Below are positions 1 to 64,000 of a stretch of 64,000 bases of DNA, piece by piece (within the stretch, counting starts at the first letter, position 1; each line of letters opens with the position of its first letter). The stretch covers positions 5,196,857 through 5,260,856 of the forward strand of contig OY725491.1 in assembly GCA_963281255.1 (NCBI GenBank). The letters are read 5' to 3'. Made by a program: the position numbers and the translations under genes. The notes beneath the pieces were generated by a model. It did not search any database. It was not told the DNA's origin and saw nothing but the letters and a program-made list of their open reading frames with translations. Source of the stretch: Aphrocallistes beatrix. Taxonomy: Eukaryota > Porifera > Hexactinellida > Sceptrulophora > Aphrocallistidae.

Positions 1-193
1 CACCTGTAAGACATGTCCCTACAGGAGTTGTACTTCTTTCTATTTACTCTGTTTATTACTCAGGTATCCCCAAACTTTTTATCATCAACGCGTGCAGGGG
101 AAAGCAACCCGAGTTTGAAGATTCTGCTAGAGTTATTGATGAAGGGGATAAGTTTATCATACTTTCAACACTATCGATGAAAGAAGCACTGAA
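1..193 (+). CDS. Caspase-like cysteine protease, partial (end of large subunit)
   Basis: A coding exon runs from 64 to 193 and encodes about 43 residues centred on KLFIINACRG. This is the caspase large-subunit active-site block, normally QACRG, with the catalytic Cys present and the preceding Gln replaced by Asn. The next residues, EGDKFIILSTLS, fit the strand that follows this site in caspases (DFL.AYST). The exon starts after an AG at 61-63 in phase 1 and ends at a GTAAGT donor at 194. A GTAAGA donor at position 6 suggests a 58-bp upstream intron, so bases 1-5 would be the tail of the previous exon; joining them gives LT-CIPKLF, which fits the family. No small-subunit (p10) exon is recognisable in the following 20 kb, which is filled with repeats. 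The gene is therefore either broken or has a very large next intron. The family call is firm; whether the gene works is unknown. Confidence 0.8.
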
Positions 194-352
194 GTAAGTT
201 TACTATACATGTTGTAGACTCAGAATGCGTTTCCAATTGAAACAAACTACTACCGTTATTAATATTTTAAATGAAAAGTTTTTTACATTTAAGGGCAATT
301 TGTATTATAATATTATTATCCTTACTATTAAAACTCGATTAATCTATATGTA

Positions 353-1682
353 TCTTATATATTAAAATGCTAGGATTTTTTTGTTTGTCCGAATTGATTG
401 AAGAATTGGCAAGTCGTAGAGATAAGAAAATTGGCATGTAGGTTTCAAATGATGAATCTACGATTAAGTTCTAAGATCTAAGCGAAATTTTCACACCTCT
501 GCAAAAAAAATGGAAAACAATTTTTCACACCTTTTCTATACAATACTATGTACGGCTTCACTCTCACAATAGAAATCATTATACGACAATATTGTAGGCT
601 GTAATTGTAATTAATACTTCAAACAATAACTTATATGAATGTCTCAATTATATATTATAGTGTATGGCAGTTAAAAAGGTTATTTGTATATTTTTACACC
701 TTTATATACATATTTTCACACGATTTGACGAATTTTGAAAATTATGCTAGAAACACGCTTCCAACGGTTGACAAGGGGTTTTTAGGGGTGTAGATTTCGA
801 ATATCATATTTTCAAATCGATATGATAAATTATTTGTATACTTTTGTTCACAATAGATACATAAAGTAAACAAATTACAAAAATAGGCTAGAAACTAGCT
901 TTCAACAGTTGACATGGGGTTTTCAGGGGTGTAGATTTCGAATATCATATTTTCAGATCGATATGATAAATTATTTGTATACTTTTGTTTACAATAGACA
1001 CATAAAGTAAACAAATTACAAAAATAGGCTAGAAACTAGCTTACAACGGTTGACAAGGGGTTTTCAGGGGTATAGATTTCGAATATCATATTTTCAGATC
1101 GATATGACAAATTATTTGTTTACTTTGTTTACAATAGATACATAAAGTAAACAAATTACAAAAATAGGCTAGAAACTAACTTTCAACGGTTGACATGGGG
1201 TTTTCAGGGGTGTAGATTTCGATTATCATATTTTCAGATCGATATGATAAATTATTTGTATACTTTTGTTTACAATAGACACATAAAGTAAACAAATTAC
1301 AAAAATAGGCTAGAAACTAGCTTTCAATGGTTGACATGGGGTTTTCAGGGGTGTAGATTTCGAATATCATATTTTCAGATCGATATGATAAATTATTTGT
1401 TTACTTTGTTTACAACAGATACATAAAGTAAACAAATTACAAAAATGGGTTAGAAACTAGCTTTCAACGGTTGATATGGGGGTTTCAGGGGTGTAGATTT
1501 CGAATATCATATTTTCGGATCCATATGAATAATCTTTCGTTGACCTTTGTTTACAATATATATATAAAGGAAAAAAATTCCAGAAATAGTTTAGATTGAG
1601 TAACTCCAGACGCCCACAGGGAGACTCTGCGGACACGTAGTGTCCGCAAGCCGCGCAGCGCAAGCAAGCGAAGCGCGCTTGT
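353..1682 (+). mobile_element. Family B element, Helitron-like, non-autonomous (copy B1)
   Basis: The left end reads TCTTATATATTAAAATGCTA, a terminus repeated at 58038 and, reversed, at 20218 and 44320. The right end is a GC-rich hairpin made from GCGCAGCGCAAGCAAGCGAA and its complement, finishing CGCGCTTGT at 1682. It has no long terminal inverted repeats, no visible target duplication and no coding capacity. An AT-rich left end with a 3' hairpin resembles Helitron or Helentron ends; the class is inference. Bases 319-350 just before it are a stub of a family A left end. Confidence 0.6.
745..1535 (+). repeat. Tandem array of six ~140-bp units inside B1
   Basis: The unit carries the phrase GCTTTCAACGGTTGACATGG and recurs near 749, 890, 1030, 1170, 1310 and 1450. 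The same unit makes up the 11-copy array at 39.4-41.0 kb and occurs singly in B2 and B4. Nothing in it is coding. Confidence 0.9.
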
Positions 1683-1693
1683 ATATATATATA

Positions 1694-2231
1694 TCCTTAC
1701 TATTAAAACTCGATTATTGTATATATATCTATATCTGTAACGAATTGATTGAAGAAACTGCAAGGCGCAGAAGGCTGATTTTTGGCATGTGGGAGTCTTT
1801 TGGCTATGGCTCCAGTAAGTTCTGAGTTCAGAGCAAAATGTCAACTCATCATGGAATTATGACGTCATTGTCACATTTTTAAAAGTTAAGCAACACAGTT
1901 ATTCGGGCTTAACTCAGCCATTATAGGAAATAGCAGGCTGAAATTTTAATAGAATCTGTATACTAACATATCTCCCATATGATGTAACTATCATCAAAAA
2001 ATGATGACTCATCACTTTGTTATGACGTCATCATTACTCATCAAAAATTTTTAAAATTGACAAATTTCCTGATTTTTCGAGTGATACCGATTTTAAAACT
2101 AAGATGGACATATTTAGAGATGATATCTCCCTTATAATTAACCAATGTCACCTCCAGGCGACCGAAGGGAGCCTCCGGCGAATACGAAGTGTCCGCCAGC
2201 CGCGCAGCGCAAGCAAGCGAAGTGCGCTTGT
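1694..2231 (+). mobile_element. Family A element, Helitron-like, non-autonomous (full copy A1)
   Basis: This is the most complete copy of a roughly 540-bp repeat. The left end is TCCTTACTATTAAAACTCGA and the right end is the same CGCGCTTGT hairpin used by family B. The body contains palindromic CRE-like sites TGACGTCA at 1860-1867 and 2023-2030 and an AP-1-like TGACTCA at 2005-2011, all kept in other copies. No open reading frame is meaningful. The Helitron assignment rests only on end structure. Confidence 0.65.
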
Positions 2232-2849
2232 TTAATTTAATTCGACTTTTAAATTATTAATAACTTTAATTAATTACCCTAATTAAGTATCCACTGATAG
2301 TTTGTTTGAATTGGGAAATTATTTGAACTAATCGAAACGCGTTTCAACTGGAAGTGCATTCTGACTGCAACCTACTTGAATTTTAGTCCATGTGAGATAT
2401 CACTAAATCCTTATATTGCAAAAACTCATACTGGAAAATAATGACATTTAAATTAGTGATGTTTAAATATATTACTTAATCTTGCATAATAGGGTGACCA
2501 GAAAACAATTTTACATTAAAACAGTCCAATTCTTTTTCTTGTGTTTTAATAATTCTCATCCAAGACTAAACACTATCATCAATGGTGTAGAGCAATATTA
2601 TGTTAAAAATACACGGGTGTTATAAGCTGTCGTAGTTTGAATAAAAGTCTTCCAAAAATATACACATTTAGTGTTATTAATGATTAAAATATTGTGGTGT
2701 TTAGAACACAATATTTTACTTCATAAATAGCCATATATTGAAAAGTCGAGTTGTGCATTATCATCGTTTGTGTTTGTTGTGGTATATTCAAGATTCACTA
2801 TAAATATATACTACTAGTATATACGTACATAATACACATATTCAACTAT
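2232..2849. other. No feature recognised
   Basis: AT-rich single-copy-looking sequence between two family A copies. I see no coding signal or structured repeat in it. Confidence 0.5.
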
Positions 2850-3162
2850 ACAAGCGCGCTTCGCTTGCTTGCGCTGCGCGGCTGGCTGACACAAAGTGTC
2901 CGCCGGAGGCGACCTGCGGGCTCCTGGGGTCACATTGATTAATTATATAGGAGATAACATCCCTAAATATGTCTGTCCTACTGTTATATTCGATATCGTA
3001 CGAAAAATCACCAAATTTGTCAATTTTTAAAATTTTGATGCGCAATGATGACGTCACAACAGAGTGATGAGTCATCAACTTACTGGAGCCATAGCCAAAA
3101 GACTCCTACATGCCAAAAATCAGCTTTCTGCTGGCAGTTTGTTCAATCAATTCGTTACATAC
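2850..3162 (-). mobile_element. Family A element, truncated (A2)
   Basis: Reverse-oriented copy beginning with the 3' hairpin (ACAAGCGCGCTTCGCTTGC) and ending near CAATTCGTTACATAC. The terminal TCCTTACTATT segment is missing and is replaced by a TA microsatellite. Confidence 0.75.

Positions 3163-3211
<49 letters not shown>
3163..3211. repeat. (TA)n microsatellite
   Basis: About 24 uninterrupted TA dinucleotides separate family A copy A2 from the AT-rich inverted-repeat element that follows. Confidence 0.95.
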
Positions 3212-3214
<3 letters not shown>

Positions 3215-3551
3215 AGTTGACTAATTCATGAATTAATGAATAATTCGAATAATTCATAATTCATTAAACCTGAGAAGAATTATTGAAAATTATAAAGTTT
3301 TAGCCAAGAAAAAGTCATAAATTGTAGGGATAAATTATTCGAATAATTTTTAATTCAGGAAGTGGAAACATTGTTGTCGAAGATTGATGGATCAATGCTA
3401 TAGAAAATGTTTGGAACACTTTCTATAATCTTTATTAGTTAGTAATTGTTACTTTCTTTTTTATCACACATTATTGACTAATTCATACTTGAATTATGAA
3501 TTATTCGAATAATTCGTAATTCTTTGCCATTTTTTAATGAATTAGTCAACT
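3215..3551. mobile_element. AT-rich MITE with 15-bp terminal inverted repeats
   Basis: The ends are AGTTGACTAATTCAT and its exact complement ATGAATTAGTCAACT. Internally, TTATTCGAATAA-type palindromes occur near both ends. The flanks are AT-rich, so a target duplication cannot be read with confidence. It sits between two family A pieces and may have split one copy. Confidence 0.7.
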
Positions 3552-3560
3552 TATATATTT

Positions 3561-4064
3561 GTGTCCGCCAGAGGCTCCCTTCGGTCGCCTGGAGTTAACA
3601 TTGGTTAATTATAAGGGAGATATCATCTCTAAATATGTACACCTTAGTTTTAAAATCGATATCACTCGAAAAATCACCAAATTTGTCAATTTTTAAAATT
3701 TTGATGAGTAATGATGACGTCATAACAAAGTGATGAGTCACATTTTTTGATGATAGTTGCATCATATGTGAGGCGTGTTAGTATACAGATTCAATTAAAA
3801 TTTCAGCCTTCTAAGTCCGAATAACTGTGTTGCTTAACTTTTAAAAATGTGACAATGACGTCATAATTCCATGATGAGTTGACATTTTGCTCTGAACTCA
3901 GAACTTACTGGAGCCATAGCCAAAAGATTTCCACATGCCAAAAATCAACTTTCTGCGCCTGGCAGTTTCTTCAATCAATTCGTAACAGATATATATATAT
4001 ATACAAACATTAATCGAGTTTTAATAGTAAGAATATATACATTAATCGAGTTTTAATAGTAAGG
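3561..4064 (-). mobile_element. Family A element lacking its hairpin end (A3)
   Basis: The reverse-oriented body starts at the GTGTCCGCCAGAGGCTCCC segment and ends with two copies of the terminal ATTAATCGAGTTTTAATAGT separated by about 30 bp. The 3' hairpin is absent, presumably lost next to the MITE at 3215-3551. The duplicated end matches the doubled end seen at 319-353. Confidence 0.75.
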
Positions 4065-5456
4065 ATTTTGTACTTTCTTAAGTCTAAAAGTGAAGGAACG
4101 TTATGAATTACTGCGCCTTTTTCTAAAATTTCGCCTGTTATGTAGCATAATCTGGGCCCCCTTTGGTGTCCTGGTTTTCAAAAACGTAGGAGCGAATATA
4201 TATATATGCTTATTATTTGTAATATTCATCAAAACAATATCATCACTAATAATATACTGCCTGGCCAAAAGTATTAGATATGGCTTTGCATCATATCACG
4301 ACAGCTACTGAAAAATCTGATATCAAATTCGAAATCTACACAGTCGAGTTACTCAGTTTAGTTTTCTATTCATTAATTATGCCTAAAGGATAATTAATAT
4401 CGCTTGTGTCACCTGATCCACTTGTTCCCACAATATATAATGGTCATAACAAGTGACATAAGGTGATACAGGTGCTAGTAATTACGCTTTGGAAAGAATT
4501 ATCTATAGGAAGCTTCTAAATTGATTTATTTGAGTGTATATATTTCGAAATTGATTTTAGATTTCATTAACCCCGGTGGGTTTAATTGATTGTCGTCCAT
4601 AGATAGACAATTTTATTATTATTTGTGATGTAAAGCATTATGGCGTTACAATACTTTTAATCAGACAGTGTATGATTATAATATGCATCTTTGTTTTAAG
4701 TATCACATCAATAAGATACTGAGAAGCGCCTTCATAAATGGGCGGAGAGGCACTCTCAAAAAGAGGTTGGAATATAATTATTTCTCAACCATATTATTTT
4801 AACAATGATGCCGTATTTTCTTATTTTCCCATTCAGAAGTCATTTTTCCTGTTTTGCGCGACGGGATATCCAAGGGCGCCCAGTTAGTATCTATTGCTGT
4901 CATTTGTAAACAATGACCGTTTAATTTGCTTGATTATTCTAAAAAATAAGGAAATATTATTTAGTAGGAAATTTTGAAAATGATGTCCAGAATTCCCTAG
5001 GAACTCACATCTCTGATGCGAATAATTTTTAATACATAGGCGTGACATTTCGGAAAATAATACTAAACCTGGTTTCGGAATGATCACCAAACTCCCAAAA
5101 TCATAAACCTGGCGGATATGGTACCTAGTGACTAGGGTGGCACGCATTGGGCTCACTCAACCTTGAGCCCTACGCTAAGAGTACATGAAGTTTGATAGGA
5201 TTATGTTGGTATTCATATACTTATATTACATACACCCCAAGTAACCATCCAAATGCTGGTTTAACCAGCATTTCATCAGACTAGTGTTTGACCCATTATG
5301 ACCAGTAGGCTACCTCTGTTAAGTATATTATCATTGCGAGAGGATTGATGAACTTAAATTTATTTATCGAATTGGTTGCTTACATCTTATATTTGACTAC
5401 CACAAAATTATTTGAGTCATTTTCCTCTCGAAGGAAACCAGATTTTGCTCTCATTT
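4065..5456. other. No gene recognised
   Basis: Only short frames without domain signatures are present. One short palindrome (AAATGCTGG...CCAGCATTT, near 5252) and a possible Tc1-like end (CTGGCCAAAAGTATT, near 4261) are the only structured items I see. Confidence 0.4.
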
Positions 5457-5599
5457 CAGGGCCGGCAGAAGCAAACTAAAGGTGGTTTAGCAAAATTCAT
5501 ATTTAAAAAGGCAAAATTGTAGTTTAGTAATACCTGTAATAGAAATTCTATAAAAAAGTGCTAAACGTTGTATCTGTCGTACTGCTTCCTCCGACCCTG
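5457..5599. mobile_element. Small hAT-like MITE, tentative
   Basis: The ends CAGGGCCGGCAGAAGCA and TGCTTCCTCCGACCCTG are imperfect inverted repeats starting with CAG, as in hAT elements. I do not see an 8-bp target duplication, so the call rests only on the ends. Confidence 0.45.
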
Positions 5600-5718
5600 C
5601 ATCTAGATTTACCAAGATTGTACTAACCAAAAGATTAGAAACAAATTTTTTAGGTTTATTGATCATCTTTACTGTTCATCATTCTGCTTATACAATCAAA
5701 CGTGCAATCATATATAAT

Positions 5719-6216
5719 ACAAGCGCGCTTCGCTTGCTTGCGCGCGGCTGGCGGACACTTTGTGTCCGCCGGAGGCTCCCTTCGGTCGCCTTTGGTCACC
5801 ATTGATTAATATATATGGGAGATAACATCTCTAAATACATCTGCCCTACTGTTATCATCGAGATCGCACGAAAAATCACCAAAATTATCAATTTTAAAAA
5901 TTTTGATGAGTAATGATGACGTCATAACAAAGTGATGAGTCATCATTTTTTGATGATAGTTACATCATATGTGAGGTATGTTAATATACAGATTCTATGA
6001 AAATCTCAGCCTTCTATCTCCTATAATGACTGAGCTATGCTCGAATAACTCTGTTGCTTAACTTTTAAAAATGTGACAATTACGTCATAATTCCATGATG
6101 AGTAGATATTTTGCTCTGAGCTCAGAATTTAGTGGAGCCATAACCAAAAGACTCCCACATGCCAAAAATCAGCTTTCTGTGCCCGGCAGTTTCTTCAATC
6201 AATTCGTAACAGATAT

Positions 6217-6247
<31 letters not shown>

Positions 6248-6290
6248 TACACATATATATATATACATTAATCGAGTTTTAATAGTTAGA
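5719..6290 (-). mobile_element. Family A element, near full length (A4)
   Basis: Both the 3' hairpin (from 5719) and the terminal ATTAATCGAGTTTTAATAGT (to 6290) are present in reverse orientation. The TGACGTCA and TGAGTCA-type sites are retained near 5917-5940. A (GATA)n microsatellite has grown inside it at about 6217-6247. Confidence 0.8.
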
Positions 6291-6746
6291 ATATGTAGGA
6301 TTATTCATAGGAGATGGCAGAACAAGACCAGCATTTGAATACAATAAGTTGGGACCTATGATATGACTAGAATCACTATTAGTAACACAGAGTGACATAG
6401 AGTATTTGTTTACTGAACTAGCGACAACTAGCCCTACCTTTACACGCTACTCATCCCGTTCTCGGCGGGACACTTCGTCGCAGGACATTTTCGACTCATA
6501 ATACACTTTGTTTAACCTCATCTGTAATTGATAGGCAATTATGCGAACAACTTACACACCAAATTCAAATAATTAAACTACTCATCCAATCAGTAGTACA
6601 ATCCTTATAACTAATACAAATGTTATCTCCTATATAAGTTAATAAATTGTATTGCTATTGTATTGACTATCGTATTGATACGTACTATAAAAAAATACTG
6701 TATAATGTCAAAGCTTGTGACACAATTCATATGAAAAGAAATTATA
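6291..6746. other. No feature recognised
   Basis: AT-rich sequence with a short GC-richer patch near 6470. No coding or repeat signal is evident. Confidence 0.4.
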
Positions 6747-7561
6747 TACACCAAAGGAACAAAAGTATCTGAACACTTCAGTATTTCACATACAAATTGT
6801 ACTAAAATGGGTTTATTCATGAAGAGGTTTACTCTAAACGGTATGGGATACAGCTAATCGGATTCCAGATTCAAATAATACACATTCGAATTAGTCACTA
6901 TTGAATTTTTCTAATCATTCAATCATTTCTAAACTGTATATTATCAATCAGTGCCACCTTATGCCACATCAGAGATGCACGCGGGCCGTGCGGGCCGAAT
7001 ATAATAGTTTGCGAGCCCGTGGGCCGGAAATCTGGGCAGAACTCCCCACGATGACAACCGAGACGATGTTTTTAATTGTCACGGTGTACCAATTAAGGAA
7101 TACTTACGTAAATGGAACTTTGTTAGTTTCCACTTATTTGAGTTTGCAGAAACTCACTCCCACAAAAGGATTCCCTTAGTGTCTCTCTATAGTTAGTAAC
7201 TTGCAAAGCGGGCCAAAAATATTTATGCGGGCTTCTTGCGGGCCGAATAAATTAGTTGCGGGCCGCGGTTACAAATTTCGGCCCGCGTGCAACTCTGTGC
7301 CACATACGTCCATTTTAACCACTATACATTATGGCAATGAATTAGCTATGGTCGCTCAGGCTGATAAGATAAATTCACGAAGTTGAGTAATTTATTATAT
7401 ATATCCAACTATGACTAATTGGAATGTGTAGATTTCGAATACGGAATCAGACTTTTAGTATCTATAGAGTTGAACGTATTGCCCTCCATGAAGAGATCCA
7501 ATTTAGGAATATTTGTATGGGAAAGAATCAAATGGTCAAATACTTTTGTCCGGTTGGTGTA
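6747..7561. mobile_element. Tc1/mariner-type non-autonomous element carrying a nested hAT MITE
   Basis: The ends are imperfect inverted repeats: TACACCAAAGGAACAAAAGT on the left and ACTTTTGTCCGGTTGGTGTA on the right. The same end type bounds the MITE at 31648-31795, which is flanked by TA. The interior is non-coding apart from the hAT insertion at 6970-7297. Confidence 0.65.
6970..7297. mobile_element. hAT-type MITE with perfect 8-bp target duplication
   Basis: The ends are CAGAGATGCACGCGGGCC and GGCCCGCGTGCAACTCTG, imperfect inverted repeats. They are flanked by identical 8-bp direct repeats TGCCACAT at 6962-6969 and 7298-7305. An 8-bp duplication and CAG-starting ends define hAT transposition. 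The GC-rich subterminal GCGGGCC clusters contrast strongly with the AT-rich surroundings. Open frames over it are by-products of this composition. Confidence 0.92.
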
Positions 7562-8065
7562 CTACCTTAATTTGTGTATTTCATTAAACCGAGCCAAAGT
7601 TCGTTCAATATTCTAAATAACTATTAAAAACACCACTTTGCATACAGTAGAACTAACAAGTGAGACTAGCTACAACCAATTACGGCAGCCATCCATTGCG
7701 TGTACACTCCCATCCTTTCTGTGAGAGCATTTTAAAATTTTCTAATGCTGTTGAAATCTTGTAACTTCAATTTATTAGCATTTAATTAACCTTTTGTATT
7801 TTCATTTACAAGAATTATCAGGAATATTACTCTCGCTAATGGGTTCGAGCAAAAGGTTGGATGTTGATTTCAGAAATCGTCAGAGTTTGAAATATTCTGG
7901 TTGGGATAAATTTCAGACGAAAAGGTTTCGGGTTGAAACCGGATCGGCCATACCAATCGTACCAGTGACTACTGTCCTGAAGTTATAAATTTAACGTATT
8001 TTAATTAAATCTTAGTTAATTACCTCGTTTAACGATGTCAGTATGGATGATCTTTAATTTTCTAG
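7562..8065. other. Upstream region or intron of the 8.1-kb gene
   Basis: The downstream coding exon is open to a TTTCTAG acceptor at 8059-8065, so a 5' exon should lie in or beyond this stretch. A 64-codon frame at 7794-7988 is present but has no recognisable motif, and I cannot identify the upstream exon. Confidence 0.3.
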
Positions 8066-9230
8066 GTCTAACTTTAACGGTTACGGTGATGTGCCATACT
8101 TCCATTTATATTTATATAAAGAACTTCGCAAAGTAAAAGACAGCGGGATCTTAATTGATGATCTTGTCCTAAACATTAATAAAGCTATGTCAAATGATAA
8201 AATTCTAGAGAAAAAAGGGGAAATTCAAGTGTGCGAGCTTACAAATTGTGGAAATCTAAAGAAATTGAGACTAAAGAGAATGTGGCCGCTTGAAGAAATC
8301 GATAAATTGTTACCTCGAAACCCTTCTTACCAACGTCGAGTTTCTATTGAAGAATCAGATAGTGTATATCAAATTTCCGAAAAGATACGAACTCTTCAAA
8401 TCAAGGGGCCGAAATCGATATCCTGTATAGCAATTAACAAGGAGGATAATTCCTTCTATTTTGCTGATCCAATTGCTGGAAAAGTTTTTGTTCTCTTCAA
8501 AAAAAAATGCTACGACATTGATTTTGGAGATAATTTGTTAAAATCCCCACGATTCGTAGAATTTTTTCCTGAAGAGAGGATTCTTTTCATCTCTCACGAA
8601 TTGGGCGTTGTACAAGTTGTTATGGACAAGAATAATCCCATGAATGTAGTAGATTTCAAAACTCTAGAACATAAATTTCTAACTCCTTGTCTAGCTGGAG
8701 ATAAGAAAAATGGTTTACTTTACATTCTCAACCGAATTGGAGAAGAAAGCAATGCAGTTATGAAAATATACGAGTACAGGGTTGAGTATAAAGAAATGAG
8801 ACGTACTCACATAATTAATATCCCTGAAAAAATTCAAAAATTTTACGCTCCTATCTTCTTAGATATGAAATTAATCAATTCTGAAATGAACAAACCTACA
8901 ATAATCATTCTAGTCTATTACCCATCACCTCATCTATTGTATTATAATTTAGAAAATGTCGAATTAACTTCTAAAAGTTTGAAGTTTCAAGATCCAGCAT
9001 TTCTTGCCATTGTGGATAAGTCAGTTATTTTAAGTTGTCCAGGTTCTAATACAATCGGCATCTTGAATGAGTTTGGTCGTGATGAAAGGCCTAAAACCAT
9101 TTCACGTCCAAATGCACTCATCTGCGATTCAAATAACGAAATGATCATTACCTCTTTCAACAAGGAGAATATTTGCGAACTTCTTTGGTATGCGATATCA
9201 GGTGAAAATGCTATGGCTTTCTCCAAATAA
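8066..9230 (+). CDS. Probable NHL/beta-propeller protein, large 3' exon
   Basis: The frame is open from the acceptor at 8066 to a TAA at 9228-9230, about 387 codons. The first in-frame ATG is internal, so a 5' exon is expected. The N-terminal 130 residues are charged and helical-looking. After that come repeated blade-like segments (NSFYFADPIAGKVFVL, NGLLYILNRI and others) typical of divergent NHL or six-bladed propellers. The overall plan (helical region, a short V.C....L...I block, then propeller) matches the clearer NHL pseudogene at 15728-16993. That makes a TRIM/NHL-type relative likely, but no RING or B-box is visible. Substrate and partners are unknown. Confidence 0.6.
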
Positions 9231-9522
9231 TTTGGTCCATTTGGTTAAGGATATTATTGTGTGACCCTAATTTGGAATATATTGTGAAGCTATTACATGT
9301 ATATTGATGGGTTTTTAGTTTCGAGTTTGCTATGTGTATATTAATTAAGCTCATTTTGCATTGCTAATTTTCCTTTTTCAAATTTTTCACCATATGTGTT
9401 TATTTCTTGAGGAGTATCCTTTAAACAATAGTCATTTGAGTGAAAATATTTATTTTTGGTTAATTATTGGTCAAAAACATCAAAATTTAGGCTAAAATAT
9501 GCTCGGTGGAAGGGGTCGAGAT

Positions 9523-9930
9523 CAGTAGTGGCTCCGCGGGGGGATAGGAGAGACATAGCCCCCCCAAATAAAGTGATAAAGTTGATTTCTACTTTTTGTC
9601 TTGATTTTTATGCATCAAAGCCAATGAATAATATGATAAATTATACCAAACTTATTGCTCCATAGAAGTTAGAATAGCTATAGATTGATATTTCAGCGTA
9701 TAATATTTGAAAATTACCCTTTTATTTGCTCGCTTCGCTCACTCTTAAATTCGGCTTAAATTCGACTGCCCTAGAATTAAAAGATCTGCGTTAATGCAGG
9801 GTCGTAGAAATTTGTTTTATGTGGGTCCTACAAAACAAAATCTACGACCCTGCATTAACGCTGGTCTTAATTCTAGGACAGTCGAATTTAAGTTGGCCTC
9901 CAGAATTTAAAATCTCTGGAGCCACTACTG
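9523..9930. mobile_element. hAT-type MITE with perfect 8-bp target duplication and internal foldback
   Basis: The ends are CAGTAGTGGCTCC and GGAGCCACTACTG, perfect 13-bp inverted repeats. They are flanked by identical GTCGAGAT at 9515-9522 and 9931-9938. Inside, 9757-9892 forms a second long inverted repeat (arms of about 55 bp around a short loop), so the element can fold back at two levels. It has no coding capacity. Confidence 0.93.
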
Positions 9931-10233
9931 GTCGAGATATGACCATTTTTAGCAAAACTCCATAACATTTTAGCAGAATTCCTAATGTTCTCCAGGCGTA
10001 TTGCTTGGCAAATTCGAGCATTTTATATATTGTGACTCATACTATGTATTACTAGCTAGCACGGAAATGATCATAACAATTGAATTTAAAGTGATTCATA
10101 AAAGGTACCAAAAAATCTGTTCATAATAGAGATACTTCATATTAAGCGAACTTGATTCAATACAAATCGTATCTAAAAAATGAAATTGGGACCAGGAGGT
10201 TAGTTCATAATAAACGAATGTTCATATTGGCGG

Positions 10234-10371
10234 CATGGGCGCCGAACTTTTCGAAATCTAAAGACAATTTCGGGGTTCCAGGGGGGGCTCAGTCCTAAAT
10301 TTTGTATTGCGTCTATGGGCCATCTTCGAATCCAGAGGGGCTTGAGCCCACCCCCGGGTTCGGCGCCTATG
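10234..10371. mobile_element. Small inverted-repeat element
   Basis: The ends CATGGGCGCCGAAC and GTTCGGCGCCTATG are near-perfect inverted repeats. The flanks ATTGGCGG and TTAGGCGG resemble a decayed 8-bp duplication. Between it and the hAT MITE ending at 9930 I see nothing else. Confidence 0.6.
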
Positions 10372-10894
10372 TTAGGCGGGTTCATAATAAGCAACCCTGA
10401 CTGTATTTGGTTAGACCTCTGTTATGTAACTGATGCTCTTATCTAACTCAAATGCTTTGTGATGAATATCGGGAGAATATCCGAGTGAATGGTTCGCGAA
10501 CGACAAAATGTATCACAAAATATATTTTGCGAATAGTCGAAATCACAACTAGAAACCCGCGAAAGCGATGATTACATATCTTACTTCCAAACTACAAACA
10601 CACAAACAGGCTGTAATGGCTTAAACATGCAATTTTTTGTTTCCATAGCAACTGAGGAATGCATAGACGTTCCAACTAAAATTTTCAGATTATTTGGCTT
10701 GAGGCTTGAGGTCAAATAGTGATAACATAATAAGGCAATCATGGCAATAATAATACTTGTGGAAGAAAACGAGATGCATGATATGGAAAAATTTGGAGAA
10801 TTTGTCTAAAAGTGGGTACAAAAGGGGGAGATTGAAGCAGGCAACGCGGGCCGCACAAAGCAAGGCCGCGGGCCGCCTGTTGGACAGCGCTGGC
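10372..10894. other. No gene recognised
   Basis: Mostly AT-rich sequence. A GCGGGCCGC-rich patch at 10846-10880 resembles the subterminal clusters of the hAT MITE at 6970 and may be a fragment of that family. Confidence 0.4.
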
Positions 10895-11367
10895 CTAGAA
10901 CATCAATGCACTTCTTCCAACGTTTGATCCAGGTTTAAAATCCACTATGGAAAAAGGTCTTAGGTTGCTTGTCAAAAAAACTATTTACAGCTTCGATCAA
11001 CTCTTCGTCACTGCCAAATTTCCAAATTTTTCAAAAGCTATTGATATAAGAAATTTGGAACTTTGCCAAATTGCATAGGAGGGAGCTGAGTCATCGTAAA
11101 CGTTAGCTAGCCTTTGGTGGATGTCCATCGGCGCATTCCCTTCTAAGGTCAAAAACTTTATGACCGCTCTGTATTCAATTCGATCCATTTTTGAAAAAAT
11201 GAAGAGATGTATTATAAATTGATAAATTAGAAAGGGAAAAAATAGATAAGAATAGGTTGAAGCTGAAAATTAGTTGTGTACATGTTGACAAACAACTATG
11301 CTTAATTTCATTCATCAATAATAAAGAGAAGTCTGGTAGGCTAAGAACTTATTGAACTCCCCTCGTA
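10895..11367 (-). pseudogene. Mariner transposase relic, internally deleted
   Basis: Reading from 11188 downward, the first 35 residues (IEYRAVIKFLTLEG, DIHQRL, DDSAPSYA) match the N-terminal helix-turn-helix of mariner transposases. After a frame change the sequence jumps to the C-terminal block: DEELIEAVNSFFDKQPKTFF, then WIKRWKKCID. The DDD catalytic core is missing. One in-frame TAA lies between these C-terminal motifs. The right end TACGAGGGGAGTTCAATAAG (complement, ending at 11367) is a mariner-type terminus; I cannot place the left end. This is an internal-deletion derivative, not an active gene. Confidence 0.85.
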
Positions 11368-11441
11368 TCCCACTTTTGACTAATCTTGTTTTGATTGCCG
11401 ACTGCAAAACAATCAATAATTCACATACGTTTTACAATTAA

Positions 11442-11584
11442 TTAAAACGTCAAATCTTGAGAAGTAAAATATCTGAAAATTACAGGCAGTATGCTTAATA
11501 ACTGATTGAAAATGCCTGGAATTTTCAGGTACTATTATACATAATAATATCTCTGAAATTATGATAACTGATTTGACGTTTTAA
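11442..11584. mobile_element. Small palindromic MITE
   Basis: Perfect 14-bp inverted repeats TTAAAACGTCAAAT and ATTTGACGTTTTAA bound a 143-bp AT-rich segment that is itself partly self-complementary. No target duplication can be assigned. Confidence 0.65.
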
Positions 11585-11938
11585 CTGTAGCATATATATG
11601 CAATTACAAATTGACTTGGCATCTCGTGTAAGAGTGCGAAAACACTAATTTCCTCATCATAGAATTTATCCTGAGTTGGTTAGCCCTTTGCAAATCGATT
11701 AGTGCAGAGTGGAATTATTTTATCTGTTGAAATTCGATTTGGAGGTAACTTCAATCACCGAATGCTCATTTTGCAAAATTGTCCCCTATTAAGACAATCC
11801 TGCAAAAGGAATATCTGAATCGATATGACTTGTAGAATGTCTGCGGTATTCCTGAGAGATGTGTAGGCATCTTCCTTGTTTAAATAAGTTTCACCATCCA
11901 GTTAGCCAATGAGATAATCAGAGAGTAACCTATATAGG
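11585..11938. other. No feature recognised
   Basis: Ordinary AT-rich intergenic sequence, with no coding or repeat signal that I can see. Confidence 0.4.
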
Positions 11939-12085
11939 CAGGGGCGTCGTGCCCATAGTCCCAGGGGGGACCGGGCCCACCAAAATTTTTTCTAGTCCCC
12001 TAGATTTTCACTTTTGCCTCATCTTCACTTGTGCCCACCAGATTTCATTTGCTCCCCCCTATTTTAGAACCACACGACGCCACTG
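11939..12085. mobile_element. hAT-like MITE
   Basis: The ends CAGGGGCGTCGTG and CACGACGCCACTG are inverted repeats of hAT type. The flanks TATATAGG and GCTATAGG look like a decayed 8-bp duplication. The interior contains C-rich tracts and no coding. Confidence 0.65.
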
Positions 12086-12188
12086 TGCTATAGGTACTTC
12101 AGATTGGTATTAGCATAAAACTCGTACTGTTGTTTATTCCCATCGTTTCCGTTGACAAATAATGAATATAGCACTCATTCACACATAT

Positions 12189-12313
12189 AATTTTAGGAGT
12201 TGCTACAGATTACGAATCCTAAATTTTTTTTAACTGATCGTTTGGAACGGGGACTTCCAAGCGATCAGTTAAAACAAAATTAGGATTCGTAATCTGTAGC
12301 AACTCCTAAAATT
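12189..12313. repeat. Near-perfect 125-bp hairpin
   Basis: Two arms of about 50 bp (AATTTTAGGAGTTGCTACAG and its complement) surround a loop of roughly 20 bases, interrupted only by a small difference in an A/T tract. It is probably a foldback MITE. It lies about 130 bp beyond the stop codon of the PSTK gene and could fold in a read-through transcript. Confidence 0.9.
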
Positions 12314-12443
12314 ACATTTTGATTACATGTATGTCTATCATTGAGTCTAACTATAGGGTTCTAATCAGACTATTAATAAATTGAATAACAACATCTGCAT
12401 ACATAACTATCTCAACCGGGATATCAATTACTAATAGTTAATA

Positions 12444-13464
12444 TTAGCTACCTACTGAGTTTCCAAGCATTGCTTCCTTCATCATTTGAACAACTACGAG
12501 TTCAATCTCGCTTGGTTTCACTTCGTTCTCGAAAATTTCTTCACTCAACTGATTCAGAACTTCTCTTCTTTTTACATTGCACTTCTCAGCATACAGTTTG
12601 AGAGCTTGCTTTCCCAATTCCTTCTTACTTTCCTCCTTTACCATACTTCCTACTAACTTTCTAAGCGCGATGTCGCATTGGTGTATGATACTAGCATTCG
12701 TTTCGTTCCGAGCTGCTTCTTTATGAGAGGATATGCTCAGAATCTGCTAAAGGAGGCGGTAGTTTTAATGAAGATTCCTGAATTTTTGTGACAATCGCAT
12801 CGAATTCAAAATCTTTAGCAGTATCAATCTTGATTGTTTCTTGTTCCCATTTGAAAACGGACCAAGCTGGATTAGACAATTGTCCATGAATGTTTACAAT
12901 AGTTTGCTCAGGGACTGGGTGTTCTCTTGCCTTGTTGCGGACTATGCACTCTTTAAGACTTGTTTCAAAGCAAAGCTGTAAGAAACCAGTTCTATGCTTC
13001 CTAGCAAGTCTGTAGTATTCGTACCGCATGCTCCTGTAGTGGAATGTATCGTCAAGGACAAGTATTATGGCTTTATTATTGAAGTCTGTATGCAATTGTG
13101 ATATTAGCAAATCAGAAAACTGTTTATCAGGGCACTCTCCAAAAGGATAGCCTAAGAAACTGTCAATTTGTTCTCGCAAAAAATCTCGATGCTTTTTCCA
13201 AATGAAAGTTTCATCAGGAGAACCTCCAGCTTGACATCTAGTATCCCTCGGAAGAAATGCATCAAACTCCATACAAATTAAATTCAATAAATTAGACTCA
13301 GTTGATTCGAGATAGCTCTTGAAAGAATGAATGAAAGTGGACTTCCCACTTGCTGGAATGCCAATCAATATGCAGAGCAATTTAACACCTAGTTTCAAAC
13401 TAGCTGAACCTAAGCTAGCCATAATATATATCTTGTCATTTGAACAAATTGAGGGTAAAGACAA
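12444..13464 (-). CDS. PSTK: L-seryl-tRNA(Sec) kinase with a +1 frame break
   Basis: PSTK phosphorylates Ser-tRNA(Sec), giving the substrate that SepSecS converts to Sec-tRNA. The P-loop GIPASGKS is at residues 34-41, followed by the adenylate-kinase-like fold and the signature LDDTFHYRSMRYEYYRLARK typical of this family. Translation from 13464 meets a TAA at 12721-12723 after 247 residues. The next frame continues directly with the family's C-terminal helical block (HQCDIALRKLV, MVKEESKKELGKQALKLYAE) to a stop at 12444. The span of 1021 nt is 3x340+1, so one surplus base explains everything and the protein would be about 339 residues, close to animal PSTK. The break may be a sequencing or assembly error, a fresh mutation or real +1 frameshifting. 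A second ATG at 13422 is an alternative start. It is apparently intronless. Confidence 0.88.
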
Positions 13465-13479
13465 TCTACAGAAACTCCT

Positions 13480-13807
13480 GTTATTAACGGTAAACGGATG
13501 TTTCGTCGCTGATATCTCTCCTAATGGAATTACAAACTGTTGGGAAACATGAATTGGTTCTCAAGCTGAATAGAATTAATAGGAGTGAGGATTTTGGAGA
13601 GTATTATGTATAAGAGCAAAGAGAAAGTGGGCATTTTGGGTTTGAAATAATACCAAATGGCACGCGAGAGTGGTATTTTTATTTCGTGAGGGGGTGGGTG
13701 ATTATCATTTATTATTTGGTAGAATGAATGGGAGAATGAAAGTGAGGATTCGATCATTTCATTCAAAGAAATATCAGCGACGAAACATCCGCCATTCGTT
13801 ATTAACC
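13480..13807. mobile_element. MITE with ~38-bp inverted repeats upstream of PSTK
   Basis: The arms contain CGGATGTTTCGTCGCTGATAT at 13495-13515 and its complement near 13769-13795. The outer bases GTTATTAAC are shared by both ends. The element begins only about 15 bp from the first PSTK ATG, so it is likely part of the promoter or 5' leader. No transposase is encoded. Confidence 0.75.
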
Positions 13808-14354
13808 AAGTAGGATATAACGAAATGAGGAGGTATTAAAAAGTCCAGAGAACTTGTTCCTATGGTCCAGAGAACAAGTTCGTATAGTCCAGAAAACATG
13901 TACCCCCGACATTTATGTGCCTGCGGACAGATTTCACGACTCTAGATCTACCGCGATCAGTCCAACTAACTTACCCGTCCGGCCCAGTTCAGATCGAATG
14001 TAGAGCACATGAAAGAAAACTGAGTCCGCAGTCCCATAGGACTGACACGTCTTTTTAGTTGTCTTTTTAGTGAAAAGGTCAATTTGATTCATAACTCTTT
14101 GCAATAGTGTGGCAACTATGTGACACAATTTACAATTATCATTATTAAGTATCGTACGTGTAATTGAACTTTGGAGCAGTTCTAATGTCGCCATCTTTCT
14201 CTCTAAATCAATGATAATTTAGCTTCATCGATTCCCTGGAGAGCGAAATGATGTCCTTTTTTCATCCTTACTCAATAATGAAAACTGAAATAATCTGGTT
14301 ATTTGCTCCGAACGACAGAGTAGTTAGATAACACTTCTGGCATTAGGAAAATCT
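13808..14354. other. No gene recognised
   Basis: Contains three imperfect copies of GTCCAGAGAACAAGTTC at 13840-13895, and an 86-codon minus-strand frame (13934-14194) without recognisable motifs. I do not annotate that frame as a gene. Confidence 0.35.
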
Positions 14355-14490
14355 TGCATACATGCCAACCGTCCCGGGGTTTTTTTCACTCTTCTTCTGA
14401 GCTAATTTTGACAAGTGTCCCGTTTTTACATGAAATCTCCCCATGTCCATTTTTTGGGATTCCGTGCATAATACCTTTCTGATGCGTCCC
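14355..14490. repeat. Dispersed repeat, family also present at 33.2 kb
   Basis: The segment starts CATGCCAACCGTCCCG and runs through TTTTTTCACTCTTCTTCTGA. The same series of motifs occurs in reverse at 33240-33386, and a fragment lies at 19771. It is therefore an interspersed repeat of unknown class. Confidence 0.7.
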
Positions 14491-14544
14491 TTAAATAAAT
14501 AATGTATCATACAGTTGCGGAAATTTATCATACAGTTGCGGAAA

Positions 14545-14830
14545 GTGTAATTACATGTGTAATTACACGTGTAATTATATGTGTAATTACATGTGTAATT
14601 ACACGTGTAATTACATGTGTAATTACATGTGTAATTACATGTGTAATTACATGTGTAATTACACGTGTAATTACATGTGTAATTACATGTGTAATTACAC
14701 GTGTAATTATATGTGTAATTACATGTGTAATTACATGTGTAATTACATGTGTAATTACATGTGTAATTACACGTGTAATTACATGTGTAATTACATGTGT
14801 AATTACATGTATAATAACATGTGTAATTAT
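14545..14830. repeat. 12-bp palindromic satellite, tetramer AATT
   Basis: About 23 units of ACA(T/C)GTGTAATT. The 8-mer is ACACGTGT or its one-base derivative ACATGTGT, and the tetramer AATT is self-complementary, so both strands read alike. It is preceded by two copies of ATCATACAGTTGCGGAAA. Long open frames across it on both strands come from the 12-bp period and lack of stops, not from coding. Confidence 0.97.
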
Positions 14831-15727
14831 ACAAATTGTACATTCAGAAAATTCAATAGCATTGCTATGTCCCATACATTGGCTGATTTTACTGTATTTC
14901 TTGATACTTAGTACTCTATTGGATACGTTAGGGTTCTATCTGCAGGGGGAAGCTTCCCCCCCCCCCCAATTTAACATCATAGATAGAACTTTGTACGTAC
15001 TGTACTACCAGGGCTATCAACCTGAGGTTACGAAATCTTGAGATTTGGTTTTTAAATCGTGAGATTAGGTTATTATACGCAGATAAGAACCTAATTTTTC
15101 AACTAACTTCCAACAATCCTCAAATATATGCAACAATTATTATCTACGTACTCAAGGATCATGATCTCCATACTCGCACTTAAGGAAGACCGATCATTTA
15201 AGAGTGGTCCATATATTTCAGTATAACTTTGAAATATTGGTTCCGAGGGGTCCAAATATTTCGAATTGTAAGGACCGGGGGATACCATTCCAGGGGCCGT
15301 AGACTCGGAATGAGGATTGGGTGGGGCCTTTAGGTTTGCATGATTGGTATAGCCATTTTGGACAAATTGTATCATAGCTAATGAAGGTAATAGCTTTCGG
15401 ATAATTCATGTAAGGCAAAGGCCCTACCAACCCGACCGGAGCCTACGCCTATGTCATTCTGTGGGAGTCCAAAATCTTTGTGACATTTCCTTGAATATGA
15501 TCCATAATTGTAATTTATTTGCATATGCAAATAGTAGCTTGTTCGCATGCGAATAGTAGTTTTTAATACCTCGAAATACGTACAGTATATCCATTACATT
15601 TGAAAGTATCTTTAGAGAGGTAGGCATACTTTATTTATTCAGATATTGTAATTGAATTCTATTTGGGCTCTATATTTTTTAATGAGTCTAGATATGTATC
15701 ATATTTACGACTTAGGAGTATTGTAAA
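14831..15727. other. No gene recognised
   Basis: Includes a C-rich tract at 14959-14970 and several short frames with no domain signature. Nothing else is evident. Confidence 0.4.
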
Positions 15728-16993
15728 ATGGCTACAGCTAATCCTACTCCACCAGATCATGGATAAGACAATTTTGTGTTAGAACTAAGGAGGGTATTAA
15801 AGAACAAATCAAGCAGAAATTCGTCGAAGTGATCGATTGTGTAAAAACGAGAGAATGTAAACTGTTGAAAGAGTTGGATACCATTCTACCATCTTATCAC
15901 TCTTATCAAGGTAAATTTAGAGAGCAGAAAGAGAAGCAACAAGCTATCGGAAAGATCGTCTCCTTTTTAAGAGAAGAATTGAGAAGTTCTCCAGTCAAAG
16001 GAGTGCACGAAACTTTGATAAAGCAAACTGAGAATGAGCTTAACTCCATAAAGTTTCCACTAGAACCTAAAATGGTCCATTTAGTCTGCAATGGCAGCAA
16101 AATGCTTACAGACTTGATTATTTTGGGTAAATTGGTAGAAAAAACAAGATGTAATGTTGATTATAAGAGTAAGAGACATCCTGTAGTGAGCGCTTGTGAG
16201 AAAGGAAATGGAAAGAAACAACTGTGGAACCCAAAAGGAGTGACAGTTGATAATAAAATAGGTGACATTTATGTTGCAGACTATGTTAATCACTGTGTGA
16301 AAGTGTTTGATAGCTCAGGAAAGTTCCTGTTCAAATTTGGAGATAGTGTTTTTGGTAAAGGAAAGATGCCATATCCTAAAGGAGTAGCTATTAGTGGAGA
16401 TAGAATCCTGATCTCCAATAGCGAACAATTTGAAAAGTCTACTCATCGCATTCTTATTTATCAATTAAAATGGTAGCTTTGTGCCAACAATTGGAAAATA
16501 TGGAAAAGTTAAGCTTCAATTTGATTGTCCACGTGCTCTTGCTTGTAAATAATCGAATGGAGATATTTACATTTGTGATTATGGCAACGATCGTATTCAA
16601 ATACTTTCTGAAGAACTTCAATTCATATCTCAGTTTGGTGCGGATAAACTCAAATATCCTCGCGATGTGAAACTATCAAAATAATACATTTTTATTCTAG
16701 ATGAGTCTAATCCTTGTATACATTTGTATGACTACAATCTCATTATACAGAAGAGTGTCGTTTCTAAAGGAGAAGGAATGCAGGTTCTTAATCCTTACTA
16801 TTTCTTTATTGATGATTCTAACAATATTCTCATTTCTGACTCTAGTTCTAATTCTATTCAAATCTTCAACTCTGAATTCGAATTGATTCATAAGATAAAC
16901 ACTTCTACACAGCCTATGGGAATTTTTGTAGATAATCAAGGAAGAGTTATAGTTGTCTGTCAAGCTAACGAAGAATGTCTTCAGATATTTTAG
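15728..16993 (+). pseudogene. NHL-repeat (TRIM-like) protein pseudogene
   Basis: The start ATG at 15728 reads MATANPTPPDHG, then meets a TAA and a frame change. The main frame (15829-16476) has a coiled-coil-like region (about 110 residues) and then NHL repeats: LWNPKGVTVD, GDIYVADYVNHCVKVFDSSG, MPYPKGVAISGDRILIS. A one-base shift near 16474 leads to a further frame with SNGDIYICDYGNDRIQIL, YPRDVKL and NPYYFFIDDSNNILISD, interrupted by TAA codons near 16547 and 16682 and ending at 16993. That gives about six blades. With at least two frameshifts and three stops, it is a dead copy of an intronless gene. NHL propellers usually bind RNA or protein partners. Confidence 0.85.
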
Positions 16994-18057
16994 GTTGCTT
17001 TTTTTGAGATGGAGGGGCGTTGCCTTCTCCTCTGTTTTTCCATTTACTGCATTTACAGTCGATTTTATAAAGAAACATTAACCTTTATTATTATTCTCTC
17101 TCATTCTACTATTAACTTTTTTTTCTTGTAAAAAACTTATTTGCCTATTGTTCTGTATTTTCGTTTACCACCATGTTGTATCAGTTTATGAGTTAGAATT
17201 GTAGTCAATATTGGTACCGTACATAGTTAACATTAAGAAAAATCTGATATTGAATTACTGAAAATTTAGAATAAAAAAATTGATCTGTGTCTCCGGTAGT
17301 TAATTATTTAGCTCATGATTGGAAATGTGAACCTTCTGGTCATAGACGTAGCCAGAACATGGGGGGAGGCATAGCAACCACCTGGAGGTCTGAGGGGCGC
17401 TATAAGTTCCCCAGTGACCCCAGGGCATTTTCCCCTGGAAGCTAACAACATTCACCTTAATCTCATAATTTGTACAGATCTAATTTTGAGGTTCTAGAAA
17501 TGCAAATTCACTCCGATGACACTCCCCTCTAATCAATTATCTTAAAAATTAGTAAATATACAACCAGACTTCGTCTAGCAACTGTCCCCCCTGACCCCCT
17601 CCATACGCCCTTGCACCCTTGCGTGGTGATGTCGCAAAATGCCAGTGTTGAGCCTCCTGGGGGTAGAGGTCATTCTACCGCTCGATGTGATGATCGAGGA
17701 TCAGCCTGTCAAGAAGAAGGACAATATATCAAGAAGCGATACCGGAAGGAAGCTGCCTTGCAGGCTGAGAATGGTAGGTCGTTTCGGATACAGTGATCCA
17801 TCTCGAGAAGCCTAATGGCCTGCGGAGTCCAGTCTACGAGCACATCGAATTCAGATCCAAAAATCTTTCAGACCATTTTCACAAGTTGTGCTGCGAGAAA
17901 ACCAAGATTGGTTAAGCCTGGAGGTACAATAATCACTTCTATTCCAAGAAATCTTACGTATATTGATGTAAATCGAACCATAGTGAGCACCCGGGAGCAC
18001 ATCAAATTCCTTTTAGGTGATCTCATTGGACCAATAAAAATTTCCTTCTGCAGGTCC
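16994..18057. other. No intact gene; decayed sequence
   Basis: Contains CpG-containing, GC-richer decayed sequence from about 17340. Frames at 17611-17796 and 17815-18060 may be the far 5' part of the hAT relic that follows, but carry no clear motif. Confidence 0.35.
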
Positions 18058-19636
18058 TGATGATACTATTACCCGTATCACGTATGAACAGTTGTACCTT
18101 ATTGTGGATGAAATTAAGAGGAAACAGTATACGCACATCATGAAGAGATCGCCGAAGAGGTTCATTCTCTAGTCAAGCTTTGACCACATTTCCACGTAGA
18201 ATTCGACCTCTGGGATGAGGAGACGAATAAACGCCATTATGCCTGCATTCTCCTTAATTGGGTGGATAAGGACTATCAGTACAGGTGTGTCTGCCTGGAT
18301 TTAAAACTCAGGGAGGGTTCTGCAAAGGCCCCACCTCTAGTATTCCATCCCAGAGGTTCTGGACGAATGGATCTTTCTGATCTTATAGACGATACTACAA
18401 GTGATGAGGGGTCCAACGTGCGAAATGCGTTGGAAGGTTTTGTTTGGAATCGTTTGCGTGGCTCACAACATGAACAATGCTATGCATGTTGCGCTTTGGG
18501 CGCGTTTCCACGTCGAGGAGGAGAATCAAGTTTCAAACAACCCATGATTTCTTCAAAAGCGCGCGGCTTAGTCACACCTACATCAAAAGAAGTGGAGATC
18601 GCACAGAAAGGCTTTCTGGCGTGCAGCTTGAGATGTTCGAAAAGGTCTTGAAAGTGCTTCAGGACAGAGTGGACCATGGGTCACTGGGTCATGGGTCACT
18701 TGGGTCACATAAATCGCTGGGTCAGTTGGGTCACAAGTTCACAACCCCTTGACCCAGTGACCTATATATATAATATATAATATATAGCCGCTCATTTTAA
18801 TAGTTGGCGACTATACTATTGTATAGTCGCAAACAAACGCTTCAAAAACTTCTTTATAATTAAAGTGTGTAATACCAGCGTCGTCTGCTGAAAGTGAACG
18901 CCATTATAGTGCTTTTAATGCCAACAACATTTTCTCCATTGCGAAACCAACTATGCCCAGAGACCGTGCAGGCGATCTCTGTAGTTTTAGAAGGTTATAA
19001 GAATAAATTAATTGATTAACATCATTTACTTGTATGTGTTGTGTTAAAGCTAGTCTGGGTCACTGTGTCACGTACTGGGTCACTGGGTCACGTACTGGGT
19101 CACTGTGTCACGCACTGGGTCACTGGGTCACTGTGTCACGCACTGGGTCGCTGGGTCACGTACTGGGTCACTGGGCCACATACTGGGTCACGTACTGGGT
19201 CACATACTGGGTCACATACTGGGTCACTGGGTCACGTACTGGGTCACATATTGGGTCACATACTGGGTCACTGGGTCACATACTGGGTCACGTACTGGGT
19301 CACTGGGCCACATACTGGGTCACGTACTGGGTCACATACTGGGTCACTGGGTCACGTACTGGGTCACTGGGTCACATACTGGGTCACTGGGTCACGTACT
19401 GGGTCACATATTGGGTCACATACTGGGTCACTGGGTCACGTGCTGGGTCACATATTGGGTCACATACTGGGTCACTGGGTCACGTGCTGGGTCATGGGTC
19501 ACTGTAAGTGACCCATGGTCCACTCTGCCATGAATATCTGCTGTCGGCTCACGAATCCATTCGTGAGCTCCGTTACACGGAGCTAGAGGAACGTTTCTGT
19601 CCTTTCGAATATGCTCCCGCTCTCGTTTCTGAATAG
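18058..19636 (+). pseudogene. hAT-like transposase relic, split by a satellite-bearing insert
   Basis: Translated segments follow the order of hAT transposases. EFDLWDEETNKRHYACILLN corresponds to the DLWTS...YlgltahyId block, and DKDYQYRCVCLDLKL to W.l.s.vL.f. TTSDEGSNVRNALEG matches the TDNAsNv.kAl block, and, in another frame, CVAHNMNNAMHVAL matches the C.aH.lnl block. Stops and frame changes separate them. Bases 18665-19527 are an insertion; the frame resumes after it with LCHEYLLSAHESIRELRYTE and ends at a TAG at 19634-19636. No terminal repeats of the parent transposon were identified. The family call is by motif order only. Confidence 0.55.
18665..19527. repeat. Inverted-repeat insert carrying a GGGTCA satellite
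   Basis: The ends CAGAGTGGACCATGGGTCAC and GTGACCCATGGTCCACTCTG are exact inverted repeats. The core at 19050-19503 is a tandem array of two related units, GGGTCAC(G/A)TACT (12 bp) and GGGTCACT (8 bp), in irregular alternation. The left arm at 18670-18735 also carries GGGTCA copies. It is non-coding; frames across it are artefacts of the repeat. I see no target duplication. Confidence 0.9.
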
Positions 19637-19784
19637 TCAGCAGCGCAGGCGAGTACTAAAAGTTTCCAAGGATGCGTATTTCGTTCACAATCCTAGACTC
19701 GTACTGCGACCTCCTAGCCCAGATACCGAGAGGGGAGTGGAAGTGATGCCAGGCGGTGATGACGTCATACATGCTAACCGTCCC

Positions 19785-20218
19785 GATCAAGCCCCATGTC
19801 AACCGTTGGAAGCTAGTCTCTAGCGAATTTTTAAAATTCATCAAATGGTGTTAAAATATGTATATAAAGGTGTGAAAATATTCATAAAACCTTTTTTATT
19901 GCTATGAACTATAATATAATTGAGACATCTAATAAGTTATTGCTTTGAAGTATCAATAACAATGACAACTTACAATTGTGTCGTACAATGATTTCTATTG
20001 TGAGAGTGATACCATACATAGTATTGTATGGAAAAGGTGTGAAAATTTGTTTTTCATTTTGTAGAGGTGTGAAAATTTCACTTAGCTCTTCGAACTTAAT
20101 CGTAGATCCATCATTTGACACCCACATGCCAATTTTCGTACCTCTACGACTTGCCAATTCTTCAATCAATTAGGACAAACAAACAAACAAAAAATCCTAG
20201 CGTTTTAATATATAAGAT
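19785..20218 (-). mobile_element. Family B element, 3'-truncated copy (B2)
   Basis: In reverse it starts with the AATCCTAGCGTTTTAATATA end (20218) and runs to one ~140-bp unit (CCATGTCAACCGTTGGAAGC, about 19795-19820). The hairpin end is missing. Confidence 0.7.
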
Positions 20219-21042
20219 TTTTCAATAATGTTATAAATGGAAAATTATGGGTAAGTTTTTTAAACGTGTTTAAGTAAGTACTAATCATGTTTGCATTACA
20301 TTTTATATTTACATCCTCTATAAATGTCTCCAATATTCTATGAATAGAATCATCAAAAGTACCCACTCAATATTTTAATGTTATGAAGAGGAAACAATAT
20401 TGAGTATGGGGATTCACAAGTATAACTGATAAGGTCATATGGACTCGTGAATATTGAAGTAATAATTAATGTACTGTAAGATAAAATAAATGACAATTAT
20501 AAAAAAATCACTGTGCTTACATAATTTCACTAAAGTTATGAAAGGATCATTGGATCATGCTTATTAAAGAAAATACATGACTGAAGGGAAATTTCGATAT
20601 ATTGGATCATGAAACTAAAAATATTGTGCAACAGTAAACAGTATCTTGTTGCATTGCAAAACTAACAAGTGCAGTTGTTTTCTTGAGGAAATCTTATTTA
20701 TATTATAATTGATGATATTTTTATTTGCTCGGAAATATTGATAAAATGACAAGTGCTAAAATCTGAAAACATATATTAGTATTACACCGTATATACTATA
20801 GAGTGTTGATTCTGACTATCAGCTTTCCGTATACAAATGACANNNNNNNNNNNNNNNNNNNNNNNNNNNNNNNNNNNNNNNNNNNNNNNNNNNNNNNNNN
20901 NNNNNNNNNNNNNNNNNNNNNNNNNNNNNNNNNNNNNNNNNNNNNNNNNNNNNNNNNNNNNNNNNNNNNNNNNNNNNNNNNNNNNNNNNNNNNNNNNNNN
21001 NNNNNNNNNNNNNNNNNNNNNNNNNNNNNNNNNNNNNNNNNN
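20219..21042. other. No feature recognised, followed by a 200-N assembly gap
   Basis: 20219-20842 is AT-rich without coding signal. 20843-21042 is exactly 200 N, a scaffold placeholder. The first exon or exons of the adhesion GPCR, including its expected A1 exon, are probably hidden here. Confidence 0.6.
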
Positions 21043-21208
21043 CCGTAGTAGTTAAGTAAATCGTTCATTGGTATGTTGTTGACTAAAATTAATTAATGCT
21101 TGTATATCAAGATAGAACAGGCAAATCATGTTAAAAAGTGTATTGTTTTATTTAAAGATCCTTACATATGTATATTTGAATTTGTTTAACTCCATCTCTA
21201 CATTTTAG

Positions 21209-23881
21209 ATACGGTTTTGTGATATTTGGGGTACAGAATTACTCTAAAATACTGAACCTTACAAGCAATTCTTTGTACGGTACACCGACTCAGCTCAAGT
21301 CAGTTATTCTGAACTCTAGAGGCTTAGACAACACAATAGGCTATGGTCCTGAAGACGCATATCCTGCTATACACGACGCTGTCACGACCTATGAGTTCAG
21401 AGATGGAGTACAGAGGAAAATTGTTCTATTTGCAGATGAGGTAATATTGCTTTGTCATCTGCAAATATATCGATATCATTCTAATCTGTCTATAAAAAGT
21501 CTCTTTGAGCAATTAAGAAATTTTTTAAAATATCAAAATTTTAAATTCATTTCTTGCTTCAGATATTTCTTGTAACTCATACAATCATGATTAATCTTAT
21601 CGTCTTTCCAAACATTTTCATTTACAGCTTAAATTCTTATAGAGACGTCAATCTGACAGTTCTACACTGAAATACACCTACGAGAACACAATATCTCTTC
21701 TACTTTCCAACGACATAACTCTCTCTGTTGTCTCATACTTGGGAACCATCCGATATCACAACCAAGCATCCCAGAACAGACTCATCGGAATGAAGTTCTT
21801 TAATAACATTGGATTTGGGAATTTCTCATCCACAATCAACGATTCAGATCTTACAGTTGTGTCAACTCCCTACTTCCTTAGATCTTCTACTAATATCTAT
21901 CACAGTTATGTTTTCTTGGCTTGGGATACGAAAGGCTCTGCCTTCGATATGACATATTTCCGTCAATCCAACACACCATATTTCCCTCATCTTATTGCGA
22001 GAATATTTGAGTTTGCTGTTATCCAAGATGTTCCATGTCAATTTACAGGTATTGTATATACACAACTACAAACTGTGAATACCTGGATGTGGATGTATTT
22101 TAATTATACATTTTATTTAGATCTCTCATTTAATTTCGATCGACGTTATGTGTCTACACCATACCTTTACTCGAGATGGACAGATATTATACCTCAGATG
22201 CAGTCAGAATGTGTGGATATGGTGTTCCTTGTTGATAGAACTGGTTCAATGAGCGGCTACCTGAATGTTATCAAAAACCTAGCACAATATCTACCAGAGA
22301 ATGGCACAAATTGTTTCAACCGGTAAGTGAATAGAATACCATAGTGTATAGATCCCAAAATGTTAGCAGCGTAACATATTCTGTCTTTTAAATTCAGGTA
22401 TGGTCTCGTTTCATTTGAGTCTACTGCTATCATCTCCAACATTGGTGGAGGCAATGCTAAATTCGGAACAGCTGATCAGCTCTATACAGAGCTGTCATCA
22501 TTCAGTTTAAGCGGTGGAACAGAAGATGGTTATGTTGGAATAGATGCGATATTGAGAGAGTATAATTTCAGAGAGGATGCTAATATACGTAAACATATTA
22601 TTCTCTTCACAGATGAGGTATTATCTTAAACCTTTAATATTCCATATTCTAAATTCTTAGAATTATTTTTTTGAGACATTTGTTAATATTTTCTAAACTA
22701 TTTTTCTTAAGAACATAACAACTCTTATTGCTACGATTGTGTCATATAGCCCAGGAGCAGAGTGAATTCTTCCTTGACAAAGTCATCCCTTCTTCCAAGA
22801 CTGGGAGAGAATGGTTTCATTCTCAGCGTTGTCACAGATGCGGACTATTTCTACAGAGTTGGATCTACCATTACTAGAATGGTTGCTACAGCAGTTGTAT
22901 CTGAGAGTTATGTGGGATTTCGAACAAGAGGCAATATTCAACAGTTTATAGATGCCTATTCACCTGTGACTGTCAGCACAAGATCAAGCAACCAACACAA
23001 TAGCTACGTGGAATTGGCGTGGAAAACTGGAGGACTAGCATTTGATTTGGCATATTTTACATCCAGCAACACAAATCGTTTGAGAACTGTGAGACTTTTC
23101 CAGAGGTTGATGTATAGCTGGGGAACCTATGGTAAATATTAGTACTTGTTGAATCTTCTTCGACGCTGTTTTTCTAATAGTAATTCAACCTCAATTCAAT
23201 AATCATATTTTGAAAATATGCCTTCGGTCAGTTGAAATGTACACTCGAACCTCTCTTATCCGGGCAGTGCCGGACCGGAGGGTGCCCGGATAACAGAGGG
23301 TGCCCGGATAACAGAATTTGCCTGGATAATTCGAAAACATGTCTATGCACATGAGGTTATTCTATAATATTTACGTACCAAGACAATATACGAGTACGCA
23401 AAATCCACAGTTTTACTAATTACATATTAATGTCAAAAAATAATATTACATGATAATGATTGCTGGAATTGTGGTTAATAATTGACTTGAAAATAGGACA
23501 ATGCATATTGACTAAATGTCGAAAGGGCTGCCCGGTTGAGAGAGGTGCCCGGATATCGGAGGTCCGGATAAGAGAGGTTCGAGTGTATTAATTTCCACGT
23601 TTGAAAATTATCGGATATCTCTCCCATAGTACCTCTGAAAATCAGCTCCACAAACTCAGAAGTGAAGGGTGGGAATATAGAAGTGAGCTGTACCACTAAC
23701 AATGTGCCCAATGTCTCTATCAGCTTGATAGCAGGCGGACAGCGCTTCTCAGAAGACAATGCAGTATCCATCAGAGCTAATCTGTCTCTGTCTAACATCG
23801 ATACAGAATCTCTAGCTTACGTCTGTTTAGCCAATAATTCTATTGGAGGAGATTCTGCAGTCAACTCGCTTAACATTCAAA
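21209..23881 (+). other. VWA-VWA-Ig module of the GPCR (exons A2 to Ig)
   Basis: Six exons correspond one-to-one in order, length and phase with the minus-strand modules at 47-64 kb. Unit A shows EDAYPAIHDAV and KIVLFADE. Unit B shows CVDMVFLVDRTGSMSGYL, EDGYVGIDAIL and HIILFTDE. Both third exons carry the shared YV.LAW.T.G.AFD..YF motif. Only A1 is missing, presumably in the gap. Confidence 0.88.
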
Positions 23882-26800
23882 GTAAATGAAAATAGATGTT
23901 TCAATGAATTAAGTATAACAAGTTATTTAACTAATATAAATTCTTTAGTTGAGCATGGACCTCCAGTGAATGCCACTCTGACTGTACAAAGTCCCACCTC
24001 AATCCATGTTGAATGGAGTCCTCCTATCTCAAGCTTAGCAAGTCTATTCACATACACAGTTTTCTATAGTGGTGATCCTTTTGACACTAGCATGAAGTCT
24101 GTAACAACAGGTCCAAGCACTACACGGGTATTACTGATCAATTTGACTCCATATACCCAGTACAGTGTGTATATAACAGCAGTGACGCATTTCGACAGTA
24201 ATCAAACTGAGATACTAACTGCAAGGACATTACAGCAAGGTGAGTTTCTAAAGTATAGTTTATTGCAAAATAGGGTTTATTTACGGAGACAATATGCAGA
24301 AATGTACCTGAAGCTTTGGTTAGGGAAGTATTATTTCGTATAATATGCTACATAGAGAAGTTAAGATACTGGTTAAAGCACTCAAAAAATTCTAAAATTA
24401 ATCGAAATATTTAAGTAACATGATTTCTCCATCTTAGTTCTAATGACTTGATGGTGCTACAAAAATTACCTCATTAAAGAATATAGATTTATTGTCACCC
24501 AAAATGTCATAGATTTCCCACTCGAGATTGTCCCAGTGGACACCCACGTTCCGTATCTTTGTTTTGAATGCCTCTTTACACTCGGGATTCCAAATCTCAT
24601 TTTAAAACGCTTGAATTTTCAATATAAAAAATATTAGCATTCCTGCCTAAAACAGCTGCAGAAGTCTCTGGGATTTCTCTTCGATATATTTGCCTAAAAA
24701 GCAGAGTTTCTATTTGAAACTCAAAATGACATAGCAGACATCCCACACTTCGTATCTACGTATTTAACAAGTTGAACGACTACTAGAAGTAAAAAATGCA
24801 AGCTTTAAAAAAGTGAATTGTTAAAGCCCTCAAAAAGTTGATGAATTGACTTCCCCCTCGTAAGGTTATGGAAATTAGCATGTAGGTGTCACATAGTGAG
24901 TATACCCTGTTTTGATAAGTCCGAATATCTAGAAGAAATTTTAACACCTTTCTATATGTGACTCCTCTCAATAGCAATCCATTATATGTTACTACGATAA
25001 ACAATGGTTGTTAATCATAAAAACCTTAGGACAACACGGATATTAATTTTAGAAAGAGTTATAGACTAACTTCCAATAGTTTGTGACAGAGTGTAATATA
25101 TTTTGAAAATCAAATTCGAAGAGGAAATTGCGAGACGACTGAAACGGACACAAAGAGCCCTCAAACCGAGCAGCGCAAGCGAGCGAAACGCGCTTGTATT
25201 ATTATAAATCCCAAGCATTTCATGCTTAATTATGTAGCTCCTACTGCTGGACCTGAGGAAGCGATTGCGATAGCACTAAACTCTACTTCTCTCCATATCC
25301 AATGGAGTCCTCCCCCACCCATTCACCAGAACGGGCCTATTAGAAGCTATACGCTCTCCTACCCTACTGATGGTCTGTCTGATGCTGGCACTGTGTTGAT
25401 GCAAATAACTGTCTCAGTTGTTGGAGATGCAGAGTATCCACTTACCACGAGAAGCGAATACATTTTGAGCGATTTAAATCCATACAATTTATACAATGTT
25501 ACAATTGTTGCAAGGAATGATGAAGGCAGAAGTCCTCAGACCTCAGTTACTGAAAGGACACTTGGAATAGGTGATGTTTATAAATTTAATTTTTAACAAT
25601 ATTATTTATAAAACAAACATTTTGACATAACATACGCATAATTTTTTAAAGTTTGAGGTTAATTTGGTCATAATACCTATAGTAGAGTACGAAATGTATC
25701 ATACTCCGTCTTTATAGAAGACCAAACAATTCGATGTTTAAGACATTATAGATAAATGCAGCATTTATTGTTATTTTATTTACTATAATTTTAAAATTTC
25801 TTAAATCACAGCTCCCAGTCAATCACCACGAAATGTGACAGTCGAAACCGAAAGCTCCACAGCAATTCAAGTATCTTGGGATCCTCCTCCTATTAGCGGA
25901 CAAAACGGTATCATAACAGGTTACCGAATATACTTTAGAGGAGTTACATTCGATACAGAAAGGAGTATTGTAGAATTCACAATCCAAACTCTAGTCTATC
26001 CAGCTCATGATAGGAATAGCATGCTACTGCAACCGCTTGAAGAACACAATCAGTATAACATTGCAGTGGAGGCTGTTAATATAAATGGGACCAGTGCCTC
26101 TAGTGATGAGGTTGCAGCTGATACCTTGCCAGCAAGTGAGTTCAATGAATGACCTTAGCTAGAAAGAAAGAAAGACGTTTGTAGAAGTATTTAGCATTAT
26201 CCTGTGTGCATCGAATAAGCTATTTGGAATATAACTGCTTTTAGGTCCATCTTCCCCGCCTGAATTTATACGCATAACTACTGTCTCTTCAACATCGGTT
26301 AACATCTCCTGGTACCCTCCAACTGCCATCAATCAGAATGGAATTATAAATGGCTACACCATATTGTATCAGAAAGCATCAGGTGATGATGCTGTGATGA
26401 CTGTCGAAGTTGACTCAGACTCCAAGGATTATCCTCAATCTGAGCTACACTATTATGTTTTGAGACACCTTGAAAAGGAGACGAACTATTCTATAGAGAT
26501 TAAAGCAAAAAATACTGCTGGTCTAGGAGTAGCCAGTTTACCCCAATATCATTATACGAAGGAACTAGGTAAGTAAATAACCTCTTTGGTAACATTAGAC
26601 ATTGAAGAATTATAATCCATATATTTAAAATGATTATTTTGAAAAGCACATTGCATACATATAGGAATTGCAGACTACATACATAATTGAATCTAGCTAC
26701 ATATTTGCGCACGAGATGGATGTTTCTATTTTAAGTCTGAATTATTTCAATTTGGTATATAACTAACGTTCTTCCATACAAAATATAATCCTTATACTTT

Positions 26801-29800
26801 AATAGTTCCTGGATTAGTTCGAGCTTTGACAGTTGTGAGTAAGACTTCAAGCACTATAACGATATCATGGAATCCTCCACTTCTTCTATACCCAGACAGT
26901 ACCATATCTACATTTACTCTGGAGTATGGAGAAAACATAGACAGTTTACAAAGCATGACCGTTTTAGTAGATGAGCGTGAGAGTTATCAACATACATTTT
27001 CAAATCTCAAATCTCAGACACCCTATCTAATCGGGGTATACGCTAGTAATGTGTTTGGAAATGGAGAAAATGTTGACTTAGAAGTTGTAACTAATCCACA
27101 AGGTTAGTTGAAGTACTCTCTACGATAATCTTGAGATTTCATTCATTAGTTCACCTTTCATAGAGATATAACACAATGAAATATCTTATATTGCAATATT
27201 ATACTCTAGATTCCGTCCCACAAATAACAGACCCAGATTCCAATAAAACTCTAACAGAAGACTTGTCTCTCAATTACAACAGGACCATCACCTGCACAGC
27301 TAGCGGTTATCCCCTACCAACCATCCGCTGGTACAATTCTGAAAATGAAGCTGTCACTGATGGTCCGATCCTTTTCATAACTGTCAGAAATGTCACGAAT
27401 GGCATAGTCTTCGTTTGTAAAGCAGAAAACAGGGCCGGTTTTGTGAGTAGATCAATTCAAATCGTCATCAGAGTTGTGGATCCGGACAGTACACTGGATG
27501 ATCTTGAGGACGAGATCGATGTAGCTGGATTCAATCCAGAAGAGGCTGGAGAAGTTGCAGACACCATAAGACTAGCACTTCCAAAAACAGACAATGTTCC
27601 CCCTGAAGATACAAACAAGACAAGAGACACCCTAGATAAAGCAGCTGGCGTGAATGAAGTGCTCTTAGACAAAATAACTGACAACGACACTGCCATACCA
27701 CTTGACGATGTGGAGAGGATTGTGAATACTGCTGGCGATATCGCTGTTAAAGACACTGAACTTGATGCTGGTGTTGACACTCCAATTCTCTCTCCTGAAG
27801 CCTTAAATAGGGTATTTTAAATTTAGACTAACGTCATTACAAACTCGCTTTGCGCACTTGCGTAGCGCAGCTAGCGAACACTTTGTGCACAGTCGCTGGG
27901 AATATCAAATTCATGTCGATAGATTCGATAATGCAATATCAGGAATCTACCCCTAAAAACTACAGGTTAACAGTTGAAAGCTAGTTTCAAACATCTTTCT
28001 GAGATTTTTTTGCTTTATGTAACTATTGTAAACTAAGTAATGAAGCAATTTATCATATAAATTCGAAATCTACATCTCCAAAACCCCAGGTCAACAGTTG
28101 AAAGCAATTTATCAAATATGATTCATGAAATATATTGCACCATATCTCGAAAAACTTATTAGGAGCTAATAGTAAGTAGCCTATTTGCCTATCAAATATC
28201 CTCAAATTTGAATGTCTAACGACATCGGTTTTAAAGATATAGGCTCAAATGGCAAAAATGCGTTTCCTTAGCAACGCTAGAATATAACAACATTCCATCA
28301 GAAATTTTCAATTTTCAATTGGAAGATTAGTTAACTTCTACAATTCTTTCTAGGGCATAATTTCCTTCGCATCAGATGCTTTACTGATCACTTTAAGAAC
28401 AATTGAAAAGGTCTGCCGGAACTTAGGAAACAATCATTTAAAGAACGATTCAATACAAGAAACTGTTATAATTAATTCAAAATATGTCAAAGTCTATGGA
28501 GTAAATCTTCCAATCAAAGAACAACCAGAAGAGCTCTCTTTACCCATCAATGAGGAGATCGCTATTGGGGAGAGTGTGAAGATTTCTAAAGATACAATGG
28601 TGGGATTAGCAGATGGTCAAATTAATGTTAAGGTATGAATAAATATAATTGTAATAAATATGATAATTGCTTATGTGATACTTTAGTATTTATTCTTTTA
28701 GATATTTGTGGCCACTTTGAATTTGGACTCAGCGTTGCTCATTCGAAAAGGAAGTGGTACTAAACACGCCTCGAATATCGTGATTGTTGTCATACCAAAG
28801 ATCTTAACGAATGTATCATTATCTAAAGATGTAAGTTCTGTAAATGTAATTGAATATTAGATAGTACAAGTATATTTGGGTCTATAATTTACCGATTTGA
28901 AGGTACAACGGAAATGGTTTCTTGGTTCGTACAAATCTGGAAAGCAAGATAATAAAATTACTATCCATTTTTCGAATTATTACATATTCAGCTTTAGTCA
29001 TGTCTTTTGCATGCATAGGCTTCGTTGATGGGGAGACCTGAGGGGTTCACCCTCCCCTCAAACCTGGAGCCAGGAGAACCTGAAAAATCCTGTTTTTATT
29101 TAGCGTTTAACTTTAACTAGAATGCTGAATATGCTTGTCTTGTGTTTATCGTTACTATGCATGGTTGTTGCCCATTATTGAAATTGAGACGATCATGAAA
29201 ATATTTACTGATTTGCACATGATTCACTTTTATGTTTCTACATTGCAGAATTAGTGTACGTACTTGTTTTTAAAGTGAATATCCTGAATGAATCACAAAC
29301 GAAAATATTTATTTGTAAATATAGCACTCTTAAGCATTTGTATTTTGACACCCATTCAGAAATATTATAATTTACATTTAGGCTACGATCTCTCTTCCAA
29401 CTCGTGCAAGACCTTCCTCAATCCAGTCAGGAACATACCTGAGAGGAAACGCTTGGGTTACAAGCGGAATTCTCACAAACGTCATTTCAGAGAATATGAC
29501 CGAATTGGAGACGAATCACTTCACAAGTTTTGCTCTATTCGGTACCCCAACAGCTGTTGTAGATTGGGATTTTTATCTGTCTATCATTAGTTATGCACTG
29601 TCTTTCATCTCAATCGTATTCCTCATCCTGTCTTTACTCTTGTTTATATTCTCAAGCAGAAAGGGATTCTTCAAAGTAGAAATCAACATACTGTATTTCA
29701 ATCTCGCACTGGCATTGCTGATTGCGAATGGGATATTTGCGCTGTATGGGATCAGAGCTAGTGTTTTCCCTGATTTGTTCTGTAAAATATTGGCTGGCAT

Positions 29801-32608
29801 CATTCATTATTCTTGGGTTACAGTCTTCACATGGTGTCTAACGTTTGGTATCTACATTTTCTACAAATTGTCTTGTGGTAAGTTTAGTTACTTTAAACAG
29901 AAGTAATTGCTAAATTTTAACTCTAACAAGGGGTTGCAACATCTCTATGTCTTTCATCCAATATTTAGCAGCATCTTATTTGGATATAGAAACTCACAAT
30001 GCCCTTTAAGTTTACAATAAAAGGTGCATCCCATTTTCTTTCGTGTTGTAGTTTTAAGTTATTTTGTACATGATACGTGGAACAAAGTGAAGCATTGGTT
30101 ATCAAACATATTAATTCTCCTCCATATTCTTTACTATTACACCGATAACTCTTTTAGGCATTCAAAAAGAAAGAAAGGTCTACCCCTACCTCATTATATT
30201 CGCATGGACAGTCCCACTGATATTCCCCGTGATTACAGTTGCATTAAAGCTAGACGAGTATATTGATAACACTGAGCACTGCTTCCCTTCCATTAAGCAA
30301 TTCGTCGTAGTTGGTCTCGTTGGGCCTGCATTGGTTCTATCCATTGTGACCATTTTATTGGCTGTAGTGTTTTCTTTCAAGTTTATGTCTGTTAAAAAGC
30401 GAATTGAGAGCGAAAAGCAACGAGAACACATCAAACACATATTAGTTAGCACTGGAGTATTCAGCTGCTTCCTAATCGTGCCATGGATAATCCTTATTGT
30501 CTACGCTCTATTGGGTCATTTCGAAGTGGCATTTCAGTGGATTGACTTGATTGAATGGGGGTTTGTACTCTTAAATGATCTGATGGGAATCATATTCTTC
30601 TTTGTCATTGCTATCAGAAACAGGCAGGTCATATTATTAATAACCAGAAAACCACCCACACCAGAGACAGAGGAAAATCGAGAACTTTCGAGAAGAAATG
30701 TTATTGAGAATCCAACGTATGGTGGACCAATTAACTATGCTGCCGAAAATCCAGGATTTTATGATTCAATTGAGAAGAATCCAGGAGCAGACTATTGTAT
30801 TTACGGTTGGTTAATTTACACTTGCATTTGTTTTATTGAAATCGGTACAGGTATATTTTAGTTCAGCTCTTACAATAAAAGAGGGTATACTGAATCATTT
30901 CAATTCGATCCTTACAAAATTTGGTCGAATGGAATAGACTTCACTTGGCTCGGTATCAATTTCGCAATTCAGAATTTCGGTTTAATTAATTAACAGTTAG
31001 TTTTTGGTCGTGACTCTGACCAGAGTTATAAAATAATAAATAGTTCACCATCTGTGCAGCTGCAGTTAGATATAGACCATATATACTCAAATAGTAGCAG
31101 GTCCTCGAATAATCACCACCCAAACAAGGTAATATTTGTTGCTATCCCTTAGAATAAAGTTTCGATGGAAATTCATCACTATTATTGATCCAATCATTTG
31201 TCAGTTAAATTCATTGAAAGTCTTTATACCCGAAATTTTTTTTCTTCAGTTGTAAATAAGGCTAAAAATGTATAATAGCCCCGGGTACTATTCGAGAATA
31301 TACGATAATTTGCACTTGAGTTACGTATGTAGCATTTATTTTGTTTATAAATTAAGAGCTAATCAACCAAGCGATTTCATATATTCATATCAGAATATAA
31401 GAGTGAATTTATATAAAAATCGTTCTAAACCTAATGCAAACGGAAGTTATACTCGCTCAGTCCATGGTATAAAATTTGGTATATCGAGTACGTATAAGAT
31501 ACAGTTGAAGTTGGGAGGGTTACCCCGGGTCAATCTTTTTAGTGCAGCTCCTAGTATAGGAGATGCCTTATGTCATGATCGGCGTGCGACGTCCGTCTGC
31601 TCGCTCCTGGAAATTATATTAGACCAAATTGCACCAAATTTGGAATATACACTACCCGGACAAAATAATTACTATTTCGAATCTTAAATCAGACTCTTTG
31701 TATCTCTCTCAGAGTTTGAATACTCCCTTCGTAAAAAGATCCAATTTAGTACTATTTCTATGGGAAATAACAAATACCTTTGTCCGGTTAGTGTATATTC
31801 CGTATATGGTAGAGAAATTCTGAAAAAAATGTCAAAATGTCTAAGCTAATCAGAATCGAGGATTTATCAATACAGTTGGCTTTGATTTTATTGATTATTA
31901 ATAGAAATTATACCTAACTCATTGGACATATACAAGTTGATGGAACTGCACTCACAGTCTGTCGACTGACATTCCTTTTGTTGCTAGGCATCTGTAAACA
32001 TTGTTTTATGAGCAGCAGTAACTCCATTACAAAATATTCCTGGTTTTTGGTCCGTCAGTTTTTGGCTAAAAAACAATTGGATAATAAAACAACTTCGACT
32101 GTAGGATAGAAATGAAATTATGATGGATTTCTATCTACAAAATTCCACATGCCATTCCCATACTACAAAAGAATTAAAAGAGCTTGTTATGCATACTTTC
32201 GATTTTTCCTTCTAGTTTCTGTGTTTCCTATATTATTATCTTAAATCTAAATATATTTTTACAGCGGACATTGGAGAGAAAGGGTTCGAAAAGGATCTGA
32301 TGGAAAAGAAGGGAATTAGTTTCAACCCTTATGAGGCAAGTAACAACATGGCTTGTGACGCATTTCCTAGTCATTTCGATAACGAACTTCCACCCGTTTA
32401 CGATCAAGTCGCACGTGTTACATCCACAACATTTGGATTTAATAACCCTGTATATGGGATGGGAGAAGAAATATTTCAAGAGTCAATCTATCAAGATGTA
32501 CACTGTGCTGATAATCCTTGTCTTGAAGAATTGAAACCTGAAGAGGAGCCCTCCCCAATCCATCCTACTGGGGCAAAGATCTCAAAGGAGAATCCCTACG
32601 AAGTGTGA
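21209..32608 (+). CDS. Adhesion-type GPCR: (VWA)-VWA-Ig-FN3x5-Ig-GAIN/GPS-7TM
   Basis: Seventeen exons with consensus splice sites join in one frame for about 1916 residues: 21209-21440, 21643-22048, 22121-22322, 22398-22617, 22750-23131, 23630-23881, 23949-24239, 25238-25570, 25812-26135, 26245-26568, 26806-27102, 27210-27811, 28354-28632, 28702-28830, 29382-29877, 30158-30796, 32265-32608. The N-terminus is missing in the gap. Order: rest of VWA unit A, VWA unit B with MIDAS DRTGS, Ig, five FN3 domains, Ig, GAIN-like stalk, GPS-like NHFTSFALFG, seven helices, cytoplasmic tail. Such receptors sit in the plasma membrane and couple adhesion to G proteins. The FN3 and Ig exons are phase 1-1, the usual shuffling phase. 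No stop or frameshift is present, so the gene appears functional. Ligand and G protein are unknown. Confidence 0.9.
23242..23585. mobile_element. Pogo/Tigger-like MITE in an intron
   Basis: The ends CACTCGAACCTCTCTTATCC and GGATAAGAGAGGTTCGAGTG are exact inverted repeats flanked by TA on both sides (23240-23241 and 23586-23587). Related ends occur near 36600 and 46010. It is non-coding. Confidence 0.88.
23949..27102 (+). other. Five fibronectin type III exons of the GPCR
   Basis: Exons 23949-24239, 25238-25570, 25812-26135, 26245-26568 and 26806-27102 each encode one FN3 domain in phase 1-1. Each has the early Trp in W.PP (VEWSPP, IQWSPP, VSWDPP, ISWYPP, ISWNPP) and the late L.P.T.Y.V.V.A..-type strand. 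One domain per exon means exon-skipped isoforms would stay in frame. Confidence 0.92.
24360..25198 (+). mobile_element. Old family-B-like element in an intron
   Basis: The 3' hairpin (GAGCAGCGCAAGCGAGCGAA, ending CGCGCTTGT at about 25196) is clear. Upstream, GAAATTAGCATGTAGGTGTC resembles the family B left part. The left boundary is uncertain. It occupies most of the intron between the first and second FN3 exons. Confidence 0.45.
27838..28130 (-). mobile_element. Decayed family B fragment in an intron
   Basis: Reverse-oriented remnant with a diverged hairpin end (CTCGCTTTGCGCACTTGCG) followed by two partial ~140-bp units (CAGTTGAAAGCTAGTTTC). It is much more diverged than the copies outside genes. 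Confidence 0.6.
31648..31795. mobile_element. Tc1/mariner-type MITE in the last intron
   Basis: The ends TACACTACCCGGACAAAATA and TACCTTTGTCCGGTTAGTGTA are imperfect inverted repeats flanked by TA. The ends match those of the larger element at 6747-7561, so this is a short derivative of the same family. Confidence 0.8.
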
Positions 32609-32609
32609 A

Positions 32610-32615
32610 AATAAA
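32610..32615 (+). promoter_or_regulatory. Possible polyadenylation signal
   Basis: AATAAA begins one base after the GPCR stop codon. If used, the 3' untranslated region would be only some 20-30 bases. No better-placed signal was identified nearby. Confidence 0.35.
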
Positions 32616-32935
32616 TCCTAAAAACTTCTTTTACATAGTTTAGTATATACGTAGTTTATTAACCCTAACTTTCGATTCAGTATAGTATACAGTAAATATG
32701 TACAATAGCTAGTACATGTATATATTAATTAGTACCTACCCTTTTCCTACCATTTTGTTTATTAATGTTGTGTTATATATGTACATAGTATATAATTATA
32801 GTGTTTGAGTATGATTAAGTCAGTTTTAATCGGAAAAACTGAATTTGATAAAAATGGTATCTTGAAAGCCTGCCTGAATTTGTACCTTTCATCGCCCTTT
32901 GGTATACCCGGATTTAAATAATCGAAATTCAACGC
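32616..32935. other. No feature recognised
   Basis: AT-rich 3' flank of the GPCR gene, without coding signal. Confidence 0.4.
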
Positions 32936-33386
32936 TGCGTCCCGCTTTTATCATGGCTCAAGTTGGTATGTTGAATTACTGAGCAAGATTAATATGATAA
33001 TTATGTATGTATGTAGGGATAGTATTACAGAAATTAACGACATGCTACTTCTTACTACTACTATGCGAACGAACCTTTCTATATTAAAATCTACATTAAT
33101 AAAACTACAGTTGGTCGTTTTTTTTTGTTAGGCCTAGTATCATTTCCATACGCCAGAAGGGTCAAGTCGTGATATCGAAAACATTGTTTGTTTCAGTCCT
33201 ACACAACATGCCAACTTGAGCCATAATAAAAGCGGGACGCAATAGAAAAATATTATACACGGAATCCAAAAATGGGGGACATAATGGGGAGATTTCATAT
33301 AAAAACGGGGCACTCGTCAAAATAAATTCAAAAGAAGAGTGAAAAAATCGGGACGCATCGCCAATAACGGGACGGTTGGCATGTGT
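32936..33386. mobile_element. Composite inverted-repeat element
   Basis: Two arms (GCGTCCCGCTTTTATCATGG at 32936 and its near complement ending at 33240) enclose about 230 bp. The right arm runs into the CCAACCGTCCCG repeat that also occurs at 14355-14490, ending near 33386. The class is unknown. Confidence 0.65.
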
Positions 33387-35722
33387 GCCTACAACTCTAC
33401 CAAGCTATATCATTTGATGATTCTCGTAGAGTTAGGTGAGTGGGTATAATCGACAGCTTTTAATTTACCATCTGGTCGAGTATTTCTGTTAACTTAATGA
33501 TATTTTGAGTATTAAAATTAACAAGTTAATGTTGATTCTGTACTACTTAAATATATGATTAACAGACCAAATAAATACCTCCATAATTCATAAACATATG
33601 GCTATTCTCTCTACCATCCTACGATTAGTGCTAAACAGAATCAGATGTTTAGTATTACATTTTGATATTTCAGTTTGTGTGTGTGCCACGCATAGTTTCA
33701 AATCTAATATTTATTAACAGTTCAGTGATGGTGGTTTGTATCCCATTCATTACTAAATTATTTATTTATTCAGGTGAAATTATCTAAATTTATGATTCTA
33801 ATCATTTCCTTTGGTGTCATAGTCAATTTGAAAAGAAACTAGTATGTTACTGAATCGACGTGATTACACGCACAATCTTATTCAATTGTATATTGGACAG
33901 TAAAATATCAACAAACATCTTCAAGATATTCGTAGAAGAAATTAGCAATCATTTAAAATATTGACTACAGTATATTTGGCAAAATCTTACCAGTCTACCC
34001 TAATGGAATAACTGAATTCAATTAGAAGTAATCTATGAAATTCGACTACACTAGTGGTTCCAAAGTTTTTAAAATTGAAATTTGATCAATTAATTAAACT
34101 GAGAATGGCTAATATGCATAATAATAGGATCGAGGGCTAAAATTACAAATTAGACATTTGTCTACTAAATATTCTCAGATATTTCCCAAACTTCTCCCTA
34201 ATATTTCTAAAATAATTTCCTAAATATCTACCGTCTTTTCCTGAATAAGCACACCGGCGCTTATTTTTTCATGAACTTTATACCTCGGCGCTTATCCAAG
34301 CCCCGGGGTAGAAACAACCGGAACGCGGAAATTTTAAGGAGGATCAAGCGATTTAGTTGGTTAATTGAAAGGTAAACACGGACCCACTTAAATATTACAC
34401 TTTACTTACTATAGTAGTACGTACCGTATTTAACTGAATAAGCCCCCCGGAGCTAATTCAAGTCACCCGCGACGATATATTCAATATTCAAAACTCAGTT
34501 ACTTTTTTTCTTAATTAGTTCAAACTATATATACTTCAATTCAGTATAATTCTACTCTGGTGGAAGTTGAATGATCCAACTCCTGCAATCTCGCTGACTC
34601 ATCGACATTGGAATTAAGACATATTATCTATAATTTTGTAAATACTAGAAAAACAGTTTTTAGCCAGCGGTGGCATGTATGAGATTCATCACTTCCACTG
34701 GACCTCTCTTTGTCTGAAGTTGATGTTTTGACTCATTTTTCCACTCTAATATTAATTTTGTTGTTTGATCATTGATTACCTACAGTTTACAAGATCTATC
34801 TAAATCGGTATTTCTGAATTGTGGAGTGTTATACGTCTGAAGCAGAACTTTTACAGCATATGTAATTTACTTGCAACTATCATCAATGTGCCAAGCCTCC
34901 CTCATACTATGATCAATGATCATATGGAACCTCAGATCTTTTATCAAAAGAGCTTTATGACTATCATTATGACCAACAGATCCTCCTGAAGTCTAGTGTT
35001 CTATATGGAGGCTGTATTGTATATAAATGCCTTATAAGGGCTATATAGGTTTCCAATGCAAATGTCAATTATGTATGGAATCAATGGATTCTATACATAA
35101 TCGATATTTGCCTTAAAAAAACTCAATTCTCAAAGTGCAAAACAACCTTCTTCTATTACTACTGTTATGGATAAAAACAATTGCACTGGTCTATCATATG
35201 AAATTATATCTGATTGCATGGAGATATTCCAGGAAGAATTGATGTGGATTATTGCACAATGTTAAGAAAATTAGCACAAAGTACGTTCAGAATGAGTGAT
35301 TCAATTGCTTTATTAATTAGCTAAAATTTATAAAGTCGATTGTATTGCTTTGCAAGTGATTAGGAAGTTATCCCGGATAATGGCAAGTTATTTCACAAAA
35401 TGAATTGCTGAAGTGTGAGTTAAAGTCGTACAATTATTTTAAGAAATAAATTGTGTTCTTTGACGAACAAGGAAGGTCCAAAAATGCATTTAATTGCCAA
35501 ATATTGCTCGCCAAAAGAACAAAATTTGAGATGTTAATTGTTGCTCATTATCCCATTAAGAAGTAAGGCAATCAAATGCAAATAAACATGTCTATGTTTA
35601 ATTGCATTTAATTATTAATTTATTAATTAAAATAGAAATTGGATTTTCATTTAAGCAAGCGAGCACATTAAAAGGTAAATTAAAAGTAAAAAATAGCATA
35701 ATCGAAAATTAAATTACTTGAG
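33387..35722. other. No gene recognised
   Basis: AT-rich intergenic sequence. Fragments near 34250-34330 and 34420-34460 contain GAATAAGC-type motifs that look like decayed repeat ends. I see no exon. Confidence 0.4.
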
Positions 35723-36037
35723 CTAGGCATCATATTTGTCATGGAGGTTATCCAGTAGTTGTATCAGCTCAAAATGCAGCTTCGCTTCTTTCAAAACGAT
35801 GACCTCATGACATATGGTATCATATTCTCGTTTTAGCTGTTCTTTCTCGGCTTCCAGGGCTCTCTCATGCTGCTTTTTTTTATCCCGCTGAGCTTTATTA
35901 TATTGACTCATCTTCTTGAGTCGCCGAGTGTATTTGATGGCCTTGGCTTCGTACGGGGTGCAATTATTTGTTTTAATGAAATTATTGAGCTTTTTAATTT
36001 CTACATCTGCTATCAAGTTGGAAACAATTGGATCCAT
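35723..36037 (-). CDS. Small bZIP transcription factor, ATF4/CEBP-like, single exon
   Basis: A 104-residue protein. Residues 36-56 (YTRRLKKMSQYNKAQRDKKK and following) form a basic region resembling the N..A...R.KK pattern of ATF4/CEBPG-type bZIPs, with the AAxxxR consensus only partly kept (NKAQRDKKK). A heptad series follows (L, L, I, L, F at seven-residue steps through ALEAEKEQL, KREYDTI, CHEVIVL, KEAKLHF), giving a short zipper and probable dimerisation. No activation domain is visible, so it may act as a modulator or repressor. It would work in the nucleus. It has no neighbours within 4 kb. The replaced basic-region residues leave DNA specificity uncertain. Confidence 0.65.
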   Translation of the reverse strand: MDPIVSNLIADVEIKKLNNFIKTNNCTPYEAKAIKYTRRLKKMSQYNKAQRDKKKQHERALEAEKEQLKREYDTICHEVIVLKEAKLHFELIQLLDNLHDKYDA

Positions 36038-36728
36038 TTTGTTGTTGATTTGTTGTTATTTGAGTTGTATTTAAATTGTTCGTTTCCATCTTCTATATAT
36101 ACTATCAGAACACCAGAATCTAGAGACGAAACAAATTATTATATTATATAATTATAACAGTTTGGAAGTAGCACTAACAATGTATTAGACTTGTTAATTC
36201 TGAAAATCAGTAGAAGTGGAATGAATTTAAGATGTCGAAACTTATAGTATCGAAAGCATCAAACCACCCAAAGTCATGATAAGGTTTTTCAAGGTTGGCG
36301 TGGGAATAGATTTCAATACCCATTCCCACAGGAAAACACATAAACCCACAGAAACCCGCAGAAGCCCACATGTGGGAATACCATAGGTTTAAAGTCATTC
36401 CCATTCCCATCCCATATGGGAATACCCACAAATGGCACTCTAATACATTGTTTGTATTTGATGTGTTCGCGAACACACCAAATAATAATGATGTATTCGC
36501 GAACACACTAAATTATCTAATACACTGCAACATACATACTGGATTTCTAAAGATGGCAACAGATTTCTAAGATACGGGCACAAAAATGGTGCCCGTATCA
36601 TGGAGGTTCGGATCTCGGAGGTTCGACTGTACTAATAAAACAATGTTCACAGAGCTCTCGCGACAAATACTCCCAGCTATCCATTGAAATAGAGGGTGTC
36701 CCAAGAGTATTTCCTGGTTTATTATTAA
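36038..36728. other. Upstream of the bZIP gene; short palindromes and MITE end
   Basis: Contains GTGTTCGCGAACAC (36463-36476) and a one-mismatch copy about 30 bp later, plus GTGGGAATACC-type repeats at 36300-36430. A pogo-like terminus (GGAGGTTCGACTGTA) lies near 36616. No coding is evident. Confidence 0.5.
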
Positions 36729-37211
36729 TAAGCGCGCTGCGCGGCTGGCAGACACTGAGTCCGCCGGAGGAAAAAAAAAGATTAATTATAAGGGAGATAA
36801 CATCTCTTAATATGGGTATCTTACTGTTATAATCGATATCATTCGAAAAATCATCAAATTTGTCAGTTTTCAAATTTTTTGGATGCGTAATGATGACGTC
36901 ATAACAGAGTGATGAGTCATCATTTTTTGATGAAAGTTGTATCTTATTTGAGATATATTAAGATTCATATTCTATTAAAATCTCAGCCTTCTATCAAATA
37001 TAATGACTGAGTTGTAGTCGAAAAACTGAAATTTCTAATTATAAAAAAGGTGACGATGACGTCATAATTCCATGATGAGGCGACATTTTCGTCTGAACTC
37101 AGAACTTAGTGGAGCCATATGCCAAAAATCAGCATTCTGTGCATGGCAGTTTCTTCAATCAATTCGTTACATATATATATATAAACAATAATCGAGATTT
37201 AATAGTAAGGA
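36729..37211 (-). mobile_element. Family A element (A5)
   Basis: Reverse-oriented, with a shortened hairpin (AAGCGCGCTGCGCGGCTGGC). An A-tract replaces part of the adjacent segment. The TGACGTCA site and the terminal TTTAATAGTAAGGA are present. Confidence 0.75.
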
Positions 37212-38880
37212 TTAGTAATTGTACAACCGGAAAAAAACTGACACTCTGTATACCGTTAAATACAAAACCGGCGAGCAAATGCCAATTTTTTGGTCGTAAT
37301 TTTTTTCAAAAAACCCACCCAAAGCAATTATTGTACAAGTATTTAGAATTTATTAGTAGTAACATTGTTGATCACTTATAACGTCGGCTGCTATAAAATT
37401 CTATTGCATTGTCTCTACTTTGTAATAGGTTAGTTACAGGACAAGATAATTAAGTTAAAGTGGTTTTGTTTGAGATATCTAATCTATCGAGCTTGCTTTG
37501 CATTAAGATGATATTTGCTATAGATATTAACTTCAGACTGCTATTCTAACATGTACAATCAATGACTCCACGACCTGTAATCCAGATAAAAACATCCCAG
37601 GATAACATATTTTCACGAATAATCACTATTTGATATTTTACATAAAAAGTTTAACATGCTACTAAGAGACTTCATAGAATGATGTTAATCCTGCCCGTAA
37701 AAACAAGTACTACTTCGTGTCTGATCAGGAAAAACATACCACTGTAACAACCTACAAGTACAGTCAGTGTATCCAAAGCAAAGCCATATGTTGGCTATTC
37801 GGCCTTATCTTTCTTGATAAGCTGTGTAGGAGATGGGTTCACCTCAATTAAAAATCAATTAATACAACCTTTCTGGTGTTGTTATTGTATGAAGTTGGAT
37901 TTCAATTTTTTACTACATAGGTAAGAACTACCACTCTGGCGATCTCTACAGATCAACAGGATAGCGTTTATAGGCCAGATTGTAGAACTGCGATAGCAAT
38001 AATCTGATAGGAAGCATATGCTGGGAGTCATCATCAACCATAAATCCTGCCTATCAGCAAGCATACAGGGAGAACCGACTCCTGTTGATTATAACAAAAT
38101 TAAGTATAGTAGTTTCCGATATATGAAAGTTTACGATTTCACTAAATGTTTCCTTATATCCGAACCTGCTGTATCAACAAAAACACAACACTGGATGTGA
38201 GTTTAAATGTCAGAAATACCTTAAGGTGTTGTTAAAAATACCTGTTAAAAATAGGAAAGCCAAATTCAGGCAGACATCCGGGAGTTCATCTCAATAATGA
38301 CAAAATAAAATGTAGTCAACTCGTATATAGTATAGAACCACAATTTTTGAATGACTTTCGAAAATTCTAATAGTGCATCTAATGACTCAAAAAAAATTCT
38401 TAGAACTGATACTTGCTTATATCCAATTGTTTTAGAACCAAAATTATAAAAGATGCGATTCTACTAAAATTTCTTATATCCGAAATCTACTGTACACTTT
38501 TGATGATGAACAGACATTTAAATTCAAATTCTTCATTGAATCGTTGAGCAAAATGATATCAGATACTCGACATTTGAAATATTAAATCCAACGAACGACT
38601 TTGATTTCATTGCGCAATTCTTCTTTGAAAGTTAAAAGAGACTATATATTAAGATTCCATATATAATATTCTATAACTGCTACCCAGGTCTAATTGAAAG
38701 ATGTACAGTCAGTTTTCCCTAATTAGAGAAAAAACACCATTAACCAACCTATCTAATTCTTCACTCTTCCTCAATAGTTCACCTGGGACAAAGTACTCAT
38801 GGTAGACAATTAGAGAGAACAACCTGTACTATTTTTTAGATTTATTGATGAGAGTAATCACTTTCAATTATATTGCTTTC
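37212..38880. other. No gene recognised
   Basis: AT-rich intergenic sequence with only short frames lacking motifs. Confidence 0.4.
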
Positions 38881-40977
38881 ATAAGGCATTCTTTCATTTA
38901 TTTTCAAAGTAAACAAATAATTTATCATATCGATCTGAAAACATGATACTTGAAATCTACAACCTTGAAAACTCCATGTCAACCGTTGAAAGCTAGTTTC
39001 TAGCATATTTTTGTAATTTGTTTACTTTATGTATCTAATGTAAACAAAGTTAACAAATAATTTATCATATTGATAGCAACACGTGTTGCAACACATGTTG
39101 CGACACATGTTGCGACACATGTTGCAACACATGTTGCGACACATGTTGCAACACATGTTGCGACACGTGTTGCAACACATGTTGCGACACATGTTGCAAC
39201 ACATGTTGCAACACGTGTTGCGACACATGTTGCAACACATGTTGCGACACATGTTGCAACACGTGTTGCAACACATGTTGCGACACATGTTGCAACACAT
39301 GTTGCGACACATGTTGCGACACGTGTTGCAACACATGTTGCAACACATGTTGCGACACATGTTGCAACACGTGTTGCGACACATGTTGCAACACGTGTTG
39401 CGACACATGTTGCAACACATGTTGTTTACTTTTTACTTTATTTGTTTACTTTGATTAGAATAGATACATAAAGTAAACAAATTACAAAAATTAGCTAGAA
39501 ACTAGCTTTCAACGGTTGACATGGGATTTTCAGGGGTGTAGATTTCGAATATCATATTTCTAGTTCGATATGATAAATTATTTGTTTACTTAGTTTAGAA
39601 TAGATACATAAAGTAAACAAATTACAAAAATATGCTAGAAACTAGCTTTCAACGGTTGACATGGGGTTTTCAGGGGTGTAGATTTCGAATATCATATTTT
39701 CAGATCGATATGATAAATTATTTGTTTACATTAGATAGATAAAGTAAACAAATTACAAAAAATTGGCTAGAAACTAGCTTTCAACGGTTGACATGGGGTT
39801 TTCAGGGGTGTAGATTTCGAATATCATATTTTCAGATCGATATGATAAATTATTTGTTTACTTTGTTTACATTAGATAGATAAAGTAAACAAATTACAAA
39901 AATATGCTAGAAACTAGCTTTCAACGGTTGACATGGGGTTTTCAGGGGTGTAGATTTCGAATATCATATTTTCAGATCGATATGATAAATTATTTGTTTA
40001 CTTTGTTTACATTAGATAGATAAAGTAAACAAATTACAAAAATATGCTAGAAACTAGCTTTCAACGGTTGACATGGGGTTTTCAGGGGTGTAGATTTCGA
40101 ATATCATATTTTCAGTTCGATATGATAAATTATTTGTTTACTTTGTTTAGAATAGATACATAAAGTAAACAAATTAAAAAAATTGGCTAGAAACTAGCTT
40201 TCAACGGTTGGCATGGGGTTTTCAGGGGTGTAGATTTCGAATATCATATTTTCAGATCGATATGATAAATTATTTGTTTACTTTGTTTACATTAGATAGA
40301 TAAAGTAAACAAATTACAAAAATATGCTAGAAACTAGCTTTCAACGGTTGACATGGGGTTTTCAGGGGTGTAGATTTCGAATATCATATTTTCAGATCGA
40401 TATGATAAATTATTTGTTTACTTTGTTTACATTAGATAGATAAAGTAAACAAATTACAAAAATATGCTAGAAACTAGCTTTCAACGGTTGACATGGGGTT
40501 TTCAGGGGTGTAGATTTCGAATATCATATTTTCAGTTCGATATGATAAATTATTTGTTTACTTTGTTTAGAATAGATACATAAAGTAAACAAATTAAAAA
40601 AATTGGCTAGAAACTAGCTTTCAACGGTTGGCATGGGGTTTTCAGGGGTGTAGATTTCGAATATCATATTTTCAGATCGATATGATAAATTATTTGTTTA
40701 CTTTGTTTAGAATAGATACATAAAGTAAACAAATTAAAAAAATTGGCTAGAAACTAGCTTTCAACGGTTGGCATGGGGTTTTCAGGGGTGTAGATTTCGA
40801 ATATCATATTTTCAGTTCGATATGATAAATTATTTGTTTACTTTGTTTAGAATAGATACATAAAGTAAACAAATTAAAAAAATTGGCTAGAAACTAGCTT
40901 TCAACGGTTGGCATGGGGTTTTCAGGGGTGTAGATTTCGAATATCATATTTTCAGATCGATATGATAAATTATGAGT
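38881..40977. repeat. Family B unit array (B3), inverted around a satellite
   Basis: One ~140-bp unit lies in reverse at 38905-39072. After the 12-bp satellite, eleven units in forward orientation run from about 39430 to 40977. The units show two subtypes (ATTAGATAGATAAAG with ATATGCTAG, and GAATAGATACATAAAG with ATTGGCTAG). They alternate with a ~420-bp, three-unit higher-order period, for example 40113 and 40533. No Helitron-like ends are seen. Confidence 0.9.
39075..39424. repeat. 12-bp palindromic satellite, tetramer TGCA/TGCG
   Basis: About 29 units of ACAC(A/G)TGTTGC(A/G). The core with G is the palindrome ACACGTGT and the tetramer TGCA is self-complementary. Open frames on both strands come from the 12-bp period. 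Confidence 0.97.
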
Positions 40978-41031
40978 TAATTGAATTTGCATTTATACGA
41001 AATATTTCGTTGTTGACTCGAATACGTAGTG

Positions 41032-41218
41032 CAGTAGAACTCGGTTAGTACATACTCGGATAATACCTTCTTTGGTTTAGTAAGTACTCATTTCTTTGAA
41101 CTAAAATCCATCTATAATATAGATGGACATGTAGTACAAACTAGGTCAGTACGTACTTACGGATAGTACGTACTAATAATTCCTTCCCGAAGGGGTACGT
41201 CTTATCCGAGTTCTACTG
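41032..41218. mobile_element. Pogo/Tigger-like MITE
   Basis: The ends CAGTAGAACTCGGTTAGTAC and, on the right, ATCCGAGTTCTACTG are imperfect inverted repeats. TA follows on the right (41219-41220). The interior holds AGTACGTACT-type palindromes. Confidence 0.75.
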
Positions 41219-41871
41219 TATCTTGACTTCAAGATGCTTGAATTTGGCCAGTAAGCAGTTATCTACTTATTTAAGAGCACAACAATTCAGATAGGTTCGA
41301 CATCTTTATCAAGCCGGACAACTCACACTGGCACGAAACCTCATTTTGGTGATATTGACGCTTTTTGTTGATGATAGGGTACAAGAAAGTATTATTGACC
41401 TAATCGAACCTATTAATTCGATTAAGATGGTCAGAAAGTTTGTAAGGCTTCAGATCCACAGAGTGTGACGTCATCGCAGTTATGCTACAATTTCCAAAAT
41501 ATTAGTAAATAGAATATATCCAAGAAAATGAGATGTTTAATCATCTTCTGGCAAGATAAGTGAATTTACAAGTATTTCTTGGTCACTAATATCTTCAATC
41601 AAAACACGCTAGCGGCTGGGACAGATTTATTTGCCTCTCTATTAAGAGGAGTGGGTCGCTCTGACACAGCAATCGGGTAAAAACATCCTAAAGTTATCTT
41701 CAAAATAGCTACTACTACAGCACAAACTTCACCCAAACTAATATAATCATTAAAATTACAGATAAATTCCAAGTAATGATTGAAATTAACATTGGATGGA
41801 GTGGGACACATGTATTGTACAATATGTAACAAGTATTATCTGTATTAGTTGTCTTGAGGGCTAGTCTTTAT
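41219..41871. other. No gene recognised
   Basis: A 77-codon minus-strand frame (41599-41832) has no family resemblance. The stretch is the 3' flank of the transporter pseudogene. Confidence 0.4.
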
Positions 41872-43331
41872 TTACAACGTAAATGTATCCCGTACCAACA
41901 TGTTGGAACATTTAAAGGGTAGAAATAATGTATTTTTTTCAAACAAGACTTCAATCTCATCCAAACTTTTGTTTTTCGTTTCCGGAATGAATAGCAACAC
42001 ATAGATTACACTAATCAATAGGAAGATAAGAAACACAATGTAAGCTCCGAGCAGTGTTACGAGGTAAGGGAACAGTAGAGCCTGGGCTCCGGAAAAAAAG
42101 AGAAAAAATAAAACTGAGATACTAGCACCGATTGATCGAAACATTGGTGGGAAGAGATTCCCTTACGACTATCCATGGTATTAGAGTCCATCCAATCCCA
42201 AAAGAACCTTTAAAGATTACTCGTGCAATTACAGGAAGCAGAGTGATGTATTCGCAGAAGACCTCACTATCCAATCCGTTCTTGGAGAGGTTAGGGAAGG
42301 ATGAGGTAGGTGTGTCGTAGCAATAAAGCCATGAGCGATTTATCCCAAAAAAGTATGCAGAATTCATTATATGGCTGAAGCAGATTCCAAATGACGACAA
42401 TATCAAAAGAATCTTTCTTCCAACTTTATCAATAATGCAGGTACTTATAGATGATGTGAAGAATTGAGCAAAGGTGGGAAGGAGTGGTGCCACTTTTGGA
42501 GCGATTATGCGACTAGTGTTAAGAATGCTTACTGAATACGTATTAACAACTGTAGTACCGGTTAATACAACAAATGCGAAAAGCAACCCTATTTAGAGAA
42601 CAGTCTTCAGTTTGTTTTTTCCTTAAATAATGTAACAAATCGCTGGTAAAAGTGTCAGAGAAATTCTCTTCTACAACTGGTTTAATCTCGTCAAATTCAG
42701 CCCGGGAATCATGGGTGGGACCTCTCAGATATTGGAGAGCTCTTTTATCTTCCTTTTGTGTCACTAACCAGTTCGGGGAATAAGGTTGGAAGAAGAAAGT
42801 ACCTGAATAAGGAGAACCATGATACATACCACTGCTAACCATCTGAATGTTAAGAATATGCATAAAAAGTAACTTGAATAAAGTTGTTGAAAAAGCTTCC
42901 AAAAAAGTCCTTTCATGTTAGTTGGGAATATATCTGCTACATAAACAGATATTATAGAACAAAGAGCACCATTTGCAATACCAGTGTCAGACTGCTTCCT
43001 AACAACATAATGCTCCAGTTATTCCCAAATGCTATCAAAACCCAACCTAGGGCATTATGTATTGTAAAGAAGATCAAGAGTGCCATTTTATCTCACATAT
43101 CGACTAGGAAATAAGCGAAAATGGCTCCAAATATTGCGAAGAAGTACTGAAGCGAACCAAATATAGGAAAGGTAATATCATCAAGAATTTCTAGATTCTT
43201 AATATCCTCTTCAATGGGGGATGGATATCCGAGACTGTATAAAGTTCCAAGGTTGCAGCAGTTGTGGATAGAAGTACCAGAATTGTTCTTTGCCTACTCT
43301 TCTTTTTGAATTTGTCTTCGTATCGCGACAT
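41872..43331 (-). pseudogene. SLC2-type (MFS) sugar transporter pseudogene
   Basis: The ATG at 43331 begins MSRYEDKFKKKSRQRTILVL. Later segments are recognisable in shifting frames: helix-rich stretches, PNWLVTQKEDKRALQYLRGP (the usual ESPRWL...A...L..LRG block), IIDKVGRKILLI (DRvGRR), IPWIVVRESLPTNV (PWf...E.fPt.vR) and PETKNKSLDEIE, the SLC2 C-terminal signature. At least three frameshifts and an in-frame stop near 43100 (VDM-stop-DKMAL, where D..GRr is expected) disrupt it. It has no introns, suggesting a retrocopy or an old single-exon gene. It is not functional as read. Confidence 0.88.
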
Positions 43332-43750
43332 TTTTATATAATGTTTTAAACCAGTTAATTTTTATAAAGTTTCGAAGTTATTTATATATGATACGGCACC
43401 TATTATTTAGGTTCACCATATACGATTCTTAACGTTGTGTGAACGCAATGCACCCACCAAAGCAACATTTCATGCATGATTTTATTTCAATAATAAAAGA
43501 CGTAGCGAACCGCTTTTCTCTATAATGATTTGAATTAATTTCTACTCTAGATAAAATTCCCAAATATGTGATATAGTGGATACGCTAAATGGGAATACGC
43601 TATAAATAATATAGGTACATCATATAAGAACATTTTCCTATGTTAGGCTCTAATTCTAAACTGGTAGATAAAGAGTTTGATTAAAACAAACTACAGCAAT
43701 TTGTTCGAGCAAACTAGTATTTTCGCCATTATCTACCAGTTTAATTGGCT
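43332..43750. other. No gene recognised
   Basis: AT-rich 5' flank of the transporter pseudogene, with no structured feature seen. Confidence 0.4.
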
Positions 43751-44060
43751 AACTCATTTCAACCATAACTCATCCGTTTTAAGCGATAAAGGCTGAAATT
43801 TTAATAGAATGTGTATATTAATATATCTCACATATGATGACTCATCACTCTGTCATGACGTCATCATTACGCATCAAAAAAAATTAAAAATGCAAATTTG
43901 GCGATTTTTCGAGCGATATCGATTATAACAGTAAGACAGACGTAATTAGAGATGCTATCTCCCTTATAATTAATCAATGTGAGCCTAGGCGTCCAAAGGG
44001 CACCTCTGGCGGACACAGTGTCCGTCAGCCGCGCAGCGCAAGCAAGCGAAGCGCGCTTGT
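43751..44060 (+). mobile_element. Family A element, 5'-truncated (A6)
   Basis: Starts within the body (AGGCTGAAATTTTAATAGAA), keeps the TGACGTCA site and ends with the full hairpin and CGCGCTTGT at 44060. Confidence 0.8.
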
Positions 44061-44320
44061 TATTGATATCTCGTAATCAGCTCAGGTTAGACATGGAAAA
44101 TGTATCACTGTTAAATAGGAAGTAGTATTTTGGAGTCCATTGGTCATGTTACCTTACCTCAATTATGTATGGAATGTGAGTTATGTGGTTTTCACACCTG
44201 TTTTTTACAGATTAGAGATACATTTTAAAGCATTATTAAGCTATGGTTTCAGAGAAAATCAAGGTGGGCCGGGTTGATTTGAATCGAGAAAAAAATCCTA
44301 GTGTTTTAATATATAAGATG
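44061..44320 (-). mobile_element. Terminal stub of family B
   Basis: AATCCTAGTGTTTTAATATA at 44295-44316 is the reversed left end of family B. The rest back to 44061 has no recognisable family B body. Confidence 0.5.
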
Positions 44321-44336
44321 ATCATCTGAGTTATTT

Positions 44337-44472
44337 GGGCATACCTAATTTACGGGACGAGACGAGTCAAGATGCCTAATTTACGGGACGGGACAGAAAA
44401 GGTGCCTAATTTACGGGACGGGACGAGTTAAGATGCCTAATTTACGGGACGTCCCGTAAATTAGGCATGCCC
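44337..44472. mobile_element. Mini MITE built from repeats of its own end, with 9-bp target duplication
   Basis: The ends are GGGCATACCTAATTTACGGG and CCCGTAAATTAGGCATGCCC. Flanking copies of GAGTTATTT at 44328-44336 and 44473-44481 are identical, a 9-bp duplication as in Mutator-like elements. The interior is four direct copies of GCCTAATTTACGGGACG followed by the inverted end. Confidence 0.85.
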
Positions 44473-44515
44473 GAGTTATTTTTGACAATAGTAATAGCAA
44501 TATGCATTTTCGGCA

Positions 44516-45490
44516 GGAGCGCCTGCATTTGTCCGACATGTATTCCGGCATTTATCTGACAACTTTTGAAATTCGCCCCAGAAATTTCGTCTCCGAAAAC
44601 CTAAGTTGTATAGATAATGTGTAATAATGGAGGAAGCGGGTGCGTGTGGAATTAGGATCAATGGGACGAGGGTGGAATTGCATTTGAAAGGAGGAATGGA
44701 GCTCGAAACCAGGTTTAAAGGAGGGTTTTGAGGTGGAGAATTAAAGTATTCACGTGATATCATGGCATTTTAAGCGTATGAAAATGTAATCATGGGATTT
44801 TGTAAAACAGCCGTAGTTTATGTACTACTAGCTTGTACTGTCTGTAGCTGTCTTGGTTTTTAGTTGCTATGACTCAAATCATCCGAAAAATGGAAAATAT
44901 AGGGCGTGTCAGACAAATGACAACATAGAGGAATAGTAGTCGGACACATGCCAACATCTAAAAATCGGACAAATGCAGGCGCTCCTTGTCTGACAACCTT
45001 TCCTCTATGTTGTCATTTGTCTGACACGCCCTATATTTTACATTTTTCGGATGATTTGAGTCATAGCAGCTAAAAACTGAAGACAGCTACAGACAGTACA
45101 AGCTAGTAGTACATAAACTACGGCTGTTGTACAAAATCCCATGATTACATTATCATACGCCTAAAACGTCATGATATCACGTGAATACTTTAATTCTCCA
45201 CCTCAAAACCCTCCTTTACACCTGGTTTCGAGCTCCATTCCTCCTTTCAAATGCAATTCGGCCTTCGTCCCATTCATCTTATTTCCACAACTGAAAGCAC
45301 TCACTTCCTCCATGACGTATTACACATTGTCGATGCAACTTAGGTTTCCGGGGGGAACGAATATTCTGGATACGAAATTCCCGGGGACGAATTTGAAAAG
45401 CTGTCGAACCAATGCCAACATAGAGAAAAGTTGTCGGACAAATGACAGCATTAAAATTCGTACAAATACCTACATATGGTGTTGGACAAG
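44516..45490. mobile_element. Large foldback: two head-to-head copies of an inverted-repeat element
   Basis: The first copy, 44516-44985, is bounded by GGAGCGCCTGCATTTGTCCG and its complement. A second inverted copy from about 44998 to 45490 mirrors it for more than 400 bp (GTTGTCATTTGTCTGACACG, ATGATATCACGTGAATACTT) and ends with a diverged terminus. Similar GCATTTGTTAGAAT-type ends occur near 52300. No coding is present. Confidence 0.8.
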
Positions 45491-45501
45491 TGCAGCGTCC
45501 T

Positions 45502-45866
45502 CTTTTCGGCAAGATGTCCTTTCGGCAAGATGTCTTTTCGGGAAGATGTCTTTTCGGGAAGATGTCTTTCGGCAAGATGTCTTTTCGGGAAGATGTCTTT
45601 CGGCAAGATGTCTTTTCGGCAAGATGTCTTTTCGGCAAGATGTCTTTTCGGCAAGGTGTCTTTCGGCAAGATGTCTTTTCGGGAAGATGTCTTTCGGCAA
45701 GATGTCTTTTCGGGAAGATGTCTTTCGGCAAGATGTCTTTTCGGGAAGATGTCTTTCGGCAAGATGTCTTTTCGGGAAGATGTCTTTCGGCAAGATGTCT
45801 TTCGGCTAGGTGTCTTTCGGCAAGATGTCTTTCGGCTAGGTGTCTTTCGACTAGGTGTCTTTCAGC
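45502..45866. repeat. 15/16-bp minisatellite
   Basis: About 23 units of GGCAAGATGTCTTTTC or the 15-bp form GGCAAGATGTCTTTC, with GGGAAG variants. The two lengths alternate in part of the array. It directly adjoins the end of the foldback element. Long open frames here are not genes. Confidence 0.95.
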
Positions 45867-46550
45867 AAGGTGACCTAGCACCTAACACCCTTTCTCATAG
45901 AATTCATCTAGGATTAAGGATTCCCAAAAAGATATAAGTATTTAATAAGATTCTATTATTGAGTTTTGAAATCGGATCAGATAAGATACGTATAGAAATC
46001 ATATCAGAATTTTTAACGAGGTTCAACTGTACCTTGGATATCGTGAATATTACTTGCTATGAGCAAAATAATTAGATTACAATGGTGCGTAAACATGTTG
46101 ATTTATCATATATTGTGAATCGTAGGGATAATTATGTACTAATCTACATGATACTCGCACTTCGAAAATTTCAAAGTAGCATGCGTTTAACTCTGGTCAG
46201 GAGTGACATGGCCGATCAGCACTCATTTCATAGTGGGCAGGTTGAAGCATGACACCCCCTAGGTGGGTGGTTTAGATTGAACGAATTAGAAAAGCTGGAT
46301 GAAACATGCATGGCCACCAGATTATGAGTAGGATTTATTATCAAATTTTCTAATTGAATCTTCCGCTTCGAGACAAACTATTACAAAATAAATAATGCAC
46401 AAAAACAAATATCTAAATTGAAGATTTTTTGTCTACAAAGAACCATCTCAGAATTAAAAGTTGAGAAAGAGAAATCATGACAATAATAACAGACTCAAGC
46501 AAAGACCACCACAGAACCCTTTCGTTCACACCTTCTGCGACACTCCTACC
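45867..46550. other. Possible 5' exon region before the gap; otherwise nothing
   Basis: An ATG at 46477 opens a frame (MTIITDSSKDHHRTLSFTPS) that runs into the gap and could be the start of the membrane protein beyond it. This cannot be tested from the sequence. A pogo-like terminus (GAGGTTCAACTGTA) lies near 46019. Confidence 0.35.
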
Positions 46551-46750
46551 NNNNNNNNNNNNNNNNNNNNNNNNNNNNNNNNNNNNNNNNNNNNNNNNNN
46601 NNNNNNNNNNNNNNNNNNNNNNNNNNNNNNNNNNNNNNNNNNNNNNNNNNNNNNNNNNNNNNNNNNNNNNNNNNNNNNNNNNNNNNNNNNNNNNNNNNNN
46701 NNNNNNNNNNNNNNNNNNNNNNNNNNNNNNNNNNNNNNNNNNNNNNNNNN
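46551..46750. other. Assembly gap of 200 N
   Basis: Exactly 200 N, a placeholder of unknown true length. It interrupts the membrane-protein frame on the plus strand and is the only place close downstream where further exons of the minus-strand VWA gene could be hidden. Confidence 0.98.
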
Positions 46751-47287
46751 CAACCTATCATCTTATCAATATATTTTATATTCTGGATGAAGCAAATCAA
46801 AAGATTCCATCAAGTGTTAAAATGGAGAGCAGTCGAGATGAAGGTCTCTGGAAGGATTAGTAATGTTCTAGTGCGAAGAGCTAAGATCAATGTCTACCAA
46901 TTCGATATCATAATGACGTTGAATGGGATCGGATTCGCTTGTTCTATCTTAGGACAAGTCGTCAGTCAAATTTCCTTCCTAATCTTGAATATAGTGTATT
47001 ATGGCCCATGTATATTTAACTTGGTTTATTCTACCCCACTCTATGATCCAAAAATTGCTGTAACCAAATCATTTATTGACATTTTTGACTATGTTACAAC
47101 AGCTCTTGTCGCCATTTTGGTCATTCTATGTCTTATTTTCATAGGTCTACACTACATCCTGTTTTCTTTACTTCTGATTATCAATAATTTTTACAAACAA
47201 ATAATGTCACATTTTAAAAGAGGAACTCGATTTAGGTTTTCTCCATCTCTAGTGAATCCTCTTCTCTTCAAACATCAAGAAAAGTAA
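46751..47287 (+). CDS. C-terminal part of a multi-pass membrane protein
   Basis: The frame is open from the gap edge to a TAA at 47285-47287, 178 codons. It shows the end of a hydrophobic segment (ILSIYFIFW), a basic loop of about 40 residues, a second long hydrophobic segment (IGFACSILGQVVSQISFLIL), a short loop, a third (TTALVAILVILCLIFIGLHY) and a basic tail (HFKRGTRFRF). This fits helices 5-7 of a GPCR, with the basic stretch as the third cytoplasmic loop, but there is no NPxxY or other signature. It could equally be another multi-pass protein. It has no visible intron. Confidence 0.5.
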   Translation, partial: QPIILSIYFIFWMKQIKRFHQVLKWRAVEMKVSGRISNVLVRRAKINVYQFDIIMTLNGIGFACSILGQVVSQISFLILNIVYYGPCIFNLVYSTPLYDPKIAVTKSFIDIFDYVTTALVAILVILCLIFIGLHYILFSLLLIINNFYKQIMSHFKRGTRFRFSPSLVNPLLFKHQEK

Positions 47288-47592
47288 TATTCGTATTTTA
47301 TAATATTCTGACTCAGTTATTTTGCTCTAATTATCTTAATATTTCATGTATTATTGCTAATAATCAGTTTTGATAACATTAAAGTAACCATCTGGTCATT
47401 GTCTCTTATCTAGGCACTATGATCTATACAGGCTAAATTGAATGTCAAATTTAAATTGTGCCGTTCTATATTAAAATACGAGTGTATTTAATATGAAAGG
47501 AATAATTGGATTTCATAGATTATATAATCTACTCCCGCAATGATTAGTCATCTAGAAAGCATATTTGCATGCTTCTATATACTAAAACTTAC
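47288..47592. other. No feature recognised
   Basis: AT-rich sequence between the plus-strand membrane-protein stop and the last recognised minus-strand VWA exon. I searched it for an exon like B2 and found none. Confidence 0.5.
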
Positions 47593-49492
47593 TTATTGTT
47601 ACAAGAATCACCCTTAGTAGGGAGTTTAGCAGCTAGATTATTTATGCTTGTATAGTATGAGTTCATTGAAGCTGTCCTATCGACTAGGAAGACCATGTCT
47701 ACACAGTTGGAGAAAGCTTGTGGATTGATGTCTTTCCATTGCTTGTGTGCAACAGTTGAGATTATATCACTGTATGTGAATATCTGACCTAAAGAAAATA
47801 CAAATAACTGAACACTTAAAACTACAGCAAAAATATGTTGTAAAATACAAAACAGTGGAGATTAATGTGTTCTTATAACTTACCAGAGAAATCACACTTA
47901 GTTTCTGCAAATACACCAAAAAGGAAAGCTTTCGAGAACAAAGAAGGGCAGTAATCAGCTGATTTCAGATAATTTAGATCAAATCCTGCTCCATTCGTGC
48001 TCCAAGCTAGTTCAATGTAACTGACGTAGATATCCGAATTGGAAATGGAATATTGGGAGTTTAGAACTGTTTTCATCTCTAAAGAAGAATCGCAATTGGT
48101 AGAAACGAATGTTCCAAATCCAATTCGACTATTATAGTTCATCCCAATGAGTTGTTGATAGTTGGTGCTGGGAGTCGAGTAATAGTAATCAGCTCCGTTA
48201 GACACAATACTGAGGGAGATGTCGTTCTGTAATAGTGAAAGGAGAGTATTCTCATAGTTGTACCGCTCTGTTGCAACGACTATCTCTCGGTCCTAAAAAG
48301 AAATTAATTCAGGAAAAATTTCAATAACTTGACACAGAAGTTGTACAAAACAATTGTTAACATTTGCTATTGTTTATATGCAATTAGTCAGTTACTTGAA
48401 AAATCGCAAGATGATACCTATCAAATCAATAGATATTACATTGATAATATAACCAATTCCTACTTCTTCAAATTAATGATGCTAAAAAGGGCATTAAGCA
48501 CCAAAATGTTGTTTCATCATATAAATGTAGCATAATTTTCGAAATGCAGAGAACTCTTATTGTATCCTCAATTTTTAACCCTTTTTACTTATCAATATGT
48601 TTAAAACGGAGATAATTTTGTTATATTGGAGAATATCCTTTTTCATTTCCAAAATATTATAACCAAGATCATAATTAACAAGAGCAATTCATGTTCTTAA
48701 ATAAATCATTGAGTCTGAAAATAATAAATTAGATATTTAATAGATTAGTAGTTACGATAATAAATATGTGAACAATGAAATATATCAAATAAAAATGACT
48801 CACATCATCAGCAAACAGGACCATGCGTTTCTTCACATAATTTCTGAACTCATATGAATCTAGGGCTTGGTGAATACCTCCATATCCATCTTCATTTCCA
48901 GCACCAAACACCATACTAATGTTGAGATTCTGTTGTATCGCATTGCTCAACTGCCGAGGATTCCCAAAGTAGGAATTTGTAGAGACATTCACAGTGATTG
49001 CTCCGGTTGCTAATCCATATATTGTGAGGCCATATCTAAAATAATTTTTTCAAACGATGAAAATGTATGAAGATTTGTATTTGATAAAATCAACTCATTT
49101 GGTAGTTGCTATCTAAACTACCTTTTTGTAGCTAAGAACCACTAACTATTTTAAATATTCTATATAAATGAACCAATGCTTGGTCCAAATTAGTGCCATA
49201 TTTAGCTACCACGCTCAGAAACCGTTTAATTATTAGCATTTTCCGAAAGATATGAGTAAGTTGGAGTCAAATGCAATAAAAGAAATTGCTTACCTGTTAG
49301 TACAGTTATTGGTGGTATCTGGCAGTGAAGAAATTAATTCCATTATTCTCGCACTTGCATTGCCAATGGAAGACCTGAACTCCATTATGAAAACAAGATC
49401 TACACAATCTGTCAGTTCTAGGTCCCCACAGGTATTATCCTCGATTTGTAGATTTGATGGTCCAAATTGCTGGAATGGATAGATGGGGATTT
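47593..49492 (-). CDS. VWA-VWA-Ig gene, module 4 (A1-A2-A3-B1 only)
   Basis: Exons: A1 49294-49492, A2 48804-49035, A3 47884-48292, B1 47593-47788, all with GT-AG boundaries and the module's phase series. A1 reads CVDLVFIMEFRSSIGN where other copies have DxSxS, so the MIDAS Asp is replaced by Glu and the site is probably dead. B1 keeps DRTAS. A3 carries YIELAWSTNGAGFDLNYL. After B1 a GTAAGT donor is present, but no B2-like exon is found before the gap. Without splicing the frame stops two codons later (AAG TAA). The gene therefore either continues through the gap or is truncated. Confidence 0.82.
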
Positions 49493-49570
49493 CTATACAA
49501 AATTTATGTCATTATTCAATGGTGAACGAATTTTGCATAGTATGAGGTGATATTTCAATTTTAAACTCAC

Positions 49571-52500
49571 CAACAATTGTATAGTTAGCTATACTTGAAT
49601 CAGATCCCAATGAGCTGTTAGCAACACACACATAGCTGTACAGGTCTGGTGGGAGATGAGTGAGACTCAGTTTAACCTCAACTGAACTTGTACTGAAGTT
49701 GAAACTGCTGTTGGTGTACCATTCTCCGTCTATTATGAGGCTGATGCCCAACCCAGGCGAGTAGGTAGCTGAGCATGAGAAAGTGTATTCAACTGAATCT
49801 CTAGATATATATGTGTCCACATTCGTTGTAATTATTTTGAAAGGTTCTAAAAAGGAGTTGAACCGTGATTAATAGCAACCTAATGTATCTCTGTTAAAAA
49901 GTTAAAAGGATGCAGGTTATTTACTATGAGATGGAGAAAGTATTTATATTTGTCAAAATAAACTAATTTTTGTAGAAATTTCAAAATAATATGCTCACCA
50001 TATGTGTGTGGGATACTGAAGTTGGATCTAGTCCCGTAACTGAACAGAAGCTTGTTGAAGAGAGTAGAAGTCTGCACATACTTGCTACTACCACTGTATG
50101 CTGACAAGTCAAATGCCACGCCACCACTCAACCACGCTAAGTCAACATAATTAGTGTGTGCATTCGTATCAGAAGTAACATTCCTGCTTGGAGAGAATGC
50201 ATTGATGTTAGTCGCACTCTCTCCACTCAACTGTCCAAACCCGATCAAAATGTTGGATAATTCAACTCCTGCTAGCAATGTGTCACTGGAAGTTCCGTAG
50301 GTGGAGAAATCATCAGCATTAGTTACTGCACTCAATATGATGTCGTTATTCAGAAGTTTCGCTAATACAGATGACTTCGTTACTGAGGTAGAGATGATAG
50401 AACGAGGCTATACCAAATTTGGAATATAAATATGTATTTATTAGTGAAATAATTTATTCAAAGTTGGATCAACTTATCCTTACCTCGTCTGTGAATAAAA
50501 CAATGTGTTTCTCAGCTCTATTACGGAAATTGTATTGATTGATGACATTGTTGATTGCTCTCAATCCGTCTTCTTGAGATCCAGATGTACTGAAAGAACC
50601 TAATTTGCTTCTTAGCTGATTTCTAGTGCCCCACTTTCTCGATGAACCTCCAACGTTGATATTAGTAGGTGAGTTTTGAAAAATAGTCAATCCGAATCTA
50701 ATAAATATTCACAGATATTTAAAAATAATGAATAAAAAATATGGACAGATCGATACCCAGTTCTATTAAGTCACCAGCCACAGGATGTTAAAACTTAAAA
50801 TTAAATGTTATTTCGCTAAATGTTCAAATTATTACTTTCTAGATACAATATTCGCATTTTACTTAGAAACAAGCCAAACGCAATTGTAGAATTACAATAC
50901 TATTGCATGAGCACTTAACTAATTCTCTGTTTGTGAGAATGGTGTGTTTGAGATGAGAAAATATTCACACAATTAAAAATGTTCTGGATTTACATTATAA
51001 CTGAGGACCAACACGTTTAAACACGTTTAAGCATGTTTAAACGTGTTTAAACACAGATATTTGTGTCCGCCACGTGTAGCTACATATGTAGTTACACGTG
51101 TAGCTACACATGTAGCTACACGTGTAGCTACACATGTAGCTACACATGTAGCTACACATGTAGCTACACATGTAGCTACACATGTAGCTACACGTGTAGC
51201 TACACATGTAGTTACACGTGTAGCTACACATGTAGTTACACGTGTAGCTACACATGTAGCTACACATGTAGCTACACATGTAGCTACACATGTAGCTACA
51301 CATGTAGCTACACATGTAGCTACACATGTAGTTACACGTGTAGCTACACATGTAGCTACACGTGTAGCTACACATGTAGCTACACATGTAGCTACACGTG
51401 TAGCTACACATGTAGCTACACGTGTAGCTACACATGTAGCTACACATGTAGCTACACGTGTAGCTACACATGTAGCTACACGTGTAGCTACATGTGTAGC
51501 TACACGTGTAGCTACACGTGTAGCTACACATGTAGCTACACGTGTAGCTACACATGTAGCTACACATGTAGCTACACGTGTAGCTACACATGTAGCTACA
51601 CGTGTAGCTACACATGTAGTTACACGTGTAGCTACACATGTAGCTACACATGTAGCTACACATGTAGCTACACGTGTAGCTACACATGTAGCTACACATG
51701 TAGCTACACGTGTAGCTACACATGTAGCTACACATGTAGCTACACATGTAGCTACACATGTAGCTACACATGTAGCTACACATGTAGCTACACATGTAGT
51801 TACACGTGTAGCTACACATGTAGCTACACATGTAGCTACGCATGTAGCTACACATGTAGCTACACATGTAGCTACACGTGTAGCTACACATGTAGCTACA
51901 CATGTAGCTACACATGTAGCTACACGTGTAGCTACACATGTAGCTACACATGTAGCTACACATGTAGCTACACATGTAGCTACACATGTAGCTACACATG
52001 TAGCTACACGTGTAGCTACACATGCAGCTACACGTGTAGATACACGTGTAGCTACATAAATGGCCCAAACTGACCAAAATGCTTTACTATAGCAACGCAG
52101 GAATGTAACAACACTACATTGAAAAATTCTAAATTTTTCAAATCAACTCGTACTAATCTTAGGTTTACACAAAAATTCTACCTTAATGACATTTAAAGTA
52201 GGCTTAAAACAGCTTAGAAAACAGTAGTATAGAAAACGATTCTAACAAGTGACACTAGTCTAAAAAAAACTATTCTAACAAGTGACAAATGGCAACTTCA
52301 AAATTCTAACAAATGCAGACACCTCATCCATTCGGGTATTACCGCATCCTTGGTTATTTTACTGTGAGGCATTATTAGAGTAGGCTATGTTAGAATATAT
52401 TATTACAACTCACCGGTTATTGCAAGTATCTCCTGTAGTGGGTAAGTACCGAGCTATATTTCTAATAGCACCAAAATAAGAACTCATAGATCCAGTTCTG

Positions 52501-54272
52501 TCAACGACAAACACCATGTCTACACAAGATGATCTATGATGAGCTGTGATGTTGCCCCACTGTGTGTGTGTAGATTCGACAGAACGATTTGCATATGCAT
52601 AGACTGCACCTATAGAAAGTTAGTGATAACATTTAGTTTACAGCAAAAACAGATATATTAGGTAAAATGTTATCTGCATGCTCCAATAGTGCGTAAAAGT
52701 TATTGTTACAAATCGGAAATGGCTAACGATCAGTTAGTGGCAATAACTTCACCAGTATTATTACAAAATTTCAAAAGTATTGCATCGGTTTGCAAATATT
52801 TTAGTTATGGTAAACCAAGGATTCTCGGCATAAAGGCCACAATTTCGACGATAAATTACTGTACAATTATGGTCACAAATATTCTTGAGTCATGGATATG
52901 AACATAATAATAATAATAACAATATACATTTATATAGCGCAGATTCCATATTAATATGTTCAAGTGCGCTGTAATGTTCTGTAATGTTAGCTGTAATGTT
53001 AGCTACACCACTTGGCTACATCACGACAAAGAGTTATCTAGGAGCGCGAGACGCTCCTTTAGGCGGAAGATTTTAAGCCTCAAAGTGTAGAAGCATGAAA
53101 ATCCAGATAATTCCCAATTTATCTTATATTACGTATATTGTTATTTATCGATTTAAGAGAGGACGTATGAAAATTTGGGTTTGAGATTAGGAGCGTAGCT
53201 CTGGAGGGCTGTTAATACCCCCTTATCTGTGCTATAAACAATTACCACATTCTTACCATTTAGAACACAAGGTGTATCAGTCAGAGTAGCAAAGGAGAAC
53301 ACATCTGTAAGATGATTGGGACAGAAAGAAGGATTCGTAGATTCAAAATAGCTCATATCGTAGGAAGCCCCGCCAGTCGTCCAAGCAAGTTCCACATAAC
53401 TGTAGTGCTCACTAGCATTACGAATCGTGTATTGTGCATTTAAGACTGTGTCCAGTTTGACTGCTGGCAGAGTACTGCATGATGAGTAGTTTCCGTAGCC
53501 AATTCTATTGCTAGCAGTCATGCCGATCAACCTCTCTTGAGAATCTGCTGCTGAGTATGTGTCTCCGTAGGTAACCACGCTTAGGATGATGTTGTTTTCG
53601 AGGAGCAGTAAGAGAGTGCTTTCATAAGTATGGTATATTGCAGGCGAAATTATTTCTCTTGGCTAAAATCGAGAAGAGAAAGATCAGTAAATAAATTTCT
53701 GCAATGTTGAATGAATTTATTTAATACTAGTTTAAATCAGCAATAAAAGTACATATATGTAAATGAGTAAATTAATGAATAATTTCAATCTTACCTGATC
53801 AGTGAACAGAACCATCTTTCTTTGTACGTCACTTCTAAACTGATAATTTGCAATAGCTTCATGGATACCAACATAGCCGTCATGAAGTCCTGAGCCTGAA
53901 CCAAGGGATGCGATGGTTGACTGTAATTCTGCTGGAGTTCCGAATAGTGAGTTTGTTGAGATATTTACAGAAGTAGCCAGATTAGAATCTCCAATTATCG
54001 TTAATCCAAACCTACGAAGATGAAAGCATGTAATTATAGAGAAAATACATCTAAACTGACATTTTTTTACCTATTGTCACAAGAGTTGTAAGATTGATTC
54101 AAAGATCCAGCTAGTGAAGCGATTCTGTTAAGTTTGTTGCTAATAGTTGCACTAACATCTATCACGAAAATGAGATCGGCACAGGACGTGAGAGTGTAAG
54201 TGTCACATGTGATTTCAGGTGCATCTGGAATGAAATTGGGAGCGAATTGCAAAAATGGTGAGATTGGAGTTT
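49571..54272 (-). CDS. VWA-VWA-Ig gene, module 3 (complete)
   Basis: Exons: A1 54071-54272, A2 53795-54011, A3 53257-53662, B1 52414-52609, B2 50484-50697, B3 49999-50407, Ig 49571-49846, together 1920 nt (640 codons) in one frame. MIDAS-like motifs are DVSAT in unit A and DRTGS in unit B; the second acidic position lies in VLFTDQ and VLFTDE. A3 and B3 carry YVELAWTTGGASYDMSYF and YVDLAWLSGGVAFDL. The Ig has FSCSATYSPG and YSYVCVANSS. Extracellular adhesion is likely from the domains. The B1-B2 intron has expanded to 1.7 kb around the 12-bp satellite at 51.1 kb. No signal peptide or membrane segment lies in this module. Confidence 0.9.
51071..52056. repeat. 12-bp palindromic satellite, tetramer AGCT (~82 units)
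   Basis: Units are ACAC(A/G)TGTAGCT, with a minority of AGTT tetramers. It sits inside the B1-B2 intron of module 3. Just before it, at 51009-51055, AACACGTTTAA-type repeats form a related but irregular palindrome. Open frames of over 330 codons in three frames are by-products of the 12-bp period. Confidence 0.98.
52902..52990. repeat. Fragment of a dispersed repeat in an intron
   Basis: An AAT-rich tract is followed by ACATTTATATAGCGCAGATT and AAGTGCGCT, then two TGTAATGTTAGC copies. Sequence of this type (TTTATATAGCGC ... GCGCT) is common in animal interspersed repeats. The class is not determined. Confidence 0.4.
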
Positions 54273-54441
54273 CTAAATTCATTGAAGTGAATTAATAACC
54301 ATAATGGATGTAGAGCGAAATAAATAACAGAACAAACAAAACCTAATGTCATTGGAAACTGGTCAATCGATAGACGAATAGTGCACTTTCAAAATACTGA
54401 CCAGGGTGTAACTTTGTTGAATATGTGTAGAAACAGAAATA

Positions 54442-54608
54442 CAGTCGACTCCGCTTAATAGGGTCACATCGGTCAGAGAACATTTTGCCCCGATTAAGCG
54501 GAGAGCCCTATTAACCGAAAATATTTATTAGCTTATATGTGTGAGAGCTATTTCGGTCCTGCCAAAAGTGGGCCGATTAATCAGTGATCCTATTAAGCGG
54601 TGTCGACT
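54442..54608. mobile_element. Pogo/Tigger-like MITE between modules 2 and 3
   Basis: The left end CAGTCGACTCCGCTTAATAG follows a TA; the right end is the diverged GCGGTGTCGACT. It is the same family as the intact copy at 59471-59658. It lies in the intron between the Ig exon of module 2 and A1 of module 3. Confidence 0.85.
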
Positions 54609-54706
54609 AAAATCAGTCGTACGAGCAGAGGAAGTATTACTCCATCAATGGCTTAAAAGCATCTCGCCATAGGATCTGCACCAAAGATAGTAACTGTGAA
54701 ACTCAC

Positions 54707-57700
54707 CACTAATTGTATAGTTCCCCAACTCTGAATCTGCACCTAGTGTACTATTAGCAACACAGACATAGCTATACATCCCTGGTGTGAGATGAGTTAG
54801 TTCAGACTTAATCTCGATCGAATTGGAGCTGGTGTTCGTGTACCAACGACCATCTATGATCAGACTTATGGACAGTCCTGGTGAGAATGTAGCAGAACAG
54901 GAGAATGTGAACTCGATGGAATATTTAGAAATATCCTCATCGACATTTATAGCAATTATTTTGAATGGTTCTAAATGAAGAAAATTTGTATAAATAATAA
55001 TTTGCAATTATTATCTTAAAAAATAAAGGTTTCAAAACTAGAAATGTATTTTGTATGTTTCATTAGTGCATATTATACTATATTGTCTCTAAACGTGATT
55101 TTCTGATCACTCACCGTATGTGTGCGGGATACTGAAGTTAGAAGTAGTTCCATAGCTGAACAGAAGCTTGTTGAAGACAGTAGAAGTCTGCACATACTTA
55201 CTACTTCTGTATGCTGACAAGTCAAATGCTACGCCACCACTCAACCACGCTAAGTCAACATAATTAGTGTGTGCATTCGTATCAGTAGTAACATTCCTGC
55301 TTGGAGAGAATGCATTGATGTTAGTCGCACTCTCTCCACTCAACTGTCCAAACCCGATCAAAATGTTGGATATTTCGACCCCCGCTAATAATGTGGAACT
55401 GTCAGCGCCATAGGTGGAGAAATCATCGGCTTTAGTTACTGCACTCAGTATGATGCCGTTATTCATAAGTTTTCTTAATATAGATGACTTGGTTACTGAA
55501 GTAGCGATGATAGAGCGAGGCTAGAGTAAATTTATAATTAATCTACATCAATAATGTGCTATTTTTCATTTAGGCTAGAAATATTATTACCTCATCTGCG
55601 AATAAGACAATATGTTTTTCAGCTTTATTACGGAAATTGTACTGATTGATAACATTGTTGATTGCTCTCAATCCATCTTCTCGAGATCCAGAAGTACTGA
55701 ATGAACCTAATTTGGTTCTTAGCTGACCTCTAGTGCCCCACTTCTTCCCAGTACCCCCAACATTAATATTAGAGGGAGTCTCTTTGAAAATTGTCAGTCC
55801 ATATCTAGGAAAATATGCATAAATAAGTTGAATAATAAACCTTCTCAAGTATGTTATGTTAAAAAATGTCAGACAGATGGTACATCTCCAATAGGGTGTG
55901 AAAATTATGCAAGCAATACATGCATGAAATAATGGCTTAATAAATATGTATTCACATCATCAGTGAAATTTACAAAACTGATGATGGCGACATCACATGT
56001 GATTTCCGATATGTAGTAATTCGTCTCAAAAATAATTTTAAAATCGTCAAAAAGTAATATTAATTCGATTTACTTGAATCTATATCCTATACTATGAACT
56101 ACTAAGAATTTGAAACTAACCTATTTTTGCAACTATCTCCATTCACTGGTAGATACTGAGCAATATTTCGGACTGCAGGAATATACGAAGTCATTGAGCC
56201 AGTTCTGTCGACAACAAACACCATATCCACGCAAGGGGACTTCTGGTGAGCTTTGATGCTGCCCCACTGTGTGAATGTAGAATGGAGAGAGCGATTTGTA
56301 TATGAGTAAACAGCACCTAAAATATGTATATAACTCTATGCTCAGCTACATCACGGATGCTGGAATTTTAATGATCTGATACTTATTAACAGTTATTTTT
56401 TACAAAGTAACCTTGATAGTTATATTATTCTTCAAATGATTGAGTTTCATCATTTTATTTTATTTATAATTTCAATTTAAGTATTTATATTATTTCTGTT
56501 GACTAAGTACTATATATTGAACATATGTACGTATATCTATCGATAATTAGTAGTATAGAGTAGAATTACCATTGAAGGTACAAGGTGTATTAGCCAGAGT
56601 AGCGAATGAGAACACATCTGTAAGATGATTAGAACAGAAAGAAGGATTCGTAGATTCAAAATAGCTCATATCGTAAGAAGCCCCGCCAGTCGTCCAAGCA
56701 AGTTCCACATAACTGTAGTGCTCACTAGCATTACGAATCGTGTATTGTGCATTTAAGACTGTGTCCAGTTTGACTACTGGCAGAGTACTGCATGATGAGT
56801 AGTTTCCGTAGCCAATTCTATTGCTAGCAGTCATGCCGATCAACCTCTCTTGAGAATCTGCTGCTGAGTATGTGTCTCCGTAGGTAACCACGCTTAGGAT
56901 GATGTTGTTTTCGAGAAGACTTTCGAGGATGTCTTCAAAACTTAGGTAACTACTTTGTGATGTAGCTTCCCTTGGCTAGACGAAATAATTAACGTATATA
57001 ATGGGAACATAGTGAATAGACAGGTAAATAATTTTCTGTTATAAATTTTATTAATCAGAATTAAAAAATGGATAGAACAGGGTACTAAATCTTCTTGTAG
57101 TACCAATAACTTTCGTGTTATCTTATAAAACAATATTTGAATTTGTAACTAACCAAATTCGAGGAATTTGTTTGAATAATATTAACCTTCGTTTATCTTA
57201 ATGCTTATTACAAGTATGTATTTTGAAGGAAATTACATCATTTGTCAATCAGCTGGAATAATATTTATATTTTCAGCATTTAGAAATTAATCTACTGATA
57301 TCGTGTCATTTTCCTACCTGATCAGTGAACAGAACCATCTTTCTTTGTACGTCACTTCTAAACTGATAATTTGCAATAGCTTCATGGATACCAACATAGC
57401 CGTCATGAAGTCCTGAGCCTGAACCAAGGGATGCGATGGTTGACTGTAATTCTGCTGGAGTTCCGAATTGTGAGTTTGTTGAGATATTCACAGAAGTAGC
57501 CAGATTAGAATCTCCAACTATCGTTAATCCAAATCTACGAAGATGAAAGTATGTAATTATAGAGAGAATATATCTAAACTGACACACAATTAAAAATTAA
57601 TTGCTTGCTTTCAATTACTTGAAAAAAAACACATTGTTTTTTACCTATTGTCACAAGAGTTGTAGGATTGATTCAATGATCCAGCTAGTGAAGCAATTCT

Positions 57701-57846
57701 GCTAAGTTTGTTGCTAATTGTTGCGCTAACATCTATCACGAAAATGAGATCGACACAAGACGTGAGAGTGTAAGTGTCACATGTGATTTCAGGTGAGTTA
57801 GGAACGTAGTTAGGTGAGAATTGATTAAAAGGGGAAATGGAAAGTT
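54707..57846 (-). CDS. VWA-VWA-Ig gene, module 2 (complete)
   Basis: Exons: A1 57645-57846, A2 57318-57534, A3 56570-56975, B1 56121-56316, B2 55591-55804, B3 55115-55520, Ig 54707-54970, together 1905 nt (635 codons) with no stop. It is almost identical to module 3 over A1-A3 and B3 (the A3 exons differ at only a few residues), and part of the A1-A2 intron is also shared. That indicates recent duplication or gene conversion. MIDAS motifs are DVSAT and DRTGS. The Ig ends at phase 1, so it joins module 3's A1 in frame across the 434-bp intron carrying the MITE. Confidence 0.9.
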
Positions 57847-58399
57847 CTAAAATATAGAATTTTGTATCATAATACATTATAAATTTATAAATTATTTAGC
57901 TTAAGATTGTGTTTAAAAAATAACAATTCAGCAATTAAATCAACGTAGTTTATACACATTCATAATATTATAGTTCCAGTGGAAGTTCTATAAATTTAGG
58001 TGATGATAGGAATGTAGTAAGCAATGGTGATGTTTAATCTTATATATTAAAACTCTAGGATTTTTTGTTTGTTTGTTTGTTTGTCCGAATTGATTGAAGA
58101 ATTGGCAAGTCATAGAGGTACGAAAATTGGCATGTAGGTGTATGATGAATCTAGGATTAAGTTCGAAAATCTAAGCGAAATTTTCACACCTCTGCAAAAA
58201 AAATGGAAACAAATTTTCACACCTTTTCAATACAAAATAAATGACTACACTATCACAATAGAAACCATTGTACGACACTACAATAGATCGTCATTGTTAT
58301 TAATATTTCAAAGCCACAACTTATGTTTGATTTCTTAAATGTATTATAGTATTTGACAATAAAAAATATTGTCTGCATATTTTCACACCTTTATATACA

Positions 58400-58535
58400 T
58401 ATTTATATAATAATTATATAATAATTATATAATAATTATATAATAATTATATAATTATTATATAATAATTATATAATTATTATATAATAATTATATAATT
58501 ATTATATAATAATTATATAATTATTATATAATATT
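58400..58535. repeat. AT palindromic repeat (ATAATTATAT)n
   Basis: Tandem TATAATAATTATATAATTAT-type units, fully A/T and self-complementary, inside element B4. Confidence 0.9.
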
Positions 58536-58679
58536 TGTATATTTTCACACGATTTAACGAATTTTGAAAATTATGCTAGAGACTATCTTCCAACGGTTGA
58601 CAAGGGGTTTTCAGGGGTGTAGATTTCGAATATCATATTTTCAGATTTATATGATGAGTTATTTGTTTACATTAGATAC

Positions 58680-58790
58680 TTTAACCGTGGAATGCCCAGA
58701 GGGGACACAGTGTCCCCGGTATCGCGGATGTCTCCCAGCCATTTTCTATGGCACTGAAGCCATATAAATGCTGGGCATTCTACAGTTAAA
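58680..58790. mobile_element. 111-bp MITE nested in B4
   Basis: The ends TTTAACCGTGGAATGCCCAG and CTGGGCATTCTACAGTTAAA are inverted repeats with two mismatches. They interrupt a family B unit, whose text resumes at about 58795. Confidence 0.85.
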
Positions 58791-59470
58791 CGTTTGAAAT
58801 GGGGTTTTCAGAGGTGTAGATTTCGAATATCATATTTTCGGATCCATTAGAGAAATTCTTCGTTAACTTTTGTTTACAACTTTTATATAAAGCAAAAAAA
58901 TCCAAAATAGGTTAGAATAAATAATTTCAGGCGCCCGCAGGCCGACTCTGCGGATACACAGTGTATGCATGTATTATAATGTATTATAATGTATGGCATA
59001 AAAAATTATGTGCATATTTCATACCTTTATGTACATATTTTCACACCATTTGACAAATTTTGAAAAATATGCTCGAAACTAGCTTCCTACGGTTGACATG
59101 TGGTTTTTAGGGGTGTAGATTTCGAATATTATATTTTCAGATTTATATGATGAATTATTTGTTTACTTTTGTTTACAATCGATACATAAAGTAAACAAGT
59201 GACAAAATTAAGCGAGAAACTAAGAGATTTGCATCCAACGGTTGACATGGGGTTTTCAGGGGTGTAGATTTCGAAAATAATATTTTCGAGTAAGTTTGTT
59301 ATTTAAAATTTTTACTTTTGTTTACAATAGGTACATAATGTAAACAAATCTCAAAAATATGCTAGAAACTTGCTTTCAACGGTTGACATGGGGTTTTCAA
59401 GAGTGTAGATTTCGAATATCATATTTTCGGATCCATATGAAAATTTATTCGTTGACCTTTGTTTACAATA

Positions 59471-59658
59471 CAGTCGACTCCGCTTAATAGGGCAACTGTT
59501 TAATCGGGTCAGCCGCTTAATCGGGACACTTTTGGCAGGACCGGAATAGCTCTCACACATAGAAGCTAATACAAAATATTTTCGGTTAATAGGGTCCTCC
59601 GCTTAATCGGGGCAAAATGTCCTCTGACCGATGTGGCCCTATTAAGCGGAGTCGACTG
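59471..59658. mobile_element. Pogo/Tigger-like MITE nested in B4
   Basis: CAGTCGACTCCGCTTAATAG and CTATTAAGCGGAGTCGACTG are exact 20-bp inverted repeats flanked by TA on both sides (59469-59470, 59659-59660). A second inner pair of GCTTAATCGGG repeats lies inside. Confidence 0.92.
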
Positions 59659-60093
59659 TATATATATAATGGAAAAAAATTAAAAAAATAGTTTAGATTG
59701 AGTGTCTCCAGGCGCCCGCAGGACGACTCTGCGGACACGAGATGTCCGCAAGCCGCGCAGCGCAAGCAAGCGAAGCGCGCTTGTATGCAAATAATATCTC
59801 AGTGATCAAGATCAAACTTTGAATAGAATAAGTCAATTTATACATCAAAATTTATGGACAGTATTGATTTGATCTGGCAGACACAATTATTCAAGAATGG
59901 TTAGCATAGGGGATACAATCATTCTTGGTGGTCCAACAGTCCAAAAAATTATTTAGAACCATTTTTCACGGATCAGATGCCTGATTTATAATTATGAATT
60001 ATTACGGACTGTCCTTGTATAATATTAGATATTCTAATATACAATTCTGCGTATAACAAATAGTAGAATAATGAAGTGATATCTAATTCATAC

Positions 60094-63000
60094 CTGGAAC
60101 CACGAATGTTCCTAGCCACACATTCCCTCTGTAGGTGTTGTTTGCAAGACATAGGAAGTTATAAGTCCCAGGTATAGTCGTCCACAATGGTGCTGTTACA
60201 GAGATGTAGCCAGATCCTGGTTGAGAATACCGTCTCCCATTGATGATGAGTGAGACCGTAGTGTTTGTGATGTTATTCGTTTCGCATGTAAAGATGTAGT
60301 TAGGAACATTGTTCCTTATCCCAATTGCTGATGCGTTGATTGATAGAAGTTGATAGTTTTCTAGAAAATTATGTTTGTTCAAAATACCAAATCAACACTT
60401 ATCTGAAGACTAAATCCTCAATAGTTATACAGTATATATGCTTAAACCCGCGCTTTGCGAGGTGTTTTGTTGCGTCATTTCCGGTTTAAGCCATTTTGGG
60501 CGGGGAAGCCATACAAGTTTGGGGTCTTACTATAAATATAAAAAACTACTAAGCCAACTGTAAGTTAAAATCCTATGTGATTATATAGGAGCAATAGTGG
60601 CTGGCTAGTTTGCAATTTTGATCCAATGCTAAGCTTAATACTCTCTATTTTTTAATCCTCAGAAAATGTCACTACTCTAACTTTTAAATCGCCCAATCAT
60701 TTTAAATATTTTAACAAATCTAATAGATATCTAGCATATAATCTAGAAGAATAGCACAGTGATTCCCAACCTTTATAAGCCCAATGTCACTTTACGAATC
60801 TAAATGCATCACAACTTCTACTCGGCAAGCGTATCTGATCGGCTGGTTAGGAATCTCTACCCTATTCACACTCCAAAACATTTGCACATGAGCACCTTTA
60901 TTTGTAGACTGTTCACGAAACGCAAAACGTAATGGAAGCAAACAACATTTAAATAAAATGTTCAAACAAGTTTCCTCTAGTCAATCGCGATCTACGCAGT
61001 AAGCCTATGTCAGGCCTGGCGCCACTGGTCCGGTTGGTACGATTTTAACCGGACCACATTTCAAAAGTGATCCCAGGTTGGTCCTGTTAAACCGGAAAAC
61101 TTTTCAAAAGTGGTCCGGCTGGTTCAGTAAATACCGGACCACCTCTAAAATTGTGGCGCCGGTGCTGTATGTGATCTACTTGCCGATTTCGGTCGACCGG
61201 TTGGGAATCCTACGATAGTACATATGAACTAGCCAATTTTATTCCTATCCAAATATTTTTGCCACTTAAGTATCAAGCATCAATTATAATATAGAGCTGT
61301 TTTATTGAGTAAATCCGAATTAAGGTAGCCGTATCGAAACTATAGTCGATTCCTGGGTTACAATGCCGCAAAGTTTTGGACTGAAACGGAAAATAAGTCA
61401 AATGGAATTATATTTATGAAATAATAATAATATTAGAAATTGTAAATAGTTGAACTCACCATTTATTGCAGAGTAAGAAAACATGATTTTATTGAATATG
61501 GCTGAGTTTTTAACATAGTTAGCAGTGGATAGATAGAAGTCGAGATTGAATGCAATTCCTCCAGTATTCCAGGCCAGTTCAACATAATTGGTATGTGCAT
61601 TTGAACTGCTGATGCTGTTGTATACTGGTGCGTACGCGTCTACTACTGTTGGTTTGGTCGTAGATCTCTCATCAAAACCGATCATTATATTTGAATACTG
61701 AACAGCTGCATGGATGGAAGAAGTAGAGGTAGAGGAAATTCGGTAGTTGAAGTTTTCTGCTTTGGTTGCAACACTAAGGAAGATTTCATTCGTTTCCAGT
61801 CTCAGTAGAATTCCAGAAGTAGTGAGAGAAGATGTCACTACTGACCTTGGCTATTGAGAAAGAATCCTCGTAAATTCTTTTTAATAATTACAATAACTAA
61901 AAAAAAAGTACATTCGTACTCAAAGTTAAGCAATATAACGAGAAACACAATTAGAATTTGCTTAATATTCCACTTGAGGTTGTGTACAAAACATTTATTT
62001 AATTTAAATATATAAAATCATACCTCATCAGTGAATAGAACAATATGTCTCTGTGCATTTGTCCGAAATGGGTAGTATCTCAGCACGTAATCAATTCCAA
62101 CATAGCCATCTTCTTGTGAACCGGAACTTGAATAAGTCCCCAATGCAGTGTATAACTCACTGGGAGTGCCCCAGTACCCTGATGTTCCTACATATACCCT
62201 GGCAGCATATGTGGAAAAAATGGTGAGGCCATATCTAAGAGAAAAATCGTGTAAATAGATCTGAAACTTAATTAAAATACTACGTATAGTTATAAATTGA
62301 TACTCGCCTGTTAATGCATGTTTTACCATTTTCGGGCAATTCACTAGATAGATTTCTAATATTGCGTAGTTCAGTATTCATGGAGCCAGTTCTATCCACT
62401 AAAAAGACCATATCAACACAGCTACTCTTTACATTTGGCATAATGTTGTTCCATCTTGTGTAATAGCCATTTGTAGGAATTTTCTTCGAGGCATATGTGT
62501 ATGTAGTATCTAAATTGTTATTTGATTTATTATTTTTGAAATAGAAATTATGAAAGTAATTTTGGATTGATAATTATAGAAATAGTTACCTTCAGGATCA
62601 CACTTTATTCCTTGTAAAATACTCTGAGAAAACAGTAAAAATGCCTGAGTAGAACAAAATGAGGAAGTAGGTATATCAAAATAACTCAAATCGAAACTTG
62701 TTCCATTGGTATTCCAGGCCAACTTCACGTAGTCTAGGAAATTATCTTCATGTCCTGTTCCAACTGAGTAACTAACATCCGATGTAATGTCTAAATCGTT
62801 GCTACAACTAGAATCTGAATAGTTTCCAAATCCGATTTGATCGTAGAATGTCATTCCAACTAGTCGATATCTACTTTGTTCGTTGGTATCTCCGTAGTAT
62901 TGAATTCCATTGGTAAACACGCTTAGAGTTATGTTGTTCGTAGTTAGAAGTAGGAGAGTGTTTTCGTAGGTATATTGCTGTGTTGAAGCGATTGGAAGGC

Positions 63001-64000
63001 GAGACTAAAATATTAATTTTCAATGATATTTTCCTGTTAAAATTAAGTTATTTCATTTAAAATAGTCCTGCGTACAATATGGGACTTATTATATGCTTAT
63101 TTATTATATCTAAAGAAGATTATGTTTCATTTGATAATTGCACTATTGCATCATTGCCATAGTGTATAGAATGCTATGAACTAATTCCTTTTACCTGGTC
63201 TGTGATTAGTACTAATCTTCGTTCAACTTCGTCTCTGAAGGTGTAGGTTTCTACAATTTTTTGGATACCAGCATACGCATCTAGATGTCCAGATGTTGAT
63301 GAGCTGGGAAGAGAACTGAGAGACTGGAGATAAGAATCGAATTCTGTTGCAGTACCAAAATACAAAGTCCCGTTAATTTGAATGGGTGTTGTTGTTGCAT
63401 TAGTTGATCCGTATACTGTTAAACCGTACCTAAGAGCAAATTGTCAAGTATTTCATTGCAAAAGCTTTAATTTATTTCGGAATTATTCTCTTCCATTCAG
63501 CAACTCAAGTTACATCCTTAGAGGAAACTAGATCTAGTAGTATGCTCTATTTAAAGATTACTCAGAATTAAAATAAATGGGAGTGGCAGTAATGTTTGAA
63601 TAATTACTATTCCTTTCTAGATTCATCTATGAAAGCAATAATTATGAATGTTAAATGTTAAGGCGGATCTGTTACAGGACTTTAACCTCTTGGGGGAGGG
63701 GAATAAACAAGATATTGGTGATTTTACATCATTAAGATCTAATTATGCAGAGTGAATCTTAACTTAATTCTCACAATCCATTATAAAGTGAGATCAGAAA
63801 TTTGGTTTAAAAAAGACCTATGCACCCGAAATTTAATAAATTTAGTTTTAAAATACAAGATTTTGTCGTATAAAGCAGGACTTTAGCTTATTAGATTGTT
63901 ACCTATTAATGCAGGTACCAGAGAAATCAGACAGGTTCGCTGCTAGAGTAATCAAATTGTTCAGTTCAGAGTTGATTGATCCACTAATATCAACCAAGAA
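60094..64000 (-). CDS. VWA-VWA-Ig gene, module 1 (runs off the window)
   Basis: Exons: A1 63903->64000, A2 63195-63429, A3 62590-63004, B1 62308-62509, B2 62024-62234, B3 61460-61850, Ig 60094-60360. Phases repeat the 1-2-0-1-2-0-1 series. A1 opens FLVDISGSINSELN, a perfect MIDAS DxSxS; B1 has CVDMVFLVDRTGSMNTEL. B1 ends at a GC donor (AACAG then GCGAGT at 62306), a rare GC-AG intron, because no GT is available at the phase-2 boundary. A3 and B3 keep YVKLAWNTNGTSFDLSYF and YVELAWNTGGIAFNL. The Ig is the most divergent of the set. It is the 5'-most module seen; the start codon and signal peptide must lie beyond 64000. Confidence 0.88.
60361..61459. other. Intron between B3 and Ig of module 1
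   Basis: Contains an inverted-repeat element at about 61017-61162 (TGGCGCCACTGGTCCGG and a diverged complement with TGTGGCGCCG) and further ACCGGACCAC copies inside it. The remainder shows no feature. Confidence 0.55.

Follow-up and report, generated by a model that had tools for sequence, protein, structure and literature searches.

A tandem VWA-VWA-Ig array as the predicted ectodomain of a giant adhesion-type GPCR in the glass sponge Aphrocallistes beatrix

We analysed a stretch of 64,000 nucleotides (hereafter the window; C4:5196857-5260856) of the Aphrocallistes beatrix genome, which comprises 100.5 Mb in 28 contigs, and propose that the tandem array of minus-strand exons at one end of it encodes part of the ectodomain of a very large GPCR of the adhesion type. 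This reading is predicted from the genome sequence, and we put its probability at nearly nine in ten. The gene in the window, one of four sister loci and named copy 1 here, would encode in order a signal peptide, an array of six VWA-VWA-Ig modules (6 Ig and 12 VWA domains), five FN3 domains and one Ig domain, followed by a GAIN-like region whose GPS is degenerate, seven transmembrane helices and a tyrosine-rich tail. Summed over separately analysed parts, its 54 exons would code for about 5,200 residues. The initial annotation had proposed a very large extracellular adhesion or recognition molecule; in our reading it is not a free molecule but the ectodomain of an adhesion-type GPCR.

The array had been described as 25 exons, and all 25 were found again with seven exon-class profiles, made from window sequences and run over the window and its surroundings in all frames. 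Their order is P1-P2-P3-Q1-Q2-Q3-Ig, where P and Q stand for the A and B of the earlier naming. Over six frames the seven profiles gave 57 matches in the window, a number that arises partly by construction as the profiles are window-derived and P and Q profiles may match one exon, against none in the reversed sequence and none in 10 local shuffles; because of this derivation, the controls show only that such matches do not arise by chance. The lengths first reported proved exact for module M2a (202, 217, 406, 196, 214, 406 and 264 nt), as did the totals of 1905 nt for M2a and 1920 nt for M2b, and the exon lengths of module M1 also add up to 1920 nt. The phases 1-2-0-1-2-0-1 correspond to the incoming exon phases that we measured.

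Module M1 (60094-64000, minus strand) consists of P1 at 63903-64101, which runs beyond the window end, P2 at 63195-63429, P3 at 62590-63004, Q1 at 62308-62509, Q2 at 62024-62234, Q3 at 61460-61850 and Ig at 60094-60360. Module M2a (54707-57846, minus strand), which is extra in copy 1, has its exons at 57645-57846 (P1), 57318-57534 (P2), 56570-56975 (P3), 56121-56316 (Q1), 55591-55804 (Q2), 55115-55520 (Q3) and 54707-54970 (Ig), and those of M2b (49571-54272, minus strand) lie, in the same order, at 54071-54272, 53795-54011, 53257-53662, 52414-52609, 50484-50697, 49999-50407 and 49571-49846. Module M3 is represented by its first four exons (47593-49492, minus strand), namely P1 at 49294-49492, with a degenerate metal-site motif, P2 at 48804-49035, P3 at 47884-48292 and Q1 at 47593-47788, and is continued on an unplaced contig (C5:20321-21374). 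The 25 exons have AG acceptors and in-phase GT donors, with a single GC donor at Q1 of M1 (62308-62509). A signal-peptide exon lies beyond the window end, at 64166-64211; spliced in silico to the 25 exons, it opens one frame of 2,275 codons with no stop. The count of at least 3.6 modules given at first was a lower bound, as the 3' end of the array at 47593 precedes an assembly gap (46551-46750) and is not the end of the gene.

Several repeats accompany these exons. A 12-bp tandem repeat (CACATGTAGCTA) is present in 82 copies at 51071-52056, inside the intron between Q1 and Q2 of M2b, and further 12-bp arrays occur at 14545-14829 and 39076-39424. A dispersed repeat with units of 140-149 bp forms arrays of up to 11 copies at 738-1589, 39438-40973 and 59063-59470, one of which sits between receptor exons.

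The nature of the receptor can be read from copy 3, which lies outside the window (window coordinates 142757-103825, minus strand) and contains modules M1 to M5. Spliced in silico, the 47 exons of copy 3 all join in phase and code for 4,551 residues, with a single stop at the end; the model includes one exon with a changed acceptor, kept by homology, and its length is approximate, the acceptor used for P1 of M4 being probably three codons short. Its seven-helix domain is of the 7tm_2 type (E 2.9e-13, 50.1 bits, Pfam cut-off 20.6), and ahead of it lies a long adhesion-type ectodomain with VWA (E 5.8e-11), five FN3 (fn3, E 5.4e-65, five stretches) and Ig (Ig_2, E 5.3e-6, 27.0 bits, cut-off 27). 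As the modules of copy 3 are joined in frame to fn3, Ig and 7tm_2, we conclude that they are the ectodomain of an adhesion-type GPCR. The GPS profile remained under its Pfam cut-off of 22.5 on copy 3 (E 0.16, 13.0 bits). The sequence of the GPS region is TNHFTSFA, of which NHFTSFA is common to all four loci; the histidine and the threonine are kept in each of them, cysteines are absent, and HFT stands in place of HLT. The GAIN profile gave no match among the Pfam results for spliced copy 3, and we use the label GAIN-like for a putative region named from its position in the gene. The tails carry NPVY in all four copies. YxxI/V/L/M motifs number two per tail in copies 1, 2 and 4, and three in copy 3, where the count includes the end of the preceding exon.

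The 3' half of the window gene was found on the plus strand, at 21209-32605. It starts with module M5 minus its first exon (21209-23881), with splice sites in phase: P2 at 21209-21440, P3 at 21643-22048, Q1 at 22121-22322, Q2 at 22398-22617, Q3 at 22750-23131 and Ig at 23630-23881. Five FN3 exons follow (23949-27102 in all, at 23949-24239, 25238-25570, 25812-26135, 26245-26568 and 26806-27102), the counterparts of those matched by fn3 in copy 3, and then the exon for the Ig domain and the start of the GAIN-like region (27210-27811), the counterpart of the Ig_2 match. Two more GAIN-like exons (28354-28632 and 28702-28830), an exon for the degenerate GPS and TM1-3 (29382-29877) and one for TM4-7 (30158-30805) lead to the cytoplasmic tail exon (32265-32605 to the stop, start approximate), with its NPVY and YxxV motifs. 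A genome-wide profile search placed 7tm_2 matches at C4:5226433-5226747 and 5227013-5227357, that is at window positions 29577-29891 and 30157-30501.

How the two halves belong together is indicated by the assembly gaps and by C5, an unplaced contig of 33,681 bp. The minus-strand half ends at Q1 of M3, 842 bases short of a gap of 200 N (46551-46750) that interrupts the gene, and the plus-strand half begins with P2 of M5 shortly after another gap of 200 N (20843-21042), which bounds the piece 21043-46550 on its opposite side. Window 46751-53037 (6,287 bp) recurs in C5 with 100.000% identity, and this perfect identity stops exactly at the gap edge, 46751. Beyond it, C5 carries the next 11 exons, from Q2 of M3 to P1 of M5. 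In-phase AG/GT sites were found in all 11 C5 exons and in 16 of 16 tested exons of the plus-strand piece, and C5 and this piece do not overlap. When compared with the 3' half of copy 2, the plus-strand piece gave nine inverted blocks over 21201-30785. Apparently, the 25.5-kb piece 21043-46550 was placed backwards between its two gaps, splitting the gene over both strands. The simplest reading is one gene that runs from the minus-strand half of the window through C5 to the plus-strand piece, a scaffold order that we infer; the count of six modules in copy 1 depends on C5.

Alternatively, the printed orientation could be right, in which case a real inversion would have left two broken genes in the window, one with its 5' half (minus strand) and the other with its 3' half (plus strand). 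The assembly as printed says so, and copy 4, a sister without a 5' half, likewise lies on the plus strand. Against this, both breakpoints are gaps of 200 N, and C5 extends the minus-strand half to P1 of M5, where the plus-strand piece starts at P2 of the same module. Moreover, copy 4 is 95.4% identical to C5:26987-27660 and is also the sister that the FN3 and GAIN-like exons in the plus-strand piece resemble most. We thus hold a true inversion to be unlikely and retain the single gene, an example of how a scaffolding error can conceal a receptor by dividing it between both strands. The first part of C5 (C5:1-11908) has no match to the window past 53037, where the two diverge abruptly, and has no module exons; it conflicts with window 53038-64000, either through a haplotype difference or through an assembly error.

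The four sister loci lie within about 152 kb. Copy 1 has modules M1, M2a, M2b, M3, M4 and M5; copy 2 (window coordinates 98113 to 67586, minus strand) has M1, M3, M4 and M5, with FN1, FN4 and FN5 only; and copy 4 (window coordinates 162622 to 173339, plus strand) extends from the Ig of M4 to the tail. The proposal of tandem VWA-VWA-Ig modules as phase 1-1 cassettes is thus upheld, with 6, 4 and 5 modules in the arrays of copies 1, 2 and 3, and module number varies among the sisters because each module is such a cassette. These differences show how phase 1-1 cassettes build giant receptors. The identity between M2a and M2b is a mosaic, ranging from 98.6% (P2) down to 70.0% (Ig) by exon; in four of the seven exons (P3, Q1, Q3 and Ig), the M2 of copy 3 is nearer to M2b than to M2a. 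Such mosaic exon identities suggest a duplication followed by later exchange.

With a query from the 7TM part of copy 3, copies 1, 2 and 4 were matched at 82-95% identity and the other matches listed at 47% or less, among at least 114 matches genome-wide (108 of 139 candidates scored). The genome-wide 7tm_2 profile search matched three of the four loci, including that of the window; copy 4, with TM exons that match the ones in copy 3, is absent from the matches listed at E 0.001.

Some of the copies may be pseudogenes, given their lesions: copy 2 has indels in two exons, and copy 3 has one splice acceptor that reads GG where copy 2 has AG, for which reason we rejected the notion of a wholly intact copy 3. 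That the locus as a whole is a decaying pseudogene array could be argued from these same lesions and from copy 4, without a 5' half in the assembly. Two findings speak against it. We tested 52 of the 54 exons of copy 1, and all of these are open and have splice sites in phase. dN/dS ranged from 0.21 to 0.47 across 25 comparisons, drawn from five domain groups and five of the six copy pairs. This estimate covers neither the two copy 2 exons with indels nor the first P1 exon; the C5 exons, the small GAIN exons, the tail and the comparison of copy 2 with copy 4 are likewise outside it. General decay of the array is accordingly improbable. It is more improbable still that the array encodes a free secreted or matrix VWA-VWA-Ig protein beside unrelated 7TM genes. 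When its donor is disregarded, the Ig exon of the last module does read through to a stop after a few codons, but we rejected this stop as the protein end: a GT donor precedes it closely, at the position and in the phase (phase 1) seen in the other module Ig exons, and an FN3 exon in the right phase comes next in copies 1 and 3. In all four loci, the modules are also followed by FN3, Ig, GAIN-like and 7TM exons in one constant order (copy 2 without FN2 and FN3).

The VWA domains of the modules exceed the curated Pfam cut-off of 23.8, with 40.0 bits for M2a of the window (E 6.2e-10) and 43.4 bits for M1 of copy 3, in two stretches each. Among the VWA units of copy 3, for which the first MIDAS motif only (DxSxS or DxTxS) was tallied, the Q-type units have DRTGS in 5 of 5 cases and the P-type units have DISGS, DVSAT, EFRSS, DMSGY and DISAS, a strict DxSxS in 2 of 5. 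The YVELAW..GG motif noticed earlier in the third exons recurs there, with variation, in all the VWA units that we aligned. A profile comparison against five VWA domains from this genome reached a probability of 96 and stopped before the motif (columns 32-172 of 277). Structure models of the single exons A3 and B3 (P3 and Q3 here) are of low confidence (mean pLDDT 57.2 and 57.0) and have a helix-strand, four or five more strands and then a helix-strand-helix; the motif falls within the late helix and strand. None of 258 Foldseek matches obtained with the first single-exon model (pLDDT about 57) was at E 0.001, and none of nine VWA units was matched in NCBIfam at E 0.01. The most likely, if weakly supported, reading of these models is that A3 and B3 would complete the VWA fold after an insertion of about 50 residues, with the motif as the last VWA helix and strand, not a new domain. 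As for the module Ig, no Pfam Ig family was above its cut-off in the searches with M2a of the window and with copy 3. Two cysteines are invariant in 6 of 6 sequences and PDB profiles gave weak Ig matches (best E 0.00032, MuSK), and it is from these two features that we name the domain, which is best described as Ig-like.

Matches to a module query were found only at C4:5.218-5.363 Mb and on C5 among those scored, with at least 90 matches in all (69 of 105 candidates scored). The 7tm_2 profile gave 134 matches genome-wide, many of them clustered at C4:4.94-5.89 Mb, and the four sister loci lie inside this large adhesion-GPCR cluster. Against these 134, the genome profile searches gave 1 match for 7tm_1 and 4 for nuclear hormone receptors; few of these two kinds and many 7tm_2 is not a bilaterian pattern. 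The one neighbour that we examined is an SRCR-type adhesion GPCR on the same contig (plus strand, window coordinates about -47460 to -25603), which shares the Ig, GAIN-like and 7TM half; its 7TM exons (C4:5170014-5171112) are 41% and 33% identical to copy 3. It differs in an ectodomain of SRCR repeats (E 2.6e-82, six stretches in the part searched) and in a GPS above the Pfam cut-off (E 3.1e-6), with SSHLTSFA where the four loci have NHFTSFA. With a shared 7TM half and SRCR repeats in place of the modules, the cluster may record ectodomain swapping. The window also contains a piece of a KTI12-like P-loop protein (12724-13560, minus strand, E 4.4e-14), an NHL repeat piece (15742-16473, plus strand, E 3.6e-11), a sugar transporter exon (42125-42592, minus strand, E 6.3e-6) and an open frame at 8058-9227 (plus strand) with no Pfam match.

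The only PDB match to the VWA at E 0.01 was integrin alpha-X (E 0.0036), and integrins likewise have a VWA with a metal-site motif, while hemicentin joins VWA with Ig domains. To our knowledge, neither has a 7TM domain or an alternating VWA-VWA-Ig array, and the predicted insertion of about 50 residues before the last helix would also set the VWA described here apart from theirs. Closer in overall plan are the adhesion GPCRs of another sponge, Amphimedon queenslandica, which in the account consulted (PMC4302439) are of the 7tm_2 type and have long ectodomains with fn3 and Ig. Some have tandem SRCR repeats, and a GPS is present in 28 of 40, hence usual and not universal (PMC4302439). They differ in that the domain list of the Figure 4 legend of that paper includes no VWA. 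The terms 'VWA' and 'von Willebrand' do not occur in the main texts of PMC4302439 and PMC12716839, nor in the first 300,000 of the 412,533 characters of PMC13197933, and 'von Willebrand' does not occur in the main text of PMC10280926; the part of PMC6208332 covered here gives a VWA gene and adhesion GPCRs separately. No VWA-bearing adhesion GPCR was among the matches listed in the open-access literature, judged by titles and the starts of abstracts, and unreported database entries may exist. As far as we searched, the VWA, a classic metal-dependent adhesion head, is thus newly added to the domains of adhesion GPCRs, and this in an early-branching animal.

Going by the domain families, the VWA array would bind extracellular ligands in a cation-dependent manner, above all through the VWA that comes second in each module and carries the DRTGS metal-site motif. 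Ig and FN3 domains may act as spacers that hold the VWA array off the membrane, and ligand binding or pull would be passed through the Ig-GAIN stalk to the 7TM domain. Because the GPS lacks cysteines and has HFT in place of HLT, signalling would probably proceed through a stalk that is cleaved poorly or not at all, and the tail may in addition recruit proteins that bind phosphotyrosine. One might speculate further on an integrin-like GPCR, in which up to 12 metal-dependent VWA heads on a single stalk would bind a ligand, or a matching receptor of another cell, and so pull on an uncleaved GAIN-7TM, and in which cassettes gained, lost and exchanged between the sister genes would make individuals differ, for recognition or allorecognition in a glass sponge; we regard this as improbable.

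We also looked at the mitochondrial cox1 of the same assembly (C28:3140-4480), which reads without a break in frame and uses TGA 14 times and TGG never; its codon usage, together with the receptor counts above, points to a probable glass sponge. Programmed frameshifting is named in the title of an earlier report on glass sponges (PMC2267718), and in this respect the unbroken cox1 here adds no support for a glass sponge. According to the part of that report consulted, UGG is rarely if ever used for tryptophan in the three glass sponges then known, and AGR is read as serine in them, not in demosponges or other lower metazoans (PMC2267718). In the cox1 found here, none of the 16 AGA codons lines up with an arginine of a mammalian COX1; their counterparts there are 6 Ser, 4 Ala, 3 Gly, 2 Asn and 1 Lys.
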